Shown in pieces: positions 1 to 64,000 of a stretch of DNA of 64,000 bases (position 1 is its first letter; each line of letters begins with the position of its first letter). Position numbers and translations under genes: made by a program. The DNA lies in the NCBI GenBank assembly GCA_001599355.1, contig BCGQ01000003.1, positions 994,468-1,058,467 on the forward strand. Direction: 5' to 3'. The stretch is from Nakazawaea peltata (lineage: Eukaryota; Ascomycota; Pichiomycetes; Alaninales; Pachysolenaceae). The notes beneath the pieces are model-generated. The model was given only the letters and a program-made list of their open reading frames with translations, was not told the DNA's origin and did not search any database.

Positions 1-1017
1 TGAATGGATCATGTAGTCCATATTTGCAATTGACATGTGATGAAGACTTCTTGGTATCCCATCCATGGTACTCTTTCGGTGGTCTTTTACCTATTGCTCT
101 GGACTGTGTTCCTGATAAATTCAAGCAGCAGCGTATCGATGAGATGGTTGATTATACTTTAGAAATCTTAAGAGAGCGCAATGCTAAGAATTGTGGGAGA
201 GAAAGTGATGAAGCCGTAGGATTGAGTTCCAATGAGATTCATGATTTGTTAAAAGATACACAAGAATATAGTTTGTCGGAAGAGAAGTTTGAGGAATTGT
301 GGAATAAGGTGCTTGAAGATTTAGAGAATGAACCAGAAATTACTGTAAGGCAGGTTTGATTTTATTTTTCGAGACTCATGATCAGAGACGGGGAAAGGGC
401 ATGTCATGGTATAACGCTCTATCTGTCTTATGATCTTGATCATAGAAATACCATTCATTTCATCACATATACTAACATAATTATAGTTACGATTCACAAA
501 GAATAACAATCGACAAAACATCTCTTCAGCCGATAACGAAGAAACTGAAAACCAAGACCAAATTCTTCGCTCGACGTCCAAGTCCAAGTTCAGTTTGAAA
601 TGTAAATTCCAAGAGATTGTATATCGTCAATTGGTAAGATTCAGAATCCCAATTCTGGCTACTTTGTTTAGTATTCTTTCCATTTTGACAATCAAATACA
701 AATATAAATCATACATGGCTAACAAACTGAAAATTGAAGGTTTGACTACGATGGTGATCAAGAAATTGATCCAACAGAATAACTCTGCAATGAAAGATAA
801 GACTGGTTTAACTAGAGATTATCTTCCCCTTGTTCAATTGAGAGATGTTTTACTTGATAATAGTAAGAAGAAATCCCAATTATGGAACCAAGTCATTGCC
901 AGTGTCTCACGTAATGCGAATATAGAAGAAAGAACTATTGAGGTTGGTGGAGAGATCATTAAGATTTGGAAATGGATTGGTCTCGATTTGACTGAAGAAG
1001 AACTTGAGAGGCTCTAA
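1..1017 (+). CDS. SRC1: Src1/Heh1-type inner nuclear membrane protein, 5' partial, spliced
   Basis: C-terminal part of a LEM/HEH-family inner nuclear membrane protein (MAN1-Src1 C-terminal domain) that helps anchor chromatin and organise nuclear pores. The start lies outside the window. Exon 1 (open from base 3 to 344) encodes the lumenal region; exon 2 (487-1017) encodes a basic linker, a transmembrane helix (LVRFRIPILATLFSILSILT) and the C-terminal domain ending in KIWKWIGLDLTEEELERL. The intron 345-486 begins GTAAGG and ends in a perfect TACTAAC-N5-TAG; joining is in phase 0. Without splicing the frame ends after VRQV, before the membrane helix. S. cerevisiae SRC1 also has a regulated intron that changes its C-terminus, so I prefer SRC1 over HEH2. 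Family call is fairly sure, paralogue less so. Confidence 0.8.
345..486 (+). other. Spliceosomal intron of SRC1
   Basis: The 5' splice site is GTAAGG and the branch site is TACTAAC at about 470, followed a few bases later by the TAG acceptor at 484-486. Length is 142 nt. Retention would truncate the protein just upstream of its last membrane helix. Confidence 0.85.
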
Positions 1018-1351
1018 TGAAATTGGGCTGTAGATCCTTATATAAACTAGTGTGTAATTAATAAGAATACGATGAGATAGTTGTAGAGTATGGATAGAGG
1101 AAGAGTATTGAAATTAGCTGAATGAGTAGTTCAAGCAGCAGTTCGAACGGAAGATTTTATATAGAGCTTTGGGGAGATTTGTAAGGGAAATCGAAGGAGA
1201 TCGAAGGAGATTTTCTAAGGAAATTTTCTAAGGAAATTTATAGGGAAAATTTAGAGCGATGAGATTTATAGTGGGGAAATCATACTGAGAGGTTCTTAGT
1301 CATTCATTCATAGTCAAATAGTGAGAACTCTTAAGTGATTAACAGCTGGAT
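1018..1351. other. Intergenic region SRC1-OAR1
   Basis: AT- and purine-rich spacer between two plus-strand genes. It has short direct repeats around 1190-1240 (GGAAATCGAAGGAGATCG followed by TTTTCTAAGGAAA twice). I see no gene here; it should hold the SRC1 terminator and OAR1 promoter. Confidence 0.5.
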
Positions 1352-2191
1352 ATGCTTAGATATACACTGAAACAACTCATTCATGGACCCCAATTCGTTC
1401 AAATACCCCTCCGATCATACTCTACTCCAGCTCATCACCCAAAAACTGCTCTTATAACTGGAGGCTCCAAAGGAATCGGTCTAAATATAGCCCAAAGATT
1501 GAGTCAACATGGGTATAATTGCATATTAATGCTGAGGCATGAAGATACTTTGAAGCAGCGAGTATCAGAATTACCAAAAAAATACGAAAATACTACTCAT
1601 TCATATATTCCGTTTGATCTTAGTGATCCTATAGCAATTGGTCGTGATTTAGAGTCGGTTTTACTTAGTGAGAAATTCTACTCGAGAAAGAATCCACAAA
1701 ATGGCACGGTAGGTAGTTCAATTGATGTTTTGGTGAATTGTGCTGGTCTAAGTCAAGGCAGTATGCTTCCATTCACGACTGTCGAGGATATTCAGAAAAT
1801 TGTACAATTGAATCTTGTTCTGCCAATGGTACTTTCTAAGTTGATCAGTAAAAAGCTCCTTCTGTTAAGACGTCCAGGGCAAATTATCAATATATCGTCT
1901 GTGATTTCGCATGACAAATATGATGAGATAAAGGGGACAAGTGTTTATGCGTCTACGAAAAGTGGGTTGGTGAAATTTACATCCAAATTGAATTATGAAT
2001 TGAGATCAAGACATATCTATTCGAATCTGATCTTACCTCTGCTTATTAGAGATACGGAGATAGGGCAGAGTGTGAATGTTGAGGAATTTGAGAAGCATGG
2101 GGGGATTAATTATATTAGTGCTGGGGATGTTAGTGATGAGGTGATGAGGATATTGAATAATGATCTTGATGGGGAGATTGTATGGATGTGA
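1352..2191 (+). CDS. OAR1: Mitochondrial 3-oxoacyl-[ACP] reductase (SDR family)
   Basis: Short-chain dehydrogenase of 279 aa. The Rossmann glycine motif is TGGSKGIG near residues 36-43, NCAG lies in the middle, and the catalytic Ser/Tyr/Lys are in NISSV and YASTKSG. A basic N-terminus (MLRYTLKQLIHGPQFVQIPL) fits a mitochondrial presequence. Together with its divergence this suggests Oar1, which reduces 3-ketoacyl-ACP in mitochondrial type II fatty-acid synthesis (lipoate supply). The codon 1820-1822 is CTG in NLV-CTG-PM, where SDRs typically have Ala (NLxAP), one of the sites supporting CTG = Ala. The ATG at 1352 is the first in frame. Another mitochondrial SDR cannot be excluded. Confidence 0.75.
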   Translation: MLRYTLKQLIHGPQFVQIPLRSYSTPAHHPKTALITGGSKGIGLNIAQRLSQHGYNCILMLRHEDTLKQRVSELPKKYENTTHSYIPFDLSDPIAIGRDLESVLLSEKFYSRKNPQNGTVGSSIDVLVNCAGLSQGSMLPFTTVEDIQKIVQLNLVLPMVLSKLISKKLLLLRRPGQIINISSVISHDKYDEIKGTSVYASTKSGLVKFTSKLNYELRSRHIYSNLILPLLIRDTEIGQSVNVEEFEKHGGINYISAGDVSDEVMRILNNDLDGEIVWM

Positions 2192-2752
2192 TAGGCAATA
2201 GAAGGCAGGGAAAGAAGAAGGTAGAAAGCAGAGGGCAGGAAGCAGAGGGCAGAAGGAGCAGAAGGCAGAAAAAGACAGGAAGAACAGGAAAAACCTTAGA
2301 AATGCGGAGCAAAAAATAGAAAAATAGAACAAAGACGATGGGCAGAAGCGCAATAACTAAGGACAAATATAGCTCATTTAGGGCAGATCAATCAATGGTA
2401 GTTAATTCATATTAGCACTGTATATAAGCATGATATGTATGAACAGAGTCATCGTCTTCTAATGAATCTTAATTCAATCCAATTAGACTTAATTGCAACA
2501 AATATCTCTGTGCAATTACCCTCACTCTCTTCTTACTTCAGCCATGAATCCTTACACTTGCCCTATCTTCGCTATCGCACATTACATTTGCCCTTTATCC
2601 TTGCCCTTTAATGGTTATCTATACTTATATAATCTATTGAGTTGACCCGTTAATAACACCGATTCGCTCACTAACACAACTAGATTCACTTCTATTCACT
2701 TCTCATAATCATCTGTGCCACCCGTATCACCCTTCCAGTCAGTTCAATTACC

Positions 2753-2810
2753 CCAATATCCCTCACCAATATCCCTCACCAATATCCCTCACCAATATCC
2801 CTCACCAATA
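2753..2810. repeat. 13-bp tandem repeat (CCCTCACCAATAT)n
   Basis: About four near-identical copies of CCCTCACCAATAT in tandem, upstream of TMA19. A simple minisatellite with no spacer sequences. Confidence 0.9.
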
Positions 2811-2860
2811 GCTTGACCCCTCCCACTACCTTAACCCCATCACCCTTCCTTCCGTTTAAT

Positions 2861-2868
2861 CCGGGTAA
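2861..2868 (+). promoter_or_regulatory. Reb1-like site CCGGGTAA upstream of TMA19
   Basis: CCGGGTAA matches the yeast Reb1 general-regulatory-factor consensus. It lies about 125 bp before the TMA19 start, next to poly(dA:dT), the usual nucleosome-depleted promoter arrangement. The same octamer occurs upstream of CUE5. Confidence 0.55.
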
Positions 2869-2991
2869 CCCAAATGAAAAAAGCGAAAAATTTTTTCTTT
2901 CTTTTTCCTCTGGCAACGTTTCAAATTTTTTATTTATTTTAATTTTAGTTGAAGAGTTTGAAGGTACGGATATTGCTCATTAGTTTATAAA

Positions 2992-3495
2992 ATGAAGATT
3001 TTCAAGGACGTTATCTCTGGCGACGAGTTGTTGTCTGACGCTTACGATGTCAAGTTGGTCGATGGTGCCATCTACGAAGCTGACTGTGACATGGTTCAAG
3101 TCGGTGCCGGTGACATTGACATTGGTGCCAATGCTTCTGCTGAGGAGGCCGAGGAAGGTCTTGAAGATGGTGTTGAGACCGTCAACAACGTTGTCTACTC
3201 TTTCAGATTGCAACAAACCTCTTTCGACAAGAAGTCCTTCATGGTTTACATCAAGGGTTACATGAAGAAGGTCAAGGCTTACTTGCAAGAGCACAACCCA
3301 GACGAAATTGAAGCTTTCGAGAAGGGTGCTACTAAATACGTCAAGAAGGTTATTGCCAGCTTCGGTGACTGGGACTTCTACACTGGTGAGTCCATGGACC
3401 CAGATGCTATGATTGTCTTGTTGAACTACCGTGAGGACGGTACTACTCCTTTCGTTGCTATCTGGAAGCACGGTGTTACCGAGGAGAAGATCTAA
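2992..3495 (+). CDS. TMA19: Translationally controlled tumour protein homologue
   Basis: TCTP of 167 aa, the standard family length, collinear over the whole protein: MKIFKDVISGDELLSD at the start, the flexible acidic loop, the helical hairpin (SFMVYIKGYMKKVKAYL) and the end FVAIWKHGVTEEKI. It is a ribosome-associated protein linked to growth control and stress. Codon use is strongly biased to the preferred yeast set (TTG, GGT, GCT, AAG) and contains no in-frame CTG, as expected for a very highly expressed gene. The long antisense frame over it is a shadow. Reb1-like site and poly(dA:dT) lie upstream. Confidence 0.97.
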   Translation: MKIFKDVISGDELLSDAYDVKLVDGAIYEADCDMVQVGAGDIDIGANASAEEAEEGLEDGVETVNNVVYSFRLQQTSFDKKSFMVYIKGYMKKVKAYLQEHNPDEIEAFEKGATKYVKKVIASFGDWDFYTGESMDPDAMIVLLNYREDGTTPFVAIWKHGVTEEKI

Positions 3496-3573
3496 GTCTT
3501 GTGTTATTTATTGTGCCTGGTTGCTAGTTTAAGGCTTATCACCTTTATCTATATATAATAATATAAGCATTTT

Positions 3574-4896
3574 TCAAATCTTTGTAGCGATCATGAGATG
3601 ATTTTCTAAGCTTACTTCACTGGTGACATATCTTACAATCCTCAGCTTATATCCATGAGCTTCTAAAGCTTGTCTTCTACTTTCGTCAATGACATGTCTC
3701 AGTTGTAAACCGATCTTTAATCTTTGTTCATATGAAAGGTTGGTGAAATGAGTTGATTCGGTTTCGTTTGGTTGTTTGGAGTTGCTTCCACGACACCCAG
3801 ATGTAGCCCATGAACATAATCTACTAAGATAGTTATCAAACTTATAAGCGTCAATGCCGAATTTTTCATCGAGGAATTGTTTCAGCTCCGGAAGGAGTTG
3901 GTTGAATGAGCAACAATGTCTACAACACATGGCTATGACGATAGTTCCCTTGTCTTGTGTAAATTTAGAGGAATTGATACAACAGTGAAGAGTGAGATCT
4001 GTAGCAACACCACAAAGATGTTTGGAAATAGCAAAGAGTTGATTCTGACCCTCCTTGCTAGTTAATTCTTCTTCAATGGCCAGATCAAGACAATAATCTT
4101 TAATATCTACTTTAAATCTGGTATGTCTTGTAGTGTATGTATCTAATGAGCCATAAGTGGCTTCATAATCCTTGCTTAACTTAACTTCATGCTTGACTCG
4201 AGGAGATGATCTATCCACAAGTAAATAATCCAGCTGAACACCTTTGGAAGTCATATATTTGTTAATATAACGACTCAATTCCAGACGTCCACAACCAAAC
4301 TCTACAATGAGAGCTCTTCTGTCCTTGTCAAGGATGCCATGATTTGTCAAATGGTTGATCATACTGGCTTGTTGAATGATATGTTTCTTATTCTTAAGCT
4401 CATCAAAACGGGATTGAAGTGAATCCTCATGATTATACTGATCTTCCAATGGATAAGTATTAACCTCATCACCAAAACATTCTTTATACTTGATTTGGAA
4501 TTGTGAAATAAACTCCATCAACTCATCTTTATTCTCATTAAACACTACTCTCTCGGTTCTATCCACTCCAGGAACTGCATTATTAAGATCTCGAACATAC
4601 CATTTGGCATCGATCTCTACTGGCTTATTAGCGTTACATTTCTTTAAATGTTTAGCCAAGTTCAGTTTCCAAACCGAATGATTTGGGTCTTTAGGACATG
4701 GAACTCTTTCATCGTCTCCCACTAAACCGTTGGAATGCTCAGCACAGAACTCCGATCCGGCTCTTCTTGTCATCGCACAGTAACGATTTTTCTTAGGCAT
4801 GAAGAAACGACATTGGAGTCGTTCTTTGGCTGGGTCCGATTTCTCCAATTTTTGTTTCTTTAGCACTTTGGAATCTTCATCTCCTGAGTTTGTCAT
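3574..4896 (-). CDS. TRM13: tRNA:m4X modification enzyme Trm13
   Basis: 440-aa 2'-O-methyltransferase that acts on position 4 of some tRNA acceptor stems. An N-terminal CCCH-like finger (CRFFMPKKNRYCAMTRRAGSEFC) is followed by a CHHC U11-48K-type finger (CPKDPNHSVWKLNLAKHLKKC), the hallmark order of Trm13. The catalytic domain follows: EFGCGRLELSRYI is the SAM-binding glycine motif, LVDRSSPRVKHE follows, then KHLCGVATDLTL and a Cys-rich CCRHCCSFNQLLP. It is convergent with TMA19 and divergent from CGI121, another tRNA-modification gene, sharing a 275-bp promoter. Confidence 0.95.
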   Translation of the reverse strand: MTNSGDEDSKVLKKQKLEKSDPAKERLQCRFFMPKKNRYCAMTRRAGSEFCAEHSNGLVGDDERVPCPKDPNHSVWKLNLAKHLKKCNANKPVEIDAKWYVRDLNNAVPGVDRTERVVFNENKDELMEFISQFQIKYKECFGDEVNTYPLEDQYNHEDSLQSRFDELKNKKHIIQQASMINHLTNHGILDKDRRALIVEFGCGRLELSRYINKYMTSKGVQLDYLLVDRSSPRVKHEVKLSKDYEATYGSLDTYTTRHTRFKVDIKDYCLDLAIEEELTSKEGQNQLFAISKHLCGVATDLTLHCCINSSKFTQDKGTIVIAMCCRHCCSFNQLLPELKQFLDEKFGIDAYKFDNYLSRLCSWATSGCRGSNSKQPNETESTHFTNLSYEQRLKIGLQLRHVIDESRRQALEAHGYKLRIVRYVTSEVSLENHLMIATKI

Positions 4897-5171
4897 TTCT
4901 AATAGCTCTTCGACCTTGCCGGTTTCGTCTTCTCTACTTCTTCCCTACGTCTTTGTAGTCTCTTCTCTGCCTACTTTCTCCCTCTCCGATGAGCTCAGAA
5001 AACTTTTCATAGCGAAAAAAGAAACACAAACAACCGAGACTCAAAGTAGGAAAAAGGGCAAACTCGTAAAGGGGGGACCGGTCGAATTTAAGCTTTGAGA
5101 TCTTTAATTAAACGGTCAGATCTGACGCATAGTCTTAATCGAATTAAGCTTTTGAGATCTGAACTTTAAAT
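4897..5171. promoter_or_regulatory. Bidirectional promoter TRM13 / CGI121
   Basis: 275-bp spacer between two divergent tRNA-modification genes. It contains two similar copies of TTAAGCTTTTGAGATCT (near 5089 and 5149) and two CAGATCTGA-like palindromes, possible shared control elements; the binding factor is unknown. Confidence 0.4.
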
Positions 5172-5729
5172 ATGGGGGATTCTTGGATGAGTGTGAGGTT
5201 CCCACAGTACCCGCAATACAAACTTCAACTTGCATTGTACAAAGATGTACAGAATAGCCAGGAGATCAAGCAGCAGTTGATACTGGGTAATAGTGAATTC
5301 GATGGGAGTTTCATCGACGGTAGTGTGGTGCTTAGTGTAGAGCAGTTACTTCTGGGTTGTTATAAGGCGGTACAGGACTGGGATCTGGGCCGAGCAAAGG
5401 CTAAGAGTTTACATAGTGAGATCATTTTGAACTTGTCGCCATTCACTGGAATTATGGACAGTTTCAAGAAGGTTGGACTCACCGAGAAGACTAAAGATTT
5501 AGTAGTGTGTAAGGTGGAAAAGGCTGAGGATTCACAAGATCTTAATGAAGATCCACTGCTACTGAATTTAATTAAAGGAACGTTTGTTCCGCTTATTGAT
5601 GACAATCTTGCTACAGTTCATGATCTTAAAAAAGTCAAAAAGTTATTCAAATTGAACAGCACGTTGGCTGATTGTGAGGATGCTGATAAATTGGCTAGAG
5701 TAGTCATTGGACTGACTCAAATGAAATGA
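5172..5729 (+). CDS. CGI121: EKC/KEOPS complex subunit Cgi121
   Basis: 185 aa, the usual family length. Conserved features are the N-terminal FPQYPQYKLQLALYKDVQNSQEI, FIDGSVVLSVEQLLLGCYKA, and the core SLHSEIILNLSPFTGIMDSFKKVGL, followed by IKGTFVPLIDDNL and the C-terminal helix. Cgi121 binds Bud32 in the complex that makes t6A37 on ANN-decoding tRNAs and also affects telomeres. Divergently paired with TRM13, so two tRNA modifiers share a promoter. Confidence 0.93.
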   Translation: MGDSWMSVRFPQYPQYKLQLALYKDVQNSQEIKQQLILGNSEFDGSFIDGSVVLSVEQLLLGCYKAVQDWDLGRAKAKSLHSEIILNLSPFTGIMDSFKKVGLTEKTKDLVVCKVEKAEDSQDLNEDPLLLNLIKGTFVPLIDDNLATVHDLKKVKKLFKLNSTLADCEDADKLARVVIGLTQMK

Positions 5730-5777
5730 TTATGTAGTATTTAAATGCAATCAAGATAACAAATAATTGTAATTTTT

Positions 5778-6926
5778 TTAGACGGTCAGAGCTCCAGGCT
5801 TTGACTTTTCCTCTCGTACCATACAATCCAACCCTATAAACAGCTCTTCGAGACTTCTTTTGAAGAAATGATCTAAATTATAGCCACCAGCACGGTATTG
5901 TTCGTCTTTAGTGACCATTCCAAGGTAAATAGGATCGTAGTAATCTGTTTGTCCCGCATATTTGAAAGGTGTAGTAGACAGAGAATCTCCATTGAACGGT
6001 GTAAATGGGACAGCTGGCAGCTCTTCAGCTTCTTGGTTATCTCCTGAGTTCCCAATATTCTGTAATTGTTGAAGTTGTTGTTCCTGAAGATCTTTAAGTT
6101 GTTTACGACGCATCGAAGTTTTCTTAAGAAGCGATTTCTTAGCATTAGCAATGATCAGATCAGCTCCTCCATTGCCATTACTAGAATTGGAACTGGTAGT
6201 AGCAAGTTGATTCAATACTTCTTGTCTTGAAATTTCCTCTAATTTGATCTCCTCCTCTCTCAATTCCCTCTCTAACTTCAGTTTCGTCAACTTGAATTGT
6301 TTCTCCATATTTTGTTTAGTAATGAAATCCAGGTACTCTTTAGACATTCTATCCTTGTTTTCTTTAATGACATCTTTGTTCATCAACTCGTATTCACGGA
6401 GTTTGTTCCAAGTGTTCTCCACATCCACATCATTAGTCAAATTATAAACCATATTCTCGATCTCTTCAAGGTAAGTGTTGTACAGATCAGTATCACCGTC
6501 GAAATCCAGCTCATCTTTGTTATAGATTTCAAGTACTTGACGTCTTAAATCTGTCTCTTTCTCGATCACCAAGTCCTCAAATATCTGTTTCTTGAACTTA
6601 TTCTTCCGAAGTATCTTAGGACACGAAGGGTAAGGACATTTCTGTGGTCCCATAGAGAAGATACGATCCACACAACTCTCACAAACCTTATGATAACATT
6701 CTGGATTGATGAGGAAGATCATTGTAGGAGAAAGATACTTGTCTGTTTTACAAATGGGACACATTTCACGAGCCCGATCTTCAGCTGCTTGAGCTGCTGC
6801 TACCGCCGCCGCCGCCGCCGCCAGAGCTCCAGCACCATTAGTTCCAGTTCCATTAGAAGCACCAAGAACACCGTTCATCGGATCCGCAACAACTGATCCG
6901 CCCAAGTTTCCAGCTCGAGAATCCAT
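5778..6926 (-). CDS. TFB3: TFIIH/CAK assembly subunit Tfb3 (MAT1)
   Basis: 382 aa. A C3HC4 RING sits near residues 54-100 (MCPICKTDKYLSP...CYHKVCESC...CPYPSCPKILRKNKF), then the MAT1 coiled coil (roughly 115-240) and a C-terminal region ending in EELFIGLDCMVREEKSKPG. It tethers the Kin28-Ccl1 kinase to core TFIIH for promoter escape and repair. An Ala-rich stretch (AGALAAAAAAVAAAQAAED) precedes the RING. I place the start at the ATG of MDSRAGN; the upstream in-frame TTG is not a likely start. Confidence 0.95.
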   Translation of the reverse strand: MDSRAGNLGGSVVADPMNGVLGASNGTGTNGAGALAAAAAAVAAAQAAEDRAREMCPICKTDKYLSPTMIFLINPECYHKVCESCVDRIFSMGPQKCPYPSCPKILRKNKFKKQIFEDLVIEKETDLRRQVLEIYNKDELDFDGDTDLYNTYLEEIENMVYNLTNDVDVENTWNKLREYELMNKDVIKENKDRMSKEYLDFITKQNMEKQFKLTKLKLERELREEEIKLEEISRQEVLNQLATTSSNSSNGNGGADLIIANAKKSLLKKTSMRRKQLKDLQEQQLQQLQNIGNSGDNQEAEELPAVPFTPFNGDSLSTTPFKYAGQTDYYDPIYLGMVTKDEQYRAGGYNLDHFFKRSLEELFIGLDCMVREEKSKPGALTV

Positions 6927-7211
6927 ATTCAATCACTTCAGATACCCTTCTCGATCCCGTTCAATCCTACTCGATTCAACTTGATGACTATTAGAAATCA
7001 TCGAGAAGAGCACCGTTAATAGCGAGAAGGAGAAGCGTAGTTTTGAATACTTATTTGAGTAAGATACCTGATTAGGAAATAGACGCCATCGTCGCCCCGG
7101 AAGTTGCCAAATCGGGAATCTTCTATTTCTCCTCCTTTTTTCCTCATAAAAAAGGAGTTTTTGTCGAGTTTTTATTAGTGGTAAAAGAGGAGAAGAGACG
7201 ATAGTGAGAGA

Positions 7212-7511
7212 ATGATTGGTCAATTGATGAGAAAAAACGTTATTAACGTTGCCAGTAGGGCTTATGCTACGGCAGCAGCTCCTGCTCCTGCTGTTACTAC
7301 CCCAATAGTAAGAAAGAGTTCGAACTTGAAAGGAGGATTTGTCGGCTTCCTTCTCGGCGTTACAATAACCGGTTTCGGGTCATATTATTATTTGGTCGAT
7401 GAATACAAGACTTCTAGTAATGCAGTTGTTGCCGATGTTGTTTCTTTACAGAAATCCATCAGAAACTTGGAGAGTCATGTCAGATCTTTGGAAGATGCTG
7501 CTAAGAAATAG
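7212..7511 (+). CDS. Small mitochondrial membrane protein, function unknown
   Basis: 99 aa. An N-terminal basic, Ala-rich presequence (MIGQLMRKNVINVASRAYATAA) resembles a mitochondrial targeting signal. It is followed by one glycine-rich membrane helix (GGFVGFLLGVTITGFGSYYY, about 40-60) and a C-terminal coiled coil (VADVVSLQKSIRNLESHVRSLED). The arrangement resembles small fungal inner-membrane proteins of unknown role. It is divergent from TFB3 with a 285-bp shared promoter. No better identification is justified. Confidence 0.8.
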   Translation: MIGQLMRKNVINVASRAYATAAAPAPAVTTPIVRKSSNLKGGFVGFLLGVTITGFGSYYYLVDEYKTSSNAVVADVVSLQKSIRNLESHVRSLEDAAKK

Positions 7512-8385
7512 ATGTGGGGGTGCTCCACTTTTTTTAAGGGTGGGAAATCTGGAATGGGTGGGTTTGGGTTTCAACAAAGCCATTTTAGTTTCCATCTGCT
7601 GAATTTCTGCTGTAGTTATGATTAAGTGGTTGTTCGGGATTGTTATCATATACTCGTGTTCATCGAGTATCGTTTCAACTTGTTTTCAATATTAACCTTT
7701 TTTTTGATTTGTCACCATTTAGAAGGTATTCCGGAGGTGGAGTACGTTCTACAATTGGTGTGCTTATAATATTTATTACTATGTTCTGAGATCTTCGGGA
7801 TATAGTCATCGTCTAATAATGCGACTTGTGAATTATTATAGTATATTTGTAGATTAGAGTAGGAGGAGTAGGTTAGAGGAAATTCAGGATGGAGTTCCAT
7901 AGTAGAATTAGAATGGAGGTAATTGGGTGTGAATATGGGAGTTTAGTAGTATTTTGCTCTTTTTAGAGACCATTGGTGTTCCTTTTGATTTGAAGCTGAT
8001 TTGCTCCACAATTACCCCCGGTCTCACTGTTACCCTCGGTTCTACTGTTACCCTCGGTCTTTCCGTTCCCCGCCCCCACTACTCCACTCTGTTTCCGCCC
8101 ACCTCCCACCCACCTCCTGCCCACGCGCAAAAATTTGGTACGAGTTGGGCAGAAGATCGGTGGAGTTCCCTGCAGGACCGAGGGAAAATCACCAGAAAAA
8201 GACACTTTCAGATCACTTTCAATCAACTCATCGCATCGTATCTGAGCAATCAGGTTCATTTAAGGGGATCTTAGAGTGACCATTCAACTCCCACTAAGCA
8301 TAATTCTTTGCATTTCAAATATCATTCCTCCAGTTATCATATTTAAGCTGGTTGACTAGTCTATTACTATCAACACTGGCTAACC
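7512..8385. other. Intergenic region before the adaptor-like gene
   Basis: About 870 bases without a convincing gene; the frames here are short and low-complexity. It contains an imperfect 18-bp repeat (CTCGGTTCTACTGTTACC, about 8015-8065) followed by a CCCACC-rich segment. Confidence 0.5.
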
Positions 8386-10557
8386 ATGGACTTGAGTGAC
8401 CAAGGTATCGAGGAAAACCCCTGGTCAGATGTCATCGAGCCTTCGCCAGTGTTTTCCGATGCTTCTCAAAGTCCAGAATTACCTGGTATTTTACCGGTAG
8501 TGCCCACAATGCCTGCTGATGAATGGGCGGATCAGTTGGAAGAAGCCACCGAGGCTGTTTTTGTTCCTAAAGATAGAGAGAATAATGAGTTGGAGGCTGT
8601 TTCTCCGGACTCCTTCAACATTGAGGGCAATGCTGATGGTGCTGATGGTGCTGATGGTGACTATGATGATTATGATGCTGAACTGGTCGTCGAGAATGAT
8701 AATCTTAAATATGACCAGGAACTGAACCCAAATTTGGACTCTGACTCAGATTCAGATTTTGGTTCTTTTGAAGAACAATCTATTCATGAGATCTCAAACG
8801 ACAATTCCCTTCAATCTTCTACTCCAAAGGCCCCTGATACCATCAATTTCACTAACCCTATAGAATATCTCATACTGGAGCTCCTTCCTAGTCCTCCAGG
8901 ACCACCAGATAACCAGTCAACTTTAAAATATCCAGAAGATCTTTACTCTACCCTCACCTCACAAAAACGACAATACAATCAGACGATCCAAAACAACTTC
9001 AATATCATGAATTATTGGAAAAACCGTTCAAACATTAATAAAAATATGCATCAGATCATCCAAGATTGGAAACTGTTAGAAGAAGGAGTGGTGGAGCTGA
9101 GTAAACAGGACACCTCATCGTCAAGGCATTCCATTTTCAATTGGACTACACGAAAACCTCGCAAACAATCTGCCTCCGATTCACGAGATCTCTTGCTGTC
9201 TCAGCTTTCAGTAAGTACAACAACTGAGACTGTAGTTGATGCTGCTTCTACGCTGTCTTTAGTACAAAAAAGTCATCAGGATAGATTATTACGTATTGTT
9301 CTGGATGAAGTTGTGCTGTTGCGACTGGTCGAGAACCAGAAGAAGTTAGAGCGTGAGATGGAGAAGCTGAGATTGAGAAGAAAGAGAGAGGAGAAGGCTA
9401 GAGCTATGAGGGCTAAAAATCTTTCGTCGCCTACTCCTCAAACTCCTGAGCCCGAAGTTCGTGGATCCGAGACCAAGAAATTTCATATTGCGGATATATT
9501 CAAATTCGGTAAGAAGTCATCTATTTCTAAAGACCATATAAGTTCGGCAAGTATTGCGAAAGAGGAGAAGAAGAAGAAGAAGGCTGGGGGTTTAGATGGG
9601 GGATTAAGTGGGGGTGTAGTTGATGACTCGACTCAACCTAAATCACTTTCGGAAGAGTTTGCTAAGGTGTCTAAGAATTCAGATGTTGAGGAGGGGGAGT
9701 CCGATGAGGATGAATCTGATGGGGGTGGTGCGTTTGTGTATAATAATTTGGGAGAAGAGGAGGGAGAGGAGGATCAAGAAGAGGAGGAGCAGGACGAGGA
9801 GGAGCAGGACATGGAGGAGCAAGAAAATGAAGAAGAGAAAAAGGGGGAACAAGTGGGAGAAAAGGGGGGAAACGAAAAGGGGGAGCAAAAGGAGCAAAAG
9901 GAGCAAAAGGAACAAAAGGGGGGAAATGAGGGAAATCAAAAAGCTGCTGCTACTGAAGGGGCAGATCCTGAAAGGGCAGATCCTAAAGGGACAAATGGAG
10001 AAGAATTTGAGATCTGGAGTGAGCAAAATCTCACTCAATCAAGTACTCTTGATCCAAAGGTGACTCAAATCAATCCCCCTGTAATTGAACCCCCTGTTAG
10101 TTCCTACGATTCAGATCAATTTGACTGTTCTGAAGATGAAAGTGATACCAATACTCCGGCCCCTCCTAATGATCAAGATATCGAATCAGCTTCTGATGAT
10201 GATTTTGATGATTTCGTGGGAAGTGCCTCGCCTGAACCTGCTGAGGCTACGATTGTATCTACAATTCCATCACATATTCTGATTGATACGATATTACAAC
10301 CGAAGAGACAGTCTCCTGTTGCAGCATCCGCCCCTGGATCTGCCCCTGGATTTTCCCTGGCTCTCGATTCTACCCTCGGTTTTACCCCCGGTCATACCCC
10401 CGGTTTTACCCCCGGCCCTGTCGCAGAGTCACGTGCCTCGGATGAAAGTGACGACGATTTCCAAGATTTCGTCAAATCGCCAAGCCCAGTCGATGACACT
10501 CCTCCAACTCAACCTCCTCTCAATTCTTCAGGTATAGGCTCTTTAATAGATTTGTAA
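8386..10557 (+). CDS. Acidic protein with DFxxF adaptor-ear motifs (Laa2/aftiphilin-like)
   Basis: 723 aa, mostly disordered and acidic, with one predicted helical core (about 160-350, NPIEYLILELLPSPPGPP to EREMEKLRLRRKREEKARAMRAK). Three acidic-aromatic motifs stand out: DSDFGSFEE near residue 124, DDDFDDFVG near 606 and DDDFQDFVK near 691. Such DFxxF/DFGxF motifs bind clathrin-adaptor ears and Laa1 in Laa2 and aftiphilin, so a trans-Golgi/endosome trafficking role is a reasonable inference. Low-complexity repeats (KEQ near 500; FTPGHTPGFTPG near 665) are probably expanding. I cannot assign an orthologue. Confidence 0.6.
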   Translation: MDLSDQGIEENPWSDVIEPSPVFSDASQSPELPGILPVVPTMPADEWADQLEEATEAVFVPKDRENNELEAVSPDSFNIEGNADGADGADGDYDDYDAELVVENDNLKYDQELNPNLDSDSDSDFGSFEEQSIHEISNDNSLQSSTPKAPDTINFTNPIEYLILELLPSPPGPPDNQSTLKYPEDLYSTLTSQKRQYNQTIQNNFNIMNYWKNRSNINKNMHQIIQDWKLLEEGVVELSKQDTSSSRHSIFNWTTRKPRKQSASDSRDLLLSQLSVSTTTETVVDAASTLSLVQKSHQDRLLRIVLDEVVLLRLVENQKKLEREMEKLRLRRKREEKARAMRAKNLSSPTPQTPEPEVRGSETKKFHIADIFKFGKKSSISKDHISSASIAKEEKKKKKAGGLDGGLSGGVVDDSTQPKSLSEEFAKVSKNSDVEEGESDEDESDGGGAFVYNNLGEEEGEEDQEEEEQDEEEQDMEEQENEEEKKGEQVGEKGGNEKGEQKEQKEQKEQKGGNEGNQKAAATEGADPERADPKGTNGEEFEIWSEQNLTQSSTLDPKVTQINPPVIEPPVSSYDSDQFDCSEDESDTNTPAPPNDQDIESASDDDFDDFVGSASPEPAEATIVSTIPSHILIDTILQPKRQSPVAASAPGSAPGFSLALDSTLGFTPGHTPGFTPGPVAESRASDESDDDFQDFVKSPSPVDDTPPTQPPLNSSGIGSLIDL
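9881..9919 (+). repeat. 9-bp coding repeat (GAGCAAAAG)n in adaptor-like gene
   Basis: About four tandem copies encoding Lys-Glu-Gln, in frame within the disordered acidic region. The length is a multiple of three, so expansion keeps the frame. Confidence 0.85.
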
Positions 10558-10598
10558 AATAGTTCACATCATATATTGATCAGCTACGTAATATATAC

Positions 10599-11732
10599 TT
10601 ATTTCAAATCCTCATCCTCACTATCATCCACCAAGAAATCGTCATCGGCAGCTCCAGTCTCGCCGGTAGTAGCAGGCTTCTCATCCTTTGTGATAGGTTC
10701 TGGTTTCAAAGAAGTGATAGTGGAACGTTTTTGTGGAGCCTCAAATTCACCAGATTTCTTAGGTGTTCCATATGGGTCAGTATTGTCAGTTAAAGAGATT
10801 CCCAGAGTCTTGTCTGCAAGATAAGATGCTTCGGCATCTTTAGCATCGGTTTCTGACCGATTGGCCCTGTTGTTTCTGCCAAATCCAGAGTTTCCAAGTG
10901 CACTGAACAACTTACTATCACCTCCACTACTAAAACTACCACTACCTCCAAATCCAGTACCCTTGTTATTACCTTCATTGAGCTTCTTGTTGATAGAACC
11001 GAACCAATTCGAAATCTTTGTAGAAGTTTCTTCCAAGTTTTTGTTCAATTGTTGTCTGATTTGTGGTAAATCTTCATCGATGAACTTCTCAAACCCATCA
11101 CTTCCCTTTGAAGCATTGTCTTCCTCATCTAAAAGGTAATCGTTATATCTGGATGAGCCTGGGTTTTGCTGTTGTCTTTCACGACGCGAGTATTTACGGG
11201 CAAGTCTGCGAGCCAATGCTTCATCTTCAGCCTCTTGACTGGAAACAGCAGGTCTGTCACCAGCTACGGGTCTTGGAGGCATTGGAGGTTTCTCGAATAA
11301 ACTCAGCAACTCCTCCTCGCTGATACTTTCTGGGTCATTGTAGTATAACAAAGCATTGAAAGCCTTATCCAATTCACCTTGTGACAGAATTAATACGGTG
11401 GTGATCAATTTGGCATCCAAATTTGGGAACAGTTCCTTCAATTCCGCTTGCAGAGCTTCACGAGGGGAGAGTGGTCTCTTTGGGAGAGAAGGAGGTGGAG
11501 CAGGAGCAGTTTCATCAGTTTCCTTCAAATCAACTTCCAGAGTAGATTCTGGGGCAGCAGCATCTGGAGCTGAAGTTGCTTCCGCAGTTGAAGTCGCCTC
11601 CGTTTCGGCCTCAGCGGTCTCTCCATCGGCGGTTTCTCCAGCACTAACCTTATCCGTTTCTTCTTTCTCCACAATCTCAACAGCCTCAACCAGCTCTTCT
11701 GGTGAGATTTTCTTCAATTCTTCGTTTGCCAT
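10599..11732 (-). CDS. CUE5: CUE-domain ubiquitin-binding protein, Cue5-like
   Basis: 377 aa. A CUE domain lies near residues 91-133 (REALQAELKELFPNLDAK ... ALLYYNDPE) with the MFP-like LFP and a C-terminal LL, the residues that contact ubiquitin. Flanks are acidic and Ala/Thr-rich at the N-terminus, and a disordered Gly/Ser-rich C-terminus ends in DDDFLVDDSEDEDLK. In S. cerevisiae Cue5 links ubiquitinated cargo to Atg8 during autophagy, and its single CUE plus disordered layout matches. No AIM was confirmed. It is convergent with the upstream adaptor-like gene, 41 bp apart. Confidence 0.8.
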   Translation of the reverse strand: MANEELKKISPEELVEAVEIVEKEETDKVSAGETADGETAEAETEATSTAEATSAPDAAAPESTLEVDLKETDETAPAPPPSLPKRPLSPREALQAELKELFPNLDAKLITTVLILSQGELDKAFNALLYYNDPESISEEELLSLFEKPPMPPRPVAGDRPAVSSQEAEDEALARRLARKYSRRERQQQNPGSSRYNDYLLDEEDNASKGSDGFEKFIDEDLPQIRQQLNKNLEETSTKISNWFGSINKKLNEGNNKGTGFGGSGSFSSGGDSKLFSALGNSGFGRNNRANRSETDAKDAEASYLADKTLGISLTDNTDPYGTPKKSGEFEAPQKRSTITSLKPEPITKDEKPATTGETGAADDDFLVDDSEDEDLK

Positions 11733-12335
11733 TTCTCTTCAATCTCAATTGATATCTTCCTCCAGTTTCTATAAATATCTAAGGCCACTTGACCTTTTGC
11801 AGCCGAGACTGATAGGTGGGGGTAACATCGGGACACCATTTCGTAAATTGCTCCTCTCTGAACAGATCATCTGCCATCGTCCGGGTAACCCCCATCGTCA
11901 TATAGAAAAAATTTTCCACTCTCTTAGCGCTTTTATCTTTGTATTTCTTTGTAGATTTTATGCCTCTTAAATTTAGCTAGAGCTCGTGGTTAGTTTGAGA
12001 TTAGCCATGTAGTGTGGACAGTGGAGGTAGATAAACTTGTTATCTTTGTGTTTTCATGTCTTCTTCAAGATTCAAAAAAAGATCATCTCTTCGCTACGAC
12101 GTGGGACGGTATTTTTGAAAGATAATACATATTAAATTAAAAGATGGATCTGGAGATCTTGTGATCTGGATCCTAATTAGTAGACCTTTGTGCGTTTCGG
12201 AGCACAGTCTGAAGAACTGAATGCATTTATATAGTAACCTGCTTCCTAACCTTAAAAAAAACCACAACCTAAAATCAAAAATAAAACCAAAAATAAATCA
12301 AACTAACCGCTAAAAAAACCATAATTCCAACCTCT
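11733..12335. other. Intergenic region (CUE5 promoter and neighbour terminator)
   Basis: About 600 bases without a gene. It holds the CUE5 promoter with a Reb1-like site and GAAAAAATTTTCC, then an AT-rich stretch with A-runs near 12260-12320 that probably serves as the 3' end of the minus-strand gene at 12336. Confidence 0.5.
11881..11888 (+). promoter_or_regulatory. Reb1-like site CCGGGTAA upstream of CUE5
   Basis: CCGGGTAA lies about 150 bp upstream of the CUE5 start, the same octamer and similar distance as at TMA19. Next to it is GAAAAAATTTTCC. Confidence 0.5.
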
Positions 12336-12899
12336 TCAACCATTGGAATGTCTTATCTCGACAATTGAATCATTGGAGTTCAACGAAGCCGATGAGTCTT
12401 TACGTTCATGTGGAACCACTATGAACTGTACATCGGGAGCATTCCGACGCATAGTACTACTACTAATACTTGAAAATGATGACGAGGAAGAATTTCCTTC
12501 TTCACTACTACTGCTCCCACTACTAATACCCTCACTATTGTTGGCTCCAGTACGACCAAGACGAGTCATCTTGGCCAGATCAACATAATTGCGGAAATTG
12601 AAATACGAATCGGTATGATACAATGCGGCCCGCAGTTTAGTCTTTGCGGACGCCACAATAGCAGCACCAGATTCTCGTCCCAGCTTCGATGTTCCTTTCT
12701 TCACATTTTCCCCCATCAGACTGTATCTCATTGCAATCCTATACGTATACAATAATAAGTCCAGCAATACTAATAGTAAAGTAGGAAGAATTACCACAAA
12801 GGCAAGGAAGGCCGATATCTTCGTCACGGTAGTAATCCCAAACCTAGCAGCCAGCTGCAATGTTGGATCCTCAAGTATCTCCCATAAAGTATTAGACAT
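12336..12899 (-). CDS. Small single-hydrophobic-segment membrane protein, unknown
   Basis: 187 aa. A long hydrophobic segment (ISAFLAFVVILPTLLLVLLD, about 29-50) is followed by a basic stretch and an amphipathic region (KTKLRAALYHTDSYFNFRNYVDLAKMTRL). The tail is Ser-rich (SSSSEEGNSSSSSFSSISSS) and ends in SNDSIVEIRHSNG. Several CTG codons occur in the hydrophobic stretch, so under Ala decoding it is somewhat less hydrophobic than it looks. The shape resembles hairpin or tail-anchored ER/lipid-droplet proteins, but I do not recognise the family. Confidence 0.65.
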   Translation of the reverse strand: MSNTLWEILEDPTLQLAARFGITTVTKISAFLAFVVILPTLLLVLLDLLLYTYRIAMRYSLMGENVKKGTSKLGRESGAAIVASAKTKLRAALYHTDSYFNFRNYVDLAKMTRLGRTGANNSEGISSGSSSSEEGNSSSSSFSSISSSTMRRNAPDVQFIVVPHERKDSSASLNSNDSIVEIRHSNG

Positions 12900-13654
12900 T
12901 CTTTGGTCCCATAACCTGTTCCGTATACCCTCTTCGCCTTGCTTTTATCGATCCACAAAGCCGTTATTAAGCGGAACAACGTGATTTTGTTGTTATTCGT
13001 ATATTGCTCTGGTATGTTGCCATTTTGGGAATTTGAGCTCCTGGAAACGACTTTTCCCGGGAAAACTTAAATTGTATGGAAAATTTTTCAAATCTATTCA
13101 ATTGATGGGGATCAGAAGTTCATAGCGGTTGGAGTTCATAGCGGTTCGAGTCCATCTCTCGTTCCGCCTTGAAGTTCTTCTCATCGAGTACATGATATCT
13201 CATACAATATTTGATACAATATCTCATCAGAATCCTTCCATGTCCATTATCAAATGAAGGTATATAGATACCCAAGCTTACCCACGGAATTTTCACTATG
13301 ATGTTTTGGTTTCAAACCTTTATCTACATTATCAGAGAAAAATCAATGTGATGTGAACTATTGCAACTGAGTCGATGTTCCGTGTGTAAGCTTGGAAGTT
13401 ATGTGTATATCTCCATAGGATTGTGAGCAATGGATAGTGTGTTCGGAGTAATCTACAGAGTCTTTCTTTAAACTGATAATTGATATTTTGTATATACATG
13501 GTCGTAAATGTAGGGAGATGTGAGTGGATGCAGATCTGGATGTCCTGATGTCCTGATGTCCTGATGTCCTGATGTCCCGATGTCCTGATCTAGATGGTCC
13601 TAATCAACACCCCTAATTAGTTTGTTCCTATTGGTCTATCCCTAATGGTATTCC
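12900..13654. other. Intergenic region with short tandem repeats
   Basis: About 755 bases without a gene. It holds a 16-bp direct repeat pair (GTTCATAGCGGTTxGAG, about 13118-13150) and the 8-bp array near 13539. A B-box-like GGTTCGAGTCC in the pair lacks any tRNA fold. Confidence 0.5.
13539..13588. repeat. 8-bp tandem repeat (GATGTCCT)n
   Basis: Six copies of GATGTCCT, one with a T-to-C change, between two minus-strand genes near the 3' end of the mL40 gene. Confidence 0.92.
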
Positions 13655-14107
13655 CTAATTAGTTTGTTGTGGCTCGTAGTTCCACAACTTTCTAGGTGGA
13701 TACTTAGTTGGAATTCTCAATTCCAATGAAAATCTCTTACCAAATCTTTGAGTTTGACTCTCTCTAATCTTTTCAAATAACTCCAAGTTGACAGACTTCA
13801 AATCTTCATTAGCTTCCTTAATCAAAGCCTCTTGGGCCTTCAATTGTTCCTTTCTCAGGGCGCTTTTCTGTTTCGTCAACAACAGCCACAGCTTTGTTAT
13901 CACCTCATGTTTGATAATGTCTTCTTTACACAACTTCAACATCTTTGGTTGCTTTCTCAGAGCACTGAGAACACTCAATTGGGTGATCAATTTCACTACA
14001 CTGGCGGATAACCCTTTCTTAGTCTTAGTTCTTTTGAATCTGAGGAACTGTAATGGTTTTCCGACTGGAGCGCTCAAGCGCTGACTCGCTATTCTATTGA
14101 ACAACAT
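13655..14107 (-). CDS. MRPL28: Mitochondrial large ribosomal subunit protein mL40
   Basis: 150 aa with an N-terminal presequence (MLFNRIASQRLSAPVGKPLQ). Then comes the conserved block KRTKTKKGLSASVVKLITQL, a charged helix (ITKLWLLLTKQKSALRKEQLKAQEALIK), and the C-terminal RIPTKYPPRKLWNYE typical of mL40/Mrpl28. It is part of the mitoribosomal large subunit. A GAAAAATTTTTTG element lies about 80 bp upstream. Confidence 0.88.
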   Translation of the reverse strand: MLFNRIASQRLSAPVGKPLQFLRFKRTKTKKGLSASVVKLITQLSVLSALRKQPKMLKLCKEDIIKHEVITKLWLLLTKQKSALRKEQLKAQEALIKEANEDLKSVNLELFEKIRESQTQRFGKRFSLELRIPTKYPPRKLWNYEPQQTN

Positions 14108-14364
14108 CTCCTTCCGTACTGGTCCTTAATGTCTCCTCGACTCCTATCGGTCCCTCCTTTTTAACCGTTAAAAATCGCACTGGTGGAAAAATTTTTTGTC
14201 TGAAAATTGGGTGTACACGACTTTTGGTTTGGGATTTGTGTTTGAGCACATTACGATTTATTGTGGTGACATTTTGTGCTATTGTACACGCCCTTTGCTG
14301 TCATAATTTGCTTGAGATGATGGGAACAATAGATGAAATAAGGTAGTTGAGAAGGATCAAGCCA

Positions 14365-15081
14365 ATGTCATATTCAAGTAATAACCCGTTCAATAGACCC
14401 GAAGATCAGGTTGAGACAGCTGAACAAGTTGCAGGGACTGTATCTCGTCCAATTGCCGCCCCTGTTGCTTCTAATTCTACAGCGTCGGCTGTGCCTACGA
14501 TTAATATTGAAACTAATGAGAGTTCAATTGGTGATGAAGAACAGCCACCTCGTTTACCATCGCGTCCTGTGAGTCCGAGATTACCTCTGCGACCACAATC
14601 TCCTAGACTTCCTGAGCGCCCACTGCTGCCATTGCCATCATCACTTTCACCAGCTGTCACGCCTCTGGAGAACAGCTCAGAATTGGACATCCCATCTCCA
14701 CGATACACTCCAGTGGCATCTCCTAATGAGACTACTGTTCTGAATGGTACTGTGGATCCTGTAGTAGACCTGGATGTCCCGGATTTGGATCTCCAGCAAT
14801 CTGAAGAAGACCTGCCTCCCCCATATTCGGAGGCTCTGCCAGAATTAAGACCTCATATTTTTACTGCTCCTTATAGTGCAACTGGAGGTCAGAGTCAAAT
14901 TTCATATCAAAGACCATCACATCCCCCTCCTTCATCTTATTCTCGTCCTGCTCACCCTCCTCCTTCGCATCTGACTAATCAACGTCCTGCTAGCTCATCG
15001 GCTTATCCTGGAAGAGTACAAGCAACCTACGGTAATGCTGCTTATGCTGCAAATCAACCTCCTCTACCTCCAAGAAGGTGA
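14365..15081 (+). CDS. Proline-rich protein with NPF and PY motifs
   Basis: 238 aa from the ATG of MSYSSNNPFNRPED; an upstream in-frame TTG is an unlikely start. Visible short motifs are NPF at residues 7-9 (EH-domain ligand), repeated LPxRPxSPRLP in the middle, LPPPYSEALPE near 152 (PPxY ligand for Rsp5 WW domains) and C-terminal PPLPPRR (SH3-like ligand). The whole protein is disordered. The motif set suggests an endocytic or ubiquitin-ligase adaptor, but there is no domain and I do not name it. Confidence 0.75.
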   Translation: MSYSSNNPFNRPEDQVETAEQVAGTVSRPIAAPVASNSTASAVPTINIETNESSIGDEEQPPRLPSRPVSPRLPLRPQSPRLPERPLLPLPSSLSPAVTPLENSSELDIPSPRYTPVASPNETTVLNGTVDPVVDLDVPDLDLQQSEEDLPPPYSEALPELRPHIFTAPYSATGGQSQISYQRPSHPPPSSYSRPAHPPPSHLTNQRPASSSAYPGRVQATYGNAAYAANQPPLPPRR

Positions 15082-15324
15082 ACTTAGACATTTAATTTTA
15101 TTTCGATTGACATTTAATGCTGGATTCATTTTTGAGTTTATCTTATATATATTAAGAAATGTGGTAATGTGGTAATGTAGTACTAGTAGTATCTCCTTTG
15201 AAATTACGTGAAATTCAGTAAGGCATATCTATTATTCTATAAACTGACCAGCAGTCCGTTTTTGGGTATATAAATTTTGGTATGAGTGTATGAGTAATGA
15301 AATATCAGAAAGATCACAAGGGGT

Positions 15325-15687
15325 TTAGTCCTCGTTGATCAAAACCAGCTTTTCGAAATGCAATCTCTTCAAATCCTTTAATTGCAGTTTCTTTGGGTCA
15401 CCAAACATCTTTTGAACTGGAGCCTCATCTAATACCTTGGTATCGGCCTCTTTCAAGCTCAGCTTCAGCTCTTGTGTGATTTGAGAATGCAATTTCTTTT
15501 GTACCTTTTCAGCAGTGCTAGCAACAGCATTGGTGTTCAAGAGACTCTTAGCTGCAGCGTCAATTACTTCTGGAATGGAGGTATGTTCTTTACCCACAGC
15601 CAATCTAAGGTCAGCATAAATTGGAGTAGCGGCAACTTGGCTTGCCAGCAAAATGGCAGTAACAATAGTGATAGTGGAGAACTTCAT
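15325..15687 (-). CDS. Small secreted protein, function unknown
   Basis: 120 aa with a clear signal peptide (MKFSTITIVTAILLASQVAA, cut probably after AA or ATA), then a charged helical body without cysteines: DAAAKSLLNTNAVASTAEKV, ELKLSLKEADTKV, and LQLKDLKRLHFEKLVLINED. No Kex2 site, GPI signal or catalytic motif is seen. Its own start context is good, and a long promoter lies upstream. Role unknown. Confidence 0.75.
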   Translation of the reverse strand: MKFSTITIVTAILLASQVAATPIYADLRLAVGKEHTSIPEVIDAAAKSLLNTNAVASTAEKVQKKLHSQITQELKLSLKEADTKVLDEAPVQKMFGDPKKLQLKDLKRLHFEKLVLINED

Positions 15688-16083
15688 GATAAAATAAGCT
15701 AGAACGAAAATGAGTGACTAAAAATGACTAAGGAATGAATATGTTGGAGCTTGAGTTTGAATTTTTCAATTGAAGTCGGCTACTTTCCTTCTTAAATACT
15801 CCTCTGACACGAAATCCGCTACTACTAAGAAGAGCTGCAATGTGAACAAAGGGAGAACGCAAGGGGGTTATTCCCAAAGGGGTGAGAGACGCATAAAAAA
15901 AACGGTAGGTTTTCCTAATTGGGTAAATTGTTTTTGTGTGAAAATAGGCGATTGGGACAGGCTAGGCCTAGAAGGAGGAGTAGGGAGCCAAGAGGGAGAG
16001 GATGGTAGAGAGAGAGAGATCGTGATCGCTAGGATAAGAAAATAAAGAAGAAAACAGAGGATACTATGGAGATTATTGTTATA

Positions 16084-16205
16084 AGGTAGTAGATGTAGTA
16101 GATATAGTGTAGTGGTGTATGGTGTAACGATGTAGTGATGTAGTGATGTAGTGAAATAGTGACGCAGTGAGTAGTGGAGTAATGATGTAATGATGTAATG
16201 ATGTC
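16084..16205. repeat. Degenerate TAGTGATG / TAATGATG array
   Basis: Tandem degenerate copies of GATGTAGT and AATGATGT-type units, with no constant period. Simple-sequence DNA in the promoter interval. Confidence 0.75.
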
Positions 16206-16959
16206 GTAAATTCCCAAAGATCTTCCTATCACACACATTAGATCCGATCCGTCTGTAACATCACCTAGTTTATTGGATTTTTTGTTGTGGTCACTACCGT
16301 GACCAACTCCTTCTGCACCGAACAAATTTTGATCGTGTCTTTATGCAGATCGGCTATGTTTATTATGCGCGTGGGAATCTGCTTAGGTCATAATTTCCTA
16401 ACTAGTGCGCGAAAATTATAGCGCGTTTGATTGTATAGAGAGCAGATAATATGAGGGAAATAAGTTGAGGTTGAGTGGAAATAGTCGATGAATATTACCA
16501 TGAATGGATAACAGAGGCTTAAGAGTGTAATGAAGACCCTTTGATGGTGTTTAGTGTCGTGGTGTTCTGCTTTCATGGTGTTCTGCTTTCGTTCTTTGGC
16601 GTTGAGCAGCCTTTAACTGACCCTGTTTGTATAGCATTGAGTGAATATTGGTGAGCATATTATTAATATTTAAGGGGTTGGGCGGCTGTGTTAGGCTGTG
16701 TTGGGCTGGGTACTAGGGGTGATGAGATGGTGTTGATGAGGGAGTGGTGAGGTAGTGGTGAGGAGGTATTGATGTGGTGTGATGTGGTGGCAATGTGGTG
16801 GGTTCACCTATCGCGTTATGCTCTCTCTCTATTAACTGAGTCACGATCATACGGTCTATACACGGCTATACACGACTACGCTTCCCCTTCATTCCCTCTT
16901 TACCTCCACCACCCTTCCATCACCCCCAATTCCTCCCCTTCTAATTCATCCCACTCAGT

Positions 16960-17130
16960 TTCTGGTTTCCTTTTAGTTTTCTCCTCCCCTCCCTCAATAT
17001 TTCCTCTCTTTCCTCTTTCCTCTTTCCTCTTTCCTCTCCCCCTTTCTATTTTCCCTTTTTCCAGTCATTTTTCTCTATTTTCCCTCCCTTTTTCCTGTCA
17101 CTTCTCTCTCTCCTCTGCATTTGCCTCCCT
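16960..17130 (+). promoter_or_regulatory. CT-rich tract upstream of SCT1
   Basis: Almost pure pyrimidine on the plus strand, including TTTCCTC repeated four times. Such tracts precede transcription starts of many yeast genes; it ends about 130 bp before the SCT1 ATG. Confidence 0.6.
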
Positions 17131-17260
17131 CAGCAATCTACAACTTTAGAACCTCATAGAAAATCATCCCATTTGATCACCTCAATTAGCAACTCATCAC
17201 TTGCTATACCAAGTTGAACCAAACTCATCGGGGATAAAATTCCCTTTAAGACTCTCAAAA

Positions 17261-19306
17261 ATGGTCGAATCAGCGTCTATTTTCTACGATTTTGCCATCC
17301 TTTTCTTCAATTGGCTCTATCACATTTTCTTCCGTGAAGTTAAGACGAGGGGCGCTTTTAATGTCCCTAAAACGGGGCCGGTGATCTTCGTGTGTGCGCC
17401 TCATCTGAACCAGTTCGTCGACCCTTCGCTTTTCATGCTTCAGGTCAAGAAACAAGTCGGCCGTAATGTCTCGTTCTTGATCGCTGGAGTCTCGGCAAGA
17501 CGGAAATTCATTGGATTTATGGCTCGTTTGGCAAACGCCATCACTGTCGAGAGAGCTCAGGATCTCTTAAAGACTGTTGAGTCCGACCAGGGTCCTGCTA
17601 CTATCAGATACGAAGATTACCTGGAAGATCCAACCATCATTGTTGGTACTAACACGCATTTTGAACGTGATTTCGAGATAAAAGGTCTCATTGGGTTACC
17701 TCAAAGTGCTGGTAACTCTCAAATCGAGACTATATACAGTGATACGAGACTTAAGTTGAAGAAACCTTTGACTTCTGGTAGGGCTCGTCAGTTGCTTTCT
17801 CAGCCTGAAGGCACAGAGTTCAAATATGCTCCTAAAGTGGATAATTCTCATGTCTTCCAGCACGTTTTCCGTCATCTTCACGATCAAGGAGCCATTGGGA
17901 TCTTCCCTGAAGGTGGTTCTCATGACCGTACCGAGCTTTTACCTTTAAAACCAGGTGTTCTGATCATGGCTTTAGGTGCTGTAGCAGAGAGACCCGATAC
18001 TGAGATCAAAATCATCCCTTGTGGAATGAATTATTTCCATCCTAATAAGTTCAGATCTCGTGCTGTTGTCGAATTCGGTACTCCACTTATTGTCACCCTG
18101 AAAGACGGGGAATTTTACCAACAAAATGCCCGTGAACTGGTCTCTCAACTTCTTACTAAAGTCACCGATCTGTTAAACAGTGTAATTGTCACATGTCCAG
18201 ATTATGATCTGTTGATGACTATTCAGCTGGCCAGAAGATTGTATCAGTATCATCCGCCTTCAGGTTCCAATACCAACGGTGGTAGTATGCCTCTTCCTCT
18301 TGTGGTTGAAATGAATAGGAGACTTGCCCAAGGCTATGTAGCGTATCAAGATGATCCGAGAGTAGTGGAATTATCAAGACTGGTCAATCATTATAACCGT
18401 AGTTTGTCAGAATTGGGTTTGACCGATCATCAATTAGTTGGAATGGATCGTTTCGATACAGTGACTGCTTTAGTTTTGCTCGTACAAAGAGTAGCCAAAT
18501 TATTGGTTTTCCTGTCATTGAGTTTACCAGGGACCGTATTATTTTCTCCGGTCTTTATTGCATGTAAATATTATTCGCAAAAGAAAGCTCGTGAACTGTT
18601 GAAGAAATCCGTTGTCAAGATCAATGCTACGGACGTTTTACTGACTTGGAAATTGTTGTTTGCCTTACTGTTTCTGCCAGTTTTGTACATTTTCTACTCT
18701 ATAATTGGGGTTATTTTTGTAAGAAAGAGAGGACATTTGAGTTCATCGTCGAATCTTCTTGTGTTTTTCACTTGTTACTTGGTTTTGGTTCTGACCACAT
18801 ACTCTGCTTTCAGAATTGGAGAAGTTGGTATGGATATTTTCAAGTCGTTAAGACCTTTGGTGGCAGCTTTGACTTCTGATAGGAAAGAACTCACAAGATT
18901 ACAGAAGGAAAGAGAGACTCTTTCTTTACAAGTGACTGAATTATGTAATGAATTAGGACCAGAATTGTTCCCTGATTTCGATATCTTTAGGAAAGCGGAA
19001 GAAGTTGAAGAAGAAACTGAGAAGGAGAAAGAAGTTGAGGAAGAACTGTTGAAGAAAGTTAAATCTGATACTTCTCTCTTCTCTCAAATGACGGATCAAC
19101 TGAAGGTTAATTTGAGTGATGTTGCGATTTTCAGTGATTTAATTAATGTTCAAGCTAATGGGTCGAGATCGAGATCACTGTCGGGTGGTGATGAGAGTTC
19201 AGCCGAAGTCACCGGAAGAGATTCTAATCCGGAGACAATAATAAGACAGAAGATTCGTGAGAGATTTAAACAAAATCTGGAGAGACAGAATAGTCCGGAG
19301 ATGTAG
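17261..19306 (+). CDS. SCT1: Glycerol-3-phosphate/DHAP acyltransferase (Sct1/Gpt2)
   Basis: 681 aa from the ATG of MVESASIFYDF; the in-frame TTG upstream is not a likely start. It catalyses the first step of phosphatidic-acid synthesis in the ER. Motifs are GPVIFVCAPH-CTG-NQFVDP (family motif PHANQFVDP), GIFPEGGSHDRTELLPLKPG and IIPCGMNYFHPNKFRSRAVVEFG. Two membrane segments follow (about 415-445, 470-495) and another (about 515-535), then an acidic coiled-coil tail. The CTG at 17405-17407 sits exactly on the conserved Ala, key evidence for CTG = Ala. SCT1 and GPT2 are paralogues in S. cerevisiae, so the symbol is by family. Confidence 0.95.
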   Translation: MVESASIFYDFAILFFNWLYHIFFREVKTRGAFNVPKTGPVIFVCAPHLNQFVDPSLFMLQVKKQVGRNVSFLIAGVSARRKFIGFMARLANAITVERAQDLLKTVESDQGPATIRYEDYLEDPTIIVGTNTHFERDFEIKGLIGLPQSAGNSQIETIYSDTRLKLKKPLTSGRARQLLSQPEGTEFKYAPKVDNSHVFQHVFRHLHDQGAIGIFPEGGSHDRTELLPLKPGVLIMALGAVAERPDTEIKIIPCGMNYFHPNKFRSRAVVEFGTPLIVTLKDGEFYQQNARELVSQLLTKVTDLLNSVIVTCPDYDLLMTIQLARRLYQYHPPSGSNTNGGSMPLPLVVEMNRRLAQGYVAYQDDPRVVELSRLVNHYNRSLSELGLTDHQLVGMDRFDTVTALVLLVQRVAKLLVFLSLSLPGTVLFSPVFIACKYYSQKKARELLKKSVVKINATDVLLTWKLLFALLFLPVLYIFYSIIGVIFVRKRGHLSSSSNLLVFFTCYLVLVLTTYSAFRIGEVGMDIFKSLRPLVAALTSDRKELTRLQKERETLSLQVTELCNELGPELFPDFDIFRKAEEVEEETEKEKEVEEELLKKVKSDTSLFSQMTDQLKVNLSDVAIFSDLINVQANGSRSRSLSGGDESSAEVTGRDSNPETIIRQKIRERFKQNLERQNSPEM

Positions 19307-19469
19307 ATATTGCATTGAATGAGATTCAGACGATTCTTGGCTCGTAATCGACTTTCGACTGAGCCTCAGCCAACTCTCAATTGACTCTTGATTGACTCTC
19401 CCTCTACCGACCTACATATAATTGTAATTTAATTTATTTAATATTCCTAATGCTACCAGATTCTCCGTA

Positions 19470-20036
19470 CTACTCTTCCCCAGCTGGAACCTCGTCCTTC
19501 AAAAATTTATTCAATTTAACCTTGATCTCCGTACTCAGATTCCCCCTCAATACATCCGAAACAAACTCCACATCACAATCCAATTGAACCATCTCAAGAC
19601 TACTTTTCAACACTCCACACAACACATTGGAGTACCAAAATTTCCCGGCAGCATCAGCTGGTAATTCCACAAATTGCAGCAAGGGATTCTCTTCCAATAC
19701 CAAATGGAAACTCTGGTTATCGTTCGAGAAATTTGTCACCAATGGCTGAATATTAAGGTACATTCTGAAGCCTATTTTGCTCACGACCTCGGCTGTTTCT
19801 TTGAAGTTCAGACATCTTCCAAGCCCTGTTTTCAGGAAGAATTCTTCCACCAATCTGAGTCCTATGTTGTATCCCATCTTGAACAATTGTTTATTCACTT
19901 CTTCGTAGTCATTGTTGTATTCGCGGCATAATTGAGCCACCATTGATCCGTAGGTGAGACAGAAGACTTCTGAATTGATCTTTTCCACCTTGTTTCTCCA
20001 GATTTCGTCGCTTAATGCTTTATAGGCCTTGGACAT
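19470..20036 (-). CDS. BET3: TRAPP complex core subunit Bet3
   Basis: 188 aa, full-length. Conserved features are MSKAYKALSDEIWRNKVEKI at the N-terminus, GYNIGLRLVEEFF, the stretch KIGFRMYLNIQPLVTN, FVELPADAAGKFWYSN and the end SLEMVQLDCDVEFVSD followed by VLRGNLSTEIKVKL. Bet3 is the shared TRAPP subunit needed for Rab GTPase activation and ER-to-Golgi vesicle tethering. It is convergent with SCT1. Confidence 0.97.
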   Translation of the reverse strand: MSKAYKALSDEIWRNKVEKINSEVFCLTYGSMVAQLCREYNNDYEEVNKQLFKMGYNIGLRLVEEFFLKTGLGRCLNFKETAEVVSKIGFRMYLNIQPLVTNFSNDNQSFHLVLEENPLLQFVELPADAAGKFWYSNVLCGVLKSSLEMVQLDCDVEFVSDVLRGNLSTEIKVKLNKFLKDEVPAGEE

Positions 20037-20293
20037 ATTGGTGTAGTATGGAAGGCAATGAGTGAATTTGGGGTGTTGTCTAATTGTGGAACTCGCCTTA
20101 CGGTGGAAGTGTTCACTTTAATGGCTTTTAAATGATTGACTGTGATCTAAAAAGGCGTTGGAGATTGAGATATATTTGGTGTTAGTGCACTACCTTTTAT
20201 AGGAAATTCGTGAGTTTGTGTCTTTGTGTTATGATTACGTATTCGGGTAATTACATGTATTTCCTATTTAGGTATTTTAGGTAATTTCATTGT

Positions 20294-21532
20294 CTATTTG
20301 AATCCATGTTGGTCTAAGACATGATTAATGGCTTGATCAACATCATCGAAAACACCAACAGTTGGTCTAGCATACTTTCCAGCTACATCATCGACAAAGT
20401 CTTGGTCTTTAAAGACACCGGTTCTTAACAAAATTGACTCCCAACCGTAGTTATTTGCTCCCACAATATCACTTTCTGGATTATCCCCTACCATGTAGAC
20501 CTTTTTGAATGGGGAAGAGGTTGGAGATACGGCCAATTGCGGAATTAATTGGTCTTGTTCAAAGATTTTGGAATCAGTAGCATTTAACTTGGATCTCCAG
20601 TCAATTAAAATATGATGAGCATAGTCATAGGTGACTCTCTCTGGTTTTCCTAAGACCACAGATTCCATATTTTTAGAGCTACCATTCATGTGGTTGTATA
20701 ACAGTTCGACTTGTAAACGGAAAGCTCCTTGGCCGAAACGAGGCAATGGATAATCATTAGCCCAAAGGAAATCATTATTAGAGAAGAAAATTGGAACTGC
20801 TGGGGTCTCCGATTGGTCTTTGAAATGTCTCTTAGTTCCCATCAAACCTTTATCGGAATTCAAAACGTCCAAAACTACTTGGGTGTCGGATCCCATATCC
20901 CTTGGATCATTGAAAACCAAAATTGCTTCGATTGGTTTGGCATCCTCGGTGAAAAGTCTCAGATCTCCCTCATCTGGTCTGGCAATTTTGGTCAATTCTT
21001 CCTCCTTGTATTGATAGAATGGCCACAATGAAGGTTGAGCCTTGATAATGTCCAGAGGGATGATCACGTCTTTGAATCCGTAGCTTTGAGCTACCTCTCT
21101 GACATTATTCCCATCACCGCCAACACATAAGACACGCTCAAAATCATTGACAAGACATTTGAATGGGGTATGTGACTGGATCAATTGCAATGGACTGATA
21201 TGATTCTCCAACAGCTTCGAGAGGAAGTCTGTCCGAAGGTCTTCCAACTTTCCTCCTCCATTGGTAAGTAAGATGAATGGGATTTTGAAATGTTTCAAGG
21301 TCTTGATGGTGTTCTTGGCCAGCTCAATTGGATGTTCACCTCTCATTAAGACACCATCGATATCGAAGACGAAGGCGATATCTGAAGGGGAGTTAAGCGC
21401 GGAGTGGGAGCTGTGGAAGGATCTGTTTGTGAGGCAGATCGATGCATAATTAGGCCGTATAATATTATGGTAACCAGAGAATCTGGTATTTCTGATGGCT
21501 TTGATACCACCAGTAGTTCTAAATCTATTCAT
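20294..21532 (-). CDS. CECR5-type HAD-superfamily hydrolase (YKR070W-like)
   Basis: 412 aa, HAD class IIA. A likely mitochondrial presequence (about 1-45) is followed by the catalytic DxD in FVFDIDGVLMRG (D57, D59), motif II LLTNGGG, a long cap and the C-terminal acidic motif YMVGDNPESDIVGANNYGWE with LLRTGVF. This matches the CECR5/YKR070W family of mitochondrial HAD proteins; its substrate is not established. The promoter contains the 17-bp minisatellite. Confidence 0.88.
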   Translation of the reverse strand: MNRFRTTGGIKAIRNTRFSGYHNIIRPNYASICLTNRSFHSSHSALNSPSDIAFVFDIDGVLMRGEHPIELAKNTIKTLKHFKIPFILLTNGGGKLEDLRTDFLSKLLENHISPLQLIQSHTPFKCLVNDFERVLCVGGDGNNVREVAQSYGFKDVIIPLDIIKAQPSLWPFYQYKEEELTKIARPDEGDLRLFTEDAKPIEAILVFNDPRDMGSDTQVVLDVLNSDKGLMGTKRHFKDQSETPAVPIFFSNNDFLWANDYPLPRFGQGAFRLQVELLYNHMNGSSKNMESVVLGKPERVTYDYAHHILIDWRSKLNATDSKIFEQDQLIPQLAVSPTSSPFKKVYMVGDNPESDIVGANNYGWESILLRTGVFKDQDFVDDVAGKYARPTVGVFDDVDQAINHVLDQHGFK

Positions 21533-21750
21533 CTATGTGGTAGTGATTGTTATAGGGGAGGGGTTAGTTGGATGAATCTTGAATTTGTTCCAGGTCAAAT
21601 CGGAAGCTTGTCCGATATTCGTAATTTGCTCTGCCTGCTTAAATCGTTGGGAAAAAGGGGGTGAGGGGCAGATCTGGGGATGGGCAGATTTGGAGAGAGG
21701 GCAGATCTAAAGAGGTTTGTGACGAATAGTATTTGGGATGGGCAGACCAG

Positions 21751-21990
21751 GATAGCGGGCACATCCAGAGAGCGGGNNNNNNNNNNNNNNNNNNNNNNNN
21801 NNNNNNNNNNNNNNNNNNNNNNNNNNNNNNNNNNNNNNNNNNNNNNNNNNNNNNNNNNNNNNNNNNNNNNNGAGAGCGGGCACATCCAGAGAGCGGGCAC
21901 ATCCAGAGAGCGGGCACATCCAGAGAGCGGGCACATCCAGAGAGCGGGCACATCCAGAGAGCGGGCGCATCCAGAGAGCGGGCACATCCA
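21751..21990. repeat. 17-bp minisatellite (GAGAGCGGGCACATCCA)n with sequence gap
   Basis: Seven perfect or near-perfect 17-bp units run from 21872 to 21990 (the sixth has an A-to-G change). At least one and a half more units lie before a run of 95 Ns (21777-21871). The array sits between the HAD gene start and the MET1 3' end. Since 17 is not a multiple of 3, all frames cycle through SGCARSLDVPALWMCPL; the open frames over it are artefacts. Confidence 0.97.
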
Positions 21991-22119
21991 GTGCAGCATC
22001 TTACACTTTCGCTCACCTATGAAGATCAGGGCACATTCGAACTCAGCCAACAGCCCTACCCATCTCTCCCTACACAATCAACTCATATATACATAATAAC
22101 ATTACTTTTATAAATATAC

Positions 22120-23949
22120 TTACAGTGACAACGATGAAATGATCCCATTGAGACCAGTCACATCGGTGTCGTCAAATTGACCACATCCCTCTTGGACAAT
22201 CCATTTAGGAGCTGTGGTGTCTTCATTTTGGGGGGTTACCGCACTAAGCAAGGTGTTACAAGCCCATCCGGTAACTAATAACCCTGGAGGTCTGGAACCA
22301 CAAGCATCATACAGTTCGGCAACATGTTCTAAAGTGGTTCTAATGACTCTCTGATCAGGACAAGAAGCTCTTTCAATGATACAACATGGCAATTTGATAT
22401 CCCAACCTCTCTTCTCACATAACTCTGGTACCAATTCTACTATACGATGCAAAGCCATCAAGAACACAGTGGTTCTGGTCTTGTTATACTCGGGTAAGTT
22501 AGGCAATACACCACGTCTTCCGGTTCCTGTCATGATCAATACTTGGTCACTGACGTCTCTATGTGTGACTGGAATTTGAGACATAACAGGGGCAGCTAAC
22601 AGTGATGTGATACCTGGGATAACGGCAGGTTCGAAACCATGTTCAGAGAAGAACTTGAACTCTTCTCCACCTCTTCCAAATATGTACGGATCACCTTGCT
22701 TTAAACGGATCACCTTCTTTCCTTGTTGTAAATTTGTAAGGCCAATATGAAGCAACTCTTGTTGGGCCAGCTCGGCGTTTCCTGGGAATTTTCTAGCGAT
22801 GAAGACCTCGGTGGATCTTGGGATCAATTCTAAGATTTGCTGAGGAACCAACTTGTCGGCCAAGATCAAGTCTGCCGAATAGATAGCTCCAAGAGCACCT
22901 ACGGTAAGAAGAGAGACGGCACCTGGACCTGATCCAATTAAAGAGATAGAACCTTTCTTGGCAGTCGACTCTACTGAGGAAGAAATGGCTGAAACGGCAC
23001 CTACGGGACTGTTGTCGTTGGTTGCTGGTAGCTCATTTGATACAGAGTTCGAATTCTGGAGGTTGCTCTGTTTTGAATCACCGGTATTGATACCGGCAAC
23101 CGTCTCTGTGGTTTGCTCAACTTCGGTCTTATTGGACAGTTCTTGATATTTATGGTAAGCCATGGACAAATCGTCTACGGAAAGTGTAGCCAATTTCTTC
23201 AATGGATAATATTCTACAATTTGTGACAACCATCTTGTTCTTTGCATCTTCTTCTCCTTCTCGGACATCTCAAATTCATGGATTAACTCATTCAATTTCA
23301 GAGTCTGGACAGAATCTTCTTCATTAGAATCATCAAAGCCACCTTCAAATTCGTACTTCAAGTCCTGTAAATCCTCCTGTTGAATCCTGGCTCTCAACTT
23401 CCCCACTCTGTCACAAATTTCTCCAATATTTTGTGGTAAAGAGTTGACCAACTCTCTCTTGATTCTTTGAGCCAATCTACAGCCCTTGCCTGAGGTGGTG
23501 ATACCCATTTGGAAATCACCATTGGAGTAGGTGGAAAGTAAAGTGAACGACGAGAAATCTGGAGAGTTCACAACATTGATAGGGATCCGGAGTTTACGAC
23601 ACAGCTGGTATATCTCTTGAACAACATTGGTATCTGTGGTCGATGAGTACCTTGTGACATAGACTCTATCGACAATGTGATTGACTTCAGGTCTACCTAA
23701 GGTGACCAAATCCTTGGAGAGATCGAAATCTCTGTTGATGAATTTCACTTTAGTTGATCCAGAGTCATCTCGGCTTTCCAACTGTTGTCTCAAACGTAAT
23801 GGGAAACTGCTAAGATCATTGGAAGAGATCAAAATCGGTGTGGCTCCCATCTCAATGATAGTATCGACTCTATAGGAGGTAAGATTGGAGACCCCAACGA
23901 TAAGGTGGGTCTCCCCGAAACAGCTCTCGGCAGTCAACAATCTAGTCAT
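22120..23949 (-). CDS. MET1: Uroporphyrinogen-III C-methyltransferase (sirohaem synthesis)
   Basis: 609 aa. The N-terminal third is a Met8/CysG-like Rossmann region (VYVTRYSSTTD, RIPINVVNSPDFSSFTLLST, TSGKGCRLAQRIKREL). After a disordered linker, the C-terminal SUMT domain starts near 336 with LIGSGPGAVSLLTVGAL, then LADKLVP, RLKQGDPYIFGRGGEEF and GSRPPGLLVTG. It makes the methylated precursor of sirohaem, the cofactor of sulfite reductase in Met/Cys synthesis. A TCACGTGA E-box about 110 bp upstream fits Cbf1 control of sulfur genes. A tRNA gene follows upstream. Confidence 0.95.
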   Translation of the reverse strand: MTRLLTAESCFGETHLIVGVSNLTSYRVDTIIEMGATPILISSNDLSSFPLRLRQQLESRDDSGSTKVKFINRDFDLSKDLVTLGRPEVNHIVDRVYVTRYSSTTDTNVVQEIYQLCRKLRIPINVVNSPDFSSFTLLSTYSNGDFQMGITTSGKGCRLAQRIKRELVNSLPQNIGEICDRVGKLRARIQQEDLQDLKYEFEGGFDDSNEEDSVQTLKLNELIHEFEMSEKEKKMQRTRWLSQIVEYYPLKKLATLSVDDLSMAYHKYQELSNKTEVEQTTETVAGINTGDSKQSNLQNSNSVSNELPATNDNSPVGAVSAISSSVESTAKKGSISLIGSGPGAVSLLTVGALGAIYSADLILADKLVPQQILELIPRSTEVFIARKFPGNAELAQQELLHIGLTNLQQGKKVIRLKQGDPYIFGRGGEEFKFFSEHGFEPAVIPGITSLLAAPVMSQIPVTHRDVSDQVLIMTGTGRRGVLPNLPEYNKTRTTVFLMALHRIVELVPELCEKRGWDIKLPCCIIERASCPDQRVIRTTLEHVAELYDACGSRPPGLLVTGWACNTLLSAVTPQNEDTTAPKWIVQEGCGQFDDTDVTGLNGIISSLSL

Positions 23950-24057
23950 GTTCTTGTCTTGTTATGACACACCAATATACCTTAGTCAGATACCTCTATA
24001 TATCTCTTCTCTGCACCTCATCGAGTTGAAATTTTTTTTGTGTGGAGTGTGGTGCTT

Positions 24058-24065
24058 TCACGTGA
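24058..24065. promoter_or_regulatory. Cbf1-type E-box TCACGTGA upstream of MET1
   Basis: A palindromic TCACGTGA sits about 110-116 bp before the MET1 start. Cbf1 binds TCACGTG at sulfur-assimilation promoters in yeasts, with GTGTGG (Met31/32-like) sequences adjacent at about 24040-24053. Confidence 0.7.
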
Positions 24066-24140
24066 CTTTGAGAATTTGGCTGAGACTGTGGAGAAATATT
24101 GGAGTATGAGAGAATTTATTTGAGGATTAAGAGAAATTAC

Positions 24141-24214
24141 GACTGTGTGGCCAAGCTGGTTAAGGCATCCGACTGTTAATCGGAAGATCGCTGGTTCGAT
24201 CCCAGCCATGGTCG
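24141..24214 (+). tRNA. tRNA-Asn (anticodon GTT)
   Basis: 74-nt cloverleaf, no intron. Acceptor GACTGTG pairs with CATGGTC (two G:T pairs), discriminator G. The D-arm is GGCCAAGCTGGTTAAGGC (box A), and the anticodon stem TCCGA/TCGGA carries loop CTGTTAA, giving GTT. The T-arm GCTGGTTCGATCCCAGC has a B box. A T-run terminator follows at once (from 24215). Matches yeast tRNA-Asn closely. Confidence 0.97.
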
Positions 24215-24229
24215 ATTTTTTTTTTTTTG
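24215..24229 (+). terminator. Pol III T-run terminator of tRNA-Asn
   Basis: ATTTTTTTTTTTTG directly after the tRNA 3' end, a typical RNA polymerase III stop. Confidence 0.85.
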
Positions 24230-24325
24230 TTAAGATGAGCTCATTTTTTTAGTTGAAAAATTTTAGTTAGAGAAGGTTGGTCAGAAGAGTAGAAGCTTAG
24301 AAGAGGGATCGTATTTGAGTTGATA

Positions 24326-25681
24326 ATGCCGCCAAAGAGAGCTTTAGGATTGGGTAAATCGGCTAAACAGAAGAAACAGAAGGTTTCTGCCGAGTTTGGT
24401 GGTGAGACAGTGGAGGTACTGCTGGGCGAGGTCCTGGGAGGTGTCCTGGGAGATGTCCTGGGGGAAATCCTGCTGGGAGAATCTCTGGATCTGCAACAAT
24501 TAACAGTGGAATTAGACGAAACAGCTGATCTGGATGATGAGTTCGCTCAATTGAAACTGTTATGGAAGACTTTCACCAACAGTAACAAAGAAAATGAGTT
24601 GATGTTGAATGGAATCATTCACGAATGTGACAGGCTCTTAAGAAAGTCGTATAATTTGGAGAGCGGAAAGGCTTTAGAGGAGGAAAAGCTCAGTCTTACC
24701 GAGGAATTTCATGCTATTTATGCTTTGCTGTTATGTGAGCTTGCCAAATTCAACAAAAATGAGACAGAACTCAAGGCTGATGAAGATGATGAGGAGTTGA
24801 TTGTCGAACTGGATGCTGAAGCTGGAGATGTTGGTGAATTCTTTGATGCTGCATTAGAAAGAGCTCAATTGGGGTTGGAAAAGTTCCCAAAAAGCAAGCT
24901 GTTGAACTACATTATGGCCATTATCATCATTAACCGTTTACCATTGCAGTATATCAGTAGAATGGACTTGAATTCTACTAAGAAACAGTTCCCAGATATG
25001 TCAACATTGATGGAACAACTGAAAGAGTATGTTGAGCTTGCAAATGGACTGAGTTCTGGATCTTCTGGATCTGAGATCCTCGAGTTTTATGATGCCATGG
25101 ATGATTTGCTTGATATTGTACTGAATTTCGGTCAAGATTTCATGGAAGGATTGGATAGTGAGGCAGAAGAGGAAGAAATGGTCGAGACTCCAGAACTCTC
25201 ACTGAAACATCCGTTGAAAAAATTGCATGAGAACGTAGATTCGTACAAAGAATGGTGGAGAGTCAACTTTGAGGGTCAATTTGACCAACTCTCAGATCCA
25301 GAGACTAAGAAGAAACTGGCATCTCTGTTGGGTCGTTCTTACATTCAATTACTGGAAGTTCCTACCCAAATTTTCACCAAGATCAAGTACGGAGAGGACG
25401 ATGAGGATGAGGAGGATTATGGAATGACTGAAGAAGAAGCTCAGAAGGCTGCTTTGGCTGCCAGTGAGAAACTGATCGAATACTTGTTACAACTGGCAGA
25501 TGAACTGAACCCTGATAGCTTAGTAGACTTACTGGAGCTGGAGATTAATGTAGGAAACTTGTACGACGTAGACTCTAAGGAACAAGAAGAGTGGTATAAA
25601 AAGGCAGAGACGAGATTGAGAAAGCTGAATAACATCACTCATGGTAAATATCAAGACATTCTCGATAATTTAATAGGTTAG
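24326..25681 (+). CDS. ETT1: Enhancer of translation termination Ett1
   Basis: 451 aa starting at MPPKRALGLGKSAKQKKQK (ATG; a TTG lies two codons earlier). Conserved blocks are ADLDDEFAQLKLLW, NGIIHECDRLLR, DAALERAQLGLEKFPKS, RLPLQYISRM, MDDLLDIVLNFGQD and HGKYQDILDNLIG. Ett1 is a nuclear TPR-like protein needed for efficient translation termination. Near residues 32-52 it has a CTG-rich (VLG-type) 12-bp repeat. At 24728, 25472, 25493, 25532, 25538 and 25625 CTG codons align with Ala of S. cerevisiae Ett1 as I recall it. Adjacent to TMC1 as in S. cerevisiae (YOR051C-YOR052C). Confidence 0.95.
   Translation: MPPKRALGLGKSAKQKKQKVSAEFGGETVEVLLGEVLGGVLGDVLGEILLGESLDLQQLTVELDETADLDDEFAQLKLLWKTFTNSNKENELMLNGIIHECDRLLRKSYNLESGKALEEEKLSLTEEFHAIYALLLCELAKFNKNETELKADEDDEELIVELDAEAGDVGEFFDAALERAQLGLEKFPKSKLLNYIMAIIIINRLPLQYISRMDLNSTKKQFPDMSTLMEQLKEYVELANGLSSGSSGSEILEFYDAMDDLLDIVLNFGQDFMEGLDSEAEEEEMVETPELSLKHPLKKLHENVDSYKEWWRVNFEGQFDQLSDPETKKKLASLLGRSYIQLLEVPTQIFTKIKYGEDDEDEEDYGMTEEEAQKAALAASEKLIEYLLQLADELNPDSLVDLLELEINVGNLYDVDSKEQEEWYKKAETRLRKLNNITHGKYQDILDNLIG
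24418..24480 (+). repeat. 12-bp coding repeat GTCCTGGGAG-type in ETT1
   Basis: Imperfect tandem units with GTCCTGGGAG(G/A)T encode V-CTG-G-G/D; under Ala decoding they read as VAG-type low-complexity sequence. In frame and inside a variable N-terminal region. Confidence 0.8.
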
Positions 25682-25761
25682 ACAAATAAAAAATATGAAT
25701 TGGAATCTATGTAAATAAAAAAATGGAATGAACAAATCTATAGAAACAGTCTTGAAGGGTA

Positions 25762-26322
25762 CTAAACTTTAGAAGAGATAGTTTGCTCATTTAATAACTT
25801 CATTCCATTCTGTTCATGTAATTGATCCTTACAGTTCTGCAAACCAGTGCATTTATGGGATTCCAACATACGATGCTTTGAACAGAACTGACCATCACAA
25901 TGGACACAGTCGCCGACAATCTTGAGAGGGATGTTTGTACAGTTGGTGAAAGAGCATTTCTTCTTGTTTGAGGATCTTCTTCTCTTCTTTTGCTTGGCAG
26001 CAGCAGCAGCCGAGGCAGCTGTAGCGGCAGCACTGTCTTCGACATCGATCAAGACCGAAGATGACGAGGCATTCTGGTTGATAAGGTACACGATGGACTC
26101 ATCCTTGATATCGTATGAAGTCAAAGTCGAAAACAAATCCAATACTTTGGCGTTGAAGATAAGTGAGAAACTCGACAACGACAAGTTTTGGAGATTCGAA
26201 TTGTAAGGGGCAGCAACTAACAGGGCCAGCTTCAAATCGTTAACTGTGGCATTATTCGGTATTGTGACGGAGTAAGTCAACTGGGTGTTATCTCCATTGG
26301 ATAATCTGATGGCAACTCTCAT
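25762..26322 (-). CDS. TMC1: UBL plus AN1 zinc-finger protein, Tmc1-like
   Basis: 186 aa. The N-terminal ubiquitin-like fold (MRVAIRLSNGDNTQLTYSV to DIKDESIVYLI) is followed by an Ala/Lys-rich linker. The C-terminal AN1 finger is CSFTNCTNIPLKIVGDCVHC, then DGQFCSKHRMLESHKC, with the C-x-C...H-x5-H/C ligands intact. In S. cerevisiae the related Tmc1 and Cuz1 work with proteasome and Cdc48 during metalloid stress. The PACE element 104 bp upstream supports Rpn4 control. It is convergent with ETT1, the same pairing as YOR051C/YOR052C. Confidence 0.9.
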   Translation of the reverse strand: MRVAIRLSNGDNTQLTYSVTIPNNATVNDLKLALLVAAPYNSNLQNLSLSSFSLIFNAKVLDLFSTLTSYDIKDESIVYLINQNASSSSVLIDVEDSAAATAASAAAAAKQKKRRRSSNKKKCSFTNCTNIPLKIVGDCVHCDGQFCSKHRMLESHKCTGLQNCKDQLHEQNGMKLLNEQTISSKV

Positions 26323-26425
26323 GATGTTATTAACGGACTCAAAACCAGCTGAGACTTTGTAATGTGAACTTGATTGTATCGTGTGCTGCTAATCGTCTAG
26401 GGATGAGTCAGCGGCAAGGTTGGGG

Positions 26426-26434
26426 GGTGGCAAA
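26426..26434 (+). promoter_or_regulatory. PACE element GGTGGCAAA (Rpn4 site) upstream of TMC1
   Basis: A perfect nine-base proteasome-associated control element, GGTGGCAAA, lies about 104 bp upstream of the TMC1 start. Rpn4 binds it in S. cerevisiae at proteasome and partner genes. Confidence 0.8.
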
Positions 26435-26887
26435 TGGCGGGTAAAAAAAAGGGCTAAGATCTCGGGACGTATCCGTTAATAGCTCAGCTTATAGTTTATA
26501 TCTTCACCGAAACTTCTCTGCTTTGATGAATAACAAAAGCAAGGTATCGACAATAATTAGATTTATGACTATTAAAAGGAGGCAAAAGGAGGCAAAAAGC
26601 TGCGGTGTTTTCTGTTTTTGATGTTTCTTTTTCTGCTTAGAAGTTTCTTTTTATGAGATAAGGGAAAAGAAATGGGGAATCGAAGGGGGGAGGAAGTCGA
26701 AGGGGGAAGGAAGGGGGATGGGAGGAGGGTCAGATGTTTGGTGGGGGAGGACTTGAGGTGGATGAGAGTGTGGAGTCAAAGGGGTAGACGATTGGTGGAG
26801 TTTTAATGGGCTACCTTTCTAGGGATTGTTCTATGTTTGGGAGTTACCGTTGGATCTCGAATCCCGAATCCCGAAGCGCCCCTAAAG

Positions 26888-26970
26888 TAGTTGTGTGCGC
26901 AGCTCTGGGTTTCTCTGTGCGCATCTTTGTGTGCACTTTTGTGCGCAGCTTTGTGAGCTGCTCTGTGCAC
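26888..26970. repeat. Degenerate GTGCGCAGC/TTTGTG repeat
   Basis: Four to five copies of TGTGCGCA(T/G)CT or TGTGCAC-like units spaced 12-17 bp apart. It also opens frames on both strands, which are artefacts. Confidence 0.7.
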
Positions 26971-27177
26971 TACTGTACGCTACAGGGGAACCGCAGCAAA
27001 AGATAGTTAACGTTTTTTTGTATGCAGCGCAATTACAAAGATCTGTGAGATTTAAAGAGATTTCGGGTGGTTCGGTTGAAGTGGTGAGGAAATAGAGGAA
27101 ATTCGAATGAAGAAGGTTTTTCATCCCTGCAGTAATAACCGTCAACTCCCGAGATCGCTTGGTTTATTAGTAATTCC

Positions 27178-27365
27178 TAGCACTTCCCAACATTTCCCAA
27201 CACTTCCCAACACTTCCCACCACTTTCTCACCACTCCCTCACACTCCCCCTATATTTCCCTTTATATTTCTCTTTATATTTCCCCCCATATATTTTTTCC
27301 CTATATTTCTCTCTATATTTCCCTTTATATTTCCCTATATTTCCTCTCCTGTATTTTCTATTACT
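27178..27365 (+). promoter_or_regulatory. Pyrimidine tract with TTCCCAACAC and TTTATATTTC repeats, TOM6 promoter
   Basis: CACTTCCCAA repeated four times, then TATATTTCCCT-type units repeated eight to nine times. It ends about 120 bp before the TOM6 start, like the CT-rich tract at SCT1. Confidence 0.6.
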
Positions 27366-27489
27366 TACCCCTTTAAACTTTTAGTATCTAATGCACGACC
27401 CTTAAACTTCAACGCAAATAAAAATTTTCGACATTCCTTTCTAAAAGGAGGTCCCTCTTCAAACAAGACATCCACATAACTATAACATA

Positions 27490-27651
27490 ATGTCCGGAAT
27501 TATCCCATCTTCCAAGCCATCTGAGGACTCCTTCTTCGCCAAGATCAAGGAGACTCCAATTTTCACTGTCGGTGTTCATTTAACTTTGTTTGCTGCCGGT
27601 GTTGCCTTCATCCAATCTCCATTGATGGAGATGTTGGCTCCACAGTTGTAA
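27490..27651 (+). CDS. TOM6: Mitochondrial import receptor subunit Tom6
   Basis: 53-aa protein starting MSGIIPSSKPSEDSFF. The C-terminal half, FTVGVHLTLFAAGVAFIQSP then LMEMLAPQL, is nearly identical to the Tom6 tail anchor of S. cerevisiae (GVAFIQSPLMDMLAPQL). Tom6 stabilises the Tom40-Tom22 complex in the outer mitochondrial membrane. It is too short for most gene finders. A GT-rich sequence straddles the stop but is not needed for a full protein. Confidence 0.95.
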   Translation: MSGIIPSSKPSEDSFFAKIKETPIFTVGVHLTLFAAGVAFIQSPLMEMLAPQL

Positions 27652-28344
27652 GTTTGCTGATGTTTTTGAGTATGTGTATATAGCTGAATAAACAATTATG
27701 ACGATATAATTGTAGATATACGGGTTGGGGTTGTGTTTTGCATGGTTCAGTTTAGCTCACAGCGGATCCCGACTCTAAGACGAAATCAGAGGGGATCTTC
27801 TAATGGAAACCGTGGGTCATCCTCTGGTAGATTTACTTCAAGTCATTTAAAGTTTCTCCTTCTCATGCAGTCAACTCCATTGCAGCATTTTTGTCTTCGT
27901 TGTCATAGTTATGCTTTTCTACTCATCGCGAATAGCTCTTTCCCCTCCTTTTCTGGCCGTATCCGTAGTTACATCACTTCAAAATGAGGGTGAGTGCTCT
28001 GCCTGTTGTGAATTACATTATTCTGTAGATTCTTCTCTAGATTCTTCTGTAGAACCCTTTTGTAGAACCCTTTTGTAATACATAATGTCTTAAGATAAAC
28101 CTCATCTACGTCTGCTATTCGCACAATTACCGTTGATAAATCTACATTCAATCACATATCACAATTTGCTTATATATCATCTATATATGCAGCCAGGAAG
28201 ACCAATTGAAAGATCCAAAATTGTTGAAGCAACTAGTCTCATCCAATATTCTTCAAAACCTGGCATGACATGCAGCTTATTTGAATTTTTAAATTTTGTA
28301 ACTAATATTAACGAAAGGATACTTTTGGTATAAATTAACACCAC
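27652..28344. other. Intergenic region between convergent TOM6 and PMP3
   Basis: About 690 bases between two convergent short genes. Some short frames are open, but none is convincing; a possible spliced micro-ORF (27984 and 28195) lacks a branch site and I reject it. Confidence 0.5.
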
Positions 28345-28758
28345 TTATCTGGACAAAACAACGTACAAAGCGTGTAAAATTCCTGGGAACCAAACGAAAC
28401 AACACAATACAATGTTGATGAACAAGTCAGAACCGACACCACATTCCATGAAGACAGCCAATGGTGGCAAGATAAGGGCTGGAGTAAAGTTAGTATAAAC
28501 TGTATAAGCAGTAGAGGATATAGTAGAAGATATGGATTGTATCAGTCATTATTCACTTTTTCGTAAATAATTGACTATTATTATCAAACATTACACCACC
28601 AACCCATCGTAAATAATATCAATACCCTATTGTACCCCGTGGCGTTTAAATTAGACCCTGAAACAAGGGTCCAGCTAACTCAATTCAACCCAAAATCTTC
28701 AAATCCCAATCAATCCAAACTTACCTATAATAATAGCAATAATTTTAGCAGAGTCCAT
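28345..28758 (-). CDS. PMP3: Plasma membrane proteolipid Pmp3 (spliced)
   Basis: 55-aa two-helix proteolipid of the Pmp3/UPF0057 family, which affects membrane potential and salt tolerance. Exon 1 is 28725-28758 (MDSAKIIAIII plus one base) and exon 2 is 28345-28478 (ALILPPLAVFMECGVG to ALYVVLSR). The minus-strand intron 28479-28724 has GTAAGT and TACTAAC-N8-AG. Total coding length is exactly 168 nt, the family's 55 aa. The split between two exons explains why no single open frame shows it. Confidence 0.95.
28479..28724 (-). other. Spliceosomal intron of PMP3
   Basis: 246 nt, 5' GTAAGT, branch TACTAAC (complement of GTTAGTA at 28489-28495) and acceptor CAG. It interrupts the first transmembrane helix coding sequence. 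Confidence 0.92.
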
Positions 28759-29015
28759 CTTGGAAATACAATCAATAACTCAACCTGTAGTCAAACCTAT
28801 AACTAAGGGCTTATTATACAAATACAAAGAGCGGGAGCGGCTAAGAAGAAATTGGAAAAGGGAGAAAAAGAGAAAATTGTAGGCTGCTTTCGGATTGCCT
28901 AATTGGGAAATATATCTTAAAAGGGATATAGATAAGGGATGACAGAGATGGGGAAGCTGTGGTCAGGCACGTCTACATGTTACGATCATCTAATTCCGTG
29001 TATTATAGAACGAGA

Positions 29016-29978
29016 TCAAATTACATAAGGTACATAAACCTTTCTGTTCTTTGGATATTCTGGGAATTCCTTCTTTAAATTTTTGTGCTTCTTAACAGCC
29101 CAAATAAACATTTGACCTGTAGCTACGATGAAGAAGAGCCAAGAGGTCCAATTCATGACCATAAGTGCGAAACAGAACCATACAATGCTCTCACAAAAGT
29201 AGTTTGGACAAGAAACGAAATTGAATAAAAATCCGTATGGGATTTTGTGTCCTTTGGATCCATCTTTTCTCAAGTTACGCAAAATGATATGACAATACAG
29301 ATTAGCCAGCTCGGCAAGGAAGATTATCAGACCCAAGATATAGAGCTGGGTGGTTGGGGTGTTTCTGACGTAGAATACGTAGTCCCAAATAGACGAGTAA
29401 TCGCTATCTCCATTGTTATTACGCTTACTGTAGAGAATCACGGCGAAGTTGATACCACTCAAGACCCAGTAGTGGAAACAATTCTTAAACAAATTGAAAA
29501 GTGGCATAGTAGAAGATCCAAATACATGGACAAACAATGTTTCGTATTCTCTTTTCAAGAAATGCAGAGTAATAACGATGTAGGCGGCGACCTGAGTAGG
29601 TGAGGCAAAACTAGCATCATAAATCAAGTAATAAAAGATGGTATTGATCAAGATCGGTCCGAGATATTCCATAACGAATACGAATCTCCAATTGATTTGT
29701 GGTCCCAAGTCCTTGGCATAAACGACACTATTTTCGGACAAATTATTACTTGAAACGGAACCGTACAAATCAAGTGGGGCATATTTAGCAACCTTGGACT
29801 CTTTTCCGGTCTCATCAGCCTCTTTCAATGACGACAATCTGACACGGTCTAATGACTTTCCATTGACTTCTGCGTATTTCAGCGCAATGTCCTTGATTCT
29901 GGTCTCCAGAGTCGTGTTGACACGGATTTCTCTTAAAGATTTTGATCTTGGTTTAATAAAAATAGGAAATTCTGACAT
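29016..29978 (-). CDS. TSC13: Very-long-chain enoyl-CoA reductase Tsc13
   Basis: 320 aa from the ATG of MSEFPIFIKPRSKSL; the in-frame TTG upstream is not used. It catalyses the last step of fatty-acid elongation for sphingolipids in the ER. The steroid-5-alpha-reductase fold shows FVMEYLGPILINTIFYYLIY, FVHVFGSSTMPLFNLFKNCF, HYWVLSG, HKIPYGFLFNFVSCPNYFCE and the C-terminal VYVPYVI. Multiple membrane helices are present. CTG codons at AE-CTG-AN-CTG-YCH fall where relatives have Leu and Phe/Leu, so these do not fit CTG = Ala well. Confidence 0.95.
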   Translation of the reverse strand: MSEFPIFIKPRSKSLREIRVNTTLETRIKDIALKYAEVNGKSLDRVRLSSLKEADETGKESKVAKYAPLDLYGSVSSNNLSENSVVYAKDLGPQINWRFVFVMEYLGPILINTIFYYLIYDASFASPTQVAAYIVITLHFLKREYETLFVHVFGSSTMPLFNLFKNCFHYWVLSGINFAVILYSKRNNNGDSDYSSIWDYVFYVRNTPTTQLYILGLIIFLAELANLYCHIILRNLRKDGSKGHKIPYGFLFNFVSCPNYFCESIVWFCFALMVMNWTSWLFFIVATGQMFIWAVKKHKNLKKEFPEYPKNRKVYVPYVI

Positions 29979-30456
29979 TTTTCTCCTCAATTCAAACCTT
30001 AGCTGATTTCTCCGTAAGATATTACAGCGGATCTATGGTCTTTTATGATTTGGTTTCTTTGCTGTCTTCGGAACGATGAGTGAAATTAAAACGGTGGAAA
30101 AAAACCTGTCGCGCCAGTGCCGGGAGCCGATTGCTGTCTGTGTATAAAATTAGTAAACTGCTATGGAATTTAGTAGCATCGGAATTCGGAACGAGCACAA
30201 ACCCGAATGGGGAAATATATCCGCAGAAGAAGGGGGAGACGGGATGAGTCCAGGGCTCGTATTCGGAATTGAATTGTAAGGGGAGAATTGGCTGCGGATC
30301 ATCGACGATTAGAGGCTGATCTCATTGCTATTATGCTCAGCATATATGCTCCGTCTGATTTTCTACACATTATCGACTAAAGTATGTACATATTCATTTC
30401 TTGCTCTCCCCTCTATTAATATACACTATATTACATTATTTATTCTCCAATTCTCC
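29979..30456. other. Intergenic region IPL1-TSC13
   Basis: Between two minus-strand genes. It has a GCGCCAGTGCCGGGAG patch and GC-rich CGGAATTCGGAACGAGC near 30180, otherwise unremarkable. No gene seen. Confidence 0.5.
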
Positions 30457-31614
30457 TCAAAGCACACTGTTCTTCTCTGTTGACCATTTCCGTCTATTTT
30501 TAATTATCCATGGATGTTGATCCACCATACTAAGCGAATATCTCTGAGCAGGATCATATTTCAAAAGATTCCGGATCAAGTCTGCTGCATCCGGATCTAC
30601 ATGGTCAGGTATCTTTAGATCCACCTTGGCGATCTTCTTGTAGGTGACATTGCGGTATTGGTCCTCAAATGGAGGATATCCGCAAAGAAATTCGAACATC
30701 AATACACCTAGGGCCCAAACGTCCACCTTTTCATCGTGCTCTTTCAGTTCAACCATTTCCGGAGGTAAATAGTCCAACGTTCCACACATTGTGGACCGCT
30801 TACTGGAAGGGGAGTACACGGACCAGCCAAAATCTGAGATCTTGATGGTGTTATCGAATCCAAGTAAGATATTCTCTGGCTTGATATCACGATGGATGAT
30901 GTGTTTACGATGTAAATGACTTAAAGCATGTGCCATTTGTGAGATGTAATGCGACAGAGGTACATCGTCGAAACGCTTGCGTTTCTTAAGAAACCGATAC
31001 AACTCACCATATACTACGTATTCCAAAATTAAGTAGACACGTTGCAGATCATGGAAATAACCATACAACCTCACACAATTCTCATGACGGATATTTGACT
31101 GGATTTCAACTTCTCTTCTGAATTGGTTCTCCACCTTGAATTCACTGAGTTCTTTCTTTTCCATAACTTTTAATGCACAAACGTAACCTGTTTTCAAGTC
31201 CTTAGCACAATATACTTTGCCAAACTTACCTTTACCCAACTTGCGTCCTATTTCGAAGTCATTGATCGTATAATGGCGGTAATGGCGTAACGAAGAAGCC
31301 GGTGAGATGCGAGGAATATTGTTGGCGGGCACTGTAGCCACACTCAGTCTTTGTCTCTTGAGGAGATGTTTGCTGGATCTCGCAATAGAGAGCGCCGAGG
31401 AAGTTTGAGGTGATCCTCCATTTGAAGCGCGCCATTTCTCGGTATTATGTGACTTTCTTGACATGTGTTGTAATGTATTGGGATTGATCTTAGAGAGGGG
31501 GTTTCGTACGGAGCCGCTGTTGGCAGAAGCAGCACTAGTACGACCTGATAATGCACCAGGTTTCGATAAACGAGCCCTATTGATCATCTGATGAGAAGAC
31601 TGATGTAACTCCAT
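30457..31614 (-). CDS. IPL1: Aurora kinase Ipl1
   Basis: 385 aa Ser/Thr kinase of the chromosomal passenger complex, which corrects kinetochore attachments. The P-loop GKGKFGKV is at residues 127-134, the VAIK-type Lys is at K149, then the catalytic loop HRDIKPEN, DFGWSV, and the activation loop TMCGTLDYLPPEMVE, typical of Aurora. The N-terminus (about 1-110) is basic and disordered. Its CTG codon at 31045-31047 lies in YFHD-CTG-QRVYLILEY, where human Aurora A has HDATRVYLILEY, so it aligns with Ala. Another CTG at 30955-30957 falls on the Ala of Ipl1 NDILASDYI. Confidence 0.96.
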   Translation of the reverse strand: MELHQSSHQMINRARLSKPGALSGRTSAASANSGSVRNPLSKINPNTLQHMSRKSHNTEKWRASNGGSPQTSSALSIARSSKHLLKRQRLSVATVPANNIPRISPASSLRHYRHYTINDFEIGRKLGKGKFGKVYCAKDLKTGYVCALKVMEKKELSEFKVENQFRREVEIQSNIRHENCVRLYGYFHDLQRVYLILEYVVYGELYRFLKKRKRFDDVPLSHYISQMAHALSHLHRKHIIHRDIKPENILLGFDNTIKISDFGWSVYSPSSKRSTMCGTLDYLPPEMVELKEHDEKVDVWALGVLMFEFLCGYPPFEDQYRNVTYKKIAKVDLKIPDHVDPDAADLIRNLLKYDPAQRYSLSMVDQHPWIIKNRRKWSTEKNSVL

Positions 31615-32290
31615 TGTACTGTTGAGGTATAAGCTAGCTGATGCTTGGTCCTGACTTATCTAAATATGTTTATGTAGAAGAATTGGTTTGTTTACATAAT
31701 AAGAGGGATTATTTGTGTGTGCACGACCTTTATTTGGGAGATTTTACACGACTCATCGGGTTGAAATCAAATTAAGTTTGAGTTTTATTTTTGGTGATAT
31801 GTACACGACTAATTTATTAGCTAGTCAGTACACGACTAGAAAATTCTATGGAACAATAGGAGGATGTAAGTTGTGGGGAATAGAAGGGATGAGAGGAATG
31901 AATGAGGCGATGTTGGACAAAATTGAGGCTCCTGTGTCTATGAATGTGTTTAATATTTATGGCTCCTCGTTCTCCCCCTTTCTTCCGTCTACCCCTCCCC
32001 CATTACCCCGTATTTGTCTGCGCTAAAAATACTCGTACTGAAAAAGGCTATCGATATTGTTAGGATCAGGACAAGCCATCACAAAAAATTTTTATAGAGG
32101 AGAGGTGTTTTAGAAGGTGAATTGAGGGTTGAAATTCGCACTGGAAACTAACTAGAATAGCTACATTTGTGATTCTGTGGGGATTGCCTAAGAAAATTTC
32201 AGGTAAGAATAAGCGGCTAAATTTCAGTGATTGATTTGATTGGATCCCTTGAGTAGGGTGATGAGATAGAATAGAACGAGAACAGTAGAA
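31615..32290. other. Intergenic region IPL1-MFS (divergent)
   Basis: About 676 bases between divergent genes. It contains ACACGACT repeated (TACACGACTAATTT, TACACGACTAGAAA), an AAAAAATTTTTAT element near 32082 and a C-rich stretch near 31970-32010. No gene seen. Confidence 0.5.
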
Positions 32291-34210
32291 ATGACAGTTA
32301 ATGAAGACAAGTCTAGAAAGATGGGAGAAGAGAAGAAATTGGAAGAAAAACAACAGAAGGTCCAGAACCTGGACAATGGTGATGATCAATCACTTGGCTC
32401 TGATCTGGAAAGTGACCTGCTGCCAGAGCAATACCAGCGGGAGGGAAGTCAGATTCTGAAGATGAATTCGGGGGCTTATGAAATGGCCGGTGAAGATGGA
32501 GGTCATCAAGGTACTATTCATCGGAGATTATCAGTTCTGAGACCTCAATTTGAGCCGGATTCGTTCCGGAACTTATCACTGATCCCTCCTCCGGTTCCAG
32601 AGTCGCTTCCGACGACTCCGGGATTTGATGATATTGGGGAGATGTATTTCAATAGGAAAGATCCTTTGTTATTTCCACAGCAACAGCTGCTGTTTCTGCA
32701 ACTGCAACTGCAACTGCAACTGCACAACGACAACGAAAGTGAATTGGCACGGCTGATGTCTAATCTTGTCCATGGAACCACCGATGTCAATGATGAACCG
32801 GTAGAAGAGATGACATTGAAGTTCCCACCACGTAATCTTTGGAGAGTTCTTGCTGTATGTGCTTGGTCTTTCTGTGGAGGACTGAGTGATGGTGCTCCTG
32901 GTGCTCTCTTGCTTAGAATCGAGAACTATTATTCGATCAGTTACTCAATTGTATCATTGATTTGGTTATCGAATGCTTTGGGGTTCATCATAATTGCTCT
33001 GATCAGTGACAAGATGGATCTGAAGCTTGGGAAACGTAATATGATCGTATTTGGATGTGTTATGATGCTGATCTTTTTTGGTATCGTCAGTTCAGGAACT
33101 CTATTCCCAGTCATTTGTGTAGGTTTCTTCTTTGGAGGTATTGGACTTGCTACTTGTTTGAGTCAGATGAACATTTTCCTCTCAAGATTCGATAAAGCAT
33201 CCACTTACCTTGGATGGTTCCATGGGTCTTATGGATTGGGAGCCACAGTTGCTCCTATCGTGGCCACTTCTATGGTCAATACCGGAGTCAAATGGCATTT
33301 CTATTATTTAATTTTACTCGGAGTTGGGTTCTGTAATGCTGCCAATTTATGGTTCTCATTTACCGGTTCCGACACGGACTTGAAACCATGGGATCACCAG
33401 GAACTGGTCCATGATGGTTCACATGATGACTCGTCGACCGCAGAAGACATTGGTTTGACCGAGTTCACCCGTTCTCAACTAGTAAATACTAATGTAGATT
33501 ACCGTAATAACACAACAGGAAACGATTATGAGTCTGTTCCTAACAATAACAGTGCCGAGACTAGACGTGATAAGATACCAGCTGAGCCTGTGATTCCTAA
33601 GGGAGATTTCAGATTGCTGATCAAGAATGTCAGAACTTGGCTCTTGACCACATTCGTCTTTTTCTACCAAGGAGCAGAGGTTTCATTACCTGGATGGTAC
33701 GAGACGTTTCTCACCGAGTATCGGTCGGCCGATCCAGAATCTTTTGGGTACGTTGCCTCTGGGTTCTGGGCTGGCTTGACTATTGGAAGACTTTTCTTAG
33801 TCGAAAGGATCCACAAGAGATTCGGAGCCAAACGTGGAGTGTCTTGTTTGGCCATGTTACTGATCATTTTCACTGCTTGTGGATGGGCCATTTCGAATGT
33901 CTATGTCTCTCTGACACTTATTTCTATAGCTGGTATTTGGGTAGGTCCTATCTATCCATTAATGATCACTGTAGCTACACGGGTGTTACCTAGAAAGATT
34001 CAAGTTATTTCTCTTACTATCATGACATCTGGGGGGTCATCTGGAGGTGCTTTATGGCCATTCTTGACGGGATTAGTATCTCAATTTGCTGGGGCATTTG
34101 CTGTGATGCCAATTTTCATTTCGTTATTCTCCGCCATGGTATTTGTATGGTTTGTCTTACCTAATCCTGACAGATCTATTGTTAAGAAGCCATGGCAGAG
34201 ATTATTTTAG
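32291..34210 (+). CDS. Major facilitator superfamily membrane protein (Bsc6-like)
   Basis: 639 aa. A cytosolic acidic N-terminus (about 1-185) is followed by 12 predicted helices, starting NLWRVLAVCAWSFCGGLSDG with APGALL, which resembles the D-x2-PG-x-LL opening of this fungal MFS family. The A-like loop DKMDLKLGKRN follows helix 2 or 3. A middle cytosolic loop (360-440) and a second bundle (NVRTWLLTTFVFFYQGAEVS to FVWFVLPNPDRS) complete the fold. The overall form resembles Bsc6; the substrate is unknown. CTG codons in helices may be read as Ala. Confidence 0.85.
   Translation: MTVNEDKSRKMGEEKKLEEKQQKVQNLDNGDDQSLGSDLESDLLPEQYQREGSQILKMNSGAYEMAGEDGGHQGTIHRRLSVLRPQFEPDSFRNLSLIPPPVPESLPTTPGFDDIGEMYFNRKDPLLFPQQQLLFLQLQLQLQLHNDNESELARLMSNLVHGTTDVNDEPVEEMTLKFPPRNLWRVLAVCAWSFCGGLSDGAPGALLLRIENYYSISYSIVSLIWLSNALGFIIIALISDKMDLKLGKRNMIVFGCVMMLIFFGIVSSGTLFPVICVGFFFGGIGLATCLSQMNIFLSRFDKASTYLGWFHGSYGLGATVAPIVATSMVNTGVKWHFYYLILLGVGFCNAANLWFSFTGSDTDLKPWDHQELVHDGSHDDSSTAEDIGLTEFTRSQLVNTNVDYRNNTTGNDYESVPNNNSAETRRDKIPAEPVIPKGDFRLLIKNVRTWLLTTFVFFYQGAEVSLPGWYETFLTEYRSADPESFGYVASGFWAGLTIGRLFLVERIHKRFGAKRGVSCLAMLLIIFTACGWAISNVYVSLTLISIAGIWVGPIYPLMITVATRVLPRKIQVISLTIMTSGGSSGGALWPFLTGLVSQFAGAFAVMPIFISLFSAMVFVWFVLPNPDRSIVKKPWQRLF
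32695..32726 (+). repeat. 6-bp coding repeat (CTGCAA)n in MFS gene
   Basis: About five CTGCAA copies alternating a CTG codon and Gln; with Ala decoding this is an Ala-Gln run in the cytosolic N-terminus. Confidence 0.9.
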
Positions 34211-36326
34211 AGAATTTAATATATATTATATAATATTTATATGAGAGTAGATAATATTTTGTTATGAGACAGTTTGCATGGACCTCTAGCTGAGTGAGTG
34301 TCTTTTTATTACTCATAACGAGGCTCAATTATCGATTGTGGTTCACCCCTTGTCCTAAATTTCCCAAATTGAGCCCTCTAATTTCACCTAGCCCCCTTCC
34401 TGACCATCCCCTTCTCCCTAACTAAACAAAAATGCACAAAGTTTTGAGAATTTATTTTGTGGTTTGGTGTATCGATCTGTCTATTTATACATGGACACCT
34501 CATTGGAGGAGTTTAGTTGTTGCATCCCTGGATGTGTTCTATTGTCATAAGTTTGAAAGCTGGAGAAGGGGTTCAACTGGCTTTTTTGTTTTTACCCCCA
34601 AATATTATTTCCCAATAAAGAAATATTTTCATGTAATTACTCTATTAAGTAATCCTAATCTGTTTCGTGTAGCGCTTGATCTGGTGAGAAAATTCAATGA
34701 TGCAGATTAAAAATGCAAGAAAAGGGGGTTGTGGAGCTTTCGGTGTTGGATTAGTTTGTAATAAAATACAATGCAAGTCACCTAAAGATTACTAATGATT
34801 CAACCGTCTCGAGGAGACTGAGGATGAACTATTTTTAAGGGATGCATTCTATGTTTTAGGTCACAGAGGAGGATGTAGTAAAGCAGTTAGATAAAGCATT
34901 TACTCCGGAGATAGGGTCACTTTTGGGGTCAAGTACTCACAACCAAATAGAATGCAAGTTAAAATAGTATGATTAATAGATAAATTGACTCTTTCCGACT
35001 TCATCCATGCCACTTTGCAAAGATGCATTTTATTTCATCCGATAAACGAGGGTAATATGGTTATGAGAATAAACTGTTTTGGCCAACCAAAGATAGACAA
35101 ATGAACCCATTCAGAGGTAATTCCATTCCCATTTGAGAAGTGTAGTATATGCGGAACACCACGCTAGTACTATGTTAGACATTTTATAATTTAATTACCG
35201 AGGCACTGAACTGAATGCAGAGGATATTAGCTTTTATTATAATTCTATGTCGTAGAAAGGGGGTGATTGAACAGAAACACTTTTATATCGTCAGATGATC
35301 AAGGAGGGGTTATTATAGGGAGATAATTCTTCCACTAATTACTTCTGAAGGGGTGTAGAAACCCACTTCAAATTTGTTTAGCCTCAATTAACTATTCTAT
35401 TCCGGAGTTGGGGTTGGAATTAGGGGTTTCTGTAGTCCCGAAGAGAGTTATTCTTAGAATTTGGACAGAATCTCAACGAATGCAAGTACAGCTCCTTCGA
35501 TACAGAAAATAGACCTATATACAACGTTGACTGAGCTATTAATTATATCCACAACCCTTTACACCTCTCCCAATACCTCAATCCTTCATTAGGCCGTCAA
35601 AGGGAATTTGAAGGGTCCAAAATGGGGGTTTGTCGAGGTTTTTTTTTGGTTTTTTTTCCTGTCTCGAGGTCTCTCGTCTTCTGGTCCTCGTCATCTCGTT
35701 AAAATTCTCAAATTTTGTGAATTTCCTAAGGGGGTACCCTTTGAACCCCTAAAAATTGAAAAACCTGAACCTCAAAAGGGGAGCACAAAATCACAATTTC
35801 GTATCAGATTGACTACAAAAAGTGTGTATATCTATGATAATCGCCATTTTAAACTCACTAGACTTAGTTCCAAGTCTGTGAAATCTATATCGCTCCAGAT
35901 ACTCCACTCGTCATTATTTAACATCTCCAGAAATAGGGGGCTTACCCCTAGTTTTTTGCTTTTCTTCTTCCTCTCAAGCTCATCTTTCCCTCTCATCTCA
36001 ACCCTCTCTTTTTTCTCCCATCTCAGCCCTCTCCCCATCTCATCTCCCATATTTCCCGATTCGAACATTATTTCCCTTTTGGGTATCCTCTAAAAATTTT
36101 TCATAGTGAAAAAATTTTTAGTCTCTCAAAGCTCAAATAGAGAAGGGGCAGAAGAGAGACAGGTGGATTTAGACAAGGATAGATACTGCTTGAGAGCGTG
36201 GATTGAAGGTTTAAAAAGGACTCAAGTGAATATTGATACACTGGTTCATATATAAACTAATTTTCGGAGTATTTGAGTGGAATTTCAAAAGAGCGCTATA
36301 CCACAAACAAGAGAGTACTCACCAAG
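34211..36326. other. Gene-free 2.1-kb region
   Basis: The longest gene-free stretch outside the 56-64 kb region. Short open frames do not look coding. An AAATA(G/C)AATGCA(A/T)G-like motif recurs at least four times on both strands between 34760 and 35040, with further AATGCAAG at about 34708 and 35477. CT-rich sequence (35940-36060) and an inverted repeat of AAAAATTTTT precede UTP4. Confidence 0.6.
36091..36120. promoter_or_regulatory. RRPE-like inverted repeat upstream of UTP4
   Basis: TAAAAATTTTTCA and its near-complement TGAAAAAATTTTTA flank TAG, about 206 bp before the UTP4 ATG. TGAAAAATTT is the ribosomal-RNA-processing element of yeast ribosome-biogenesis genes; here it is doubled as a palindrome. 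Confidence 0.55.
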
Positions 36327-38753
36327 ATGGATATTCACAGGTGCAGATTTGTAGATTATAATCCACACACGATCACAGCATTGGGATTTTCGCATGCTCC
36401 GGTTCAGAATAAGTTTGCTCCAGGAGATTTACGTCTCGCTGTAGGCCGTGGCAACGGAGATATCGAGATCTGGAACCCTAGACATAACTGGATCCATGAA
36501 CAGACTTTACAAGGAGGCCGTGGACGTTCCATTGAAGGGTTGGTGTGGGCACTTTGGGATCAACAAGTGCCTCGATTATTCTCTATTGGTGGATCTACCG
36601 TGATCACCGAGTGGGATTTACTGCATGGGACCCCAATGAAGAACTACGACTGTAACTCTGGTGTGATATGGTCTTTGGGGGTTAATGAGGCTGGAGATAG
36701 GTTGGCTGTAGGATGTGACGACGGAACTGTGGTGGTAGTGGACATTTCTGGAGGTCCAGGATCATTGGAGCATGAACTGATATTGCAAAGACAGGATTCC
36801 AGAGTTCTCAGCATCGCTTGGTATGGAGATGACGTCATTGTTGGAGGGTGTGCCGATGGAAGAGTCAGGGTATGGAATGCTCTGCGTTCTGGAGATGTGA
36901 AGGGACGTTTGTTGACCACTTTACGTGTCGATAAGAGTAAGACCGAGAGTACTTTGGTCTGGTCGGTGTTGCTGTTGCCTAAGAAGAACCAGCTTGTCAC
37001 TGGTGACTCTACTGGTAGTGTTAAAGTGTGGAATATGGAGCATTATGTTCTCTCTCAATCGTTCCAAGTTCATGACCTGGATGTGTTGTCATTACTGAAG
37101 AGTGCTGATGAGGAGAAGATCTTCAGTGCAGGAATTGACCGTAAAATCTTCAATTTCAGTCTTGTGACCACCGACAAATCCCAGAGATGGGTTTCTGCTT
37201 CGAACAGATTGCTTCATTCTAATGATATTCGTAGTTTAGCTACCTTTGAGAGTAAAGGCGCTAATTTCCTCGTTAGTGGAGGTGTAGAGAGATCAATTGT
37301 CATTAATTCTGTTAATAATTTCCATGACGGTCCATACAGGAAGTTGCCTGTTGTTTTACAGAGACCAAATGTGATCACCAATCCACATCTGAAACTTGTA
37401 GTGATGTGGCAGGACCAGCAGGTCAAGATTTGGAAGATTAGCGAGTTGAATCGTTCCAAGAAGTTGATTGCCAAGCTCACTTTGGAAGATGAGGACAATA
37501 TCACCAGCTGTTGCATAGATAAGACCGGTAAATTCCTTGCCGTTGCTCGTCTCACCAGTATTAAGATATTTAGAATTACGGAGGTGGTTGGAGAAGAGGC
37601 TGAAGCGGGAGAGTCTGATGGTGATGATTCTAATGCTTCTGTTCGTTATAAAATCTCGAAATTGAGAACTCCAGCTGGACTTGTCAGGGCTTTGGAGAGT
37701 TGTAATGCCAAGTTCATGCGTTTCACCGATGGTGGTCTTCTTGTGATCACATCTGATAACGAGTTGATGTCATTTGGGATCTCTTTTGATGAGGAAACTG
37801 GTGTAATTGTAGAAGAAAATGAGTCGGAAGGTTCTGTAGAGGAGATTGAGTTGCCAGAAGTAGGTCGTATCAGATCAAAACTCGATCATATGGCCAATAT
37901 CAATAATTTCAAGGTATCAGATGACGAGAGTTTACTGGCAGTATCGAGATTATGTGGTACAATTGATATCATTGAGTTGAAGACGGCTTCTTCGTACCGT
38001 TTGATCAAGCTTAACCAAACTCCAGTCAATTTCGAGTTCACCAAGCAAAATACTTTGGTGGTGGTCAATGCCGAGAACAAATTGTATGAGTTCAATGTCA
38101 GCAGAGCCAGTTTGAAGAAACAGGACATTTTGACCGCCTGGTCTAAACGTAATTCCGAATGCTTACCTTCGGCTTTCCTTAAATTGACCTCGAAATGTCA
38201 AGGTTTCTTCAAAGATAACTTGAACGACAAGAGGATCTGGATGTTCGGAGATAATTGGCTATGTTTCTTTGATCTCCGTTATAACATTCCTATTGATGGT
38301 GAAGCTGCTAAGTTCGGGATGAACCAGTTGCAATTACAACAACAGGACCAACGTAGATTCAACAAGAAGAGAAGAAGAAACAGTAGTGCTGTCATGACAT
38401 TGTCGGAGACCACTAATACTGTAGATGATTCTTTGAATGTGGAGTATAATGAGGAAGCTGCTATTGAGTCTGATGATGAGGAGGCTGCTTCTGGAGCTGC
38501 TTCTACCACATCTGCTGCTCCTGATAATTTCAGCAGAAATCTCAAATTACTCGAAGCCAATAGGTTTATTAACAATGGACTCATCCAACATGCTGATGAT
38601 GACGAGGATGAGAAATGTTTCTGGTCCACCAATAAGTATACTTCTTTGATGTTCTGTGGAAGCTTTGGATACAATGAGATTATTGTTGTTGAACGTCCAT
38701 TGTTTTTGTTATCACAACCTCCTGCATTTAAATTGAATAAGATTATTGTATAG
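36327..38753 (+). CDS. UTP4: U3 snoRNP / t-UTP protein Utp4 (cirhin)
   Basis: 808 aa from the ATG of MDIHRCRFVDYNPH; the upstream in-frame TTG is not the start. It is a t-UTP subunit of the small-subunit processome, linking rDNA transcription to pre-18S processing in the nucleolus. N-terminal WD40 repeats show APGDLRLAVGRGNGDIEIWN, GRSIEGLVWALWD, STVITEWDL, YDCNSGVIWSLG, GCDDGTVVVVDISGGPGSLEH, VWSVLLLPKKNQLVTGDSTG, FSAGIDRKIFNFS and VSGGVERSIVINS. The C-terminal acidic stretch is variable. CTG codons at 36621 and 37077 align with Ala in S. cerevisiae Utp4. Confidence 0.97.
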   Translation: MDIHRCRFVDYNPHTITALGFSHAPVQNKFAPGDLRLAVGRGNGDIEIWNPRHNWIHEQTLQGGRGRSIEGLVWALWDQQVPRLFSIGGSTVITEWDLLHGTPMKNYDCNSGVIWSLGVNEAGDRLAVGCDDGTVVVVDISGGPGSLEHELILQRQDSRVLSIAWYGDDVIVGGCADGRVRVWNALRSGDVKGRLLTTLRVDKSKTESTLVWSVLLLPKKNQLVTGDSTGSVKVWNMEHYVLSQSFQVHDLDVLSLLKSADEEKIFSAGIDRKIFNFSLVTTDKSQRWVSASNRLLHSNDIRSLATFESKGANFLVSGGVERSIVINSVNNFHDGPYRKLPVVLQRPNVITNPHLKLVVMWQDQQVKIWKISELNRSKKLIAKLTLEDEDNITSCCIDKTGKFLAVARLTSIKIFRITEVVGEEAEAGESDGDDSNASVRYKISKLRTPAGLVRALESCNAKFMRFTDGGLLVITSDNELMSFGISFDEETGVIVEENESEGSVEEIELPEVGRIRSKLDHMANINNFKVSDDESLLAVSRLCGTIDIIELKTASSYRLIKLNQTPVNFEFTKQNTLVVVNAENKLYEFNVSRASLKKQDILTAWSKRNSECLPSAFLKLTSKCQGFFKDNLNDKRIWMFGDNWLCFFDLRYNIPIDGEAAKFGMNQLQLQQQDQRRFNKKRRRNSSAVMTLSETTNTVDDSLNVEYNEEAAIESDDEEAASGAASTTSAAPDNFSRNLKLLEANRFINNGLIQHADDDEDEKCFWSTNKYTSLMFCGSFGYNEIIVVERPLFLLSQPPAFKLNKIIV

Positions 38754-38792
38754 AGATCGGTAATATGATTGTATTGATGGTCTAGGAATAGT

Positions 38793-38910
38793 AGAATAGT
38801 AGAACAGTAGGTCAGTAGAACAGTAGGTCAGTACACAGTAGATTGGAAGATCAATATATATCTTATATAGGTATATCTTATATAGGCATATCTTATATAG
38901 GCATATCGGG
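38793..38910. repeat. Tandem repeats between UTP4 and GH76 gene
   Basis: A GTAGAACAGTAGGTCA-type repeat (about 38793-38840) is followed by three copies of the 15-bp TATCTTATATAGGYA (about 38858-38908). They lie at the 3' ends of the two convergent genes. Confidence 0.9.
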
Positions 38911-38941
38911 GAATGGCACACCTCTTGTCACTGAAGTCAAG

Positions 38942-40153
38942 CTAACTAAACTGAGGAACAACTCTTCCTCCTTGGAACCAAATCCTAGCAGCAGATCCAG
39001 ATCCAATCAACGTCTTAACAAATTGCTTCCCATCTTTACCACCTTTCTCTTCATTATTTGGCCCATAACCCTTATGGCCTCCAAACTTCTCCTTGTACTT
39101 TTTATAAACTTCCTCTGTGATCTGTTGGATCTGGAATTGTTGCCAATAGAGCCCATCCTTCTCATCATAGACGTAGTCGCGGAAATACTTCAAATGACGT
39201 TCGATCTCCGGAGCCACTTTCTTCATCACATCTTGATTAGCAGCCTGACCAACATATAAATGGTAATCGGCCAAACCCTCGATGATCAACTGAACGAAAT
39301 ACGAGGCATCTCTCCAGTATCTCTTTTCATCAGGGTAATCTCTGTCGTAGAATGGGGAGTTTCTGTTACAACAACACAGGGCCAACTCATCAGACAGTTT
39401 CAACCATTCATCGGACTTGTCGACAGCGTACAACATTGAGGTGGCTGAGAGAGTGGTCCCGGTATTGTAAGTCCATTTCATGGTATTAACGTTCTTTGGC
39501 TCACTGTTCATGTCAATTCCATCCATAATACATTTATCTCCCTTGTCTTGTAAGACTCTCAATTGCCATCTAATACACTTACGAGCATAATCGATGTAGG
39601 TAGGAGCCTCATTAGGGATGAAACGAGCAAGACGAAGCAGAGCCAATGCACATTCAGCTGTAGTACAAGCATTGACATACGTCTTGTCGATATGCCAGAG
39701 CATACCTCCACCTCCATATTTCTTGGAGGTGTCTTCAACATAGCCTCCCATGAGGAAGCGGACCAAATCTCTAGCGGCATCAAGGTATCTCTTTTCACCA
39801 GAAACTTCATAGGCGGTGATAATTGCTGAGGCTACCTGGGCATCGTCATCGTAGTAGATATCTTTGTTTCCTGAGAAGTTCTCGGCGGCACAGTACCCGT
39901 GGTATTCTGGAGAACGGTACAGGAACATGTAGTTGACAGACAGATGGAGTAAAGGCATCAATTCATTGGGGTAGATACGGCAACCATCGGCTATTGCTTG
40001 AACGGCAATCGAGACTGACCAGACATTGAATTTGTCACCAATGCAACCGTTACAAGATTCTTTCAGGATGAACTTCTGTTGTCTTTCGTCCCAGAATTTG
40101 GCCCAGAGGTTTCTGACGACGTAATAACCTTCGAGGGTTGAATTGAAAGTCAT
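38942..40153 (-). CDS. Glycoside hydrolase family 76-like protein, no signal peptide
   Basis: 403 aa, predicted six-hairpin fold. GH76 hallmarks are the Asp-rich YYDDDAQVASA (Asp 102-104), GGMLWHIDKTYVNACTTAE, MKWTYNTGTT and DEKRYWRDASYF. The family includes endo-alpha-1,6-mannanases and Dfg5/Dcw1. Unlike those, it starts MTFNSTLEGYYVVRNLWAKF without a signal peptide and ends without a GPI signal, so it looks intracellular. The substrate is unknown. Possible ancient transfer, but base and codon use look like its neighbours. Confidence 0.85.
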   Translation of the reverse strand: MTFNSTLEGYYVVRNLWAKFWDERQQKFILKESCNGCIGDKFNVWSVSIAVQAIADGCRIYPNELMPLLHLSVNYMFLYRSPEYHGYCAAENFSGNKDIYYDDDAQVASAIITAYEVSGEKRYLDAARDLVRFLMGGYVEDTSKKYGGGGMLWHIDKTYVNACTTAECALALLRLARFIPNEAPTYIDYARKCIRWQLRVLQDKGDKCIMDGIDMNSEPKNVNTMKWTYNTGTTLSATSMLYAVDKSDEWLKLSDELALCCCNRNSPFYDRDYPDEKRYWRDASYFVQLIIEGLADYHLYVGQAANQDVMKKVAPEIERHLKYFRDYVYDEKDGLYWQQFQIQQITEEVYKKYKEKFGGHKGYGPNNEEKGGKDGKQFVKTLIGSGSAARIWFQGGRVVPQFS

Positions 40154-40954
40154 TTTGGGATTAGAGAGGGATTGAGTAGTTGTGGAAGGGAGGTTCCAGT
40201 GGTTTTTGTGATTGAAGTACTGGAATGACTGTAAGGGGATTGTTGGTAGCTAAGCAATGCAGAATAGGAAGGGGATGCAGGAGTGAATTTCAGATGATGG
40301 TGAGCAGATTATGAAAAGCAATAAGGTTGGGGGCAGGGAGCGAGAGATAAGCGAGAAGCTTCAAGGGGGATTAGATTTAGGTGAGGGGGGAATAAGAGGG
40401 GGGGTACAAGGGGCGTAAAGCGAAGGGGTAGAACGAGAGGGTAGAACGGGGGACAGAACGGGGGACAGAACGGGGGACAGAACGAGGGACAGAATAGTTA
40501 ACGTCAGAGCGAATAGATTACTATGAGAAACTGTACACCATTAAATATCTGTAGCCATGTAGCTGTCTCTCAAATACTTGATGTATCTGATAATTCTGTT
40601 GTAGTGTATTAATACTCTCGGTCATAGTACCCTTCACCTTAAGCACCTAAAGTTTTCTCTTAACTATTGGAAACCATAAAAAGCTGTAGAACGCTCGTGT
40701 TCGGGAGCCCGCCTACTCTGTCGTTTGATAAATTGCTCAGTATTATTTGGTCGTGTACACCCAAATCTTTGTTTACTTTTTCGCGAAGAGCAGCGCTTAA
40801 CTCAATTTGATCTGAGAAAAGGGATAGAACAGGTGGTTAGGTGGTGATTGAAAAGGTGAACACGTTACTTTTGAGTGCTAGAAAGGTTCTCTGTCGTGTT
40901 CTAAGTTGAATATCAGTCCATTTGTCGAGTTTCTGTGGTTAAGAGGACCAAACA
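40154..40954. other. Intergenic region GH76-YCG1
   Basis: About 800 bases between divergent genes. It has a 12-bp GAACGGGGGACA tandem repeat (about 40430-40495), G-rich upstream sequence and TTTTCGCGAAGAGC near 40775. No gene seen. Confidence 0.55.
40430..40496. repeat. 12-bp tandem repeat (GAACGGGGGACA)n
   Basis: About five units, some with GAACGAGGGACA. One strand is G-rich (G5 runs). Confidence 0.9.
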
Positions 40955-43900
40955 ATGTCTGTGTTGATGGATCAAAGTGGCGTCGCGATGGCCAATTCAA
41001 GTGGTGTTGGAGACCAACTTAAAGTGGCGGTAGCGCAGGTTTTCCAAGACGCTCAGTCGTCTGTGGCCTCTCATCGTAAGCAGACGGTGGTTTTGAAACA
41101 GATCCATTTGAGATCGGCTTCAATGGGGCTCGAAGAGCTCTTCAATCGCTCGGTTTTGAACTGTATCAATAGAGTACTTGTATTGAAGAAGAGTGAAATG
41201 GTCGGGAATAGGGTGATTAAGTTCATTGGGACGTATGCTGGAGTCATATTGACCGAGGATAAGAAGAATGAGGTGGAACTGAGTACTGGAGACGCGTCGG
41301 ATCGTTCTTTGTATGGGAGATTTGTGGATGAACTCATAGTTCATGCTATGAAAGGGCTTGAACTGTCGAATAAATCGGTTCGGTACAGATGTTTACAGCT
41401 TTTGAATCATTTGTTATTCCAAATCGATGAGATTAATACCGAAATATATGAGGCTCTTAATGAATTATTGGGGGAAAGAATCCATGACAAAGATGCTGTG
41501 GTGAGGGCTGCGGCAATTCGGACAATTTCAAGATTCCAAGGCCACGATAATGGCAATGGTAATGCCGAGGATGTATCTGAAGCTGAGGAGAAGCTTCTTA
41601 TTGCTATTCAGAATGATCCAAGCGCCGATGTGAGGAAAGCTCTGTTGTTATCGCTTGAAAAAACGCCTATTACGGTGAATTATTTGCTTGAGAGAGCTAA
41701 AGATGTGAATTCTGTGAACAGAAGACTTGTTTTCTCGAGGATTATGAAGGAAATCGGTGATTTCCGTACTATTGATTTCAAAGTGCGTGAGAAATTGTTG
41801 AGTTGGGGGTTGAAAGACCGTGATAGTAGTGTTTCTGCCGCTGCTGCTCGTATGTTCAGTTATCAATGGTTCGAGACTTGTAATGGAGACATAATGGAGC
41901 TCATTGGACGGTTGCATGTTGTGGAAAGTCTGGAAATTGCTGCTTTGGCAATGAGAGTTTTCTTCCAAAACAGACCAGATGTGTTCCCAAAGCTTAACTT
42001 CAGTCAAGATTTGTGGAAAAGTTTGAATCCCGAGACTTCGTTCTTGATCAGGTGTTATTTTGAGTATTGTACCGAGAAAAATTACTCGGAATCCATCGAT
42101 AAGAACTTCCCAGAACTGATTGAGCTTGCTTCTTTGCTTGGGAAGTATCTTAAATTGAAGCAAATGTTTGTAGCTCGTGGAGAACTGCAAGAAAATTTGA
42201 ATTCCTTGGATTTTGTCATCCAGCAGCTCTTAATGGTGGCTAAAGACTATGATTTTAGTGATGAAATGGGTCGTAGAGAGATGTTCCAAGTGTTACGTAC
42301 GGCTTTGACCAATGATTTCTTGCCAGATCTGTTAGTTAAAGAGTTACTTCAAGTATTGAGGAAGATTTCGATTAGTGAGAGAGATTTCTGTCAAATGATT
42401 ACCGAAGTTATAACTGATATTCGTGAAAGCGAGGAGAATAACGGTGACGAAACTAACGGGGATGTTGAGGATACTTTCCATTCGGCTTTGAGTGATGTTG
42501 GAGATACTAGTAGACTGAGTAGGATGAGTAGAGGGGATAATAGTAGGGCTGAGATGAGTAGAGCCGAGATGAGTAGAGCCGAGATGAGTAGAGCCGAGAT
42601 GAGTAGGGCTGAAATCAGTAGATCCACGACCGCAAATAACACTCATGCTGATTCAGATTCGGATTCAGATGATGCCGAGTTGGAAAGACCTGCAAAGAAA
42701 CAAAAACAGACCCTGCAGTCGGGTATTTCTGAGGAGAAACAGAATGAAATCACTCTCCAATGTCTTATTGTGACTAAACGTATGCTTGAACTTGTTTCTG
42801 AGCCGCTCCGTCATCATTACTCGATTCAAGCTCTTGTAGATTCGTTAATTAAACCGGCAATCCAATGTAGTCTTATCCAAATCCGGTCTCTCGGTATCCA
42901 GTGCCTTGGATTGGTCTGTTTGGTGGATAAACAGCTTGCTGCCGAGACTATGTACCTTTTAGGAATCTGTGTGTCTCAAGGAGAGGATATTTTGAAGGTC
43001 ATTGCCTTGAGAGTGGTGTTTGATATCCTTTCTGTGCATGGAACGGCTGGAATTCTCGATATCGAGGATGGTGTAGACTCATTATCGTTATCTAAATTGT
43101 TATACAGATGTTTGAAAGACACCGAGAGACGAGAGGTGCAATCCACGACGGCTATTGGTATCTGCAAATTGTATTTAGCCGATATTTTACTCGATAACGA
43201 ATTATTTGAGACTTTAATGCTTGCATATTTCGGGTCAAATGTGTCCAGGAATGAAGTTTTCAAGCAACTGTTATCATTTTGTTTGCCTGTGTATGCATTT
43301 AGTCATCCTCAGCACCAAGAAAAGGTACTGAAGGTTGCCTGCGATACATTCTTGCGGTCTTATCAACTGTATGAGGCTGATATTGCAGCTGGAGATAGTG
43401 AAGGAGCAGCTAGAAAATCTTCAATGACTCCTCCTGCGAAGATTTTGGAGCAGTTGATCCATTTCACTGATCCTGCGAACGTAGTCAATCGTACCGACGA
43501 ACAAATCCGTAGTTCCAATGTTCATTTGGAGTTGGGAATCGAGTTTGTAGAGTTGGTGACTCATGATGATTTTCTGGAGATGAAGCTGTTCAAGAAATTG
43601 ATAATTATGTCTTTAAGTAAATTGAGAATCACCAGCCGGGCTAGCTTGGAATTATTGAACCAATTGGGACGACAAGTTGATCTTTTGGAGGAACAGATTG
43701 GTCTGGATCCTACTGGATTCGATCTTCCTACAAAGAATGCGTTCTACAAATTCAAGACTGGGTTGGTTCTGACGATTGAGCAGCTGGAGGAAGAGAATCT
43801 GAAATTGGAGGGAGAGGAGAAGGATGAGGATCTGGATATTGGTGTAGGAATCTCTTTGGGAGCTGAGGCTGAAGGCAGTCGTGTGGATGGAAAGGATGAT

Positions 43901-44167
43901 GATAGTCAAATTGATCTTGAGAGAGTTGTAGAGGAGGAGATCGAGAGAAGTATGATCAAACTGGAGGAGGAGGACGAAGAAGAAGAGGAAGAGGACGAAG
44001 ATGAAGGTGAAGGTGAAGATGAAGATGAGGAAGAAGATGACTTATTGAGCTCAATTCTCGATAAAGATGTATCTCATTCTCGATCTAATCTTGGATCCCG
44101 TAAATCTTCAACTAAATTCCCAAGTCTTGCTAATTCCAGTATGGTTGAGGATGAAGATATGATTTAA
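40955..44167 (+). CDS. YCG1: Condensin subunit Ycg1 (CAP-G)
   Basis: 1070 aa HEAT-repeat subunit of condensin, needed for mitotic chromosome compaction. N-terminal HEAT array: VAQVFQDAQSSVASHRKQ, ELSNKSVRYRCLQLLNHLL, HDKDAVVRAAAIRTISRFQ, DPSADVRKALLLSLEKT. A disordered acidic insert (about 500-580) carries the SRAEM repeat, then a second HEAT block (about 590-780) and an acidic tail (EEEDEEEEEEDEDEGEGE). Length and layout fit CAP-G. A codon-level comparison was not made. Start ATG is the first in frame. Confidence 0.93.
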   Translation: MSVLMDQSGVAMANSSGVGDQLKVAVAQVFQDAQSSVASHRKQTVVLKQIHLRSASMGLEELFNRSVLNCINRVLVLKKSEMVGNRVIKFIGTYAGVILTEDKKNEVELSTGDASDRSLYGRFVDELIVHAMKGLELSNKSVRYRCLQLLNHLLFQIDEINTEIYEALNELLGERIHDKDAVVRAAAIRTISRFQGHDNGNGNAEDVSEAEEKLLIAIQNDPSADVRKALLLSLEKTPITVNYLLERAKDVNSVNRRLVFSRIMKEIGDFRTIDFKVREKLLSWGLKDRDSSVSAAAARMFSYQWFETCNGDIMELIGRLHVVESLEIAALAMRVFFQNRPDVFPKLNFSQDLWKSLNPETSFLIRCYFEYCTEKNYSESIDKNFPELIELASLLGKYLKLKQMFVARGELQENLNSLDFVIQQLLMVAKDYDFSDEMGRREMFQVLRTALTNDFLPDLLVKELLQVLRKISISERDFCQMITEVITDIRESEENNGDETNGDVEDTFHSALSDVGDTSRLSRMSRGDNSRAEMSRAEMSRAEMSRAEMSRAEISRSTTANNTHADSDSDSDDAELERPAKKQKQTLQSGISEEKQNEITLQCLIVTKRMLELVSEPLRHHYSIQALVDSLIKPAIQCSLIQIRSLGIQCLGLVCLVDKQLAAETMYLLGICVSQGEDILKVIALRVVFDILSVHGTAGILDIEDGVDSLSLSKLLYRCLKDTERREVQSTTAIGICKLYLADILLDNELFETLMLAYFGSNVSRNEVFKQLLSFCLPVYAFSHPQHQEKVLKVACDTFLRSYQLYEADIAAGDSEGAARKSSMTPPAKILEQLIHFTDPANVVNRTDEQIRSSNVHLELGIEFVELVTHDDFLEMKLFKKLIIMSLSKLRITSRASLELLNQLGRQVDLLEEQIGLDPTGFDLPTKNAFYKFKTGLVLTIEQLEEENLKLEGEEKDEDLDIGVGISLGAEAEGSRVDGKDDDSQIDLERVVEEEIERSMIKLEEEDEEEEEEDEDEGEGEDEDEEEDDLLSSILDKDVSHSRSNLGSRKSSTKFPSLANSSMVEDEDMI
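42541..42615 (+). repeat. 15-bp coding repeat, pentapeptide RAEMS, in YCG1
   Basis: About five copies of GAGATGAGTAGAGCC, differing at few bases and in frame, encoding SRAEM repeats near residues 530-555 in the disordered acidic insert. Confidence 0.93.
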
Positions 44168-44472
44168 ATAGATACCAAATAAAGGTTGTTATGTAGTTTA
44201 TAGTGAGGAAATTTGTAGGTGAGGGGGTTTGATGGTGTAATTGAAGATAATGGGATCATAATGATGTAGTTGGTGGTTTAATTGAGCTGAAATGGGTTTG
44301 TTTTACCCCCAATTGAAGATCAATGGTGAGCCCCCCAACTGAAAAAGTAAAGAATTGACCTGATTGCGAGTGCACTACTTTTAGCTAAGGTATAGAGCCT
44401 TAGAGAGTTGTAGAAAGTTATAGAAAGCTGTAGAAAGCTGTAGAGAGCAGCAGAGAAATAAAGGTTAACACA
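44168..44472. other. Intergenic region YCG1-macro domain gene
   Basis: About 300 bases between same-strand genes, with AAAGTTGTAGAAAGCTGTAGAG-type short repeats near 44400-44455. No gene seen. Confidence 0.5.
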
Positions 44473-45399
44473 ATGCTAAGATTAGTGCTCCTGGACTTGG
44501 ATAAAGTCACCTGTAACTCATGGAGAACCCAATTACAATTGGTCTCCAAGGTGATTGATGGGAAGACGCTTGAGATTCTGGGGAAACCAGTAGAGGTTGT
44601 TGTTTACGAGGGGAAATTGGAGGATCTGGAGTTACTGGAGATAGTTGGAAATGATCAGAAGTCAATTCCAATTGAGTCTGGACGTGGTTCTGGTGATCGC
44701 TCTGGAAGTTCCCCTGGAGGTCACCCTGGAGGTCACCCTGGAGCTCATTCCGCTGTTAGGGTAGGAACTCGTCCAGGTATCGTATCAATTGTATCTCCGG
44801 GTAATTCACTCGGATATCTCGGTGGTGGGTTCGATCTTCTGCTTGCTAAGATGTTCCAAAGTCCAGAAGACTTGGATTGGAAGACCTTTGAGTATCATTT
44901 CCAACGTAAATTAGCAGTCTTTTCTAATGGCTACTCAAATAGAACCCAATTGGTTCATTTAGATTGGAAGAAAGGTCTTCTGTGGGAGAAATTCGGTTGT
45001 GACTCCATTTTACATGTACCTACGATGAAGACGCCTTCTAGAATTAGAGGAACTGATCAGGAGAAGGGTGGCCTTGTCTTTGATTTGGTGTGGGATATGT
45101 TGAGTGTTTTGAATCTGGAAGAATATGGTTTGAAAGAGGGTAAGAAGGTGGAAGCTGGTGATCGTACTATTATTGTTCCTGGATTAGGAACGGGATATGG
45201 AGGGATTCCGGGTAATATCTGTGCCAAAGCTATGTGTTACGCTATTTATATCTTCTGTTCGAGTATGTTTACGGTTGAGGAGAAGGGAAGGTTGTGTCTT
45301 GCGTTTACAGGGAATCCACAGATAGATTTTAGGGGGGATATTAAGTTTGATCTAGTGAAGGATGATATCGAGGTTTTGATTAGAAGTATTAGGGAGTGA
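44473..45399 (+). CDS. Macro-domain ADP-ribose 1''-phosphatase (YMR087W-like)
   Basis: 308 aa. The macro domain is visible: MLRLVLLDLDKVTCNSW, then VSIVSPGNSLGYLGGGFD (the glycine-rich N-loop, about 108-125), VPTMKTPSRIRGTDQ and IIVPGLGTGYGGIPGNICAK. This matches fungal YMR087W, a putative ADP-ribose-1''-monophosphatase in tRNA-splicing by-product turnover. A variable insert (residues about 70-100) holds the repeat GGHPGGHPGAHS. Function is by homology. Confidence 0.88.
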   Translation: MLRLVLLDLDKVTCNSWRTQLQLVSKVIDGKTLEILGKPVEVVVYEGKLEDLELLEIVGNDQKSIPIESGRGSGDRSGSSPGGHPGGHPGAHSAVRVGTRPGIVSIVSPGNSLGYLGGGFDLLLAKMFQSPEDLDWKTFEYHFQRKLAVFSNGYSNRTQLVHLDWKKGLLWEKFGCDSILHVPTMKTPSRIRGTDQEKGGLVFDLVWDMLSVLNLEEYGLKEGKKVEAGDRTIIVPGLGTGYGGIPGNICAKAMCYAIYIFCSSMFTVEEKGRLCLAFTGNPQIDFRGDIKFDLVKDDIEVLIRSIRE

Positions 45400-45721
45400 G
45401 CTGGACGATGTGAGGCGTCAGATGACTAGTGAGATCATTCCGTCTGAACCAGTTTGGGGCCATTCCAGGACCACCCTTAGACTACTCTTGGACTAGTCCT
45501 ATCTAGTCTGCTCTAGTCTGCTCACACGAACGCGCGTTAATATGTACATATTATCCACGCACAAACTTAAGAACGCGCGAGCGGAAAATGATAAAACTTT
45601 AATTTGAAAAATTGACCAGATCGACCTTGAAGTCAATTTGAAGGCAAGTCACACCATTCATTATAACCTCTCAACTCACAATTTGAACTGATTTGACATC
45701 TTCAGCATCCAGACTTTATCA
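45400..45721. other. Intergenic region macro gene-ORC5
   Basis: 322-bp spacer between two plus-strand genes, with CTAGTC repeats (45478-45520) and the CGCG motifs. It should hold the ORC5 promoter. Confidence 0.5.
45528..45579 (+). promoter_or_regulatory. Paired GAACGCGCG motifs upstream of ORC5
   Basis: GAACGCGCG occurs at 45528-45536 (in the palindrome AACGCGCGTT) and at 45571-45579. Both lie 140-195 bp upstream of ORC5. The core resembles MCB/MBF-type elements (ACGCG), which drive G1/S genes in yeast. Confidence 0.5.
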
Positions 45722-46945
45722 ATGGAACAATTGTCCTCATATATAAAAGCTGGAGTGCCCGGAAATCTCCTCATTTACGGCAGTCCTTCGACTGGAAAAA
45801 CTCATGCTGTGACTTCACTTCTAAAAGATCGCAAGTTCGCTCTAGTGGACTGTTCTCACATTGTCGATGTACGGTTGCTTGCTAGTAAGATCTTCACCAG
45901 TGTTACTGGATCTCAAGAACGATTTGAATCGCTCAATGAGATGGTAGTCCATTTGAAAGAAAAGCTTCAGCTGTTGGACGGGCCCAATCGCATTTTGGTG
46001 TTGAAAAATCTACAGAATATCGGCTCTAATACGACGATAGACCTTTTCAAGCTTTTCAATTCGATAGAGGTACCTGGAATGGCCATATTTTTCATAGTAT
46101 CTTCGACCAGCATCCCGTCATCTCTTGTCACTTCTGGAATTTTCAAGATTTATTTCAAAAGTTTGGAAAGAAATGAGGTGGCGAACGTAATATCGGTAAG
46201 GATATCACAGTCAGTGACACAGGAAGCGGAAGAAGTGAATGCCGGAATCATTAAGAGCTTTTCAAAGTTGATTGTAGACACATATTATCCATTCACAACA
46301 GATGTTGAATATTTGAGACAAATTGCGATGAGAAGTTGGCCTCATTTTGCTCTGCCGTTGCTGGAGTCACCAAATTTGACGTTTATGGAGTTGTATTTCC
46401 GGTTCAAGGATGAGCTTACTGAGAAATGGGTGACCAAGAGGGTATTAGGTGGTGGTAATGAAGAGAAGTTTGGTCCAAGTAAATCTGGTTCTGTTGGAAC
46501 TGCTGGCTCTGGTTCTGCTGGCTCTGCCACCGACGCAGCCTCTAAATTACCCTCCGCATTGATCGTAGCTTCATACCTCGCCTCTCATAATGACCCCAAG
46601 TTCGATTTCACCCTCTTCAGTAAACTTAAAGAAATCAGATCAGGTAAAAGAACCTTTGCAAGAAGAACTAGGAATGGAAATGTCCGAAAAATCGTCAATA
46701 ATCTCCGGTGGTTCGATTTTGAAAGGTGTATTAGCATTCTCAAGTCGATTTGTAAAGATTCCGACTATTTCGAGACTCGTCCGGTACGAATTGACTTGAA
46801 TACCTACATAGAATTCAATAATTTGGTCACTTTAAAGTTACTTATTAAGAATGATCAGAAATATAAGATCAATTGTGACTTCAATTATGTTAAGAAATGC
46901 AGTCTGGATGTTGGGATTGAACTTGAGACGTATTTGGCCGAATGA
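45722..46945 (+). CDS. ORC5: Origin recognition complex subunit Orc5
   Basis: 407 aa AAA+ subunit of ORC. The N-terminal ATP-binding domain starts YIKAGVPGNLLIYGSPSTGKT with the Walker A at residues 20-27. The Walker B-like RILVLKNLQNI has lost an acidic residue. A winged-helix C-terminal part shows SALIVASYLASHNDPKFD, FDFERCISILKSIC and IEFNNLVTLKLLIK, with YLAE at the end, as in Orc5. It is essential for replication licensing. A Gly/Ser-rich insert (about 240-275) is variable. Confidence 0.88.
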   Translation: MEQLSSYIKAGVPGNLLIYGSPSTGKTHAVTSLLKDRKFALVDCSHIVDVRLLASKIFTSVTGSQERFESLNEMVVHLKEKLQLLDGPNRILVLKNLQNIGSNTTIDLFKLFNSIEVPGMAIFFIVSSTSIPSSLVTSGIFKIYFKSLERNEVANVISVRISQSVTQEAEEVNAGIIKSFSKLIVDTYYPFTTDVEYLRQIAMRSWPHFALPLLESPNLTFMELYFRFKDELTEKWVTKRVLGGGNEEKFGPSKSGSVGTAGSGSAGSATDAASKLPSALIVASYLASHNDPKFDFTLFSKLKEIRSGKRTFARRTRNGNVRKIVNNLRWFDFERCISILKSICKDSDYFETRPVRIDLNTYIEFNNLVTLKLLIKNDQKYKINCDFNYVKKCSLDVGIELETYLAE

Positions 46946-47156
46946 GATGTGGTATTTACTTAGAAATGTATATTTAAAATGAGTATGAATTGATGTAATT
47001 GGATCTGCCCTAAATCTTCTCCATTTGCCCTTTGGATCTTCTCCATCTGGAGAAAATCTGAGGAAAAAATTAAAAAATCCATCAAATTTAAGGACGAGTT
47101 TAAGGTGGAGGAAGTTGGTAGAAGCAGGTAGAAGCTGACAGAAGCTGAAGTTGATC

Positions 47157-47810
47157 ATGTCTGCTACTCTTTACATCAATAATCTCAATGAGAAGCCATC
47201 CGTCAATAAAACCAAACTGGAATTACAGAAAAAGCTCGAAAAATACGGCGAAATCCTCTCTCTCATTCTCAAGAAGAAAGTGCCGTTGAAAGGGCAACTG
47301 TTTGTGACTTTCAAAGAGACAAGCAGTAGTAATAAACTGCAGAAGGCATTAGATGGGTCTGAATTATTGGGTCTGAAGATAAAAGTGACATTTGCCCGTG
47401 AAAATAGTATACTGTTCTACAAACTGACACTCTCAGAGCAAGAATTCGACTCCTTCATAAGAGAAAGAGAAGAGAAGAAGAAGGAGAAGAAACGGAAGGC
47501 TGAAGAGGAAGATGAAGGACCAAAGACTAAGAAACTGAAGGTGAAGGTGATCAAATCCGAAGAGCCACATCATGTGCTATTGCTTCAAAACTTGTCCTCC
47601 TCAATATCAAAGGAACTGTTGGAGGAAATCTTCTCCACTTTCAAAGGGTTTACGAATTTACGTTTAATTAAGGTGAGGAAATTAGCGTTTGTGGAATTTG
47701 ATGAGGTTCAAAATGCAGCAAAAGTGATATCATCTTATTCGAATGGTCATATACAGGAATTATTGAATGATGAGGGGGTGGCAGCGTTCATTACGTTTGC
47801 GAAGAAGTGA
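47157..47810 (+). CDS. MUD1: U1 snRNP protein U1A (Mud1-like)
   Basis: 217 aa from the ATG of MSATLYINNLNEK. Two RRMs flank a basic linker: RRM1 TLYINNLNEKPS to FARENSIL, with RNP2 YINNLN and RNP1 GQLFVTFKE (U1A/U2B'' signature), and RRM2 HVLLLQNLSS to AAFITFAKK. A KKKEKKRKAEEEDE linker lies between. The two-RRM form fits U1A/Mud1; Msl1 (U2B'') has only one. It binds U1 snRNA for pre-mRNA splicing. Confidence 0.85.
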   Translation: MSATLYINNLNEKPSVNKTKLELQKKLEKYGEILSLILKKKVPLKGQLFVTFKETSSSNKLQKALDGSELLGLKIKVTFARENSILFYKLTLSEQEFDSFIREREEKKKEKKRKAEEEDEGPKTKKLKVKVIKSEEPHHVLLLQNLSSSISKELLEEIFSTFKGFTNLRLIKVRKLAFVEFDEVQNAAKVISSYSNGHIQELLNDEGVAAFITFAKK

Positions 47811-47819
47811 TGAGAAGTG

Positions 47820-47900
47820 GTGGTATAGTGATAGTGTAGTGACACTATAGTGACATCCTGACATCCTGACATCGTAGTGACACCATGTGTGACACCACAA
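47820..47900. repeat. TAGTGACA/CATCCTGA short repeats
   Basis: TAGTGACATCCTGACATCCTGACATCGTAGTGACACC between MUD1 and CBP6, at the convergent 3' ends. CATCCTGA is repeated in tandem twice. Confidence 0.75.
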
Positions 47901-47954
47901 TCTCGCCACCTCACCACTATCAAATCTTCAACTCTTTATCTTTCTGGTCATCCC

Positions 47955-48398
47955 CTAATACTTACCAGTAAACACCATCTTAAGTGCATCAATAAAACTC
48001 TCCTTCTGTTGTCCTCCTTGTGATAAGTCTTTGTATAATCTATTATAATAATTAGGATTACCCTTTGGTTGTAAAAGTTTATCCCCAATCTTATAAGTCT
48101 CTTTATACTTATTACTAAGTAAATTATTAAGAGATGAAAGTTGTTGGTCAATGATTTGAACGTTGTATAAATCTTCTTTATATTCGACAGGTGGAGCTTT
48201 CAGTGATAAAGTTTCAAGTACGACATCTGTCAAGTTCTTGGAGTTGGTTTTAATACTTGATTTCTCAATAGGTAACCCAGCAATAGTTCTAAATCTTTCA
48301 AGTTGAGACCCTTTGAAGGAAGAGTAATGAGGGACACGATCGTCTGGGAATCTTTCTAAGACTTTGACTAAATGTTTAGCGGATTCTCTAACTGACAT
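47955..48398 (-). CDS. CBP6: Cytochrome b translation/assembly factor Cbp6
   Basis: 147 aa. Aligned with S. cerevisiae Cbp6 as I recall it: RESAKHLVKVLERFPDDR, FKGSQLERFRTIAGLP, and the end KIGDKLLQPKGNPNYYNRL followed by ESFIDALKMVFTGK. With Cbp3 it binds the mitoribosome tunnel exit and newly made cytochrome b. Convergent with MUD1. Confidence 0.95.
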   Translation of the reverse strand: MSVRESAKHLVKVLERFPDDRVPHYSSFKGSQLERFRTIAGLPIEKSSIKTNSKNLTDVVLETLSLKAPPVEYKEDLYNVQIIDQQLSSLNNLLSNKYKETYKIGDKLLQPKGNPNYYNRLYKDLSQGGQQKESFIDALKMVFTGKY

Positions 48399-48829
48399 GA
48401 TGGAGCAATAAGGGATATGATATGGATATTATTGAGTTTCTATACTTTTTGTATATGTGCTTTTCTCTTCTTCTCTTCTCTCTTCTCTTCTCTCTTCTCT
48501 TCCCTGCCTAATTATGAATTAATGAATTCTGATTTGCTAGGAAAAATTTGCTGGTCGTGTATGAGGGGAGCAAATGAGAAATGGAATGAAAAACTGAAGA
48601 GGATATTTCCTGAAAAAGAAAGAAACTCTTATTACTTAATTAAGAAGTTTAATAGAATTTTTGGATGCAACTTCCCCTCCCTCTCTTAACCGGAATTCCT
48701 ATTCTTTTTCCCCCCTCTTATCCGGATAGGACGCGTCTTTTCAATGAAAAAAAATACCCCAGCGAAATTCACGTGAGTTCAAAGACAAGAAAGGTGGATT
48801 AAACAACCTCTAAACCCTATAGGAAGACG
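48399..48829. promoter_or_regulatory. Promoter region CBP6 / CDC25 (divergent)
   Basis: About 430 bases. TTCTCTTC repeats (48465-48503), ACGCGT at 48731-48736 (MCB-type) and CACGTG at 48770-48775 lie in the CDC25-proximal half. No gene seen. Confidence 0.5.
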
Positions 48830-51800
48830 ATGCTTTCGAGTCAGGATGGTGAGAAAGGATTGGGGATCACGGGATTGACATCCGAAGATCCCAATTCGAC
48901 TCAAAATGAACAAGATTTCGTCTTCAATTCTTATGCCAATAGTAAGTAGAGCATTTTCGGCTGTGACAAAGTGATGCGGTGACTAGATCAGGGGAGAAGA
49001 GATGAGGCTGTGAATTTTCAGGTACATAGTTTGATGGCTGCACTGATCCACTCATCAACTCATCAACTCATCCAATCATCTCATCTGGCCCCAATCATCA
49101 ACTCATCCCACTGGCCCCACTCATCCCACTGGCCCATCTGCCATCTCACCTTCCCTCTGGCCCTTACTAACCAATAGTTAAAACACCCAATATGAAAAAC
49201 CAACTGAGCACACCCATAACCCAGCTCCAAAATCAGATATTCGAAGAGCATAGCCCAGCATTATCTCTTGATTCCCTCGGATTTAAGAAAATCCAGCCAT
49301 TGGATCTTGAGAAGGGAGAGATTGAAGAGGATTCGGTGAGTACGAGTCCGTTGAAGATTAAGAAGGAGAGGGTTGGAAGGGAAAATGGTTCGGCCCCTGG
49401 CCCTGCCAATGCTCTGGCACCAGTCACTGCCCCTGCCCCAAGCTCTACAGACCCCCCTCTCAGTAACTCAACCTCTCAACTGACCATCAACACCTTTTAC
49501 TCCGCAATTTCTGCCGAGTCTACTCAGTCAAAAATACTCGATTCAGATCAGGAGAGTCTAGGAGAATTCAAATCGTCGTCTAATATTCCGTCAGTGCTGG
49601 CAGGTGCTCACTCTCTGCCTGACCACTCTCTTCCTGACCGTACACTCTCAAATACCCACGAACCGGACCATACAGTGACAGATTCTGGAGCTTCAGCTGC
49701 CTCAGCCGCCTCAGCTCCCTCTGCTGCCTCTGCAAATACCACTCTCGACACTGTAACTCTCCTTGAATCAGGGCAAGACTCGCTCGCTCTGCAAGAACCT
49801 CCCCCAGTTCAACTCCCCTCCAAATTCCTGCCATTAAACTCCGATTTCTTCAAATCAAACAAACATTCCTCGCTGTTCACCTCCAAAACTCATCTGTCCT
49901 CCTTCTATGGGGAATATAATGACGGTTATTTAGAAGATGTGCAGCCTGAGACCGATGCTGACCTGACTCCGATCGTTCCAGGCTTCAAATTCGATGCTCA
50001 TCGCACTGAAAACCTCGATAAAACTCCAGTTTTGGGCCAAGATGATCCAAATAAGACCCCTCTTGTTGGCCAAAGCTCCAATTTCTCTCCACAACAAATC
50101 AAGACCAGCCCAATTACCCCTGCTACTTTAAAGAAAACCAATTCTACAGCCAGTTCGTCAGGTGGTCGTTTCTTATCTAAATTCCGTAGGAAAATGAAGG
50201 GTCATAATCGTGGAGTGAGTGTTAATGAGAGTTTAGTGAGTGATAAAGATGATCTTACGTCTATGGATCATGATGCTGCTGCTGCCGAGGCTGCTGCTGC
50301 TGCTGCTACAGCAGGAGAAGCCACCACCTCTCCTGATCAAAATTCAAGTATAATAAGCCATCAAGAATATCAAGATTATGCTCAACTGGTGTCTCCACCA
50401 CCTGTTCCTGCTGAAAATGAACCTCCAATTGATGAGTTTTCGTTTGTAAATCCGGCTGGAATCTCTGGTTTACAGCTGCTGTCTTCGGCTTCTCCCGATG
50501 GAGTTTCGGTGGTCTCAACGATCGAACAAGGAAGCACAGCGACGGTGAGAGATGAGAGGTCGGTGGATGATTTATATCAGAGTTCTGCTGCTGCTGCTGC
50601 TGGAGCTGCTGGTGTTGGATCTCTCGGTTCCCACCTGCAAATCACCCGTTCAGATCTCCCAGAATCAGATACTGAACAATATCTGGACCCAGATGAAATC
50701 CAAATCGAAAATAACGGCTATCAAGTTGGTATAAATTCCAAAGCTGCCTTGAAATTGTCTCCAGTGCGTCCTTCCAAGAAGACAATGGACTCCCAGTCGA
50801 TCAAACAACAGCTCATCAAGTCTCCAAACGAACTCAATAAAGACATTTTCGAGGATTTCAGACTCCAGCCAGACACAGGATCTTCATCCAACTTCTCAGG
50901 ACTCCCGTCTCCACAAACTAACAGTATCAGTACAGCTCAATTGGACAGATCTGGACTTATCTCCCCAGCAGATTCGACCTTCTCTTCAACCAGTGAAAAA
51001 CGTCATACTCAGGTCAAATTATTGAATAGAAGTACCTACTCTAAAGGTGATATCAAACTGCAAAATGTCCACCAACAGCTGTATGAACAGCAAAGACTGC
51101 TTCAAAGGTCTCTGTCCCGTCAACCTTCGCTTTCCCTGTCTCAAATGCTCGTAGAAGAAGAGCCTTTGAACGGCTCCAATAGAGACTCTCAATTCCCTTC
51201 CGACAAAGGAATCCTCAACCAACACGTTTACGATAAATATCGTGATCAACCCGACGTAATTCGAGAATTGGAAAGTACAGAGGACGACAATTATGCTCGT
51301 CTTTTCCTCACAGCGACTCATGCCTTCGATTCGAGTTCTCTTGAATCTCAAGATGAAGCTGCTAGATGTCTCTCCTTCCGTAAAGACGATATCGCTTTCA
51401 TTCATGATATCTCCGAATCTTCAGGTTGGGCAGAAGTCACTTTACTTTCGTACAAAATCGAGACCGGTTGGGTCCCTCTTAACTATTTCAAACCAACGAT
51501 TGACGACGACGATAAACAACCATTGTTCTTACTCTTCAAATCAGCCGGGAATTTCCTCTCCAACCGTCAAAATAGACCAGTTTATTCCTCCAGAACCGGT
51601 GAATTGAAAGGTTACTCCTTCTCATACTCAACTATCGATAAAATCACCGTTGGTGTAAAGTATTTCCTCTCTGAGATCAACTGTCTCAGCTCTAAAAACG
51701 AAACCGTCTACCTCTCCTCGATTATTCGTGAAGTCAGAAAGAAATTGCTCCAAGATTGGCATATTTTAAGACAAAAGTCACGAGACTACGTAGGTACAAT

Positions 51801-54474
51801 GAACCTTTCCAAAATTGAGTTGTTGGAATTGTTGGTTTACCAGGTCCTTATGAAGCTGATTATGTTTGCCAACATCTGGAAGTCGGAGAATGTATATAAA
51901 ACTCGTACGAATTTGAGTCGGTTCAAATTCACCCATAAAACTGCTCCTAAATTGACCTCTCTGCCCCCTCTTAGGGACAGAATCAAGGAAGATTTCACTA
52001 TCTTTGTCTCGTATTTCAGCTTGATCATCGGTAGAATGGACTTGATCGAGCATAATATCACCGGGATCAATCTTTTGAAGATTATCAACGATCAGGTCGA
52101 TCTTTTGTACGAGGATTTCCTGTTTGTCTTGTCGGAGGCTTCTAAAATTGTCAATAATACTTCGTATTTGCAGTATTTGGAGTCATTTGAGGGCATAATT
52201 AGGGAATTTGATCATGATTGTGAGAATTTGTTGGTTATGACGAGAAGGGAGTATTCCAAGGGAGGGAATTCTGGTGCTGGTGCCGTAGTTTCTGCCGGAG
52301 CTGGTGCCCCATCTACCGATCCTACTTCCCAAGCCTACCTCTACACTCCGGCCGGTCGTAAACTCTTAGAAACCTCTGCTCAACTGATCATGATTCTAAA
52401 TAAAATTATAGGTATAGAAGTAGTCCTCTCTCGTGAACGGATCAAGACCAAGATCGATAACTACGAGTATATAGATTTCCAGAAACATAAAATCGATGCC
52501 TCGGACTTCATCGAACAACTGTCGATTGGATTATTGGAGTCTAACAAATTCAATAAGCAGTTGAGGAATGCCAAAGGTGTCAATTCCAAAGCTAAAGCTG
52601 CTGCTTCTGCTCGTGGTAAATCTAACAGATTCTCGGTATTCAGAAGTGGTAATTCCGACTCACTTATGCTTACTCCTGAAGGTGTGGATTTGCTTAGTGG
52701 AATGTTGAGTCCAGCTGCTAAAGACTCACCAGATTCTACTTCTTCCCCATTATTCAACAAGGGAGAATTCCTGGCTCTTGAAGATGATTCAGGTTCGGGT
52801 GACTTGAAAGAGAACCCATATTATGTAAAGAACGTAGCTAATGAGATCATTAAAGACGATAATGGTGTCTTAATAGGATCCTCATTCAAGGGACTTGTTT
52901 ATTTCTTAACTAATGAACTCGAAGAACCAAGTCAACTCTTTGTCTCGACTTTCTTCTTGTGTTTCAAGACCTTTGCCAGCGGAGATGATTTACTTGATCT
53001 GTTGATCTCCCGTTTTGGTGTTCAAGAAGGTTCAGAGACTGCGGGATTGTCAGAGATTCGTCTTAAAAATAGACGTAAATTGGTCTTGAAGACAATCTCC
53101 ATTTGGATCTCTTCATATTGGAGTAGAAAAGATGATTTCAAATTACTTCCAAAGTTGATGAATTTCTTGAACGAATATGCTTCGGATCATTTACCATTGG
53201 AATCTCTTTCGGTCATTAAATTAGTAGCTACTGTGATCTGTCAACGTGGAGAAGATCATCAATTAGTAGATCGTCTGTTATTGCCTGATGATGAACCCCA
53301 AGATAAACGGTTCTCCACCATTATGATGTCCATGGATGACGATGGATATGATTTAACTGTAAGCCGTAGTAATGAGTCGCTTAACTCGCTCGCTAGTTTG
53401 TCTTCTTCGGCAATGACTCGTTCAGAACTCAACGAAATCGACTCCGCATTCTCTTCTTATCGTACTTATGTTGGTCCTCAATGGAAACCACATAAGGGTT
53501 TAGAAGACATGGTTTCCAATTGGTATCATGTCCGTAATGTAAGGTTGAGATTCCCTCCTAAATCATTACTGTTGTTGGATGTTCAGTCGATCGATTTCGC
53601 CAAACAATTGACTTTGATCGAATCCCATTTGTTCAACAGTATCAAAATCAATGAGTTGTTGAATGAGAACTTCACTGAGAAGAAACTTCATTTGAATTTG
53701 TCTCCTAATGTCCGTAAATCTATCTTGTTCACTAACTCGTTGAGCGAGTATGTGTTGGAGACCATTTTACAACCTGAGATTGTATTGAAGCAGAGGGCTA
53801 AAGTAGTCACTAAATGGTTGAAGGTGGCCTTGCATTGTTTCAATTTGCGTAATTTCAACTCTTTGGCTTCGATTATGACCTCATTACAGAGTTTCTTGAT
53901 TTCTAGATGTGTCAAGATCTGGGCCTTGGTCACCCCTAATTATAAGAAGTTGTATGAGAAATTGATTCGTGTCGTTCAACCAGATAAAAACTATTTGATC
54001 TACCGTCAGAATTTGTACAACTACTTGAACGATAAAGATCAGAATATCGTTCCATATTTGAACTTATTCTTGCAAGATTTGACCTTCATTATGGAAGGAA
54101 ACTCTAACTACCGTAATGCCAAAACGTTCTTGAACCAGAAGTTGATCAATATCGATAAATATTTCAAGATCACAAAAATTTTGGGTGATTTACAGAAGTT
54201 ACAGAAAGAATATAGAGCTCCAATCCCTGCTTCCAACTCAAGTAATGATATGAAGAGATCCACTTCATCTTCCAAAATCAGAAGATCTTTGTCAAGATTG
54301 TCGTTGATCTCCAGTAATAGCAGTTTCGACCTTGGAGCTTCCTCAGAGGTTACAGATATTCCTTCTTTACAAGAGTTGGTCTTCTTAGAGTTATTGAGAG
54401 TCAGACAATTGAATCTCTTGGATGACGACAGATCATGGAAATTGAGTTGTTTGATCCAACCAAGAGAAGTATAG
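48830..54474 (+). CDS. CDC25: Ras guanine-nucleotide exchange factor Cdc25 (spliced)
   Basis: 1802 aa from exon 1 (48830-48941, MLSSQDGEKGLGITGLTSED) joined to exon 2 (49178-54474). The intron has GTAAGT and TACTAAC-N5-TAG and keeps the frame (codon ATT split A|TT). Long disordered Ser/Ala-rich N-terminus, SH3 (about 745-808, TATHAFDSSSL to WVPLNYFKP), RasGEF_N (about 1272-1412, LVYFLTNELEEPSQLF) and RasGEF (about 1498-1722, IDFAKQLTLIESHLFNSIKI to FFLQDLTFIMEGN). It activates Ras in cAMP/PKA glucose signalling. SH3 plus RasGEF separates it from Bud5/Lte1. Confidence 0.95.
48942..49177 (+). other. Spliceosomal intron of CDC25
   Basis: 236 nt, GTAAGT at the 5' end, branch TACTAAC at 49165-49171 and TAG at 49175-49177. 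The inside carries a CATCAACTCATCC/ACTGGCCCC repeat, of no known role. Splicing adds 42 residues upstream of the internal ATG at 49192. Confidence 0.9.
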
Positions 54475-54761
54475 TATGTAATAAGTAGATAATGAATGTT
54501 ATACTTTATGTTAAGATTATTTATGTATTGTGGAGTCCAATTAACAGATCACCTCTATTTTCAAAACTGCTGAACGGGATATTTCAACCTTTTTTATTTG
54601 AAATCTAACCCCCAATTCTGCTCAAAAACCCCTATTTTAAGAATTTAAAGTCGTGCACTCCTAATATATACTGATTAGGATGTATATTACGTAATCTTCA
54701 CCTTCTAACAGTTTATTCCTAATATTATATAGTACAAATTAACGATGTAATTATCCCCTTC

Positions 54762-55973
54762 TCACTTTTTATAACCCAGCTCGACAACATCACGGACCAA
54801 TATTCCCGTCAGGGCATCTACATCTGCCTTATTTAAATTATCCATAGCCATAAATCCACAATTCCATTCCTTGGCTAATTTCTTCCCTTCCTCTATAAGT
54901 TTGGGGCTGGAAAGTTCCGAGTCACTGTGAGTGCAAATGATCACAATTGGAGGAGCATGGAACGAGTCTGGTTTCTTTAACTTCTTTTCCAGTGATTGTT
55001 TCTTCCAGAGTGATTTCACACTGTAAACGAATGAGAATACATCCCCTTCTCCTCCAACTTCCCATCCAGCCTTATATGTGTTGTATTCCCTCCAGGCATC
55101 GTCTAATATCTGTTTCATATCCTTGAGTAAATCGAGTGGAGACAGCTCCGGTATTATTTGAGCCGACTGTGGACTAGACTGTTCTTCGTAACCTGGAGGA
55201 TTAAATGATGGAACTGCGCTGTATACGAAGAAATACCCATCAATTTTACCGTTCAAATCATGAGCTCCACTGGCAACAATCAATGGTTTCAGAGAGTGGT
55301 CTCTGCGAGGTTCATTCAGTAAGTTGTGTAACACATCGGCAGACAAATTGATATCCAACGAAGCTTCTAAGAAAGGAACTACTTGATCAGGATTGAAAGG
55401 TGGAGTATCAATAAGCTCCAAGAACACAGGGGAGATCCTGAACTGGCTAACTGTCTCAGTTGATGAAGAAGCCCCCGAACCTGCAGAGACGGTAGAATTG
55501 TTAGTGGCAAGTGGGGAAAGTCTGTCACTGCTGAGTGTTGTCAGAATGTTTTCCCGTACTTCTGCAATCTCATAAAACGGGTTCTTACCCAACTTCTTAG
55601 GTTTAGTGGCACCGGAGCTGCTGCGATGCGAACTACTGCGATGAGCTGCCGCCTTCTGAACTTGCATTGTCCTCAGAGATGCACTTTCAAGAGTGTTTGA
55701 GCTCAAAGCAACTCTCTCATCTTGGATAACAGGTGTCAAATCTTTCAAATCCAAATATTCATTCAAAATTAACTGAGCCAATACCGAACTTGGCGACCAT
55801 TCAAGCAACGTGGGTGTGGATTTTAACGTGGGATAATAAGTCTCGGTGAAATTTCCAAGCGTGAGAGCCTGAATAAATGTCGATTTACCAACTTTGGAAT
55901 CGCCCAATAAAGCTATCCTCAAAGGTTTATCATTCTTAGGCTTCATTAAAAACTCCTCTTCTCCTCTCATCAT
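54762..55973 (-). CDS. Atypical Ras-like small GTPase with large insert
   Basis: 403 aa from the ATG ATG pair at 55973; an in-frame TTG further out is not credited. P-loop GDSKVGKST at residues 24-32, then FTETYYPTLKST (switch-I like). A large insert (about 75-175) holds a Ser-rich segment. DTPPFNPDQV resembles the G3 DxxG with the Gly replaced, and VIICTHSD resembles the NKxD G4 motif as THSD. It ends DALTGILVRDVVELGYKK. The degenerate G3/G4 suggests unusual nucleotide handling. I do not name an orthologue. Confidence 0.8.
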   Translation of the reverse strand: MMRGEEEFLMKPKNDKPLRIALLGDSKVGKSTFIQALTLGNFTETYYPTLKSTPTLLEWSPSSVLAQLILNEYLDLKDLTPVIQDERVALSSNTLESASLRTMQVQKAAAHRSSSHRSSSGATKPKKLGKNPFYEIAEVRENILTTLSSDRLSPLATNNSTVSAGSGASSSTETVSQFRISPVFLELIDTPPFNPDQVVPFLEASLDINLSADVLHNLLNEPRRDHSLKPLIVASGAHDLNGKIDGYFFVYSAVPSFNPPGYEEQSSPQSAQIIPELSPLDLLKDMKQILDDAWREYNTYKAGWEVGGEGDVFSFVYSVKSLWKKQSLEKKLKKPDSFHAPPIVIICTHSDSELSSPKLIEEGKKLAKEWNCGFMAMDNLNKADVDALTGILVRDVVELGYKK

Positions 55974-57417
55974 CTTCTCAACCTTCTTCTCAACCTTTTC
56001 ACCGTTCTCCTCACTTGAGCGCTTCCTCCTTCCTTTTATAGTCTCCGCTTCTTCTTCTCTCTTTTCGCGTTTATTTCTTTTTCCTTCCAAAATTTTTCCA
56101 AATCAGGTAATAACGGTGACGATGACGATGAGCCCCCGTACTAAAATTAGGGGAACACATAGCGAAAATGCCTAAGGTTGCTGGTGGAATTTAATTTTTT
56201 GCTTGTTATTATTGCTATCGGTGTAGCTGAAGCTCTTCGAGGCGCAAGAGGCTAAATAGGGGCGGGATGGAACTGGTGGAACAATAGAATCAAGGCGGTG
56301 GAATGTTGATTTCGCAGCTATCCGTGATTGTTATTTTTTGTCAGATAAGACTTTTGACATTAGTTCCTCTTTTGTTTGTTACGCTACTCCGGTTCTGATC
56401 TTAGTGCACTTATTTTACATACTGCGCCTTCTCTGCATAAGGGGTTTTGCATCTCAAGGCTTGCACGTTTTGACTTGATAGGAAGATGATACATTTCAGA
56501 TTGCTCAGGTTTATTGACTAACTATTTCACCAGGTACTCAAATATCTGTCTTTGGATCTACTCCATCCTTGTGTCTTGATTCTACTCCAAGTTCTTACTG
56601 TTATTACTATGAAATTCACTAAATTTACCTAAATATAGTTTGCATATTTCACGGATAAATCCATCATGCCACCAGTCTAACGGATCAGACTATATTTTCA
56701 AGTCGCAACCATCAGATTCATAATATTTTCCACTTATCTATCTCTTATCTATAATAATTTCTCCTGATCTTCTTCCGTCAACCGAGGATCGGTCCCGCGT
56801 AGTATAGAGAGCAATCGCCAAAAGTTTCCGACTCCCTGCATTTTTTTTTTTTTCTACTATCCTTAGAGAAAAAAAGAAAGGAGGATAATTTTTAGTGTGA
56901 TTTCAAACGGAGAGGACAGGGGATAGTAGCTGAAAGTTATGTACAGAAGATGGTTCTCCTCTCCAAGGCACTTCAGTAGAAGTCCTATTACTTTATAAAC
57001 TTCTCTGAACAATGCTTTTTCCCTTGTTTCTGTTGATTGAATATCTCTTGAATTTATTTATATTAGATATATAACTGATAAAACGTAAAATCTAATGGAG
57101 CTTGAAGAACCTTAAAGAAAAATTTGAAAAAATATTATGTTGCGTAGTATAAATGAGTGTCTTGGATCTCAATATTATATTAAGCTAGACAGCACTATTG
57201 CGAGAGGGCAAGCGGACAGACCGTTAGTGTGAACCTTAGAATAAACAATCTTCTTGTAATTTCACTTCTTCAAAAACCCATAAGTATTCTCCCTTTCCTA
57301 CATCTAAATCTGAGCAAAGTACAAAAACGATGTCGCACCCCGAAATTTTAAATAAATTAAATCTTAGCCACCTGTTGTTGGTCGATTATAGTTGATGATA
57401 AACAAGAGAAGTATAAA
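55974..57417. other. Intergenic start of the gene-poor region, LTR-like leader
   Basis: The 5' part is the GTPase promoter (AAATTTTTCC near 56090, poly(dT) at 56840). From about 57139 to 57340 there is a TATA-like AGTATAAATGAG, a TG start candidate (TGTTGCG), and AATAAAC near 57241, arranged like a retrotransposon LTR and leader just before the gag-like frame. LTR limits are not certain. Confidence 0.4.
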
Positions 57418-58160
57418 ATGTCGGAATTCGAACAAAAGATCGATGCTTTAAGGTATTCTCCGATTTAAGAATCTCCAACTGAAGCTATACTAGAAGATTG
57501 GTTCGGTTACTCGAGTTGGAAAATCCTCTTTGATAAGGATGCAAAACTGATCAGTCATGACTTATCGCTGTACATGGAATCCGGAAAGTTTCCCCATGTC
57601 TCTGATGACGAGAAACAGACCGCTCTATACAATGCTGCACTTGATGGGGCCGTCATGAGGCTTATTATTCGGTCTGTATCTCCCGATTTATATGTGGATC
57701 TGAAGATGTTTACTGGACTTCATGGATATGAGTTATTAATGTATATTATCAAGGAGTATATCGAATTTGACCTTCGTGACCTTGTTTACATGTTGAAAAG
57801 GTACTCAGATCCAAGACTTCCCTTCGAAGAAAAAATTCCTATCTTTGAGCTTTTGAAGCACCCGGGTCTGAACCATTGTATCTTCTTAGCTGTTGTTATC
57901 CCAGATCAAGATCTTGATAGTACCATCTACAAGTTGGTTTATTCCGGTAAGACTGTTCACAATATTACTCTGGCTGACGTTTATCTCTCTATTTCTGATC
58001 TCTCCAGATCTTATCTGCGGAGGGATTATAATTTCAGCTCGGTTCCCCAAGCTGCTAAGCCAATCTGCTCATAGACAAGCCAGCCACGGCAGCCTCGGGA
58101 CAGGGGCCCTTACTTTGGTAGATAATGACTCTCTTACAGGTCCCTGCTGGACAGGTTGAA
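57418..58160 (+). mobile_element. LTR-retrotransposon gag-like fossil (copia-type, tentative)
   Basis: A Gag-like protein trace, best seen in the stretch NAALDGAVMRLIIRSVSPDL, then LHGYELLMYIIKEYIEFDLR, and ending with a segment IFELLKHPGLNHCIFLAVVI and ITLADVYLSISDLSRSYL, the pattern of copia-type UBN2-like gag (helix, leader, LP-type, and C-terminal Y). It appears broken, with at least one break and no recognisable pol in the following 4 kb. A leader resembling an LTR lies upstream (about 57139-57340). Age is uncertain but pol loss suggests long decay. Family assignment is tentative. Confidence 0.55.
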
Positions 58161-61100
58161 TTATTGAATTTTGATACTAAGCTACACCTGGGGTCTCAAA
58201 AGGCCTAGAAGGAGATTCCAATATAGTAGAGTAATAAGTTAAGGTAAGACTTCAAAGCCTAAGAATATATGTACTGGTGGAACACAAGCTTGATACTTGA
58301 GATTATAAATCAATCTAAAATTCTAATAGACTGGAAACCATACTAAATATCTAACAATATACAAACTGATCTTCCTTTCAGACTCATAAATACTAGATAA
58401 ATAAGTAAATCTGATTACAATAAATCTTATTGCACGAGCCCCTTTTCACGATAACCAAAGGATACATAAGTAAGTAGGCAAAAAAGTTATAATAACAGAG
58501 CAAACTATCATTTCTTCAAAAACGTCTATCTCTTTTCTCTAAGAATAAAAATCGTGACTGACTCTCAGAAGTTCTTACGGTCCATTGAATGACAGAATAA
58601 ATGCATTCCCTTAGACAAGCCATGTAGGTAATAGGCTAAAGCTTTTAGGAGCGAGGCCTTTGAAAATACTAAGTCTGGAAGATCAAACACTACAGCATCA
58701 TACTTGTTCGCCAAATGAGATAAAACACTAAAATCAGTAGCCACCTCCTCACAGAAATGACATACCTTCCTTGTAGATTAAAATGATGGCGCTGACAATC
58801 CCTTAACATATCACATCATCCTTTGTCGTAGAATGAAACGTAGGAATACGTTTATTGGAGTCGTACTAATATACTCGATTGGCTACATATCCTATCCATT
58901 AAATAAACGAGATCAGGCTGGAAACTCAGAGACTCAGAGGATCCAATGATCCCAGAGCTCTAGGTACTCGACTAGAGATTACAAAGATACATTAGTTGAC
59001 CAAGTGCGACCAAGTCAAGGTGGAATTGCAGATCATGATCCAACAGACATGTGCGTGTAGTCCCGTAACTTTTCAGTACAGCACTTACCAGGAGATTGCA
59101 ATATAACAACGTTCTAGGTCTGGATAACGTTAACTTTTCTGTGCCCCAACTTTTCACAAAAATGACCTAAGTGAAACCCAGAAGATACTGAGCAGACTAC
59201 GCGCTCGACCACGTCACCCTCTCAACGAAACACGTCAAAGGATTATCGGGGAATGTTCTCATCATTTGAACACTACACTGTCTCTGACTACTGAGACTGC
59301 CAATAAAACAATGATCAAACTACAAAATCTTATTGATTTAAATTCAATTGCCCGTTAGCTAACTTTCACTACAAAAACATTACCACAAGGTTTGAAAATT
59401 AACTAAACTGAGTAAACAAAGAGTCAAAACTTCAACAATGCTATATGTATGGAACATACAGCTTCAAGGAGAAGCACAGACAACTACCAGAACATATACA
59501 CCTACTGAAGACTTTGAGAGAAGTTCGACATTCTTATTTCTCATATTTATTTGTGTTCATGGCTTAAAATTCATAAACTAATAAAACAAACTTACTGCCT
59601 CGGGAGCATCGTGTAGCAACCCAACTGATACGCACCTCCTGTGTTCCGAGGACGATTCAAACAGTATACAACAATGACAAAGAGATGCTTCCACTAGAAC
59701 TCGTAGGCTTATCATGTCATCACATACACTCTGTCTTCAATTTCTGTCTTATTGCGATAAAATTTGTTACTTCAAACTCAAAAACTAACAAAAGGTTCTT
59801 GAAAAAGAGACAACAGTTCACAAATCCAAGAATATGCCTCCTTGGACGACATCATAATGCATCTAATGGATAATGATGCTCATACAGTCCTTCCATCTGC
59901 CCCATACTACAGTCACTTATGTTCATTTTATCCATTCGTAGTTATATGGCCTCTTCAAACGTTTTTTCATTACAAAATTTACTTAAATGTGGAAACAAAA
60001 GAAACCAGATCCTTCCTCACTCATTCTCCAGGCGTATCTCAGTGGAATGCATTTGTCACAATTATTTGTATGTTCGAGGTGAAGTGTTGGGAAATACAAG
60101 AGATGTTTTACATTAATTAGGCCGTTTATATTTCCTCAAGATGAGTAGTACTTTGATAATAATCTAATCTACTCGCAATCAGCCTGTTTCACTCAATTCG
60201 AGCGCTCACTCTAGCTGTACAATAGCGGTGTTCAACATTCAGGTCGTGGATGTGGACCTGTCATGACTTGAACTATTGTAATCAAGTTCTGTTCTTTTTA
60301 TAGAGTTTCAAAGGTGTTTGTTGATAAGGATGACATTAAAAAAACTTTTAAGGAGAATAAAAACAAAAGTGACACGGGCGCTCCTCGAAAGAGATATTAC
60401 TACATGTGGCAGCTTCTATTACTGCTCATTAATGGTCAATGGTACTCCCAGCACTCCGGGTCAGCTTGGAACTGTGGGATGGTTTGGTATCGGATCTTTT
60501 GTACTATATCATTCTTCGGGAATAATAAATTTTAATTTAGTAAGGTAAGACGATAAAGGTATCTATTTACGTTAATTGTTTATATAGAGTCTGAAGAGCG
60601 GTAGCGATTACTACTCTCTTATTTAGGTACTTTAGAATCGAATACTAGCGAGCCAGTAGCTGTTAGCACGGTTCAGAATGTAAAAGAAGAGGTATAGTTC
60701 CATTGCCATCATAAAACATACTCTTGGGCTCCAAAACTACACAATTAACGTTATGAAAACTATTATAGGAATCGATTAGAGAGAAAGGAGAGTATAATAC
60801 AGCGATGGGTGAGAGCCCTTAGGCCCTCGAGGATGAGTCGGTAACAAGGACCAATATCTGGCTGTGCTAGCATGCTTTTGAGAAATTTACACAGTACCAG
60901 GCTACTTCTTGTCAAGTTTATCTTGTTTTCATTTTCGAATAAGTCAATGTGGGAGTTAGTTCACTGCGCTGTTTTGATGTTCTATGTTTTCGTATAATGC
61001 TCGTGTGAACTTGGTCTAACTGCTATGCCCCAGGTGCAAGAGGATGATCCTTGTCGGCAACCAGGAGTAATAAGTATCCTATATATATGTACTTAGCTGC

Positions 61101-63832
61101 TCCAATCATAGAATATTCATTTCGGGAAATTAGAATAATTCTTGGCTGATGATTTCAAATTCCACGAACTGAAGCAGTCTTCTGTACTATATAGCGTCCT
61201 TCTTGAAATGAAGAAGTACTTGGCTGATCGTCGTTACTGTCACGCTAACCTCTTTTTAGTCTATGCTTTGTACTACAACACAGGCAGTAAGCCGAACCAA
61301 TTCTTTTTTTGTCTAATATAATAATCTAAAACAACCAGACAATCTACTACAAGGGGAAAGGATAGCCTTAAAGCTCCCCTTATAAAAGCTATCTGGCCAC
61401 CCCTAACCAAATTCCGCATAACTCTTTTCGAGATCCTCACATCAGCTATTACGAGAGATAAAACACATTGGAGTATTGATAGGCCTTTAATATGAGGGGT
61501 TTGAGTTGACAAGGGAACCGCAAAAAAATGAGATACCCAGAGAAGGCTAAACACCCTATCACCATTTACAGCGTCAGGGACCAAGAAAGCGGCTACATGG
61601 ATAATAAAATGTGTGGGTGTTTTGACATAATATCCGATTCATATATATAATGCTTGGGTCTGTAGGTGCGAGGATTTATCGAAGAGACTCGCTGATCGTA
61701 TCAATCCCTTGATTGGGAGAATAACTTTACCGTAGTTCCTTTTTTTTAAGCACCCCCCACCCCTCTTTTTTTCGTAAAATGCAAACGCAAATGCGACCCT
61801 CCAGACCTCAATCTTTCAGGGGTGTGTACCTCAGAACCCCAAGCCCAAAATCAAACTCCAAACATCTTGATTATTCACATAGTCATATCCAGGTATAAGG
61901 CATCCTGTCACAACTCAGAAATATTTTAAGCGATTTATGGTTTAGTACAAGAAATCAGGTCTCTTATAATCAGGCAACTTGTTCCAGTGAGTTCATTTCT
62001 AGTTCATGATATATAATTTATATTACAATATCAGAGGATCAACATGAAACAAAACCTTTTCATTAAAAAACAATGACAGTATAAAATGGAAACAAGCGGT
62101 CTTGAATATTCCAAGTATCAGTCTTCCTTTATACAGCTGGAGTGAATAACTTTCAGGCTCTCATATTTATGATAAGAGCTTGCCCTTGACAAATAAACTG
62201 TCATGTGACTTGAAGGGGTGAACAGTGCATGGTTAAACCTGCAGGCAAGAATCTTTGTACATTTTTACAAAGGGAATCAGGAAAAGCAGTGACTTTGATT
62301 CGGAGAAGACAAGAAAAGAAACGATGAAAACTAAAATAAAAAATTGATTCCAGGAAGTGGGAGGCCGAGTTATACGGATCAGCGATCTACCTAGCAGGGC
62401 AGTAGAGCTGCGAGCCATTATAGAAGCAGCTGCTGAACATGACTGCAAATCAAAGGTTACTGATCACTGTGAATTTGGAGAAGTCGTTTTGCGGTGACTC
62501 GTCATTTCTTCAAGATTCTGAAAGGGTCTCGATTTAAAAAGCGGACGTCGGTTGGCTTATAGAGTGGGGATAGGCATTCTTTGGTACTAGGCTTAAACAT
62601 GAAAAGCCTCTAGGCAAGATCACATGTATTGAGATAGCTCCTTACATACCAGAGCAGCCGTTGGCAACCAAATCTAGACTACATGTAATCCTTGTGAGTG
62701 AAAATTTTTAGGAATCACTGCCCGTTAGAGGAAGGGCAAAAAATTAGTGTAAGGGGTCTCGATTGGGATATATGTGCGCACTCTATCTTTTCCTAAATAG
62801 GAAAACATATTGCGAAATGTGTGAAATGTAGTCCTGAATAGGCAGAAATTAAGATCCACTGGCCAAATGCAGCGAGCGGAAAACTCAAAGCAGCTCGTAA
62901 AGGGCAAATTAATCGTTATGAAAAGAAAAGAGAAAATTTTCACAAAGGCAGGGTGATCCGGTACAGCGATTATGTGATCCACCTACCATCAGGTAAGCAG
63001 TGTAGTGGTCAATTCTTATTGGATGATCATGCATTACCTTTGTCCCACACAGGCTAACAACCAGTGGCGGCAAAAAAGATTGTAGCGACTTATTGTTTCC
63101 TTGGTCCACATTCGGCTTGAGGCGAGTCCCCCAGTGAAGCCAGACGTTTTTTCAACTTGGACTAATTGATGAAACATTAGGTACTGGTGTCGACAGCACT
63201 CTTAGCATTGTTGAAAGATCAATTGCCCTAGATTTAGTGAATAGAAAGCTAAATTAACGACAATTCGGGTAGCACCTCAACTATTGCCCGATCTCTTTCA
63301 CACTACTCTTGAAAAATAAAATAGGTGCACAGAATAAAAGAAAAAAGAAAAGATAGAGAGACGCTCACAATGTGCGCTACGTAAGTTGAGGTCTAGAACT
63401 GCTCAAAAATTTTTTCGTACGCATGTAATTTAACATAAAGGGCATATGACGTTGATTTCACCTATTTTTCTGTAAGGCAAATGGGGCACACCGGATCTAA
63501 GCAGTGAAAAACTGCCCCACCTTGGCTGCCCTTGAAAAATTTTTTGTATCTTAGTATTCTCGCCTATTGTTTCGGCATGCATGATTTGTTTATGGTTTAC
63601 TCCTTGGAGGAAATTACAAACAGTCGAGTGTTGCACCCGGATTATAAATATATTTCGTAATCCTCAAATCAAAGAGCCATGCAATTAATTTAGCCTAAAC
63701 TTCATATCGTTTGTCACTCATTCCAAACTTTGTTCACTAGACACCAACTATTAGTCGTTCATTCATTCCTTATTATAGTTTTTGTTATATTTGAAACCAC
63801 ATTCCTTTGAAATTATTTGATATTTATTCACA
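58161..63832. other. Gene-poor region of about 5.7 kb
   Basis: No frame longer than about 105 codons and none I recognise; several short frames look like background. It includes AT-rich stretches, a few GC-rich islands, and no tandem arrays like those elsewhere. The stretch 62,880-63,020 and the stretch 62,240-62,420 share a weak similarity (RVIR.SD-type motif, GAAAAGAAA...). The 3' end (63,650-63,832) is AT-rich promoter sequence. The region could be a centromere/pericentromere or dying genome segment. Confidence 0.55.
62860..63025 (+). mobile_element. Possible integrase-C-terminus-like fragment, fossil
   Basis: A short stretch reads ...KLKAARKGQINRYEKKRENF then HKGRVIRYSDYVIHL, which resembles the basic linker and (K/R)-x-G-D/R-V pattern at the C-terminus of LTR-retrotransposon integrases (gypsy type). 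The similarity is weak and short. If correct, it is a broken remnant in the gene-poor region. Confidence 0.2.
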
Positions 63833-64000
63833 ATGAAGAGTGCTACTGTTTTGACTACTTTGGCTTTGGCCGCCTTGATTTCTGCCGCTCCATTCGAGCA
63901 CCTGCACCACTTGCACAAGAGAGATGCTGCTGTTAAGATTGTTACTGAGGTCGTTTGGGTTGACCAAAACGGTAACATCGTTACTCCAACTACCACTGCT
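63833..64000 (+). CDS. Secreted cell-wall-type protein, 3' partial
   Basis: First 56 codons of a secreted protein, cut by the window end. Signal peptide MKSATVLTTLALAALISAAP, then FEHLHHLHKR, a Kex2 site (KR) at 29-30, then DAAVKIVTEVVWVDQNGNIV and a Thr-rich start TPTTTA. The start resembles the Scw4/Scw10/Mp65 (GH17) cell-wall family, in which VTVTV(W)VDQNG/NGN follows a Kex2 site, but too little is seen to name it. Codon bias is strong (GCT, TTG, GTT, AAG), suggesting high expression. Confidence 0.8.
   Translation, partial: MKSATVLTTLALAALISAAPFEHLHHLHKRDAAVKIVTEVVWVDQNGNIVTPTTTA

Follow-up and report, generated by a model that had tools for sequence, protein, structure and literature searches.

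Alanine as the probable reading of CUG in a 64-kb DNA window of a probable Alaninales budding yeast

The reading of CUG as alanine (CUG-Ala) is a rare and already known change of the genetic code, found in one small group of yeasts; Muhlhausen 2016 and Riley 2016 are said to be the discovery papers. As of 2018, the CUG codon of yeasts provided the sole known reassignments of a sense codon in nuclear genomes (PMC5951914). The CUG-Ala clade comprises Pachysolen, Nakazawaea and Peterozyma, the latter two being assigned to it by genomics together with LC-MS/MS (PMC5951914). Nakazawaea is classified in the order Alaninales, family Pachysolenaceae, and Peterozyma likewise in the order Alaninales. 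The same codon is reassigned in the CUG-Ser1 and CUG-Ser2 yeasts (Candida, Ascoidea, Saccharomycopsis); PMC5499181 attributes CUG-Ala to Ascoidea rubescens too, and PMC5951914 found serine in this species. CUG is reported to be relatively rare in recoded clades (PMC5951914).

Here we analyze a window of 64 kb, i.e. the whole stretch of DNA presented, with 28 ORFs (see Table 1 for those discussed). An earlier note had proposed that CTG encodes alanine, citing twelve CTG sites where homologs would have Ala. All of them (12/12) are indeed in-frame CTG codons, those at 31045 and 30955 in IPL1 being given by the low-coordinate ends of minus-strand codons, and 5 of the 12 fall in proteins with alignments to solved structures. 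Aurora A does have Ala at IPL1 31045 (HDATRVYLILEY), and it has Thr at 30955, so this example is not confirmed. The best-matching Utp4 chain bears out both UTP4 sites (36621 and 37077) with Ala, but the second Utp4 has Glu and Gln; we take the former chain to be from yeast and the latter from Chaetomium. For OAR1 1820 the three homologs have Ser, Gly and Ala. The six sites in ETT1 were scored only as a set, with Nro1 scores of 404.2 (Ala), 384.4 (Ser) and 360.8 (Leu) bits. The further observation that CTG is frequent holds: it accounts for 259 of the 12,541 codons in the 28 ORFs (20.7 per 1000), is the commonest CTN codon and occurs 1.81 times as often as the base composition of each codon position would predict. 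CTA occurs only 21 times among the same 12,541 codons.

Table 1. Features of the window discussed in the text; bit scores are for Pfam families with CTG translated as the residue in brackets.
Feature	Position	Strand	Details
Short-chain dehydrogenase (OAR1-like)	1352..2191	+	6 CTG; adh_short 126.3 (Ala), 125.3 (Ser), 116.5 (Leu) bits
TCTP gene	2992..3495	+	no CTG; 14 GCN alanines; P ~0.013 for zero CTG among 14
TRM13 tRNA methyltransferase	3574..4896	-	7 CTG; TRM13 233.6 (Ala), 228.9 (Ser), 222.5 (Leu) bits
CGI121 (KEOPS)	5172..5729	+	6 CTG; 144.3 (Ala), 145.6 (Ser), 136.2 (Leu) bits; marginal Ser preference
TFB3/MAT1	5778..6926	-	10 CTG; MAT1 165.5 (Ala), 165.5 (Ser), 158.8 (Leu) bits
Acyltransferase (named SCT1 in the earlier note)	17261..19306	+	681 aa, 19 CTG; Acyltransferase 47.1 (Ala), 45.6 (Leu), 45.7 (Ser) bits
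CTG codon in PH-CTG-NQFVDP, SCT1	17405..17407	+	in frame; first cited site
BET3 (TRAPP)	19470..20036	-	4 CTG; TRAPP 132.2 (Ala), 132.3 (Ser), 128.5 (Leu) bits; Ala about equal to Ser
tRNA-Asn (GTT)	24140..24215	+	uninformative on CUG
ETT1/Nro1 family gene	24326..25681	+	27 CTG among 451 codons; strongest single protein for Ala
Aurora/IPL1-type kinase	30457..31614	-	4 CTG; cited sites 31045, 30955
MFS transporter	32291..34210	+	23 CTG; MFS_1 94.2 (Ala), 101.2 (Leu), 86.6 (Ser) bits; clearest exception, Leu best
UTP4	36327..38753	+	8 CTG; best-matching Utp4 there: A,T,Q,Y,A,T,Q,A
Condensin subunit Ycg1/Cnd3	40955..44167	+	20 CTG; Cnd3 267.8 (Ala), 265.4 (Ser), 260.1 (Leu) bits
U1A/U2B''-type RRM protein	47157..47810	+	8 CTG; RRM_1 64.6 (Ala), 61.5 (Ser), 55.2 (Leu) bits

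Twenty of the 28 proteins were translated with CTG as Ala, Leu or Ser and compared with Pfam, the scores of 31 hand-chosen families being summed; the remaining eight were scanned as Ala only, for naming. Ala exceeded Leu by 135.8 bits (ahead in 24 families, behind in 3 and level in 4) and Ser by 54.9 bits (ahead in 18, behind in 7 and level in 6), and without Nro1 these leads are 92.4 and 35.1 bits, respectively. The standard code, under which CUG would be leucine and the agreement at the cited sites a coincidence, is favored by MFS_1 (7.0 bits), Steroid_dh (1.3) and RasGEF_N (0.1), against its deficit in the sum. Among overlapping families kept out of the sum, some prefer Leu (at most by 3.7 bits, ANAPC4_WD40) and some Ser (at most by 2.0 bits, Methyltransf_32). 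When seven residues were scored in three domains with 28 CTG codons, Ala again came first (716.2 bits), ahead of Ser (695.3), Thr (693.0), Gly (684.1), Gln (682.5), Lys (680.2) and Glu (678.4); the last five, considered as further candidates for the CTG residue, were discarded with these scores. Calibration of the difference Ala minus Ser in these domains gave +20.9 bits for CTG (28 sites), +8.0 for GCT (26), -14.5 for TCT/TCA (21), -5.9 for CAR (33), -9.3 for GAG (37) and +9.2 for TTA (24). Thus, the lead of Ala over Ser is larger at CTG than at genuine GCT alanines, and true Ser codons go the opposite way.

Ten of the 20 proteins scanned under three codes could be compared with homologs of solved structure. 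The final set, with near-copies excluded, has 63 CTG sites and 132 cells; seven pieces were added to a first set of 23 pieces (20 protein-homolog pairings, 115 cells). It does not include near-identical chains, short pieces from the C-terminus of UTP4 in which CTG is absent, a second chain of the yeast condensin subunit, with two more CTG codons in its middle part, the final lines of several weak alignments, or three weak pieces, of which two are N-terminal ones of ORC5 and one is from a U1A fusion chain. The commonest residue facing CTG is Ala (24 of the 132 cells), followed by Ser (18), Glu (16), Val and Gly (10 each), Lys (9), Thr and Ile (7 each); Leu contributes only 2 of the 31 other cells. 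Two CTG sites of the U1A/U2B''-type protein face Ala in all three aligned homologs. At columns where the homologs have invariant Leu, CTG was found in none of 76, although about 12 would be expected if it encoded Leu, given 52 other Leu codons (P ~2e-5). It occupies 3 of 30 invariant Ala columns, and 2 of 35 for Glu, 1 of 27 for Ser, 1 of 39 for Lys and 1 of 44 for Gly.

A code-caller that compared all 20 residues by BLOSUM62 gave CTG totals of +6.3 for Ala, +2.0 for Ser, -12.5 for Gln, -12.7 for Glu and -47.1 for Leu in the final set, with Ala the winner in 1,441, Ser in 467 and Glu in 74 of 2000 bootstrap replicates. With the first set the values were +8.0 (Ala, 1505 replicates) and +2.2 (Ser), i.e. 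the margin of Ala over Ser decreased from 5.8 to 4.3 bits after the seven pieces were added. All 55 other codons with at least 10 sites were recovered as standard, CTG alone departing. BLOSUM45 placed Ala above Ser by only 1.0 bit (1095 and 740 of 2000 replicates), with 53 of 55 control codons correct and Ile assigned to two Val codons. CTG sites behave most like the Ala positions of homologous proteins and unlike Leu positions. Leucine is rejected by the Pfam sum, the invariant Leu columns and BLOSUM62 alike, and we regard it as a practically negligible alternative.

Other tests do not favor Ala. The profile tests among them are based on the first alignment set, and only the invariant columns were redone on the larger one. 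When CTG was fitted to empirical profiles built from the Ala, Ser and Leu codons of the window itself (57 sites, residues of the nearest homolog), Ser (-159.1 nats) gave a better fit than Ala (-164.0). Homologs have Ala at 13 of 57 CTG sites vs 48 of 145 GCN sites (Fisher P 0.18). Context tests, which are free of homologs (hydropathy, neighboring residues), are contrary or uninformative with regard to Ala; the neighbors of CTG codons resemble those of Gln (r 0.60) and Glu (0.55), to a lesser degree those of Leu (0.25), and not those of Ala (-0.17). A serine-reading yeast of the Ser1 or Ser2 clade would agree with the profile fit and with the narrow BLOSUM45 gap, and serine is the runner-up in the Pfam sums, the three-domain test and the code-caller, is preferred by 1.3 bits in CGI121 and practically ties with Ala in MAT1 and TRAPP. 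Against it stand its deficits in the Pfam sum and the three domains, and the abundance of CTG here vs its reported under-use in Ser1/Ser2 genomes (PMC6701816). We therefore judge serine to be quite unlikely.

A mixture of the same profiles assigned CTG 0.38 Ala, 0.62 Ser and 0 Leu (the 95% bootstrap interval of the Ala share being 0.08 to 0.68), as would be expected if CUG were ambiguous, with Ala accompanied by a considerable proportion of Ser or some other residue. We give this fit low weight, because it is not specific and also assigns 0.68 Ala to CAG, a Gln codon, and the lead of Ala over Ser at CTG, larger than that of a plain Ala codon, also speaks against ambiguity, which appears very improbable. 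A somewhat broader possibility, still an unlikely one, is that CUG yields Ala together with a genuine proportion of Ser, or that CUG-Ala codons form a sorted subset of alanine codons. CTG has traits of such a subset, namely its enrichment, more hydrophilic contexts and absence from TCTP. If true, this would show a captured codon that is still spreading and has a restricted role.

Taken together, we consider it highly probable (about 0.91), judging from sequence comparisons, that the window is nuclear DNA of a budding yeast of Alaninales, the CUG-Ala clade, and that CUG is a regular alanine codon in it. The choice of Ala over Ser rests mainly on Pfam, because the profile fit leans towards Ser and the contexts resemble Gln and Glu. 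The interpretation of the earlier note is thus probably right, with Ala best in the Pfam totals and the code-caller and the profile fit and contexts contrary; the lineage it named, Pachysolen/Nakazawaea/Peterozyma, is the one reported with CUG-Ala (PMC5951914), and the code is not new. Translation of the contig's genes by the standard code would give about 2% wrong residues (259/12,541), hence annotation should use table 26.

Alanyl-tRNA synthetase recognizes its tRNA via the G3:U70 pair of the acceptor stem. By the published mechanism, the ancestral tRNA-Leu(CAG) would have been lost in this yeast, and a tRNA-Ala gene with its anticodon mutated to CAG would now read CUG. The synthetase needs no particular anticodon bases (PMC5951914), and therefore it could charge such a tRNA with Ala. 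A tRNA gene search of the 64-kb window found tRNA-Asn as the sole gene and no tRNA with a CAG anticodon within the window.

Pachysolen has a lower G+C content than the window (40.8%). The value for N. ambrosiae (42.3%, PMC10106607) is near that of the window. As in Pachysolen tannophilus, whose CUG-Ala code is NCBI table 26, CTG behaves in the window as Ala by homology, with the profile fit contrary, and the other testable codons are standard with BLOSUM62 (two departing with BLOSUM45). It shares with the CUG-Ser1/CUG-Ser2 yeasts the scarcity of CUA (PMC6701816). It differs from them in that Ala fits CTG best and CTG is common, whereas in those yeasts the codon is serine and is reported to be under-used (PMC6701816); the profile fit by itself leaves room for Ser. 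The abundance of CTG also contrasts with the published rarity of CUG in recoded clades (PMC5951914), and its absence from conserved Leu positions sets the window apart from genomes with the standard code.

The earlier note proposed that CTG encodes alanine in this yeast, and all 12 of the positions it named are indeed in-frame CTG codons. In the 64-kb window, 28 ORFs begin with ATG and span 150 aa or more; 259 of their 12,541 codons are CTG (20.7 per 1000). CTG is their commonest CTN codon (CTT 232, CTC 151, CTA 21) and reaches 1.81 times the expectation from position-specific base composition, which agrees with the earlier remark that it is frequent. CTA is nearly missing window-wide, at 0.14 of the same kind of expectation; under-use of CUA has been published for the Ser1 and Ser2 clades in a study that did not include the CUG-Ala species (PMC6701816). 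The CTG share of alanine codons differs among genes (chi-square P 0.0016), from 0 in TCTP, with 14 GCN alanines and no CTG, to 0.50 in ETT1. Two CTG-rich in-frame arrays (see table) jointly hold 10 of the 259 codons.

We scanned 20 of the 28 proteins against Pfam under three translations of CTG, namely Ala (table 26), Leu (table 1) and Ser (table 12), and picked 31 main-match families by hand, omitting overlapping models (further WD40 and RING models, HEAT, Cnd1, Methyltransf_32, adh_short_C2, PK_Tyr_Ser-Thr, RRM_occluded and similar). Over the 31 families alanine gains 135.8 bits relative to leucine (24 better, 3 worse, 4 equal) and 54.9 bits relative to serine (18 better, 7 worse, 6 equal); without the largest contributor, Nro1 (the family of ETT1), the margins are 92.4 and 35.1 bits. 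Only MFS_1 (7.0 bits), Steroid_dh (1.3) and RasGEF_N (0.1) score better as Leu, while some of the omitted models favour Leu (at most 3.7 bits, ANAPC4_WD40) and others Ser (at most 2.0 bits, Methyltransf_32).

Homolog-invariant columns are those on which two or more homologs concur. Were CTG read as leucine, some 12 CTG codons should stand at the invariant Leu columns alongside the 52 other Leu codons; none was seen in 76 (P about 2e-5). CTG occupies 3 of 30 invariant Ala columns (GCN occupies 14), 1/27 Ser, 2/35 Glu, 1/39 Lys, 1/44 Gly, 0/21 Thr, 0/32 Val and 0/20 Gln; in a smaller alignment set it takes 0/84 Leu and 3/31 Ala columns. We masked CTG as X in ten proteins and aligned them to PDB sequences, verifying the copied alignments letter by letter against the window. 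The first set comprised 20 pairings in 23 pieces (5,688 aligned cells, 115 with CTG), and seven added pieces brought it to 6,592 cells, with 132 CTG cells over 63 sites. The residues facing CTG are A 24, S 18, E 16, V 10, G 10, K 9, T 7, I 7, Q 5, C 5, R 4, Y 3, P 3, M 3, L 2, D 2, N 2, F 1 and H 1. With BLOSUM62, which called all of the 55 other codons having at least 10 sites as in the standard code, CTG scores +6.3 bits as Ala, +2.0 as Ser, -12.5 as Gln, -12.7 as Glu and -47.1 as Leu (2,000 bootstraps over sites: Ala 1,441, Ser 467, Glu 74, others 18); the first set gives Ala +8.0, Ser +2.2, Leu -45.3 (Ala in 1,505 bootstraps). BLOSUM45 (controls 53/55) gives Ala +7.1 and Ser +6.1 (bootstrap 1,095 and 740). 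On these aligned sequences leucine is thus firmly excluded, but alanine is separated from serine only weakly.

The choice between alanine and serine was calibrated on three joined domains (Nro1, TRM13 and CGI-121; 799 residues, 28 CTG), which total 716.2 bits with Ala, 695.3 Ser, 693.0 Thr, 684.1 Gly, 682.5 Gln, 680.2 Lys and 678.4 Glu; taken by itself, CGI-121 scores 1.4 bits higher with Ser. The Ala-minus-Ser difference for CTG (+20.9 bits) therefore has the sign of true Ala GCT in the same joined domains (26 codons, +8.0), opposite to true Ser TCT/TCA (21, -14.5); Gln (33) gives -5.9 and Glu (37) -9.3. Leu TTA (24, +9.2) shares the sign of CTG, and this candidate is excluded by the Pfam, structure-alignment and invariant-column tests.

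Some results speak against alanine. An empirical fit, comparing the CTG sites of the first alignment set with residue profiles drawn from Ala, Ser and Leu codons of the window itself, ranks Ser (-159.1 nats) above Ala (-164.0) and Leu (-230.2) and gives a mixture of Ala 0.38, Ser 0.62 and Leu 0.00; it is weakly specific because Gln CAG also comes out 0.68 Ala. By their sequence surroundings, CTG codons look like Gln and Glu codons and unlike Ala codons, and in homologs Ala occurs at 13 of 57 CTG sites versus 48 of 145 GCN sites (P 0.18). One reading is that CTG alanines may occupy looser, more hydrophilic positions, in agreement with the tendency of CUG codons in recoded clades toward non-essential sites noted in PMC5951914; identity between homologs showed no significant drop at CTG sites (0.293 vs 0.344, P 0.53).

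Features of the window
Feature	Position	Strand	Remark
TCTP	2992..3495	+	
12-base CTGGGAGATGTC array	24422..24472		in frame, ETT1
(CTGCAA)n array	32696..32724		in frame, MFS gene; read as Gln-Ala repeats
N run	21777-21871		95 bases
Minisatellite	21872-21991		17-base unit, 7.1 copies
ORF at left edge of ORF-poor stretch	57574-58074		weak Ty5 Gag N-terminal region match
ORF-poor stretch	58,075-63,820		5.7 kb
Possible relic or heterochromatin	57574..63823		
ORF running past window end	63821..64000		putative secreted protein

The N run immediately adjoins the minisatellite, and the two (21777..21991) are perhaps a repeat collapsed in assembly. The ORF-poor stretch, long for a compact yeast genome, contains no open frame above 121 aa, stop to stop; the Gag match beside it scores 19.1 bits (Pfam cut-off 23.5), and no repeats of at least 30 bases were found in 57500-64000. 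The region is possibly a retroelement relic or heterochromatic. The last ORF begins like a signal peptide and has a Lys-Arg site; its product is perhaps secreted.

A single tRNA, Asn-GTT, was found in the window. The window's G+C content (40.8%) is compatible with the 42.3% of N. ambrosiae (PMC10106607), without amounting to an identification. According to PMC5951914, budding yeasts have three CUG reassignments, LC-MS/MS fixed the codes of 18 species, CUG is decoded in every recoded clade by a novel tRNA(CAG) of that clade, and neither AlaRS nor SerRS depends on particular anticodon bases. Following the literature, tRNA-Leu(CAG) would have been lost and CUG captured by tRNA-Ala(CAG). Passages in the Codetta paper (PMC8629427) and in PMC11540330 agree with the known CUG-Ala picture. 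Nakazawaea, placed by NCBI in the order Alaninales, family Pachysolenaceae, belongs with Pachysolen and Peterozyma to the Ala clade as described in PMC5951914.
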